Both the position numbers and the translations under genes were made by a program. A DNA stretch of 32,339 nt. Source: Anabaena sp. UHCC 0204 (GTDB lineage: Bacteria; Cyanobacteriota; Cyanobacteriia; Cyanobacteriales; Nostocaceae). Below, piece by piece: positions 1-32,339 of the stretch (the stretch's first letter is position 1; each line of letters starts with the position of its first letter). The stretch is taken from the NCBI RefSeq assembly GCF_009711975.1, contig NZ_VIKW01000032.1, positions 1-32,339 on the forward strand, read 5' to 3'. The notes below the pieces were generated by a model. It was not told the DNA's origin, ran no database searches, and saw nothing but the letters and a program-made list of their open reading frames with translations.

Positions 1-3000
1 CCTATTTAGTTAGTGGAAAAAATCAAGAAGCGGCAACAGTTCCTATCGGTAAACCCCTGGCTAATACCCAAGTTTATGTATTAGATACACACCTCAAACC
101 AGTTCCTTTAGGAGTAGTGGGAGAACTGTATATTGCTGGTGAATCTTTAGCCAGAGGTTATTTCAATAGTCCTGAATTAACTAATGAAAAGTTTATTAAT
201 CATCCTTTCAGTGATGGTAAACAAAGATTATATAAAACAGGCGATCGCGTCCGTTATCTATCCAATGGTAATTTAGAATTCCTTGGTCGTTTTGATGATC
301 AGGTGAAAATTAGAGGTTATCGCATTGAATTAGGGGAAATTTCCACAGCTTTAAGTCAACACCCAGCAGTTAAAGAAAATGTAGTTATTGCTAGGGAAGA
401 AACATCAACAGAAAAGCGTCTTATTGCTTATATAATTCCTACATCTCATGCAGTATCGAATCATGAATTCCGCGACTTCTTAAAAGCAAAGTTACCGGAA
501 TACATGATACCTGCATTCTTTGTCATGCTTAAATCATTACCTCTCACCGCTAACGGTAAATTAGACCGTAATGCTTTCCCTGCACCAGAAGAAGTAGTCA
601 GCAGAGAAACTACCTTTATTGCTCCTCGTACTCCTGTAGAAGAAGTATTAGCAGGTATTTGGGGACAATTGTTGGGAGTACCACAGGTAAGTATTAATGA
701 TAATTTCTTTGAGTTGGGTGGACATTCCTTACTAGCTACTCAGGTAATTTCTCGCATTCGTACCACTTTTAATATAGAAATTCCCTTACCACAACTGTTT
801 GAATCTGCAAATTTAGCAGCATTAGCAGCGCAAATTGAAATAGCAATGCGGGGTGAACAACAGGAAATTAAAACTATTACCTCCGTTTCTAGAAATCAAA
901 ATTCACCTCTATCTTTTGCTCAACAAAGATTGTGGTTTCTTGACCAATTTGAACCAGGTAGCCCATCTTATAATCTACCTAGATCAATTCGTTTACAAGG
1001 GAAACTGAATATCAATGCACTTTCATCTAGTCTCAACGAAATTATGAGACGACATGAAATTTTGCGGACAAGTTTTACAATATCTGATGGGCAACCAATC
1101 CAAGTTATTTCTCCCTCAGTAAACTTAAAATTACCAATAGTAGATTTACAAAATATTCCCCAAAAACAGCGAGAGACGGAACTATACCGACTCGCTAATG
1201 AAGAAGCACAAACCGGATTTGATCTCACCCAAGCACCATTATTAAGAGCGAAACTGCTGCAATTGGATGTAGAAGATTATGTAATCTTATTGACTCTACA
1301 TCATATTATTTCTGATGGTTGGTCAACAGATATCTTAATTAAAGAAGTAGCCGCACTGTATACAGCTTTCTGTGCTGGTAAACCTTCTCCTTTGCCACAA
1401 TTACCTATACAATATGCTGACTTTGCAGTTTGGCAAAGACAATGGTTAGAAGGAGAAGGATTAAAAAATCAACTTGCTTATTGGCAGCAGCAATTATCTG
1501 GTGAACTCCCGATATTGCAATTACCTAATGATCGTCCTCGTCCCTCAGTTCAAACTTATGCTGGAAACACTCTATCATTTGTCCTGCCAGCAAGTTTAAG
1601 TGCAGGATTAAAAAATCTGTCAAAGCAAGAAGGTGTCACTTTATTTATGACCCTGTTAGCAGGGTTTAAAACTTTACTATATCGCTACACAAGTGAGACT
1701 GATATATTAGTTGGTTCGCCTATTGCTAACCGAAACAGAGCAGAAATTGAAAATTTAATTGGCTTCTTTGTTAATACTTTAGTATTGCGAAGTAACTTAT
1801 CTGGTAATCCTACTTTTCATGATTTACTCAAACAAGTGCGGGAAGTATCATTAGGGGCTTATGCTCATCAAGATTTACCATTTGAGAAATTAGTAGAGGA
1901 AATACAACCAGAACGTAATTTAAGCCATAATCCTTTGTTCCAGGTAATGTTTGTGCTGAAAAATGCACCAATAAGGCAATTAGAGTTACCTGGATTAAGG
2001 GTAGAGCCTTTAGAAAGTAATAGTACAACAGCGAAGTTTGACCTGACTTTAGTTATAGAAGACGTAGAGCAGGAATTAATTACTAAATTTGAATACAATA
2101 CAGATTTATTTGATGAATTAACTATTTCGAGGTTGGCTGCAAATTTTGAAGTTTTACTCACAGGAATAGTTGCTAATCCTCAGCAGCAAATTGGGGAGTT
2201 ACCTTTATTAACCACTACTGAAAAACAACAGTTGTTAGAGTGGGGCGAGGGTGAAATCAAGCTACAACCAAAATTGTGTTTACATCAATTATTTGAGGCG
2301 CAGGTGGAGAAAACGCCTGATGCGGTGGCTGTGGTATTTGAGAATCAGCAATTAACTTATCGAGAACTAAACAATAGAGCAAATCAACTTGCACACTACC
2401 TACAAAAACTGGGAGTAGAACCAGAGGTATTAGTGGGGATTTGTGTAGAGCGATCGCTCGAAATGGTAATTGGACTTTTAGCAATTCTCAAAGCTGGCGG
2501 TGCTTATGTCCCCCTAGATCCAGCCTATCCCAAAGAACGGTTAAGCTATATGTTGGCAGATGCCCAAGTTTCAGTGCTGTTAACCCAAAAACATCTATTA
2601 GAAACATTACCCGCACATAGCGCCCAAACGGTATATCTAGACCAAGATGAAAATTTATTCCTCACCCAAAGCATAGCTAACCCAATTAGCAATGCTACAT
2701 CTGAAAACTTAGTTTATGTGATTTACACCTCCGGTTCTACAGGTAAACCCAAAGGTGCAATGAACACTCACAAAGGCTTGTGTAACCGTTTACTCTGGAT
2801 GCAAGATACATATCAACTAACAGCCAGCGATCATGTTTTACAGAAAACACCTTTTAGCTTTGATGTTTCAGTCTGGGAATTTTTCTGGACTTTGTTAACA
2901 GGTGCGAGTTTAGTTATAGCTAAACCAGGTGGACATCAAGATAGTAGATATTTAGTTCAACTGATTGCTCAAGAAAAAATTACTACACTTCACTTTGTCC

Positions 3001-4133
3001 CCTCAATGTTGCAAGTCTTTCTAGAAGAAACAGAACTAGAAAAATGTGGTAATATCAAACGCATAATTTGTAGTGGCGAGGCATTATCTCTTAACGTTAA
3101 AAACCGCTTTTTTAACCAATTAAATGCCGAGTTACATAACCTTTATGGTCCAACAGAAGCTTCAATTGATGTAACTTATTGGACTTGTCAAGCCAATAGC
3201 AATGAGAAGATAGTTCCTATTGGTCGTCCAATTGCCAATACACAGATATATATCTTAGATAAACATTTACAACCTGTTCCTATTGGCGTAATTGGTGAGT
3301 TACATATTGGTGGCGTGGGATTGGCTCGTGGTTATTGGAATAAACCTGAACTCACTCAAGAAAAATTTATTTCTAGTCCATTTGCATCAGGAAAGTTTTT
3401 ATACAAAACAGGTGATTTAGCCCGTTATTTACCTAATGGTATTATTGAATATCTAGACCGTATTGACTACCAAGTGAAAATTCGGGGTTTCCGTATCGAA
3501 TTAGGTGAAATTGAATCAACCTTAAATCAGCATCCAGATGTACAAGTCAATGTGGTGATAGTACGGGAGGATAAACCCGGTAATCAACATTTGGTAGCTT
3601 ATATAGTGAGCAAATCACAGCAAGAAATTAATACTATTGAACTTCGCAGTTTTTTACAAGATAAACTACCCAGTTATATGCTACCAACGGCGTTTGTCGT
3701 ATTAGATAAACTGCCTTTAAGCCCCAATGGAAAAGTAGACCGTCAAGCTTTACCTGCACCAGAAATAGGTTTTGAACCAAATCAACAACAGGTATTACCA
3801 AGAAATCCAGTTGAAGAACAAGTAGCTAAAATTTGGGCTGAAGTTCTCGGTTTACAGCAGGTTGGTATTTACGACAATTTTTTTGAATTGGGCGGACATT
3901 CTCTGCTGGCAACTCAGGTAATTTCCAAAATTCGCCAAACCTTCCAAGTTGAACTATCTCTACGTCGTTTCTTTGAGTTACCAACCATTGATTCATTTTC
4001 TCAGGAGATTTTGAAAGCCCAAGAGCAACAAGCTCAAAAGCCAATTATGACACCCCAACGGATAGCCAGAGAAACACGTTGCATCAAGTTATCCTCTCTT
4101 CGGTCAGGTTCTAATAACTCGCAGTCTAAATAA
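1..4133 (+). CDS. NRPS, 5'-truncated: (A)-PCP-C-A(Ser)-PCP
   Basis: The frame is open from base 3 through the left edge. The GTG at 117 is internal, not a start, because the upstream codons already encode adenylation sequence (VPIGKPLANTQVYVLD). Visible order: C-terminal part of an A domain (YKTGD, IRGYRIELGEI, NGKLDR) to about base 590; PCP with FELGGHSLL, phosphopantetheine Ser at 726-728; C domain at about 900-2230 with SFAQQRLWFLDQ and intact HHIISDG (L-to-L type); complete A domain at about 2270-3760 with YTSGSTGKPKG and NLYGPTE; second PCP at about 3790-4000 (FELGGHSLL). The specificity residues of the complete A domain read D-V-W-H-I-S-L-I-D-K, one conservative change from the classic serine code. 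The specificity of the cut A domain cannot be read. A roughly 60-residue tail follows the last PCP. The next gene starts 18 nt downstream. Confidence 0.96.
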   Translation, partial: YLVSGKNQEAATVPIGKPLANTQVYVLDTHLKPVPLGVVGELYIAGESLARGYFNSPELTNEKFINHPFSDGKQRLYKTGDRVRYLSNGNLEFLGRFDDQVKIRGYRIELGEISTALSQHPAVKENVVIAREETSTEKRLIAYIIPTSHAVSNHEFRDFLKAKLPEYMIPAFFVMLKSLPLTANGKLDRNAFPAPEEVVSRETTFIAPRTPVEEVLAGIWGQLLGVPQVSINDNFFELGGHSLLATQVISRIRTTFNIEIPLPQLFESANLAALAAQIEIAMRGEQQEIKTITSVSRNQNSPLSFAQQRLWFLDQFEPGSPSYNLPRSIRLQGKLNINALSSSLNEIMRRHEILRTSFTISDGQPIQVISPSVNLKLPIVDLQNIPQKQRETELYRLANEEAQTGFDLTQAPLLRAKLLQLDVEDYVILLTLHHIISDGWSTDILIKEVAALYTAFCAGKPSPLPQLPIQYADFAVWQRQWLEGEGLKNQLAYWQQQLSGELPILQLPNDRPRPSVQTYAGNTLSFVLPASLSAGLKNLSKQEGVTLFMTLLAGFKTLLYRYTSETDILVGSPIANRNRAEIENLIGFFVNTLVLRSNLSGNPTFHDLLKQVREVSLGAYAHQDLPFEKLVEEIQPERNLSHNPLFQVMFVLKNAPIRQLELPGLRVEPLESNSTTAKFDLTLVIEDVEQELITKFEYNTDLFDELTISRLAANFEVLLTGIVANPQQQIGELPLLTTTEKQQLLEWGEGEIKLQPKLCLHQLFEAQVEKTPDAVAVVFENQQLTYRELNNRANQLAHYLQKLGVEPEVLVGICVERSLEMVIGLLAILKAGGAYVPLDPAYPKERLSYMLADAQVSVLLTQKHLLETLPAHSAQTVYLDQDENLFLTQSIANPISNATSENLVYVIYTSGSTGKPKGAMNTHKGLCNRLLWMQDTYQLTASDHVLQKTPFSFDVSVWEFFWTLLTGASLVIAKPGGHQDSRYLVQLIAQEKITTLHFVPSMLQVFLEETELEKCGNIKRIICSGEALSLNVKNRFFNQLNAELHNLYGPTEASIDVTYWTCQANSNEKIVPIGRPIANTQIYILDKHLQPVPIGVIGELHIGGVGLARGYWNKPELTQEKFISSPFASGKFLYKTGDLARYLPNGIIEYLDRIDYQVKIRGFRIELGEIESTLNQHPDVQVNVVIVREDKPGNQHLVAYIVSKSQQEINTIELRSFLQDKLPSYMLPTAFVVLDKLPLSPNGKVDRQALPAPEIGFEPNQQQVLPRNPVEEQVAKIWAEVLGLQQVGIYDNFFELGGHSLLATQVISKIRQTFQVELSLRRFFELPTIDSFSQEILKAQEQQAQKPIMTPQRIARETRCIKLSSLRSGSNNSQSK

Positions 4134-4151
4134 AGGAATATTTAAATTACC

Positions 4152-7100
4152 ATGACACTAAAAACTTGCCAAGACCAAAATTTTATAGACACTACAGAAA
4201 TAGAAGTGTACGTTTTTCCGGCATCTTTTGGACAAAAGCGGTTATGGTTCTTAGATCAGTTAGAACCGGGAAGTCCTTTTTATAACTTGCCTTTTGCTGT
4301 GCGATTGCAGGGAAACTTAAATGTATCTGTACTAGAGCAAAGTTTTCAAGCAATTATAAAACGCCATGAAGCTTTACGGACTGCGTTAATAACAGTGGAT
4401 GAAGAACCTGTACAAGCGATCGCTCCTGAAATTACCTTCACCATACCAATAGTCAATTTAGAAAATTTACCCGAATCAGAGCGAGAAATCCAGGCACTAA
4501 AAATAGCTACAGAAGAAGCCCAAAGTCCATTTATCTTGTCAGAATATCCCTTAATGCGGGTAAAACTTCTGCGACTTCATGAGCAGGAACATATACTATT
4601 ATTAACTGTCCATCATACGGTTTTTGATGGTTGGTCTATCGGGATATTATTAAGAGAATTAGCGGCAATTTACACCAACTATTCCGCAGGTCAACTTTCT
4701 CCATTACCAGAATTACCACTTCAGTATGCTGACTATAGTGTGTGGCAACAAGAATGGTTGCAAGGAGAAGTTTTAGAACAGCAATTAGCTTATTGGCAAC
4801 AACAACTGGCTGATATTTCGCCATTACAATTACCAACTGATAAACCTCGTTCAGCACTGCAAACATATCAAGGAGATACTTACTCTTGGCAGATACCTCA
4901 AGATTTAACTAACGCTTTGGAAGGTTTGAGTAAAAAAGCAGGGGTGACAATGTTTATGACTTTGTTGGCTGCCTTTAATACTCTACTGTATCGCTACACA
5001 GGTCACGATGATATTGTCGTTGGTTCAGCGATCGCTAACCGTAATTGGGCTGAAAGTGAAGGGATTATTGGCTTATTTGTCAACACTTTGGCCTTGCGGA
5101 CTCAAATCAATGGTAATCCTAGCTTTGAGGAATTGCTGAATCAGGTTCGGGACATTACTTTAGGTGCTTATTCCCATCAAGATTTACCCTTCGAGAAATT
5201 AGTAGAAGAACTGCAACCAGAACGAAATTTAAGCAATAACCCATTTTTCCAAGTATGGTTTGCGCTGCACAATCTCCCGATACCAATTATGCAATTAGGG
5301 GATTTAGTCCTCACTTCCATCAAGGTTAAAAAGGGTACATCCCAGTTTGATTTAAGCTTAGATATAAGTATAGGCGAGCAAGGATTAACAGGAAGCATCG
5401 AGTACAGTACAGAGTTGTTTGCATCAGCCACAATTGCTCGGATGGTAGAGCATTTCCATACTTTACTTTATGGTATAGTTGCTAATCCCCAAGCCAAGTT
5501 ATCAGAGTTACCGTTGTTAAGTGAGGCGGAAAAAGATAAATTATTTGAGTGGAATAACACACAGAATAACTTGATAGAATCATGTAGTTTACATGATAAA
5601 TTTGAAGCACAAGTAGAAAAAACACCAGATGCCATTGCAGTTATTTTTGCAGGTGAATCACTGACTTATAGAAAACTCAACCACAAAGCCAACCAACTAG
5701 CTAATTATTTACAAAACTTAGGAGTAACTGCTGAGACTTTAGTGGGAATTTGTATGCACAGATCCCTAGAAATGATCATTGGTATTCTGGGGATTTTAAA
5801 AGCTGGGGGAACTTATGTCCCACTTGATCCTATTTACCCTGTTGAGCGTTTGGGGTTAATGCTTCAAGATGCACAAGTTCCTATTTTATTAACTCAAGAA
5901 TCTTTAGTTATTCAACTACCAAAACACAAGGCTCAAGTTGTTTGTTTGGATAAAGATTGGGAAACTATAGATTCTTATAATTGTCAATATATTGTTCATG
6001 ATTCATCCTTAGCTTATGTGATTTATACTTCTGGTTCAACAGGAGAACCCAAAGGAGTTTGTTGTTACCATCTGGGTGTTCTTAACCTACTAGCAGACTT
6101 TGAAAATAGACAATCTCTAACAGTTAAAGATGCTTGTAGTTTATGGACGAGTTTAAGTTTTGATGTTTCAGTTTATGAAATTTTTTCAGCCCTTTTATTT
6201 GGGGCAACTCTGCATATAGTACCGGAAGAAATTCGTGCCGATAGTCAAGCTTTTATTCACTGGCTGCATACTTATAAAATTACCAGTGCTTATATTCCAC
6301 CATTTATGCTGCCTGTTTTAGCAAATTGGCTAGAAGAACAATCAGAAAAATTGGAATTAACAAGGTTATTGGTAGGGGTAGAACCGATACTAGAGCAAAC
6401 TTTAATAACAATTAGCGATCGCATTCCTGGATTACACATTATCAACGGCTATGGTCCCACAGAAGCTACTATCTGTACTACACTGTATTCTGTACCAAGC
6501 CAGCAGGAATATCAGCGATACACACCCATTGGTAAACCTGTAAATAATACCCAAATTTATCTACTTAATCAGCATTTGCAACCTGTACCAATCGGAATTC
6601 CTGGTGAAATTTATATTGGTGGTATTGGTTTAACAAAAGGCTACTTAAATCGTCCTGAACTCACCAGCGAAAAATTTATCTCCAATCCTTTTGACCAATC
6701 AAAATCAACTCGCTTATATAAAACTGGTGACATCGCTCGCTATTTACCAGATGGGAATATAGAATTTATTGGTCGCAGTGATTACCAAGTCAAAATTCGT
6801 GGTTTTCGCATTGAGTTAGGAGAAATCGAGTCAGTTTTAAGACAACATCCATCAGTACAAGATACAGTTGTAGTTACACGAGAAGATATAGCCAATGATA
6901 AGCAATTAGTCGCTTACCTAGTCCCCCAAACTTCCAAGAGCGATAATTTTGAAACTGAGTATGTCTCAGATTTACAATTACTTTATGACCAATTCTACAG
7001 TTGGCAATTTTCCGAACAAGACTCTTCAATCAACTTAAGAGTTTGGACAAGCCGTTATACAAATCAAACAATACCAGAAGCAGAAATTATTGAATGTGTT

Positions 7101-8699
7101 GAAAATACAGTGGAACGTATTCTCGCACTTCAACCTCAACGCGTCCTAGAAATTGGTTGTGGTACAGGTTTAATCTTGTCCAGAGTTGCGCCTCATTGTG
7201 AGCATTACTGTGGTGTAGATATTTCCCAAACGGCTCTACAATATTTACAGCAACTATTAGCAAAACGCCAACCAGAACTATTACCTAAAGTCACTCTTAT
7301 ACAGGGAATAGCAGACCGATTAGAGGGGATAGAAGCAGAATCTGTTGATGTAATCATTCTCAATGAAATCATTCAAAATTTCCCCAGCATTGATTATTTA
7401 GTCAGTGTTCTAGAACGTGCAGTCAAAATCCTGAAACCTAGTGGTTGTATTTTTCTTGGTGGTGTGAGAAGCTTACCACTTTTAGAAGCTTTTCATACAG
7501 GATTACAACTAAATCAAGCTGAAGCCGACCTGACTGTAAGTGAGTTGAGAAAACGAATACAAGATTCTTTAAAAGCAGAAAATGAGCTAGTTATTACTCC
7601 TAATTTCTTCACAACTCTACAACAATATCTGCCGCAAATTGGTGAAGTGCAGATGGAATTGAAAGGAGGTAGTTATCATAACGAACTGACAAAGTTTAAG
7701 TATGATGTAATTCTTCGTCTCGGTTATCAGGTTGAGAACACAAAAAACCAGTCCTGGTTAAATTGGCAGCAGCAAGCATTGACAGTAGAAAGTATTCAAC
7801 AAACTTTACTGATTAATCAACCTAATACCCTAAAAATTGCCAACATTCCTAACGCTCGTGTAGCTGCTGAAATTAAAACCTTGGAGTTACTTGCAACGGC
7901 TGATGAAGCTATTACAGTTGAACAGTTACGAGCAAGTTTGACGCAAATTCCCTCAGAATCTGGTATTGATCCTCAAGATTTTTGCGTCATGGCTGATGCA
8001 CTTGCTTATAAAGTCAAAATTAGTTGGACAGAAAACAGTAATGATGGTTATTACAATGTAGTTTTTTGCCAACAAATTCCCGCATATAATTCAGAACAAA
8101 ACAATCAGGTAATAGTTTTAAATACCCCTGTTACTCCTCAATCTTGGGGTGTTTATGCCAATAAACCATTACAGCAAAAGCAGGAATTAGAATTCATTTC
8201 ACAACTGCGGAGTTTTGCCCAAAGCAAATTACCAGAGTATATGGTTCCGCAATTCTTTGTTACCTTACCAGCTTTTCCTTTAAATCCTAGTGGAAAAATA
8301 GATCGTCAGGTACTACCTGCTCCCGAACAAACTGTTAACAAAAGAGCAGATAAATTTACCTCGCCTCGCACTTCTATTGAAAAAACAATTGCAACAATTT
8401 GGACTCAAATTTTGGGTTTAGAAGCAGTGAGTATTTATGATAACTTTTTTGAAATTGGTGGACATTCCCTACTGTTAATTCAGGTACATAATCAATTAAA
8501 AGAAATCTGTCCTCACACTTTAACAGTAATGGATATGTTTAAATATCCAACCATTAGTGATTTAGCAGAATTTATAACTAGCGACCATACTGATAACCAA
8601 ATATTTAACGATGAGCAAAAAACCATAGATAACCATCAAGTTACTAAAAATAAACAAAAAGAACGTCGTCAAAAAATGCAAAAGATTCGCAATATTTAA
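4152..8699 (+). CDS. NRPS module C-A-NMT-PCP, adds an N-methylated amino acid
   Basis: A 1515-residue single module. C domain at about residues 20-445 (FGQKRLWFLDQ, intact HHTVFDG). A domain from about 475 with YTSGSTGEPKG, NGYGPTE and IRGFRIELGEI (ending near 896). The A domain is interrupted between motifs A8 and A9 by a SAM methyltransferase of about 400 residues with VLEIGCGTG starting at residue 998. The A domain then resumes with LPEYMVPQFFV and SGKIDR. The PCP has FEIGGHSLL with Ser1439. An MT inserted at A8/A9 is the standard N-methyltransferase position, so the amide nitrogen of this residue should be methylated. The specificity residues read D-V-Y-Y-L-G-G-I-C-K, which matches no code I remember, so the amino acid is left open. 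The C terminus is a very basic tail (KQKERRQKMQKIRNI), probably a docking element for the PKS that starts 20 nt later. Confidence 0.95.
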   Translation: MTLKTCQDQNFIDTTEIEVYVFPASFGQKRLWFLDQLEPGSPFYNLPFAVRLQGNLNVSVLEQSFQAIIKRHEALRTALITVDEEPVQAIAPEITFTIPIVNLENLPESEREIQALKIATEEAQSPFILSEYPLMRVKLLRLHEQEHILLLTVHHTVFDGWSIGILLRELAAIYTNYSAGQLSPLPELPLQYADYSVWQQEWLQGEVLEQQLAYWQQQLADISPLQLPTDKPRSALQTYQGDTYSWQIPQDLTNALEGLSKKAGVTMFMTLLAAFNTLLYRYTGHDDIVVGSAIANRNWAESEGIIGLFVNTLALRTQINGNPSFEELLNQVRDITLGAYSHQDLPFEKLVEELQPERNLSNNPFFQVWFALHNLPIPIMQLGDLVLTSIKVKKGTSQFDLSLDISIGEQGLTGSIEYSTELFASATIARMVEHFHTLLYGIVANPQAKLSELPLLSEAEKDKLFEWNNTQNNLIESCSLHDKFEAQVEKTPDAIAVIFAGESLTYRKLNHKANQLANYLQNLGVTAETLVGICMHRSLEMIIGILGILKAGGTYVPLDPIYPVERLGLMLQDAQVPILLTQESLVIQLPKHKAQVVCLDKDWETIDSYNCQYIVHDSSLAYVIYTSGSTGEPKGVCCYHLGVLNLLADFENRQSLTVKDACSLWTSLSFDVSVYEIFSALLFGATLHIVPEEIRADSQAFIHWLHTYKITSAYIPPFMLPVLANWLEEQSEKLELTRLLVGVEPILEQTLITISDRIPGLHIINGYGPTEATICTTLYSVPSQQEYQRYTPIGKPVNNTQIYLLNQHLQPVPIGIPGEIYIGGIGLTKGYLNRPELTSEKFISNPFDQSKSTRLYKTGDIARYLPDGNIEFIGRSDYQVKIRGFRIELGEIESVLRQHPSVQDTVVVTREDIANDKQLVAYLVPQTSKSDNFETEYVSDLQLLYDQFYSWQFSEQDSSINLRVWTSRYTNQTIPEAEIIECVENTVERILALQPQRVLEIGCGTGLILSRVAPHCEHYCGVDISQTALQYLQQLLAKRQPELLPKVTLIQGIADRLEGIEAESVDVIILNEIIQNFPSIDYLVSVLERAVKILKPSGCIFLGGVRSLPLLEAFHTGLQLNQAEADLTVSELRKRIQDSLKAENELVITPNFFTTLQQYLPQIGEVQMELKGGSYHNELTKFKYDVILRLGYQVENTKNQSWLNWQQQALTVESIQQTLLINQPNTLKIANIPNARVAAEIKTLELLATADEAITVEQLRASLTQIPSESGIDPQDFCVMADALAYKVKISWTENSNDGYYNVVFCQQIPAYNSEQNNQVIVLNTPVTPQSWGVYANKPLQQKQELEFISQLRSFAQSKLPEYMVPQFFVTLPAFPLNPSGKIDRQVLPAPEQTVNKRADKFTSPRTSIEKTIATIWTQILGLEAVSIYDNFFEIGGHSLLLIQVHNQLKEICPHTLTVMDMFKYPTISDLAEFITSDHTDNQIFNDEQKTIDNHQVTKNKQKERRQKMQKIRNI

Positions 8700-8719
8700 G
8701 GATATTTAGAGGTAACATA

Positions 8720-11700
8720 ATGACAGACTCAGTAGAAAATTACAACTTTCATGGTTCAGAAATAGCCATTATTGGTATGAGCGGACGTTTTCCCGGAGCT
8801 AAAAATGTTGATGAATTTTGGCAGAATTTAAAAAATGGCAGTTGTTCAATTTCCTCTTTCACCAAAGAAGAATTATTAGCTGCTGGTGTAGATGCTAAAT
8901 TATTGAATAATCCCAATTATGTAAAAGTCGGTGGGATATTAGCTGATGCTGAATTCTTTGATGCTGAATTCTTTGGCTTTAACCCCAAAGAAGCAGAAGT
9001 TACTGATATTCAACATCGCGTTTTTTTAGAATGTGCTTGGGAAGCCTTAGAAAATTCTGGTTACAGTTCTGAGAATTATTCCGGTTTAATAGGAGTTTAT
9101 GCTGGTAGTAACTTAAATGGGTATTTACTTCATATTTATTCCCATCCCGAAATACTTAATTCTGTAAATTCTCAACAAATAACCATCGGTAGTGACAAAG
9201 ATTATTTAACTACAAAAGTTTCCTATAAATTAAATTTAACTGGACCTAGTTATACAATTCAAACAGCTTGTTCCACCTCATTAGTTGCTGTTCATTTAGC
9301 TTGTCAAAGTTTACTATCTGGAGAATGTGATTTAGCTTTAGCTGGTGGAGTTGCTATTAATGCTAAACGTAAACAAGGTTATTTATATAAAGAAGGTGGC
9401 GTTAATTCTCCCGATGGATATTGTCGGGCTTTTGATGCTAAAGCCCAGGGAACTGTAGGAGGTGAAGGTGTAGGTATTGTTGTTTTAAAAAGATTGGAAG
9501 ATGCTTTAAATGACAAAGATACTATTCATGCCATTATTAAAGGTTCTGCCATTAATAATGATGGTGCGAACAAAGTCAGTTACACTGCACCGCGAATTGA
9601 AGGACAAGCAAAAGTAATTAGAACCGCCCAAATAGTCGCGGAAGTAGAACCGGAAACAATTACTTATATAGAAGCACACGGTACAGGTACATCTTTAGGT
9701 GATCCTATTGAAATAGCAGCCTTAACTCAAGCTTTTCCAGCAAGTACAGAGAAAAAAGAATTTTGTGCTGTAGCTTCCGTCAAAACCAATATTGGACATT
9801 TAGACGCAGCCGCAGGAATAGCAGGTTTAATCAAAACTGTTTTAGCTCTCAAGCACAAACAAATACCGCCTAGTCTGCACTTTGAAAAACCAAATCCGCA
9901 CATTGACTTTAACAATAGTCCTTTTTATGTCAATACTGTTCTCAAAGACTGGGAAGTTAACGGTATTCCCCGTCGCGCCGGTGTCAGTTCCTTTGGTATT
10001 GGTGGCACTAATGCCCATATAATTTTAGAAGAAGCTCCCCCCGTAGAAACCGTTACATCTGCTCGCAACTGGCAACTTTTGATACTTTCAGCTAAAACCC
10101 CCACAGCCTTAGAAACAGCTACCGCAAATTTAGCAATTCATTTACAACAAAACCCACATTTAAATCTAAATGATGTTGCTTATACACTACAGATAGGACG
10201 TAAAATATTTGACTATCGGCGGCTGTTAGTTTGCCAAAATTCTGAGCAAGCAGTCCAGTTATTAACATCAAAAAAAGGGGTATTAACCCATCATCAAAAG
10301 TCCTGTAAGCCTTCGGTAGTGTTCATGTTTCCCGGTCAGGGAGCGCAGTATGTCAACATGGCCGCGGAACTTTATCAAACAGAATCCGTATTTGCTAACC
10401 ATATTAACCGATGTGCTGAATTGCTAAAACCCCATTTAGGCTTAGATATACGTGAAGTTATTTATCTAACAGATAGCAAAGTAGTATCACGGTTAAATGA
10501 AACAGCTTTAACTCAGCCAGCATTATTTGTCATTGAATACGCCTTAGCGCAACTATGGATGAGTTGGGGCGTGCATCCAGAAGCCATGATAGGTAACAGT
10601 ATTGGTGAATACGTTGCAGCTACCCTCGCTGACGTTTTCTCCTTATCCGATGCTTTGATGCTGGTAGCACATCGAGGAAAACTCATGCAGCAGTTACCGA
10701 AAGGGGCGATGCTTTCCGTAGCAATACCAGCTTCCAATGTAAAAAATTTATTAGGAGATGGACTTTCTCTAGCTGTGAATAACGCTCCTTCTGCCTGTGT
10801 AGTAGCGGGTACAAATTCAGCAATTGCAGAGTTACAAGCAAAGTTACAAGCACGAGGAATAAATTGCCGACTATTGCATACTTCCCATGCGTTCCATTCT
10901 TCGATGATGGAAGCTATCATTAATCCATTTATTGAACTGTTAGCAAAAGTTACTTTTAATCCTCCCCAAATTCCTTTTATTTCTAATGTTACTGGCACAT
11001 GGATTACTACAGAACAAGTCACAGATCCTCATTATTGGGCTAAACATTTACGGCAAACTGTCTTATTTAATGAAGGCATAATTGAGTTAATTAAACAACC
11101 ACAAAGAATTTTATTGGAGGTTGGACCAGGAAGAACTTTGAGTAGTTTGGTAAAGCAACATCAAAACCAGGAAATAGTTACTTTAACTTCCGTCAGTCAT
11201 CCTCAAGAAACACAGTCAGATGTTGCTTTTATTCTCACTACTTTAGGTAGACTTTGGCTATTAGGAGTTAAAATTAATTGGTCTGGTTTTTATGGACAAG
11301 AACAACGTTTTCATATTCCTTTACCTACCTATCCTTTTGAACGCAAACCCTATTTAATTTCACTCAATAAACAGACTGGAATTCCAGTTAATAATGAGGA
11401 AAAATTAGATATTTCTAAATGGTTTTATACTCCCACTTGGAAACAGTCTTTACCAGTTATAATTTCTCAATTGGGTACAAAGAATTCCTGTTATTTAGTA
11501 TTTGCTGATGATTGTCAAATAGGTTCAGCAATAGTCAAGCAGCTAGAGTTAGAAAATCAAAATCCTATTAGTGTATTGGTAGGTGAGCAGTTTGCCAAAA
11601 TCGGTACAAACGCTTATACAATTAATCCCCAAAATCCAGAAGATTATCATGCGTTAATTGTTGATCTTCGATATCAGAATTTAATTCCCGATTGTATTTT

Positions 11701-13360
11701 CCATTGTTGGAGTATTACACCCAATGCTAACCTGAAAAAAGGTAGTGAGTTTTTTAACAGATGTCAAGAGTTAGGTTTTTATAGTCTGTTGTTCCTAACT
11801 CAAGCTCTTGATAAACAGCTTATTAATCAGCCTCTGAAACTCATCACTGTTACCAACAATTTACATGATGTTACAGGGAATGAAAAATTAGCTCCTGAGA
11901 AATCCACAATTTTAGCTGCCTCTCAAGTAATTCCCCAGGAATATATTAATATTAGTTGTCAAAATATTGATATATTAATTAGTGATTCAGATAATCAAAT
12001 TGATGCTAGAATAATAGATAAATTACTAGCAGAAATAACAAGTAATAGCACAGATTTAATAGTTGCTTATCGTGGTCATCATCGCTGGGTAAAAACCTTT
12101 GAATCTGTGAATATAGCTGAAGCTGAAAATAAAATCAGTCCATTAAGACAAGAAGGTATTTATTTAATTACTGGTGGACTGGGTGGAGTTGGTTTAGTTG
12201 TAGCAGAATATTTAGCGAAGACAGTAAAAGCCAAACTAATTTTAATCAGTCGTTCTGGTTTACCAGACAAAAATTTATGGTTACAATGGTTAGACAACCA
12301 TGATCAAGAAGATAGTATTAGCTGCAAAATTCGGCAATTACAAGCATTAGAGAAACTTGGTGCTGAAGTTTTGGTGATTAGTGCTGATGTGGCTGATGAA
12401 GGGCAAATGCGGCAGGCGATCGCACAAGCTACTCAACATTTTGGAAAAATTAATGGTGTTATTCATTGTGCAGGAGATTTACAAAAATCCATTTTTCAAC
12501 CAATACAAGCAACAACTATTAACCAATGCCAAAAACATTTTCAAGCTAAAGTAAATGGCACTTATGTATTAACAAAACTTTTCCAAAATCACCAACTAGA
12601 TTTTTGTATCTTCACCTCATCTCTAGCTGCTATCTTAGGAGGGTTAAACTTTGCAGCCTACTCAGCAGCTAATATATTTATAGATGCCTTTGTCCACCAA
12701 CAAAACCAAATTAGTAACGTTACTTGGAGTAGTATTAACTGGGATGGTTGGCAATTTTCCCCCACTACAGAAACAACTAATAGTATCACCACCACAGAGG
12801 GACAAGAGGCTTTTGATACAATTTTCAAACTCAATCATATTCCCCAAATTTTAGTTTCTACCACCGACTTAAATCTACGCATCTATAAATGGTTAGAACT
12901 GCAAAATATTAAATCTCAATCAACTCAAGAAAATAATTCTCTAGGAAAATACTCTAGACCAAACTTACTTAATGCCTATATTCAGCCTCAAACTGAAATT
13001 GAACAGATTATCACTAATATCTGGCAACAGATTTTAGGTATTAATCAAATTGGCATTCATGATAACTTTTTTGAATTAGGTGGACATTCACTATTAGCTA
13101 CTCAACTTATTGCCCACCTGCGCCAAAAATTACAAATTGAAATTCCCTTACAACAAATATTTGCTAGTTCTACCATTGCTGAACAAGCTGCGGAAATTGA
13201 AAGCATCAAATCTCAAATATCTAACCTGAAAATTGACACAATTACCAAAATAAATAGAGAAAATGCCCCTGATATTTCTGTAGCCATTGATAAATTTACA
13301 GATGCAGAAATTGATTTACTTCTCAAACAATTAGCAACCTTAAATTATGTGCAGTTATGA
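8720..13360 (+). CDS. Type I PKS module KS-AT-KR-ACP
   Basis: A 1546-residue single module that extends the peptidyl chain by two carbons. KS at about residues 10-440: TACSTS with catalytic Cys184, EAHGTGT and KTNIGHLDAA. AT at about 525-840: FPGQGAQY, the active site GNSIGEY with Ser627, and HAFH at 723-726, the motif typical of malonyl-CoA specificity. The usual GHS is GNS here. KR: a structural subdomain from about 895 (WFYTPTWKQS) and a catalytic half with ITGGLGGVG near 1150, SSLAA and YSAAN. It should therefore reduce the beta-ketone to a hydroxyl. There is no DH, ER or C-methyltransferase. ACP at about 1430-1500 (FELGGHSLL). The C-terminal tail FTDAEIDLLLKQL looks like a docking motif. 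The stop codon overlaps the next start (ATGA). Confidence 0.95.
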   Translation: MTDSVENYNFHGSEIAIIGMSGRFPGAKNVDEFWQNLKNGSCSISSFTKEELLAAGVDAKLLNNPNYVKVGGILADAEFFDAEFFGFNPKEAEVTDIQHRVFLECAWEALENSGYSSENYSGLIGVYAGSNLNGYLLHIYSHPEILNSVNSQQITIGSDKDYLTTKVSYKLNLTGPSYTIQTACSTSLVAVHLACQSLLSGECDLALAGGVAINAKRKQGYLYKEGGVNSPDGYCRAFDAKAQGTVGGEGVGIVVLKRLEDALNDKDTIHAIIKGSAINNDGANKVSYTAPRIEGQAKVIRTAQIVAEVEPETITYIEAHGTGTSLGDPIEIAALTQAFPASTEKKEFCAVASVKTNIGHLDAAAGIAGLIKTVLALKHKQIPPSLHFEKPNPHIDFNNSPFYVNTVLKDWEVNGIPRRAGVSSFGIGGTNAHIILEEAPPVETVTSARNWQLLILSAKTPTALETATANLAIHLQQNPHLNLNDVAYTLQIGRKIFDYRRLLVCQNSEQAVQLLTSKKGVLTHHQKSCKPSVVFMFPGQGAQYVNMAAELYQTESVFANHINRCAELLKPHLGLDIREVIYLTDSKVVSRLNETALTQPALFVIEYALAQLWMSWGVHPEAMIGNSIGEYVAATLADVFSLSDALMLVAHRGKLMQQLPKGAMLSVAIPASNVKNLLGDGLSLAVNNAPSACVVAGTNSAIAELQAKLQARGINCRLLHTSHAFHSSMMEAIINPFIELLAKVTFNPPQIPFISNVTGTWITTEQVTDPHYWAKHLRQTVLFNEGIIELIKQPQRILLEVGPGRTLSSLVKQHQNQEIVTLTSVSHPQETQSDVAFILTTLGRLWLLGVKINWSGFYGQEQRFHIPLPTYPFERKPYLISLNKQTGIPVNNEEKLDISKWFYTPTWKQSLPVIISQLGTKNSCYLVFADDCQIGSAIVKQLELENQNPISVLVGEQFAKIGTNAYTINPQNPEDYHALIVDLRYQNLIPDCIFHCWSITPNANLKKGSEFFNRCQELGFYSLLFLTQALDKQLINQPLKLITVTNNLHDVTGNEKLAPEKSTILAASQVIPQEYINISCQNIDILISDSDNQIDARIIDKLLAEITSNSTDLIVAYRGHHRWVKTFESVNIAEAENKISPLRQEGIYLITGGLGGVGLVVAEYLAKTVKAKLILISRSGLPDKNLWLQWLDNHDQEDSISCKIRQLQALEKLGAEVLVISADVADEGQMRQAIAQATQHFGKINGVIHCAGDLQKSIFQPIQATTINQCQKHFQAKVNGTYVLTKLFQNHQLDFCIFTSSLAAILGGLNFAAYSAANIFIDAFVHQQNQISNVTWSSINWDGWQFSPTTETTNSITTTEGQEAFDTIFKLNHIPQILVSTTDLNLRIYKWLELQNIKSQSTQENNSLGKYSRPNLLNAYIQPQTEIEQIITNIWQQILGINQIGIHDNFFELGGHSLLATQLIAHLRQKLQIEIPLQQIFASSTIAEQAAEIESIKSQISNLKIDTITKINRENAPDISVAIDKFTDAEIDLLLKQLATLNYVQL

Positions 13361-14868
13361 ACACAACCTTTAATGAAATATCCCAACTTAATCCAGCAGA
13401 AAAACGCGAAATATTAGCCCAAATATTGGAAAACCAAGCTATTAAACCTCAGTATTTCCCTTTATCCTTTGCTCAACAAAGACTGTGGTTTGTAGAACAA
13501 ATACAACCAGGAAATTCTAGTTATAACATTCTGTTAGCTATCCGGTTACAAGGAGCGTTAAATGTAACCTACCTAGAAAAAAGGTTTCAAGAAATAATTT
13601 CACGTCATGAAATATTACGAACTAGCTTTATTGCTGTCAAAGGTGAACCTCAGCAAGTTATTTACCCTCATTTACCGCTAAAATTAGTAGTTTTCGATAT
13701 TCAAGAACTACCCGCATCAGCACAAGAACAAGAAATCACAAACTTAGTTTTTCAAGAGTCACAACAACCTTTTGATTTAACTCAAATTCCTTTATTGCGA
13801 GTGAAAATTTTACAACTCAATCCTCAAGAATTTGTATTAGTTTTGACTATGCACCATATTATTACTGATGCTTGGTCAATAGAAATATTTGTGAAAGAAT
13901 TAATTACACTTTATCAAGGATTTTCTGATCAGCAACCTGCAAATCTACCAGAATTACCAATTCAGTATGCAGACTTTGCTGTTTGGCAAAGAAAGCATTT
14001 GACAGGGAAAGTATTAGAAAATCACTTGAATTATTGGCAAAAACAACTAGCTAATAATTTACCAGAATTAAAACTACCAACTGACTATCCACGTCCAGAA
14101 ATACCTACTTATCAAGGAGCAAAAAAGACTTTAGTAATTAGTCAAGATTTTACTGAAAAAATTAAAAAGGTCAGCCTTCAGTTAGGCAGTACCATATTTA
14201 TGACGCTGTTAGCAGCATTTGAAATTTTATTACATTATTATAGCCATCAAGAAGAAATTGTTGTGGGCATTGATGTAGCCAATCGTAATAGAGCCGAAAC
14301 TGAAAGATTAATTGGCTTTTTTGTCAATCAATTAGTATTACGAATATCTGTAGCTGAAAATCCAACTTTTCAGGAATTATTACAACGGGTAAAGTCAGTT
14401 ACTTTAGATGCTTTCTCTCACCAAGATTTACCTTTTGATTTACTTGTCAATACTTTTAACCCCAAACGTAGCCTCAATACTTCTCCATTTTTTCAAGTAA
14501 AAGTAGTTCTAGAGACTATTCATTCTTCATCTTTGGATTTTCCAGAATTAACAATTAATCCTATTGCAAATCCTAGTATTCAAACTCAACTAGATTTACT
14601 GTTGAGAATAAAAGAAACAACCCAAGGGATCATTACTAATTTAGAGTACAGTACAGATTTATTTGCTGAAGCTACTATTACCAGAATGATGAATAATTGG
14701 CAAGAAATTTTAAATCAAGTCGTTGGCAAACCTGATTTAAAATTAGCAACATTAATAAATGAGTTAAAAACAGCCGATTTACAACAAGATAAACAAAACA
14801 AAGTCAAGCACCAACAAGAATTTCAGCAAAAACTTAAAATAGTCAAACGAAAAATTAGCACTAATTAA
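13357..14868 (+). CDS. Stand-alone NRPS condensation domain protein
   Basis: A 503-residue protein with one C domain and no A or PCP domain. Residues 1-30 form a short helical docking-like segment (ISQLNPAEKREILAQIL). The C domain follows: SFAQQRLWFVEQ, RHEILRTSF, the active-site motif HHIITDA (His166-His167, Asp171, with the usual Gly replaced by Ala172) and IGFFVNQL. Both histidines are kept, so it may be catalytic. It lies between the PKS, whose stop it overlaps by 4 nt, and a hydroxylase gene. The downstream NRPS module has a C domain without the catalytic histidines. I infer that this protein supplies the missing condensation activity in trans, joining the PKS-bound chain to the Asn-loaded carrier. 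The alternative is that it is the non-catalytic interface domain that recruits the hydroxylase. Confidence 0.9.
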   Translation: MNTTFNEISQLNPAEKREILAQILENQAIKPQYFPLSFAQQRLWFVEQIQPGNSSYNILLAIRLQGALNVTYLEKRFQEIISRHEILRTSFIAVKGEPQQVIYPHLPLKLVVFDIQELPASAQEQEITNLVFQESQQPFDLTQIPLLRVKILQLNPQEFVLVLTMHHIITDAWSIEIFVKELITLYQGFSDQQPANLPELPIQYADFAVWQRKHLTGKVLENHLNYWQKQLANNLPELKLPTDYPRPEIPTYQGAKKTLVISQDFTEKIKKVSLQLGSTIFMTLLAAFEILLHYYSHQEEIVVGIDVANRNRAETERLIGFFVNQLVLRISVAENPTFQELLQRVKSVTLDAFSHQDLPFDLLVNTFNPKRSLNTSPFFQVKVVLETIHSSSLDFPELTINPIANPSIQTQLDLLLRIKETTQGIITNLEYSTDLFAEATITRMMNNWQEILNQVVGKPDLKLATLINELKTADLQQDKQNKVKHQQEFQQKLKIVKRKISTN

Positions 14869-14884
14869 TACCAATATATAAACC

Positions 14885-15913
14885 ATGAAAAAACTAGAAA
14901 TAAAAAATCTCCAGCGTCGAGTTGTAAATTCACAATTACAAGCATTAATCACGACGGAAACTTTTAATCATAGTGAAAGTCTACCTTTAGTGATTAAACC
15001 AATAGTTGATCACATTGACTTACCAGATTGGTTAATTGTCAATCAGGATTTTATTCATAAGCAACTACTCAAATATGGTGCTATTCTCTTTCGTGGCTTC
15101 AATATTGATACACCATCTGCATTTGAGAAATTTGGTTTAGCTATTTGTCAAGAACTTTTCCACGAAAATGGCGAACATCCCCGCGAAACAGTCAGCGGAA
15201 AAGTTTACACTCCAGTATTTTATCCGGCTGATAGAAAACTGTTATGGCATAATGAAAACTCTTTTAATCATCAATTTCCCTTAAAAATTATGTTTGGTTG
15301 TCGGCAACCAGCACAGCAGGGAGGAGAAACACCAATTGTTGATAGTCGTCAAGTTTTTCAATTAATAGATCCGAAAATTCGTGATATATTTATTGAGAAA
15401 CAAGTTATGTATGTTCGCAATTATGGTGATGGATTAGGGTTAGATTGGCAAACAGTATTTCAAACCCAAAATCAGGCAGAAGTTGAAAAAAGATTCTCGC
15501 AAAATGCGATCAAATTTGAATGGAAATCAGAAAATCGTCTGCGGACTCTTTCTATTCGTCCGGCTGTAATTAAATATCCTCAAACCAGAGAATTATCTTG
15601 GTTTAATCAAGCTCAACATTGGCATCCTGCTTGTTTAGATCCGATAACTAGAGAAACACTATTTGCATCTTTTAAACCAGAAGATTTACCCAGAAACTGT
15701 TACTACGGTGATGGTACTCCCATTGAAGATTCAATCATGGAAGAAATTTGTGGAGTTTATCAACAATTAGAAGTAACTTTTCCTTGGGAGAAAGGAGATG
15801 TTTTACTACTTGATAATATTTTAGCAGCCCACGCTAGAAACCCCTTTATGGGTGAAAGAAAATTATTAGTAGCTATGGGTGAAATGACAAATTATACACA
15901 AATTGGATATTAA
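14885..15913 (+). CDS. SyrP/TauD-family Fe(II)/2-oxoglutarate beta-hydroxylase
   Basis: A 342-residue protein of the TauD/TfdA fold, closest in motif pattern to the SyrP-type hydroxylases that act on carrier-bound amino acids. Iron ligands are visible as WHNE (His122, Glu124) and a distal His316 in AAHARNPF; Arg325 in GERKLLV is the likely 2-oxoglutarate anchor. Other family signatures are LFRGF, PAQQGGETPIVDSR, WFNQ and WEKGDVLLLDN. The ligand set is HxE...H rather than the HxD of TauD itself, as in Asp/Asn hydroxylases of peptide pathways. The gene sits directly before the module with an Asn-type code, so the expected reaction is beta-hydroxylation of Asn, probably while it is bound to the PCP. 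It could instead act on another tethered residue or on free Asn, as AsnO does. No clear ribosome binding site precedes the ATG. Confidence 0.92.
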   Translation: MKKLEIKNLQRRVVNSQLQALITTETFNHSESLPLVIKPIVDHIDLPDWLIVNQDFIHKQLLKYGAILFRGFNIDTPSAFEKFGLAICQELFHENGEHPRETVSGKVYTPVFYPADRKLLWHNENSFNHQFPLKIMFGCRQPAQQGGETPIVDSRQVFQLIDPKIRDIFIEKQVMYVRNYGDGLGLDWQTVFQTQNQAEVEKRFSQNAIKFEWKSENRLRTLSIRPAVIKYPQTRELSWFNQAQHWHPACLDPITRETLFASFKPEDLPRNCYYGDGTPIEDSIMEEICGVYQQLEVTFPWEKGDVLLLDNILAAHARNPFMGERKLLVAMGEMTNYTQIGY

Positions 15914-15926
15914 GGATAGTTAAAAA

Positions 15927-18900
15927 ATGCTTAGTCAAATTCAAGGTTTTCAACTTTCACCACAACAACAACATTTGTGGAAATTCCAGCAAGACAGTTC
16001 TATTTATCGGGCTTTAGGTGCAGTTCTTATTGAGGGGAATTTACAAATTGATGTATTTAAACAAGCCCTGCAAAAAGTTGTAGATAGAAATGAAATACTC
16101 CGTACTCGCTTTTATCGTTCCCAAGGAATTAAAATTCCTAGTCAGGTAATAAATAGTAGCAATGCTTTCTTATTTACAGAGGATGAATTTCTAGAAAATC
16201 ACAATTTAGATCAAGTAATAGACGAATTATTAATTGAAGAAAAAAATCAGCCTTGCGACTTAGAATCAGGCTACTTATTTTCTACAAAATTAGTCAAAAC
16301 CGACAATAATCAATATATTTTATTCCTGAGTTTACCGTCTTTATGTGCCGATATCAAGACTTTAAATAATTTAGTTGCAGAAATCAGTAGTTGCTATACT
16401 GCCATTTTAAAAGGTGATGATTTTTTAGATGAACCTTTACAATATGCTGATATTGCAGCATGGCTAAATGAATTATTAGCAGCAGAAGAAACAAATTTAG
16501 GGAGAAAGTATTGGCAAAAAATAGATATTTCTACAAATAGAAACTGCCAACTTATTCATGAAAAGTACCCACATGAAACAGCGAAATTTCAACCGCAGCT
16601 TATCAAATTAATAATTGATGAGAAATTAGTGATTCAGATAAAAGAAGTTGCTAATAAATATCAAACTACAACTTCTGTATTTCTATTAAGTTGTTGGTTA
16701 ATTCTCCTATGGCGTTTAACTGGTAATTCTGACTTAATTATTGGTACTTACTTTGATGGACGCAATTATGATGAATTAAAATCTAGCTTAGGTTTGTTTG
16801 CTAAATATTTACCTCTAGCTTGTAATCTAGAAGATGAAAAATGCTTTTATGATGTATTGAATCTAGTTAAAGAACTTACTAGCGAAATGTCAGATCATCA
16901 GGAAAGTTTTGATTGGGAAACTGCTGTAAATAACCAGAAGCAAGAAATTGAAAAACCATTCTTCTCCTTATGTTTTGAGTTTATAGAAACACCAGAAAAG
17001 CATATATTTGGGGAAATATCACTGTCACTTTATCAGCATTGTGTTTATTTAGAACCTTTTGAAATTAAACTTTCTGGTGTTTGCAGCATTGATGAAAAGC
17101 TCAAACTTGAATTTCACTATGATAGTAGCTTATTCACACAAGCCAATATAGAAAATATTGCTGATCAATTTGCAACTTTGTTAGCGAGTGTAGTTGAAAA
17201 TCCTCAATTAAATATTTCACGTCTCGATCTTCTTTCACAATCAGAAAAACAGCACCTTTTAATTAAATTTAATCATACCAAAACGCCAGAATTACCATAT
17301 AATTGTATTCATGATTGGTTTGCAGTTCAATGTCAGCAGACACCAGATAATATTGCAGTTATTTATGAAAATCAAAAACTCACCTATCAAGAATTAAATA
17401 ACAGTGCTAATCAACTAGCACATTATTTACAAAGTTTAGGAGTAGGGACAGAAACCCTGATCGGAATATGTATAGAACGTTCTCCTTTAATGGTGATTGC
17501 TGTTTTAGGAATTCTCAAAGTTGGTGCAGCTTATGTACCCATTGACCCCAATTATCCCCCAGAAAGAAAAGCGTTTATTTTGGCAGATACACAAATGCCA
17601 TTATTGCTAACTCAAGCCAGTTTAGCAGCAGATTTACAGACAAATAATATTACAACTATTTGTTTAGATAATGATTGGTATATTATCAACCAACAACCGC
17701 AAAACAACCCAATTCATAACACTAATAGTCATAATCTTGCTTATGTAATTTATACTTCTGGTTCTACTGGTAAACCCAAGGGAACGTTAATTTCTCATTC
17801 GGGTTTAGTTAATTATTTGCATTGGTGTACAAAGACATATAAAGTTGATCAAGGTTCTGGAACTTTGGTACATTCTTCTTTAGGATTTGACTTAACTATT
17901 ACCAGTTTATTTTCTCCTTTGGTGGTAGGTAGTCAAATAGAATTATTACCAGAAAATCAAAACATAGAAAATCTAGCGCAAACTCTCATTCAAAGAAATA
18001 ATTTAAGCTTAGTTAAAATTACTCCTGCTCATTTAGAATTACTCAGTCAACAATTATCAAATCAGGAAGTAGCAAGTCGGACTAATGCTTTTATTATTGG
18101 TGGGGAAAATCTAAGCACACAACATATTAATTTTTGGCGAAAGTTTGCCCCAAAAACAATTTTAATTAATGAATATGGTCCGACAGAAACTGTTGTTGGT
18201 TGCTGCATTTATCAAGTATCACAACAAGATAGTTATTTAGTAGGTTCTATTCCTATTGGTTATCCCATTGCTAATACCCAACTTTATGTTTTAGACCAAT
18301 ATTTACAACCAGTCCCAAAAGGAGTAATAGGTGAATTATATATTGGTGGTGCGGGACTAGCGCGGGGTTATCTCAACCAACCAGAATTAACAGCCCAAAA
18401 GTTTATTCCCCATCCTTTTAGTAATAAACCGGGAGCGCGTTTATATAAAACGGGTGATCAAGTGCGTTTCCGAATTGATGGAAATTTAGAATTTTTGGGA
18501 CGCTTGGATGATCAAGTTAAATTGCGGGGTTTCCGCATCGAATTAGGAGAAATTGAATCTTTACTTTCCTTGCATCCCACTGTTCAAGATGCAGTGGTAA
18601 TGGTAAGAGAAGATGTAGCTGGAGATCAACGTTTAATTGCTTATTTGGTTGTTAAACCAGACTATTCTTTATCTATTTCTAATTTGCGGAGTTTCTTGCA
18701 AGAAAGACTGCCAGAATACATGATACCTACGGCTTTTATACCTTTAGAAAAGTTACCTTTAACAAGTAATGGAAAAGTAAATAAAAAGATACTTCCTGCA
18801 CCAGAACAGCTAAATTCGGAAGTAAAAGAATCTTTTATTGCTCCTCGTAATTCTCTTGAAGAACAGTTAGCAAATATTTGGGCAGAAGTGCTGAGAATAG

Positions 18901-19160
18901 ATAAAGTTGGTATTTACAATAACTTTTTTAGCTTAGGTGGGCATTCCCTATTAGTGACACAGTTGATATCTCGAATGCGTGATGATATTGGTGTGGAATT
19001 AGTGATACAGGATGTTTTTAATTATCCCACTGTAGCTGATTTAGCCGTGATTGTCACCCAAAAATTAGCCCAAGATATAGATGAAGACATTTTAGCGCGA
19101 TCGCTTGCAGAATTAGAAGAATTATCTAACGCAGATATCCAATTAATTAACCAAGGTTAA
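15927..19160 (+). CDS. NRPS module: degenerate C - A(Asn) - PCP
   Basis: A 1077-residue module. Residues 1-420 have the C-domain fold (LSPQQQHLW, RNEILRTRF, YADIAAW, SLGLFAKYLPL), but the HHxxxDG position reads LPSLCAD (136-142). Both histidines are gone, so normal condensation chemistry is not expected. The A domain spans about 440-960 (YTSGSTGKPKG, NEYGPTE, YKTGD, NGKVNK). Its specificity residues read D-L-T-K-I-G-E-V-G-K, one conservative change from the published Asn code; Glu at the seventh position favours Asn over Asp. The PCP has FSLGGHSLL with Ser1007. The tail SNADIQLINQG resembles the end of the PKS. Unlike the stand-alone C protein and the next NRPS, the N terminus has no docking helix. 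RBS-like AAGGAT lies 9 nt before the ATG. The C-like domain may be an interface for the hydroxylase encoded just upstream. Confidence 0.94.
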   Translation: MLSQIQGFQLSPQQQHLWKFQQDSSIYRALGAVLIEGNLQIDVFKQALQKVVDRNEILRTRFYRSQGIKIPSQVINSSNAFLFTEDEFLENHNLDQVIDELLIEEKNQPCDLESGYLFSTKLVKTDNNQYILFLSLPSLCADIKTLNNLVAEISSCYTAILKGDDFLDEPLQYADIAAWLNELLAAEETNLGRKYWQKIDISTNRNCQLIHEKYPHETAKFQPQLIKLIIDEKLVIQIKEVANKYQTTTSVFLLSCWLILLWRLTGNSDLIIGTYFDGRNYDELKSSLGLFAKYLPLACNLEDEKCFYDVLNLVKELTSEMSDHQESFDWETAVNNQKQEIEKPFFSLCFEFIETPEKHIFGEISLSLYQHCVYLEPFEIKLSGVCSIDEKLKLEFHYDSSLFTQANIENIADQFATLLASVVENPQLNISRLDLLSQSEKQHLLIKFNHTKTPELPYNCIHDWFAVQCQQTPDNIAVIYENQKLTYQELNNSANQLAHYLQSLGVGTETLIGICIERSPLMVIAVLGILKVGAAYVPIDPNYPPERKAFILADTQMPLLLTQASLAADLQTNNITTICLDNDWYIINQQPQNNPIHNTNSHNLAYVIYTSGSTGKPKGTLISHSGLVNYLHWCTKTYKVDQGSGTLVHSSLGFDLTITSLFSPLVVGSQIELLPENQNIENLAQTLIQRNNLSLVKITPAHLELLSQQLSNQEVASRTNAFIIGGENLSTQHINFWRKFAPKTILINEYGPTETVVGCCIYQVSQQDSYLVGSIPIGYPIANTQLYVLDQYLQPVPKGVIGELYIGGAGLARGYLNQPELTAQKFIPHPFSNKPGARLYKTGDQVRFRIDGNLEFLGRLDDQVKLRGFRIELGEIESLLSLHPTVQDAVVMVREDVAGDQRLIAYLVVKPDYSLSISNLRSFLQERLPEYMIPTAFIPLEKLPLTSNGKVNKKILPAPEQLNSEVKESFIAPRNSLEEQLANIWAEVLRIDKVGIYNNFFSLGGHSLLVTQLISRMRDDIGVELVIQDVFNYPTVADLAVIVTQKLAQDIDEDILARSLAELEELSNADIQLINQG

Positions 19161-19167
19161 AAATTAG

Positions 19168-22100
19168 ATGAGTAACCTACTACAAAAAATTGTAGAACTT
19201 TCTCCCGAAAAACGTCAACTACTGTTACAAAAACTTAATCAACAAAAAGGAAAAGCTGCACCCGCTAAAATTCAACCCCAACGTCGAGATACTCAGACAT
19301 TTTCTTTATCTTTTGCCCAACAAAGGTTATGGTTCTTTAGCCAATTAGAACCAGAAAGCAGTGCTTATAATATTCCTGCTGCTATCCAATTAACAGGAAA
19401 CTTGAATGTATTAGCCCTAGAGAATAGCATTAATCAAATAGTGCATCGTCATCACATATTACGCACTAACTTTAAAGTTATAAACGGCGAACCAGTCCAG
19501 GTAATTCGAGCAGAAACGAATCTACAAATACCAATAATTGACTTACAAAATATTCCTGAAAACACAAGAGAAACAGAAGCTATTCGTTTAGCTAAACTCG
19601 AAGCAGAAAAACCCTTTAACCTAGAAAAAGATTCTCTACTACGGGTTAATTTATTACGTCTTGGTGAAACAAATCATGTGATTTTATTCACCATGCACCA
19701 CATCATTTCTGATGGTTGGTCAACAGGAATACTGATCCGGGAATTGACAACATTTTATAAAGCGTTTGATAGTAACCAAAAATGCAATTTACCTGAATTA
19801 CCTATTCAATATATAGATTTTGCAGTTTGGCAACGTCAATATTTACAAGGAGACATTTTACAAACTCAATTAAACTACTGGAAACAACAGTTAAGTGGTA
19901 ATTTACCCATATTAGAATTACCTACAGACCGTCCACGTCCAGCAATTCAAACTGACAGAGGTACAAGCCAATCTTTTACCCTTTTTCCATCCTTAACAGC
20001 AGCATTAAAAAATCTTTCCCAGCAGGAAGAAGTTACTTTATTTATGATCTTGCTGGCAGCATTTAAAGTTTTATTGTATCGTTATACTCAACAGGAAGAT
20101 ATTTTAGTAGGTACTCCTATTGCTAACCGCAACCGTTCGGAAATAGAAGGATTAATTGGTTTTTTTATTAATACTCTAGTTATCAGAAGTGACTTAGAAG
20201 GAAATCCTACTTTTCAACAACTCTTAACCCAAATTAAAAAAACAACCTTAGCAGCTTATAATCATCAAGATTTGCCCTTTGAACAATTAGTAGAAGAACT
20301 ACAACCAGAAAGAGATTTAAGTCATAGTTCTCTATTTCAAGTCATGTTTATTCTGCAAAATGCACCCACAGAAGTTTTACATTTACCAGATTTAACTCTC
20401 AAATCTTTGCAAGTAGAAAAGAAAACAGCAAACTTTGATTTAACTCTCTCAATGGTAGAAACAGAAACAGGACTAAGAGGTTCATTAGAATATAATACTG
20501 ATTTATTTGATGATGATAGAATTACCCGAATGTTGGCACATTTTCAAACATTATTAGCGGAGATTGTGCTTTATCCTCAACAAAATATTTCTGAATTATC
20601 CCTATTAACAACATCAGAACGGCAGCAAATTCTTCTGGCTGGAAATCATCATCAAATTTCTATTCCTCAACAGTGCATTCATCAACTATTTGAAGCACAA
20701 GTAACTAAAAATCCTGATGCAATAGCAGTAGTTTTTGAGGAAAAAATACTAACTTATCGAGAACTTAACCAACGTGCTAACCAACTAGCAAATTACTTAC
20801 AAAAACAAGGAGTTAAACCAGAAGTTTTAGTAGGAATTTGTTTGGAACGTTCTTTAGAATTAGTTGTAGCAGTGCTGGGAATTCTCAAAGCAGGTGGAGC
20901 ATATCTACCAATTGATCCAGCATATCCCCAAGAGCGGTTAACATATATGTTAACAGATGCTCAAGTATCAATTATTCTCACCCAAAAACAACTATTAGCA
21001 GTTTTACCAAGTGAAAATATACAAACTATTTGTATTGATTATGATTGGCAAAAAATTACTAACAAATCTCTAGAAAATCCTGTAAGTCAGGTAAATATAA
21101 ATCATCTTGCTTATGTGATTTATACCTCTGGTTCTACAGGTAAATCCAAAGGAGTCATGATTGAACATCGCAGTTTAGTAAATGCTTATTTTGCTTGGGA
21201 AGAAGCTTATAAATTAACAGCCATTACCGCACATTTACAAATGGCTAGTTTTTCCTTTGATGTTTTCTCAGGTGACTTAGTTCGCGCTCTTTGTTCTGGT
21301 GCTAAATTAGTAATTTCTCCCCGTCAACTACTACTAGAACCTAAGAAACTTTATCAATTAATGCTGCAAGAAAAAGTAGAATGTGCAGAATTTGTTCCGG
21401 GAGTATTAAGAAACTTAATCCAATATCTAGAACAAACTCAACAACGTCTTGATTTTCTAAAATTACTAATTTGTGGTTCTGATAGTTGGTATATTCAAGA
21501 ATATGATAAATTCTGTCAATATTGCAGTGATAAAACTAGATTAATTAATTCCTTTGGCTTAACAGAAGCAACTATTGATAGTACCTATTTTGAAACAGAA
21601 ACAACTAATTTATCTCCAGTAGCTAAAGATAAATTAGTACCTATAGGAAAACCTTTCACTAATACCCAAATTTATATTTTAGACCAATATTTACAACCTT
21701 TACCTGTAGGTATTTCCGGTGAAATCTATATTGGTGGTGCTGGTTTAGCAAGGGGTTATTTACATAAACCAGAATTAACAGCCAGTAAATTTATACCGAA
21801 TCATTTTTGTGAAGAAACAGGAAGTTTTTTATATAAAACAGGTGATTTAGGACGCTGGCTTCAAGATGGAAATATTGAATTGATTGGTCGACTTGATAAC
21901 CAAGTTAAATTAAGAGGTTTCCGTATTGAATTAGGTGAAATTGAAGCCATACTTAGTAAACACTCAATAGTAAAAGAAGCTGTTGTTATCGTTAGAGAAG
22001 ATCACCCTAAACAGCAACAATTAGTTGCTTATATTGTGTCAGCATTGGCAGATTTTAATCATATCAATTCCAGCACATTTCAGGAATTTTTAAAACAGCA

Positions 22101-23673
22101 GTTACCCAACTACATGATACCTTCTGCTTTTGTGATTCTGGAATCTTTTCCCCTGACACCTAACGGTAAAATTGATCGTCGTGCTTTACCTAAGCCTGAA
22201 TATCAAGAACTACAAACAGCTTTCGTTGCACCTCAAAATCAGACAGAATTAACATTAGCGCAAATTTGGGCTGAAATTCTGAAAGTGGAAAAAGTGGGTA
22301 TTAATGATAATTTCTTTGAACTAGGAGGAAATTCTTTATTAACAACTAAATTAATGCTCAAAATTCGGTCAACTTTGCAAATAGATTTTCCTTTGCGTCT
22401 TCTATTTGAATCACCCACTATTGCGAGTTTGGCAGTTTATTTAGATAAAATTATCAAATCCGAATCTATTGATACATTGATTCCAGAAAATTTGATAGAT
22501 TGGGATCAAGAAACTATTTTGGACTCGCAAATTTACCCATTAAATACTTATCAAAAATCTGCAAAACCACCTCAAGCTATATTATTAACAGGTGCTACCG
22601 GGTTTTTAGGTGCTTTTTTACTGTGGGAACTTTTACAACAAACTCAAGCTGATATTTATTGCTTGGTTAGAGCTAGAGATATAGTATCAGCTAAAAAGAA
22701 AATACAAAAAACCCTAGATTCTTATTTAATTGGAAATGAGAGTTTTTACCAGAGAATTATTCCGGTAATTGGAGATTTATCTCAACCCTATTTAGGACTT
22801 AATAAAAATGAGTTTCAAGATTTAGCTAATCAAGTTGATGTCATTTATCATAATGGTGCTTGGGTAAATCATATTTATCCTTATTCTGTTCTCAAACCTG
22901 CTAATGTTTTAGGTACACAAGAAATATTAAAATTAGCTTGTTTAGGCAAAACAAAACCAGTTCATTTTGTTTCGACTACGAGTATTTTTTCTCAATCAAG
23001 CATTTCTGGAATTCAGGTAATCACTGAAGCAGATAACAGTGATACTTATCCAGTCAAAACTAATGGTTATGTACAAACTAAATGGGTGAGTGAGAAATTA
23101 TTAGACGCTGCTAAAAATAGAGGTATTCCTATTAGTATTTATAGAATAGGTCGTGTTTCTGGACATAGCCAAACGGGAGTTTTTAATATTAATGACTTGC
23201 TATATAAATTAATCATTGGCTGTATTCAACTTGGTACTGTCCCAAATCGGGATATTCAGGAAGATATTATGCCTGTTGATTATGTTAGTAAAGCCATAGT
23301 TTATCTATCAACACAGGAGAAATCTTTGGATAAAGCCTTTCATTTATTCAACAATCAAGTTGTGCATACAGATAATTTATTGAGGGTAATTCACTCCTAT
23401 GGCTATCAAGTGAAACAAGTTCCATATCAAGATTGGCGATCGCAATTAATTAATGTTGTTGGAGATTTGCCAGAACATCCTTTATATCCACTCATCCCAT
23501 TGTTTTCAGCTAAAACTTCTCAAGGTAAATCGGAGAAATCAGATACTTTACGGTTTGATTCTCAAAATGTAATTACTGGACTTGCTGATTCTTCTATTAT
23601 CTGTCCAGATATTGATGATCAATTACTAAATACTTACATTTCCTATTTAGCTAAACAGGGATTTATTCACTGA
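19168..23673 (+). CDS. NRPS termination module C-A(Orn)-PCP-R with reductive release
   Basis: A 1501-residue module. A short N-terminal helix (IVELSPEKRQLLLQKL) resembles that of the stand-alone C protein. C domain at about 42-480 with SFAQQRLWFFSQ and intact HHIISDG. A domain at about 500-1020 with YTSGSTGKSKG and an unusual NSFGLTE in place of NxYGPTE. The specificity residues read D-V-G-E-I-G-S-I-D-K, identical to the code I recall for ornithine in gramicidin S and bacitracin synthetases. PCP FELGGNSLL with Ser1056 (GGNS instead of GGHS). Residues about 1125-1500 are a thioester reductase of the extended SDR type: LLTGATGFLG near 1140 for NAD(P)H, and Tyr1301/Lys1305 in YVQTK. It should release the chain as an aldehyde, or as an alcohol after a second reduction. 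No thioesterase is present. This is the last module. Confidence 0.95.
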   Translation: MSNLLQKIVELSPEKRQLLLQKLNQQKGKAAPAKIQPQRRDTQTFSLSFAQQRLWFFSQLEPESSAYNIPAAIQLTGNLNVLALENSINQIVHRHHILRTNFKVINGEPVQVIRAETNLQIPIIDLQNIPENTRETEAIRLAKLEAEKPFNLEKDSLLRVNLLRLGETNHVILFTMHHIISDGWSTGILIRELTTFYKAFDSNQKCNLPELPIQYIDFAVWQRQYLQGDILQTQLNYWKQQLSGNLPILELPTDRPRPAIQTDRGTSQSFTLFPSLTAALKNLSQQEEVTLFMILLAAFKVLLYRYTQQEDILVGTPIANRNRSEIEGLIGFFINTLVIRSDLEGNPTFQQLLTQIKKTTLAAYNHQDLPFEQLVEELQPERDLSHSSLFQVMFILQNAPTEVLHLPDLTLKSLQVEKKTANFDLTLSMVETETGLRGSLEYNTDLFDDDRITRMLAHFQTLLAEIVLYPQQNISELSLLTTSERQQILLAGNHHQISIPQQCIHQLFEAQVTKNPDAIAVVFEEKILTYRELNQRANQLANYLQKQGVKPEVLVGICLERSLELVVAVLGILKAGGAYLPIDPAYPQERLTYMLTDAQVSIILTQKQLLAVLPSENIQTICIDYDWQKITNKSLENPVSQVNINHLAYVIYTSGSTGKSKGVMIEHRSLVNAYFAWEEAYKLTAITAHLQMASFSFDVFSGDLVRALCSGAKLVISPRQLLLEPKKLYQLMLQEKVECAEFVPGVLRNLIQYLEQTQQRLDFLKLLICGSDSWYIQEYDKFCQYCSDKTRLINSFGLTEATIDSTYFETETTNLSPVAKDKLVPIGKPFTNTQIYILDQYLQPLPVGISGEIYIGGAGLARGYLHKPELTASKFIPNHFCEETGSFLYKTGDLGRWLQDGNIELIGRLDNQVKLRGFRIELGEIEAILSKHSIVKEAVVIVREDHPKQQQLVAYIVSALADFNHINSSTFQEFLKQQLPNYMIPSAFVILESFPLTPNGKIDRRALPKPEYQELQTAFVAPQNQTELTLAQIWAEILKVEKVGINDNFFELGGNSLLTTKLMLKIRSTLQIDFPLRLLFESPTIASLAVYLDKIIKSESIDTLIPENLIDWDQETILDSQIYPLNTYQKSAKPPQAILLTGATGFLGAFLLWELLQQTQADIYCLVRARDIVSAKKKIQKTLDSYLIGNESFYQRIIPVIGDLSQPYLGLNKNEFQDLANQVDVIYHNGAWVNHIYPYSVLKPANVLGTQEILKLACLGKTKPVHFVSTTSIFSQSSISGIQVITEADNSDTYPVKTNGYVQTKWVSEKLLDAAKNRGIPISIYRIGRVSGHSQTGVFNINDLLYKLIIGCIQLGTVPNRDIQEDIMPVDYVSKAIVYLSTQEKSLDKAFHLFNNQVVHTDNLLRVIHSYGYQVKQVPYQDWRSQLINVVGDLPEHPLYPLIPLFSAKTSQGKSEKSDTLRFDSQNVITGLADSSIICPDIDDQLLNTYISYLAKQGFIH

Positions 23674-23722
23674 ACATAATTACAAAGTTTACTAACAACA
23701 ACTACACCAAAAAATTAAAATC

Positions 23723-25147
23723 ATGCAAACACAAGAATTTAAAAAACAACAACAGTCTGATCAACTTAGTCTCAATAATCATCAACAACAATATCTCAAT
23801 AATTTTATTACTCGCTATAATCAGAAAACACCCAAATCTAAACAACAATCTCAAAGTTATCGTTATGTTTTAGCTGATGTTCGCGGTTCAGCCGGTTTTC
23901 GTTCTCCTATTAAAGAAATTGTTTATCCTATCGTGGGCAAATACGCTTCTGGTGCGCGGATGACGGATATTGATGGCAATGAATATGTAGATTTAATGAT
24001 GGGTTTTGGTATCAATTTATTTGGCTATAATCCTGAATTTATCAAAGAAGCTATTAGCGAAAGATTAGAGCAAGGTATTCATATTGGACCACAATCAGAT
24101 TTAGCTGGTGAAGTTGCAGAATTATTTTCTGAAGTTACAGGAATGGAACGAGTAACATTCAGTAATACTGGCACAGAAGCAGTAATAACAGCTTTACGAC
24201 TAGCGCGAGCGACAACAGGCCGTTATAAAATAGCTATGTTTTCTGGCTCTTATCATGGTCATTCTGATGCAACTTTAGTACAAGCAAAAATTCAGGATGA
24301 GATTACAGAAATAGTACCAATGTTTCCTGGAGTATCAACCAGTATTTTGGCAGATGTGTTAGTTTTAAACTATGGTGATCCTCAATCTTTAGAAATCATC
24401 AAACAGCATCAACAAGAATTAGCTGCTGTCATTATTGAACCTGTACAAAATAGTCGTCCAGATATCCAACCAAAAGAGTTTTTACATCAGTTGAGAAAAT
24501 TAACTGAAGATGCAGGAATAGCATTAATTTTTGATGAAATGCTGACTGGTTTTCGTTTACATCCAGGTGGAGCGCAAGCATGGTTTGGTGTGCAAGCGGA
24601 TATTGCCACCTATGGAAAAATTATAGGTGGGGGAATGCCTATTGGTGTAATTGCTGGTAAAGCTAAATATATGGATAGAATTGATGGGGGAATGTGGAAT
24701 TTTGGAGATAATTCTTCACCACAAGTAGCTACAACTTTTTTTGCTGGGACTTATTGTAAACATCCTTTATCTATGGTAGCAGCTAGGGCAGTTTTGCAAT
24801 ATTTGAAAATACAAGGTTCGGCTCTTCAAGACAAATTAAATCAACGATCTTCCGACTTTATTCAAGAAATTAATTCCTATTTTCAAGAGGATGGTGTACC
24901 CATTAAAATGGCCAATTGTGGCTCGATTTTTAATGCTGTTCCTTTTGAAAATTCTGCTAATGCTACTAAATCAGTAATATCAGAAAATAAGGATTTGATT
25001 TATTATCATCTTATTCATAAAGGTGTGTTCATTCGTTCTGGTGGTGGGTTATTATCCACAGCACATACTGATGAAGATTTAGATTTTGTCATTCAAGCAA
25101 TTAAAGAAAGTGTGAAAGAATTACGAGGAGGTGGGTTTTTACCATAA
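23723..25147 (+). CDS. PLP-dependent class III aminotransferase, AMT type
   Basis: A 474-residue fold-type I aminotransferase related to glutamate-1-semialdehyde aminomutase. PLP is held by Lys299 in TYGKIIGGG; DEMLTGFRL and SGSYHGHSD are also visible. The block from about residue 50 (GSAGFR, KEIVYPIVG, DIDGNEYVDLMMGFG, LFGYNP, IGPQSDLAGEVAEL) matches the aminotransferase domains embedded in mycosubtilin- and microcystin-type megasynthases better than the housekeeping heme enzyme. Here it is a free protein. Placed 49 nt after the reductase-terminated NRPS, it most likely aminates the released peptide aldehyde to a primary amine, as MxcL is known to do in myxochelin biosynthesis. An alternative is amination of the PKS beta-ketone if the KR is inactive. 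The first 45 residues are Gln/Asn-rich and probably disordered. Confidence 0.92.
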   Translation: MQTQEFKKQQQSDQLSLNNHQQQYLNNFITRYNQKTPKSKQQSQSYRYVLADVRGSAGFRSPIKEIVYPIVGKYASGARMTDIDGNEYVDLMMGFGINLFGYNPEFIKEAISERLEQGIHIGPQSDLAGEVAELFSEVTGMERVTFSNTGTEAVITALRLARATTGRYKIAMFSGSYHGHSDATLVQAKIQDEITEIVPMFPGVSTSILADVLVLNYGDPQSLEIIKQHQQELAAVIIEPVQNSRPDIQPKEFLHQLRKLTEDAGIALIFDEMLTGFRLHPGGAQAWFGVQADIATYGKIIGGGMPIGVIAGKAKYMDRIDGGMWNFGDNSSPQVATTFFAGTYCKHPLSMVAARAVLQYLKIQGSALQDKLNQRSSDFIQEINSYFQEDGVPIKMANCGSIFNAVPFENSANATKSVISENKDLIYYHLIHKGVFIRSGGGLLSTAHTDEDLDFVIQAIKESVKELRGGGFLP

Positions 25148-25184
25148 ATTGATTATTCTGCAAATAATTAAGTTGATAATAACT

Positions 25185-25189
25185 AGGAG
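25185..25189 (+). promoter_or_regulatory. Strong ribosome binding site (AGGAG) for the methyltransferase gene
   Basis: AGGAG lies 8 nt before the ATG at 25198. It is the clearest Shine-Dalgarno in the cluster, where several other genes have weak sites or none. It supports the chosen start and suggests independent, efficient initiation. Confidence 0.7.
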
Positions 25190-25197
25190 ATGCTTTC

Positions 25198-25959
25198 ATG
25201 GTAAAAGTAGAAATTGATTCAAAATATGATTCTTGGGCAAAAATTTACAATCAATATTGGGGTTTAGAATATTGCCAACACAATTTACCTCCTTTTGAAA
25301 AGCTATTAAAGCAATATAATATTCTACCCAATGCAAAACTTCTTGATTTATGTTGCGGGACTGGACACATGGCACAACATTTAATCAATCAAGGCTATCA
25401 AGTTACAGGTCTTGATATTTCTGAATCCATGTTGCAATATGCTCGTAAAAATGCCCCTAATGCTAATTTTATTCTTGATGATGCCAGGTTTTTTAATTTG
25501 CCATCTAGTTTTGATACGGTGATTTCTCCTAGTGGTAGCCTTAACCATTTCATGAGTCTTGAAGAACTCAAAGAAGTTTTTATGAGGGTGTATGATGCAC
25601 TGTTGGATAATGGTGTTTTTCTGTTTGGTTTAAATTTGGAGGAAGGTTATAAATCTTGGAATGGTTCTTTAACAGATGGAGATGTACAAGATAATTATGC
25701 TTGGGCTTGTTGTGATAGCTATAATGCAGAGGAGAAAATTGCACAATTTAAAATCACTATCTTTGAGTTAGTGGAAAATGTTTGGCAGCGTTTAGATATT
25801 AATAATTTGGTAAAACCTTATGCTCCATTGGAAATTATTTCCATACTTGAAAATATCGGTTTTACAAATATCAGCGTTTATGATCAGCAGGGAAATTTAG
25901 CTGGTGAAGAATGTAATCGCTTTGCTATTTTTGCTGGATTTAAGTTTGTTAATAAATAG
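25198..25959 (+). CDS. Class I SAM-dependent methyltransferase
   Basis: A 253-residue soluble methyltransferase. Motif I is LLDLCCGTG (residues 48-56), followed by GLDIS at the end of beta-2 and a motif-IV-like region FDTVISPSGSLNHF. No membrane segment or signal peptide is seen. Sequence alone does not tell N- from O-methylation. It lies between the aminotransferase and the MbtH gene, with gaps of 50 and 18 nt, so it is most likely a tailoring enzyme of the same peptide. Possible targets are the terminal amine formed after reductive release, the hydroxyl of the hydroxylated Asn or of the PKS unit, or a side-chain nitrogen of Orn. It is distinct from the N-methyltransferase domain inside the second NRPS. 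Confidence 0.88.
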   Translation: MVKVEIDSKYDSWAKIYNQYWGLEYCQHNLPPFEKLLKQYNILPNAKLLDLCCGTGHMAQHLINQGYQVTGLDISESMLQYARKNAPNANFILDDARFFNLPSSFDTVISPSGSLNHFMSLEELKEVFMRVYDALLDNGVFLFGLNLEEGYKSWNGSLTDGDVQDNYAWACCDSYNAEEKIAQFKITIFELVENVWQRLDINNLVKPYAPLEIISILENIGFTNISVYDQQGNLAGEECNRFAIFAGFKFVNK

Positions 25960-25966
25960 TCAACAC

Positions 25967-25971
25967 GGGAG
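25967..25971 (+). promoter_or_regulatory. Ribosome binding site (GGGAG) for the MbtH-like gene
   Basis: GGGAG lies 6 nt upstream of the ATG at 25978 and fixes the start of this short gene. Confidence 0.6.
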
Positions 25972-25977
25972 TTAACA

Positions 25978-26202
25978 ATGAGTAGAGAAAATACAGAAGA
26001 CACCACAATTTACAAAGTTGTAGTTAACCATGAAGAACAATATTCTATCTGGCCTGCTGATAGAGATAATGCCCTTGGTTGGAAAGATGCAGGTAAAACT
26101 GGTTTGAAGTCAGAATGTCTAGAATATATTAAGGAAGTGTGGACTGATATGCGACCACTGAGTTTAAGAAAGCAAATGGAGGAAGTTGCTGGTAAAAGTT
26201 AG
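25978..26202 (+). CDS. MbtH-like protein, NRPS adenylation-domain chaperone/activator
   Basis: A 74-residue protein with the MbtH signature: [12 protein letters not shown], a Cys-containing SECLEYI segment and [10 protein letters not shown]. The proline that usually sits between WP and GW is replaced (DNALGW). MbtH-like proteins bind the N-terminal subdomain of A domains and raise their solubility and activity. Some of the four complete or partial A domains here presumably depend on it. It is the last gene of the cluster, 18 nt after the methyltransferase, and the next gene is on the opposite strand. Confidence 0.96.
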
Positions 26203-26220
26203 TAGTACAAATAGTCTTTG

Positions 26221-26349
26221 TAAGTAGGTAGATGCTAATCACCCAACTATGTAACGAACTGTAAATTACCCAAAACTCTTGGGATTGCTGCGTTCCACTC
26301 CGTTCCACTCGCAATGACATAGTTATAAGTTTTCCCACCTACCTACTTA
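26221..26349. repeat. MITE-like element with 11-bp terminal inverted repeats
   Basis: The left end TAAGTAGGTAG (26221-26231) and right end CTACCTACTTA (26339-26349) are perfect inverted repeats bounding 129 bp. The outermost TA on each side fits a TA target duplication. The interior contains, on the minus strand, ATGTCATTGCGAGTGGAACG, which resembles the CATTGCGAGCG...GCAATC interspersed repeat that I recall from many cyanobacterial genomes. No transposase is encoded, so it would have been mobilised in trans. Confidence 0.75.
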
Positions 26350-26365
26350 ATTCATGAATTACCCC

Positions 26366-26401
26366 TACGCAAGAATCAGGTTTTGAGTTCAATCTTGCGT
26401 A
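26366..26401. repeat. Stem-loop with a 9-bp stem, related to the second repeat family
   Basis: TACGCAAGA (26366-26374) pairs with TCTTGCGTA (26393-26401) around an 18-nt loop. The right arm lies within TTGCGTAAGTCCT (26395-26407), identical to the terminal repeat of the element at 28719-28809. This may be a decayed or shortened copy. A terminator role is possible, but no T-run follows. Confidence 0.55.
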
Positions 26402-26469
26402 AGTCCTAATTATAAAAAATATTCAATTAATTTTTGTAGGATAGATATATTGCTTCCCTTTGTTAGACT

Positions 26470-26493
26470 TGGACGGGCTATAAGCCCATTCCA
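26470..26493 (-). terminator. Hairpin downstream of the acylase gene, possible terminator
   Basis: GGGCT (26475-26479) and AGCCC (26483-26487) form a stem with an ATA loop, extended by TGGA/TCCA at the edges. It lies about 31 bases past the acylase stop on the minus strand. No clear U-tract follows, so the terminator assignment is weak. A GGGCTTATAGCCC sequence is also a common dispersed repeat. Confidence 0.35.
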
Positions 26494-26523
26494 CAAGATT
26501 GAATTATTAGGATTTTCAACTCA

Positions 26524-28653
26524 TCAAAAGACTTTTGTTGCTTCCAAATGAGCTTTTATTTCCTTGCGTGTACGCCACACGGGACGCAATTTTTTCTCAG
26601 CAAAAAGTTGTAACTGGTCACTAATATGAGATGAACCTGGTTGAGTTGCATTTCCGTAGCTGGTAAGTGCCATTGCGCGGACTGGCTGAGAAAACTCAAC
26701 TGCTGCGACAAAGGAATCACCACCCACAGCTTGAAAACGTCCCTCTGCTGGGGCAAAATTAACAACCTGAAATGTTCCCAAATATCCCTCAGCACCGTTA
26801 GCTGGTAAATCTATTTTTCCAGCACGCAGACGAAAAATTTTTCCCCAATTAACATCTAAGCTGCCATAGTTTTTTTCTACTTCAGTTGCTACTGTTTCTA
26901 ATAATTCAACCGCAGCTTTAGGGTTAGCTAAACCATCAGGTGTAGTGCGTGGTTGGCTTTCACTCCAAGGTTGACTGAAGGCTGTATCAAAATCTAATTT
27001 ATCTGCCCAAGCGGTAAATAAAACCGCACCCCTACTATCTGCATTCGCTTGTCTATCCCATTTGGCTAAGACATCGGCGGCTCGTTTTGCTAATTCGTTA
27101 CCATATTTTCGGGCTGCGGGAATTAAATCATCAAGAATTCGGTCGGCTAATTCCATGCGCGTAGAATGCTTGTAGCTAATCATTTCCTCAAAGGAAATAC
27201 TTTCATCTTCAGCTAACATTCTGGCAGAACGCTGGGCGCGGAAATCCATTGGACCCCGTGGTGCTATATAAGCTGGATAATTATCTGCTTTGATAGCCGT
27301 GGGAAAAGTAGTTGTCCAAGGTGCATCATTAGCATTTTGTAACCAACCACTGGGCGGATCAATAACTTTTGGTAAATCTTGATCAGGGTGAAATTTAGTC
27401 CACAATGTTTTGGATGTGTCCCCAGGAATCATGCCTTGCCAATATTTAAAATCTCCCTCTTTTCGCACGGGAACTAAACCGTTAAATAGGTGCATAATAT
27501 GTCCTTTTCGGTCAGCATAAATGATGGTAAACATGGGAAGTTGCAACCGTTGTACTGCTGTTTGAAATGCGTTAAGATTTTTGGCGGTTGCCATATCCCA
27601 CCACTGTTTTAATATGCCGCTACTATCTTGACCAACCACCCGTAAAGCCACGGCTTTTCCATCTTTTTCACTAATTACTGGACCGTGAATAGAGTTTTTT
27701 ACTGTCAATATTTGCTCTTTAAAAGAGCCATTTTTTTGTTTGACTTTTAGTAAAGAGGTTGTTGTTTCAAAGGGGAGAACTTTGTTATCGAAAAGATAAC
27801 CATCTTTTTGTAATTTCAGTTCGTAAGCATCCCAGCCATCGTGGGTGTTAACGGTGTGAGTCCAACCTAAATTATCATTGAAGGCGATCGCTAAAACGGG
27901 AATACCTACGAGTGTTGCCCCATAAGCATCAATACCTGGTGCAGTAATTTGGGCTTCGTACCATAAAAATACATTGCCCCAAGGGGTATGGGGATTCGCT
28001 AATAACATCGCTTTACCGTCAGCAGAACGTTTTGGTGCGATCGCCCAACCATTAGAACCAGGCGCGGACTTTGTATCATTAATATCTGCCACTCTTCCCG
28101 GATCAACGACAAATGTATACAGAAGTACCCTTTGCAGGTGACTGAGTACATCTTGCGGTCTAACAGGTAGCACCACTTTGACTTGATCGTCAATTAAATC
28201 AGGATGTTCTTTAGCATAAGTATTTATTCCATCTGCAAAGGCATCTATATTACTACGAAACTGAGAACTTTGTGCTTGATACCAGGAATTAGCGCGTTTG
28301 GGTACACCCATTGTCAGTACCCACTTGTCTGATTCTAAATACTTCTCTCCCCAATATTCAGCCGCCCTTCCTCGTGCTTGTCCATAGAGTCGCAAAAGTA
28401 AGTTACCGTGACTTTGCATCTGCGCCCAACCAAATGCTTTAAAAGCACTCTGATGGCTATTGCTGTAAATATGCGGAATGCTGTAAGTATCCCAAAGAAT
28501 TTCTGTGGATTGAGGAACTACACTAAAACTTTGACTACTCACCACCAAAGTAAAGATGATGCCAAGTAAAAAAGGTAAAAATCTTCGTGATTTTTGTCGC
28601 CAGTCTTGAGAATAATCAAATTTAGTTTTTGCACCGATAAACATTGTATTCAT
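26524..28653 (-). CDS. Exported penicillin/AHL acylase-family Ntn-hydrolase
   Basis: A 709-residue precursor of the penicillin acylase family, which includes PvdQ, AHL acylases and AiiC of Anabaena. An N-terminal signal segment (KSRRFLPFLLGIIFTLVV, about residues 21-38) predicts export to the periplasm; the paired Arg before the hydrophobic stretch gives it a Tat-like look. The alpha chain runs to Gly199. The autocatalytic cut should fall before Ser200 (PGSNGWAIAP), which becomes the nucleophile. Counting from this Ser as beta-1, a His is found at beta-23 (NPHTPWG) and Val at beta-69 (GWTHTVN), as in PvdQ. It should hydrolyse an acyl amide: an acyl-homoserine lactone, an antibiotic, or an N-acylated prodrug. 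It converges on the NRPS/PKS cluster and has its own divergent promoter region, so membership in the pathway is only a possibility. No clear ribosome binding site precedes the start, and a second ATG lies three codons in. Confidence 0.92.
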   Translation of the reverse strand: MNTMFIGAKTKFDYSQDWRQKSRRFLPFLLGIIFTLVVSSQSFSVVPQSTEILWDTYSIPHIYSNSHQSAFKAFGWAQMQSHGNLLLRLYGQARGRAAEYWGEKYLESDKWVLTMGVPKRANSWYQAQSSQFRSNIDAFADGINTYAKEHPDLIDDQVKVVLPVRPQDVLSHLQRVLLYTFVVDPGRVADINDTKSAPGSNGWAIAPKRSADGKAMLLANPHTPWGNVFLWYEAQITAPGIDAYGATLVGIPVLAIAFNDNLGWTHTVNTHDGWDAYELKLQKDGYLFDNKVLPFETTTSLLKVKQKNGSFKEQILTVKNSIHGPVISEKDGKAVALRVVGQDSSGILKQWWDMATAKNLNAFQTAVQRLQLPMFTIIYADRKGHIMHLFNGLVPVRKEGDFKYWQGMIPGDTSKTLWTKFHPDQDLPKVIDPPSGWLQNANDAPWTTTFPTAIKADNYPAYIAPRGPMDFRAQRSARMLAEDESISFEEMISYKHSTRMELADRILDDLIPAARKYGNELAKRAADVLAKWDRQANADSRGAVLFTAWADKLDFDTAFSQPWSESQPRTTPDGLANPKAAVELLETVATEVEKNYGSLDVNWGKIFRLRAGKIDLPANGAEGYLGTFQVVNFAPAEGRFQAVGGDSFVAAVEFSQPVRAMALTSYGNATQPGSSHISDQLQLFAEKKLRPVWRTRKEIKAHLEATKVF

Positions 28654-28718
28654 TTATAATCAAGTTCTGAAAATTATTCCAGTTAATTCTGTTAATTAAC
28701 TTTTACCCTTACTTTGAT

Positions 28719-28809
28719 AGGACTTACGCAATAACTCTCTGAAACTCTTATTTCGACCTGTCCTCTGCGTCCTCTGCGGTTTGTTTCTTCATGATTTTGC
28801 GTAAGTCCT
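28719..28809. repeat. Small inverted-repeat element (13-bp perfect terminal repeats)
   Basis: AGGACTTACGCAA (28719-28731) and TTGCGTAAGTCCT (28797-28809) are perfect inverted repeats around a 65-bp core that contains TCCTCTGCGTCCTCTGCGGT. The element lies in the 273-bp divergent region between the acylase (-) and RDD (+) genes, so it may contribute to or disturb their promoters. It is non-coding and resembles short dispersed repeats of Nostocales. The repeat end recurs at 26395-26407. Confidence 0.75.
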
Positions 28810-28915
28810 GTGTGAGTTAGAAATCTGAGTGGCTTAAAAAAATATTAGAATAATTTAAAGTCTGGCTACTTTTTTGAATCAATACGGGAATTAATCCACT
28901 CACCTACCACCAGCG

Positions 28916-28925
28916 AGGGAAAGGG
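28916..28925 (+). promoter_or_regulatory. Purine-rich ribosome binding site of the RDD gene
   Basis: AGGGAAAGGG lies immediately upstream of the ATG at 28927. The AGGG at 28916-28919 has near-ideal spacing (7 nt) and supports this start. Confidence 0.5.
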
Positions 28926-28926
28926 T

Positions 28927-29481
28927 ATGACTCTTGTTAAAGCAACTCAACAACACTACCCAAAAGGAGATATTACCCGTCGAGTCATGGCCTTAGCTGT
29001 TGATTTCTGCGGTGCATGGTTACTGAGTTCCATAGCGGGAAGTAGTCAAATCGGGATTCAATTTGTCCAAATCTTTGTTTTTATTTTTGCTTGGCTAATT
29101 TTCCGCGTAGTCGTAGTTTACAACAATCAGGGACAAAGTTTAGGACGTTGGGCATTTGATTTAAAGATCCTAGAAGTCATAAATGGGCAAATAGTCAATA
29201 GAATTCCCCAATTTCAGACACTATTGCTACGAGAAGGGGTTATTTGTTTGTCTAGCTTGTTATTATCCATTTTCTTGGGGAATATTCTCCTTAATCCCGC
29301 TGCTGTTGTCCTATTGCTTCCCCTGATCATTGACGGGGGTGCTGCTTTATCAGATACTCAGATGCGTCAGGCTTTCCATGACCGTTTTTTTAGGACTATT
29401 ATAGTTTCGTCCCGACGTGGCTATTCATTAGATATAAAAATTAAGCGGCTAGTTGAAAAATTTCAACGAAATGTGAGATAA
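28927..29481 (+). CDS. RDD-family integral membrane protein
   Basis: A 184-residue membrane protein. The family hallmark is the Arg/Asp pair in RRVMALAVDF (residues 18-27), then QSLGRWAFDLKIL in the middle loop and HDRFFRTIIV near the end. About three hydrophobic segments are seen: near residues 27-38, around 42-64 (IGIQFVQIFVFIFAWLIFR) and around 103-135. The C terminus is basic and cytoplasmic-looking. RDD proteins have no single established function; some are linked to ion or solute transport. It lies upstream of two ribosomal protein genes in the same direction, 46 bases apart, and could be co-transcribed with them. Nothing ties it to the peptide pathway. Confidence 0.85.
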   Translation: MTLVKATQQHYPKGDITRRVMALAVDFCGAWLLSSIAGSSQIGIQFVQIFVFIFAWLIFRVVVVYNNQGQSLGRWAFDLKILEVINGQIVNRIPQFQTLLLREGVICLSSLLLSIFLGNILLNPAAVVLLLPLIIDGGAALSDTQMRQAFHDRFFRTIIVSSRRGYSLDIKIKRLVEKFQRNVR

Positions 29482-29482
29482 T
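29453..29482 (+). promoter_or_regulatory. Predicted sigma-70-type promoter for rpmG-rpsR
   Basis: TTGAAA (29453-29458) and GATAAT (29477-29482) are separated by 18 bp, each matching consensus at five of six positions. They overlap the 3' end of the RDD gene and lie about 45 bases before the rpmG start. This is a pattern match only. Confidence 0.4.
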
Positions 29483-29527
29483 GACCATTTGTGTTAATCA
29501 TCTCCAGGCTTTACAGTTTGTAAGATT

Positions 29528-29722
29528 ATGGCTAAGAGTAAAGGTGCGCGCATAATAGTGACACTAGAATGCACCGAGTGTCGGACAAATCCAGATAAAC
29601 GTTCCCCTGGTGTATCTCGCTATACGAGTACAAAAAACCGTCGGAACACAACCAACCGCTTAGAACTGAAAAAGTTCTGTACCCACTGCAACAAACACAC
29701 AGTTCACAAGGAAATTAAGTAA
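29528..29722 (+). CDS. rpmG: 50S ribosomal protein L33
   Basis: A 64-residue L33. It has [18 protein letters not shown] at the start, the conserved [11 protein letters not shown] stretch and LELKKFC. It is the zinc-binding (C+) form with two CxxC pairs, Cys15/Cys18 and Cys51/Cys54. Length and sequence fit cyanobacterial and plastid L33. rpsR follows only 2 nt after the stop, the usual rpmG-rpsR pair in cyanobacteria and plastids. Confidence 0.98.
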
Positions 29723-29724
29723 GA

Positions 29725-29940
29725 ATGAGTTACTATCGTCGTCGTCTTTCTCCTATTAAGCCAGGAGAACCCATTGATTACAAAGATGTAGATTTGTTGC
29801 GTAAATTTTTGACTGAACGTGGTAAAATTTTACCTCGGAGAATTACCGGGTTGACTTGTCAGCAACAACGTGTCTTGACTTTAGCCATTAAACGCTCGCG
29901 GATTGTGGCTTTGCTGCCCTTCATTAACGCAGAAGGTTAA
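29725..29940 (+). CDS. rpsR: 30S ribosomal protein S18
   Basis: A 71-residue S18 with [36 protein letters not shown] and the RNA-binding [20 protein letters not shown]. It lies 2 nt after rpmG, so translation is likely coupled. Length is typical of cyanobacteria and plastids. Confidence 0.98.
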
Positions 29941-29942
29941 GA

Positions 29943-30028
29943 AGATTTTGGATTTTGGATTTTGGATGATTATCCAATCAAAGTAGCGATCGCATAGATA
30001 CTGCCCTTTGACTTGAAGTCCAAAATCT
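29943..30028. repeat. Heptad tandem and 10-bp inverted repeat after rpsR
   Basis: AGATTTTGGA (29943-29952) pairs perfectly with TCCAAAATCT (30019-30028). The left side is also a short tandem of GATTTTG units (about 29944-29965). A HIP1 site lies between the arms (29986-29993). The position right after the rpsR stop would fit a transcript end, but the long loop argues against a simple terminator. The remaining sequence up to 30198 shows no supported gene. Confidence 0.5.
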
Positions 30029-30198
30029 AAAATAACAGTAAAAAGTTGTCAAAAATATGCAATCAATTCATTCTCAAAAATGGTACGATGCTGCTAAATT
30101 TGAGTATGAAATTGTCATCTCAGTGAAGATTAAATGCCAGTTATTTAATCCCAAGTTTCAAGTCTAAAAAAATCTAAAAATACTAAAGCGCGACAGTT

Positions 30199-32259
30199 GT
30201 GGATAAGGGGACGTTAGTTGAATTTAGGGTTCAAAGCGATCGCCGTTTGGGAGTGGTAGATCGTCCAGATGGTAAAACTCGTTGGTTTGTGGTAGATGAA
30301 CGTGGTCAATCCCACAGCCTCGCACCTCGCCAAATTACCTACACAGTCAACGGACAAACTTATAAACCAGGCGAAATTGCTGAGTTTCTAAGTCAAGTCC
30401 AGCCTTATCTAGATCCATCGAGTTTGGAAGTAGCTTGGGAACTACTAATTGAAGATGGGGAAACTGTCACTCCCAGCCAAATGGCGAACATACTGTTTTC
30501 AGAATCAGCACCTCCCCAGTGTTATGCAGCCCATTGTTTGTTATCAGAAGACAAACTCTATTTCAAACAAAAAGCAGAAGCTTACGAACCCCGCAGCGCG
30601 GCACAAGTAGCAGAACGCAAACACCAGATTGAAGTAGAATCGCAAAAAGCAAAGGGACAGCAGGAATTTTTAGCCCGTGTAGAACAGGCGCTTCAGGGTG
30701 AAGTAGTAGAATGGCAACGACTGGATCGCCAACGTTTAGACGCACTAGAAAAATATGCGACTCTGCTTGCAGATGTTGTGATGCTAAAAGTGAATTATGA
30801 CTCTTTAGCTCGTGCTTGTCCGCCTCCAGCCCCAGTATTAGAAACTATGAATATGCTGGGACGTTCTGCTACTCCCCAATCAGCCTTTCAACTCTTGATA
30901 GATTTGGGTTTGTGGAGTATCCATGAAAACCTGTTCCTGCGCCGTTCATCAATTTCCGTTCAATTTCCTCATAAGGTATTAGAAGTGGCGCAAGAACGTT
31001 TGGATTTTCCCCCCACAGATTTAGATACAAACCGTCTCGATCTGACACATCTCAAGGTATATACCATTGATGATGAAAGTACGACAGAAATAGACGATGG
31101 TTTGAGTTGGGAAATACTACCAGATGGCAAAGAACGGTTATGGGTACATATAGCCGATCCCACCAGATTATTAATACCAGAAGATGAATTAGATTTAGAA
31201 GCTAGAAAACGGGGAAGTACGGTTTATTTACCCACAGGGATGATTCCCATGTTTCCAGAGGTATTGGCTACAGGTCCAATGAGTTTGGTACAGGGAAAAG
31301 TGTGTTGCGCCCTCAGTTTCGGCGTGATTTTAGATCAAACTGGTGCTGTTGAAGATTACTGTATACATACTGGTTTAATCAAGCCTACCTATCGCCTCAC
31401 CTATGAAGATGTTGATGAGATGTTGGAATTAGGAGTACAGGCAGAACCAGAAATTGCGGCGATCGCTACTTGGGCAAAAACACGCAAAACTTGGCGCTAT
31501 GCTCAAGGGGCTATTAGTATCAATATGCCAGAAGCGATGATCAAAGTCAAAGACGATGACATCAATATTGATATTTTAGATGATTCCTCATCCCGGCAGT
31601 TAGTTGCAGAAATGATGATTCTCGCCGGCGAAGTAGCCGCACGTTATGGTCAAACCCATAATATCCCTCTCCCTTTTCGCGGTCAACCTCAACCAGAATT
31701 ACCCCCAGACGAAGAATTACTGCTATTACCAGCCGGTTTCGTCCGTTCCTGTGCCATGCGCCGCTGTATGCCTAAAAGTGAAATGAGCATTACACCTGTG
31801 CGCCATGCTGGGTTAGGTTTAGATACCTACACTCAAGCTACTTCCCCCATTCGTCGTTATAGCGACTTACTCACCCACTTCCAACTGAAAGCACATTTAC
31901 GTGGCGAAGGTTTACCCTTCTCTGCTGAACAACTCAAAGAAGTAATGATGACAGTCATGAGTACCACCCAAGAAGTGACAATGGTGGAACGACAAACTAA
32001 TAGATATTACGCTTTAGAATATTTACGTCGTCATCCTGAACAAGTTTGGCAGGTGACAGTATTAATGTGGTTACGAGAAGATAGCAATTTAGCACTGATT
32101 TTATTAGAAGATTTAGGTTTACAGTTACCTATGTCCTTCCGACGTTCTGTCAGTCTGGGAGAACATTTATTAGTGAAAGTTAGTCTCGCTGATCCTCAAA
32201 AAGACATGATCCACTTCCAGGAAATCATGTATCAGGAAGCCCAATCTGTGACAAATTAG
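30199..32259 (+). CDS. RNase II/RNase R-family 3'-5' exoribonuclease
   Basis: A 686-residue RNB-family exonuclease that degrades RNA processively from the 3' end. The start is GTG at 30199 (MDKGTLVEFR). The N-terminal part carries a small beta-barrel-like region and a charged helical stretch near residues 130-190. The RNB domain runs from about 270: the metal-binding motif is TIDDESTTEIDDGLS, giving Asp291, Glu297, Asp299 and Asp300 at the positions of E. coli RNase II D201, D207, D209 and D210, so one Asp is Glu. Further signatures are VHIADP, the LPTGMIPMFPE loop and YTQATSPIRRYSDLL. The C terminus is short and S1-like. It is much shorter than E. coli RNase R and closer to RNase II. No strong ribosome binding site is visible. 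It follows the rpmG-rpsR pair by 258 bases. Confidence 0.94.
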   Translation: MDKGTLVEFRVQSDRRLGVVDRPDGKTRWFVVDERGQSHSLAPRQITYTVNGQTYKPGEIAEFLSQVQPYLDPSSLEVAWELLIEDGETVTPSQMANILFSESAPPQCYAAHCLLSEDKLYFKQKAEAYEPRSAAQVAERKHQIEVESQKAKGQQEFLARVEQALQGEVVEWQRLDRQRLDALEKYATLLADVVMLKVNYDSLARACPPPAPVLETMNMLGRSATPQSAFQLLIDLGLWSIHENLFLRRSSISVQFPHKVLEVAQERLDFPPTDLDTNRLDLTHLKVYTIDDESTTEIDDGLSWEILPDGKERLWVHIADPTRLLIPEDELDLEARKRGSTVYLPTGMIPMFPEVLATGPMSLVQGKVCCALSFGVILDQTGAVEDYCIHTGLIKPTYRLTYEDVDEMLELGVQAEPEIAAIATWAKTRKTWRYAQGAISINMPEAMIKVKDDDINIDILDDSSSRQLVAEMMILAGEVAARYGQTHNIPLPFRGQPQPELPPDEELLLLPAGFVRSCAMRRCMPKSEMSITPVRHAGLGLDTYTQATSPIRRYSDLLTHFQLKAHLRGEGLPFSAEQLKEVMMTVMSTTQEVTMVERQTNRYYALEYLRRHPEQVWQVTVLMWLREDSNLALILLEDLGLQLPMSFRRSVSLGEHLLVKVSLADPQKDMIHFQEIMYQEAQSVTN

Positions 32260-32262
32260 AGG

Positions 32263-32326
32263 CAGGGGAGCAGGGGAGCAGGGGAGCAGGGGGGCAGGGG
32301 AGCAGGGGGGCAGGGGAGCAGAGGAG
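32263..32326. repeat. 8-bp tandem repeat (CAGGGGAG, eight units)
   Basis: Eight consecutive octamers start 3 nt after the RNase stop: five exact CAGGGGAG, two CAGGGGGG and one CAGAGGAG. A further degenerate unit (TAGGGAAA) runs toward the window edge. The array is strongly G-rich on the plus strand, in contrast to the AT-rich surroundings. It may continue beyond the window. Confidence 0.9.
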
Positions 32327-32339
32327 TAGGGAAAACTTC

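Follow-up and report, generated by a model that had tools for sequence, protein, structure and literature searches.

The question raised by this locus is how an assembly line extends its chain at a module whose own condensation (C) domain has lost the catalytic motif, with a second C domain and a hydroxylase encoded just ahead of it. Within the window, meaning the whole 32,339-nucleotide stretch of Anabaena sp. UHCC 0204 that was analyzed, a PKS module of the order KS-AT-KR-ACP (8720..13360; features lie on the + strand unless noted) is, from Pfam and gene order, the probable chain donor to a free C protein of 503 aa (13357..14868), whose start codon overlaps the stop codon of the PKS gene. 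This protein matches Pfam Condensation at 370 bits, is of the LCL type, and reads HHIITDA at the HHxxxDG site (H166 and H167; 13852..13872; motif LTMHHIITDAWSI in the alignment); it ends in a basic C-terminal tail, QQKLKIVKRKIS (14824..14859). A stand-alone SyrP-like Fe(II)/alpha-KG hydroxylase of 342 aa follows (14885..15913; Pfam TauD, 150 bits), and then an NRPS of 1077 aa (15927..19160; Pfam Condensation at 225 bits, AMP-binding, and PP-binding). The latter opens with a C-like domain, hereafter C* (15939..17276), in which LPSLCAD (residues 136-142; 16332..16352; motif LSLPSLCADIKTL) replaces HHxxxDG, and continues with an A domain (17319..18791) and a PCP bearing GGHSL, not GGDSI (18861..19046). 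The free C with HHIITDA, the SyrP-like hydroxylase, and the NRPS with LPSLCAD had all been described in a sequence-only reading of this DNA, and the open frames, Pfam matches, and alignment bear that description out. Downstream are a C-A-PCP-R module with an intact C domain (FTMHHIISDGWST) and reductive release (19168..23673), a class III aminotransferase that probably acts on the released aldehyde (23723..25147), a SAM methyltransferase (25198..25959), and, on the - strand, a Penicillin-acylase family protein (26524..28653) that is 75% identical to an acylase whose annotated gene neighbors the cluster of Nostoc sp. NIES-3756.

The mechanism that we favor, and consider likely from the comparisons given here, is that C* is an interface domain that holds the hydroxylase while the free C condenses in trans. 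Asn would be loaded on the PCP of the NRPS, the hydroxylase would dock on the interface-type, non-condensing C* and hydroxylate the beta carbon of the PCP-bound Asn, and the free LCL-type C, acting in trans, would then couple the chain held by the PKS to hydroxyasparaginyl-PCP, after which the C-A-PCP-R protein would continue the chain. Functionally, C would belong to the donor side, with the hydroxylase, the C-like domain, A, and PCP forming an acceptor cassette. The cluster as a whole is probably an iron-binding (siderophore-like) peptide assembly line.

The code of the A domain, DLTKIGEVGK, is Asn-type, in agreement with the earlier assignment of this domain to Asn; its pocket positions were placed by hand from the motifs of GrsA, and it is read as Asn by comparison with the Asn code DLTKLGEVGK. 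DLTKIGEVGK itself is named in the Asp/Asn section of PMC12283262, where it is also given as fitting beta-cyano-alanine. The assignment of the hydroxylase to the SyrP-like Fe/alpha-KG type follows from its TauD family, HxE...H motif, and Arg, and H122, E124, H316, and R325 are each kept in 131/131 hydroxylases preceding such a C-like domain. Its only PDB relatives at E 1e-5 are two TauD-like sequences. In a lineage comparison covering 142 of 165 hydroxylases, 60 of which entered the clade analysis, the window hydroxylase falls in a separate clade of 12 rows (100/100) beside the fused Asp clade. Membership of the I-beta-H_Asp class was rejected, as the hydroxylase is a separate gene rather than a C-terminal NRPS fusion and lies outside the fused Asp clade; membership of the T-beta-H_Asp class was likewise rejected, given the GGHSL of the PCP and the presence of an interface-type domain. 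We suggest that it represents a new, distinct Asn-linked lineage of stand-alone hydroxylases. Because this lineage branches beside the fused one, the rule that a fused hydroxylase gives 3S and a stand-alone one 3R may fail for it.

Loss of the catalytic His of HHxxxDG is a feature of interface domains. C* belongs to the C-domain superfamily, has LPSLCAD at this site, and adjoins both an Fe/alpha-KG beta-hydroxylase and A-PCP, as expected of such a domain. Its place was examined in a 92-row tree, built by a quick method, that sampled 32/141 post-hydroxylase C-like domains, 20/141 upstream C, 12/121 LCL, 10/45 DCL, 8/50 E, and 9/25 other HH-less domains, with Cy represented by one row only. One clade (SH-aLRT 97, 39 rows) unites all 32 sampled post-hydroxylase C-like domains, including C*, with 7 other HH-less domains and is separate from the LCL and E domains and from most DCL domains. 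Among the 32 are both of those in the cyanochelin B cluster and two from proteobacteria; we infer from position that these reference domains, in the cyanochelin B and the proteobacterial fused-hydroxylase clusters, are interface domains. The free C sits in another 97-supported clade of 29 rows, comprising 17 upstream C and 12 LCL domains, the latter labeled by us from motif and score. The phylogenetic placement that the sequence-only reading had put forward as a check thus sets the LPSLCAD domain with hydroxylase-adjoining C-like domains rather than with catalytic C, and the free C with LCL domains. The PDB matches were C-domain synthetases, with no chain among them named as an interface domain.

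The split layout is not a peculiarity of the window, as it is general across the surveyed loci and is found in the cyanochelin B cluster. Of 532 matches in the scan for related loci, the best 80 (76 loci) were retained, which leaves divergent members under-sampled; domains outside the window were called with small profiles built from the window's own domains, and near-duplicates were removed by shared 5-mers before counting (above 85 or 90% for hydroxylases and above 90% for C-like domains). The next C-like domain after 147 distinct hydroxylases was HH-less in 129 cases, kept HH in 2 (both proteobacterial and opening the next NRPS), and was cut or not seen in 16. This hydroxylase-side count is blind to HH loss, so the HH-less neighbor is not due to chance. 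Upstream of the 129 hydroxylases with an HH-less successor lay an intact C in 117, an edge in 8, an unreadable C in 2, and a methyltransferase in 2. Counted from the other side, the hydroxylase is just upstream in 139 of 153 distinct C-like domains, 7 of these with an intervening methyltransferase or aminotransferase; in this set, His loss and Asp retention hold by construction because the motif was what decided membership (no HHxxxD/E, Asp present, a short letter list at the first His, and a score above 190, with three proteobacterial loci exempt), and the unbiased values are those of the 147-hydroxylase survey and of the 129-domain count. The layouts among the 153 comprise 73 of C / hydroxylase / C-like and 46 of fused C-hydroxylase / C-like, with 8 C-like domains directly after C and no adjoining hydroxylase; none of the 153 shares a polypeptide with a profile-detected upstream domain. 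The split form is not rare, nor is it undescribed, as the sequence-only reading had supposed, the published cyanochelin B cluster (AP017310.1) showing the same gene order. Conversely, hydroxylases without an adjoining C-like domain occur at L070 (C / hydroxylase / A), L072, and L073, and in 4 of the 11 searched genomes with a C-like domain, all four being metagenome-assembled genomes (MAGs) and possibly incomplete, no hydroxylase was detected at E 1e-15. The occurrence of C* homologs in these four genomes is a new observation.

Co-divergence separates the parts of the module. Distance matrices were compared over 96 modules in which all four parts were near full length; the count of 96 of 96 intact C domains concerns the motif alone, because these modules were picked for a C just upstream. 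The hydroxylase correlates with the C-like domain at 0.62, with A at 0.45, and with C at 0.22, and among the 66 modules with a separate hydroxylase, partial correlation amounts to 0.475 for hydroxylase/C-like, 0.31 for C/C-like, and 0.02 for C/hydroxylase. In fused C-hydroxylase modules (n=30), the hydroxylase instead correlates with A at 0.82, with C at 0.58 (partial 0.73), and with the C-like domain at 0.68 (partial 0.13). The divergence of the hydroxylase tracks C*, not C, save where C and hydroxylase are fused. These fused modules count against the favored mechanism, as do the hydroxylases with no adjoining C-like domain, the C-like domains with no adjoining hydroxylase, and a dN/dS that is higher in the C-like domain than in the hydroxylase and A. 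C has also been exchanged apart from the rest: DNA identity of the window to Trichormus sp. NMC-1 (L101) and the same-genus genome G402 (L202) is 47-79% across the C gene and climbs, at the start of the hydroxylase, to 90-98% for most of that gene. In both of these close relatives, the same hydroxylase and C*-A are accompanied by a different C, which is fused to a different donor, an NRPS. Donor type requires 10 changes on the C tree, versus 16 on the C-like tree and 15 on the hydroxylase tree (shuffled means, ~25), and C stands alone on a polypeptide, apart from its donor, in 19/21 PKS-donor but 14/66 NRPS-donor modules. On these results as a whole, the mechanism of the sequence-only reading is the best of those considered; the placement of the two C domains, the intact upstream C, and the tracking of C* by the hydroxylase speak for that interpretation, and what it loses is the rarity of the arrangement, which is usual in the family rather than unique.

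The basic tail of the free C bears on what else the C-like domain might do. The consensus of the conserved tail is QQKLKNIKRKAIS, and a profile built from half of the tails matched, at E 0.01, 32/37 held-out tails and 6/7 tails from C domains whose next neighbor is a C-like domain, with no intervening hydroxylase, but had no match among 92 T-to-C tails, 106 C-A linkers, 46 T-to-KS tails, or 116 hydroxylase tails; at a lax E of 1, 7/46 T-to-KS tails also matched, so the C tail may serve docking in general. Forty further NRPS regions, taken as a control, held 12 protein-terminal C or E domains, and among the 7 with a C score above 130 (one a 333-aa fragment), the tail was found only in L202, where it precedes a hydroxylase; among the earlier loci, it was found in 0/3 C tails facing A directly and 0/3 facing an aminotransferase. 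Specificity for hydroxylase neighbors was rejected on the 6/7 matching tails where C meets a C-like domain directly, as was specificity for C-like domains on L070, where the tail precedes a hydroxylase although no C-like domain is present. The conservation of this basic tail on C domains presumed to act in trans, even with no hydroxylase in between, is a new feature. One alternative, possible but rather unlikely, is that the C-like domain chiefly provides a platform on which the trans-acting C, by way of this tail, and A-PCP can land, with the hydroxylase only a frequent guest. The tail matches at E 0.01, the C/C-like partial correlation, the four genomes without a detected hydroxylase, and the fact that C-like domains open their protein are all consistent with this, but the partial correlation of the C-like domain is stronger with the hydroxylase than with C, the tail also occurs at L070, it may, given the T-to-KS matches at the lax limit, serve docking more generally, the hydroxylase-less genomes may simply be incomplete, and contact between the parts is itself presumed.

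The remaining alternatives fare less well. That C* is a relic, an inactive condensation domain whose only remaining role is to serve the A domain as a structural spacer, is improbable: its dN/dS of 0.25-0.40 (five pairs) exceeds the 0.05-0.18 of the hydroxylase and A, and hydroxylases without a C-like domain exist, but these values still indicate purifying selection, the C-like domains form a single clade of their own that spans phyla and co-diverges with the hydroxylase, and conserved, clade-specific residues have taken over from those lost (27/30 sampled domains have P at the first His, 30/30 have W257, and 30/30 have P296). A decayed domain was rejected on these grounds. Scarcely credible is a C-like domain that condenses by a non-canonical mechanism, leaving the free C another role; the Pfam Condensation match of C* and the Asp of HHxxxD, retained in 129/129 HH-less domains downstream of a hydroxylase, would fit, yet HH is absent in 129/131 readable domains after hydroxylases, and an intact C lies upstream in 117 of those 129, with 8 more at an edge. 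AsnO hydroxylates free L-Asn, a precedent for a hydroxylase that acts on free Asn, with the A domain taking hydroxyasparagine. In addition, PMC7524897 names an alpha-KG oxygenase for L-Asn in a daptomycin-like peptide. We regard this route as very improbable here, as the A code reads plain Asn, the hydroxylase usually adjoins and co-diverges with the C-like domain, and its relatives occur in siderophore clusters, some fused to the assembly line.

If the favored mechanism, docking of the hydroxylase on C* and condensation by the free C in trans, is correct, a hydroxylated residue would be movable as a cassette of hydroxylase and interface-A-PCP behind any suitable donor by a change of C alone, and nature seems to have made such a change at the C/hydroxylase border. 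The C tail would offer a concrete means of testing how C domains act from one polypeptide to another. More tentatively, the dead C could be a two-sided adaptor that receives the hydroxylase and, via the basic tail, the trans-acting C, with C domains of differing donor specificity naturally exchangeable before one hydroxylation cassette and C-docking present without a detectable hydroxylase in Binatus/Deltaproteobacteria MAGs and the cyanobacterium UBA8803.

Interface domains are known for beta-OH-Asp and His, a range that would be widened to Asn. Reitz et al. 2019 reportedly proposed that the interface domain places the hydroxylase and the carrier-bound amino acid. Both PMC12230676 and PMC12628792 cite that study. 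The I-beta-H_Asp interface systems share with the window a C-superfamily domain before A-PCP and beside an Fe/alpha-KG hydroxylase, whereas in the window the hydroxylase has both its own gene and its own lineage, the residue is Asn, and the free C follows a PKS. To our knowledge, T-beta-H_Asp systems have no interface domain. As described in PMC10391617, they resemble the window in having a stand-alone hydroxylase for an NRPS-incorporated residue, but a so-called TE domain with GGDSI comes after their A domain, in contrast to the GGHSL of the window PCP and its interface-type domain. The cyanochelin B cluster (ccs; AP017310.1; PMC12628792) shares the order C / hydroxylase / C*-A-PCP and a terminal reductase and, with gene names matched by us to the domain table except for CcsL, has both a fused layout, C-hydroxylase (CcsFGH) / C*-A(Asp)-PCP (CcsI), and a separate one, C / hydroxylase (CcsK) / C*-A(Asp)-PCP-E (CcsL). 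A term search of the main text of PMC12628792 returned no word beginning with interface. This cluster differs in specifying Asp rather than Asn and in having no free C after a PKS, and CcsK belongs to another stand-alone lineage. The cluster on the pNOS3756_1 plasmid of Nostoc sp. NIES-3756 has an aldo/keto reductase after the R module where the window has the aminotransferase but shares the order PKS / free C / hydroxylase / C*-A(DLTKIGEVGK)-PCP / C-A-PCP-R, with a hydroxylase 86% identical to that of the window and with a TonB receptor, a ferric reductase, siderophore ABC genes, and an acylase annotated nearby.

The three genes that the sequence-only reading had singled out were found where it placed them, and its domain calls hold: a free C domain (13357-14868), a SyrP-like Fe/alpha-KG hydroxylase (14885-15913), and an NRPS protein (15927-19160) consisting of an N-terminal C-like domain, an A domain, and a PCP. 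In alignments with checked coordinates, the HHxxxDG site reads HHIITDA in the free C and LPSLCAD in the C-like domain, and the hydroxylase retains HxE...H and the Arg. The genes are tightly packed, with the ATG of the free C overlapping the stop codon of the PKS (8720-13360) and gaps of 16 bases between free C and hydroxylase and 13 bases between hydroxylase and NRPS. The A domain code, for which pocket positions were set by hand from GrsA motifs, is DLTKIGEVGK, one letter off the Asn code DLTKLGEVGK. In its section on Asp/Asn, PMC12283262 gives beta-cyano-alanine as a further fit for DLTKIGEVGK.

Hydroxylase matches at E 1e-30 were present in 28 of 386 genomes of the phylum, and domain order was read around these and around loci from plasmids and further genome contigs. 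The domain following 147 distinct hydroxylases was an HH-less C-like domain in 129 cases, all of which retain the Asp of HHxxxD, and an intact one in 2 (the Azospirillum L091 and Janthinobacterium L092 loci, where it opens the following NRPS), and was cut or not seen in 16. Upstream of the 129 hydroxylases lies an intact C domain (117), a C with an unreadable motif (2), a methyltransferase (2), or the locus edge (8). The counts of 129/147 and 117/129 rule out a split layout special to the window. From the other side, 153 distinct C-like domains, taken from a scan for relatives (the best 80 of 532 matches) and from the earlier loci, are preceded by a C then a separate hydroxylase (73), a fused C-hydroxylase (46), a hydroxylase whose upstream side is itself cut off (11), a hydroxylase after a methyltransferase (2), a methyltransferase then a hydroxylase (6), an aminotransferase then a hydroxylase (1), a C alone (8), an edge (3), or something else (3). 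By our own profiles, the upstream domain shares a polypeptide with the C-like domain in 0 of 153.

Phylogenetic placement, proposed earlier as a check, separates the two C domains. In a 92-row tree of C-superfamily domains, the window C-like domain lies apart from catalytic C domains in a clade (97) that holds every one of the 32 hydroxylase-following C-like domains sampled, those of Variovorax L093 and Azospirillum L099 included, along with 7 further domains. The free C falls in a second clade (97) with 12/12 LCL and 17/20 upstream C domains, grouped with 16 of the latter (96). All 8 E domains are apart from the C-like clade, with the Cy row beside them, as are most DCL domains, 8 of 10 forming a clade (99) together with the upstream C of the cyanochelin B stand-alone hydroxylase. 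Residues such as G7, W257, P296, and F328 are each kept in 30/30 members of the C-like clade, where H166, H167, N324, and R329 (free C numbering), present in 30/30 C domains compared, are gone. Over five pairs, dN/dS was 0.25-0.40 for the window C-like domain, 0.05-0.17 for the hydroxylase, and 0.07-0.18 for the A domain; the C-like domain is constrained, though less so than the other two.

Across 96 modules, distances for the hydroxylase correlate with those for the C-like domain (r 0.615), A (0.445), and C (0.219). Partial correlations for separate hydroxylases (n=66) were 0.475 for hydroxylase/C-like, 0.309 for C/C-like, and 0.017 for C/hydroxylase, an order unchanged after thinning to <70% identity (n=33; 0.419, 0.303, and 0.113). 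The 30 fused modules are a counter-case, however, as the hydroxylase there also tracks A (0.821) and C (0.579), and the lead of the C-like domain over C is gone (276/500 subsamples). Alternatively, the C-like domain might serve chiefly as an adaptor on which a trans-acting C lands. This explanation stays alive because there are exceptions on both sides: C-like domains occur with no hydroxylase detected in the genome at E 1e-15 (L125, L158, L161, and L169, 4 of 11 genomes checked, these four being MAGs by title), and hydroxylases occur with no C-like domain (L070, L072, and L073). The mechanism first proposed, in which the free C acts in trans and the C-like domain is the interface for the hydroxylase, is the best-supported reading, and we consider it probable.

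A short basic tail (consensus ...QQKLKNIKRKAISS...) terminates most of the C domains located before a separate hydroxylase. A profile built from 37 tails matched, at E 0.01, 32/37 held-out tails, 6/7 C tails facing a C-like domain with no hydroxylase, 15/54 C-hydroxylase linkers of fused proteins, 3/12 other C tails (L070, plus L051 and L128 close to the edges of their loci), and 1/25 in the low-scoring E group. At the same limit it matched none of 92 T-to-C tails, 106 C-A linkers, 116 hydroxylase tails, or 46 T-to-KS tails, 7 of the last being reached at E 1. In a control of 40 further NRPS regions, the tail was found on 1 of 7 protein-terminal C domains, namely that before a hydroxylase. A docking role for the tail is suggested.

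A natural exchange of the C domain is also apparent. Relative to the window, Trichormus sp. NMC-1 (L101) and a genome of the same genus (G402, locus L202) have hydroxylases of 92-93% and C-like domains of 84-86% amino acid identity, with 93% for the L101 A domain, but their C domains, fused to an NRPS donor, share only 54-55%. In 100-base steps, DNA identity to L101 and L202 runs at 47-79% through the C gene, reaches 79-80% at 14900-14999, and stays at 90-98% in the rest of the hydroxylase, which places exchange borders near the C/hydroxylase boundary. Against NIES-3756 and L103, most steps score 0.74-0.97 within C and hydroxylase but 0.53-0.83 within the C-like domain, a drop that may reflect exchange or quicker change. 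For 87 modules, the C tree accounts for donor type with 10 changes, against 16 for the C-like tree and 15 for the hydroxylase tree (about 25 on average after shuffling), and C is separate from the donor polypeptide in 19/21 PKS-donor and 14/66 NRPS-donor modules. This pattern fits C being the donor-facing condensing enzyme, with the hydroxylase and C-like-A-PCP protein as an acceptor cassette.

In a 60-row bootstrap tree, the window hydroxylase belongs to a 12-row clade of Asn-linked stand-alone enzymes (100/100). Fused Asp hydroxylases, including that of cyanochelin B and three proteobacterial ones, form a separate clade (100/100), and the remaining 32 rows, including the cyanochelin B stand-alone enzyme, split off together (100/99). 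Among the phylum matches listed, the best two by score outside the 12-row clade are fused enzymes (54-55% identity), and a 142-row quick tree with distant rows sets this clade beside the fused one (98), with a weak root. Asn codes also occur with other hydroxylase lineages, so Asn use is not limited to the 12-row clade. The configuration rule quoted in PMC12628792, fused giving S and stand-alone giving R, would assign R to the window enzyme; judged by its lineage, S would be at least as likely.

C-like-A modules with the His-like code DSALVGEVWK (L042, L043, L045, L047, L049, and others) share the window's C/hydroxylase/C-like layout. Deltaproteobacteria/Binatus MAGs (L158, L161, and L169, ~8390-17200) carry a PKS, a free C, and a C-like-A protein with code DARHCGVIDK, no hydroxylase being detected in the genome. 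Hydroxylase pieces, one with internal stop codons and possibly a pseudogene, lie at G389:C352:14390-15387 (L183, L187); in the L143 cluster of this genome, C and the C-like domain are not separated by a hydroxylase. C-like-A modules at L039:10179 (contig C20 of the window's own genome), L122:11390, L136:1652, L146:2314, and L217 (after 12412) have the code SSRDSSMGIK, in which loss of Asp235 suggests a substrate other than an alpha-amino acid. An asparagine synthetase B look-alike (N-terminus judged by eye) immediately precedes the C-like-A protein at L139:7987-9897, L164:8064-9926, and L176:8090-9949.

The window reads A-PCP-C-A-PCP (cut at the window start), C-A-MT-PCP, KS-AT-KR-ACP, C, hydroxylase, C-like-A-PCP, C-A-PCP-R, aminotransferase, and methyltransferase, followed on the opposite strand by a penicillin acylase family protein (26524-28653; NCBIfam PvdQ model, 241 bits, under the cut-off of 950) that may deacylate the product. 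In the same genome, contig C20 has two more close hydroxylases, one separate and one fused to C, and contig C37 has two weak partial matches. C20 breaks off within an A domain that follows the fused C-hydroxylase and a C-like domain, and the window (1-4133 region) also starts within one, so the two contigs probably adjoin, which would bring the likely number of hydroxylases in the complete cluster to three.

The split form had been thought undescribed. No description of an interface domain paired with a free C protein was found in the literature covered, which took in few subscription papers, and no term starting "interface" occurs in the main text of PMC12628792 (cyanochelin B) or the eLife mining paper PMC12971057. 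The form is nonetheless general across hydroxylases, and the cyanochelin B cluster, whose product has two beta-OH-Asp (PMC12628792), contains both separate and fused C/hydroxylase forms. The arrangement is a variant rather than new in kind; the hydroxylase lineage is new, and it merits follow-up, as do the natural exchange of C and the tail on C. Among the annotated clusters found, the nearest lies on plasmid pNOS3756_1 of Nostoc sp. NIES-3756; its core order is identical to the window's, and its acylase shares 75% identity. Around it, the annotation names a TonB receptor, a reductase for ferric iron, and genes for siderophore ABC transport, so the window cluster likely makes a siderophore-like product.
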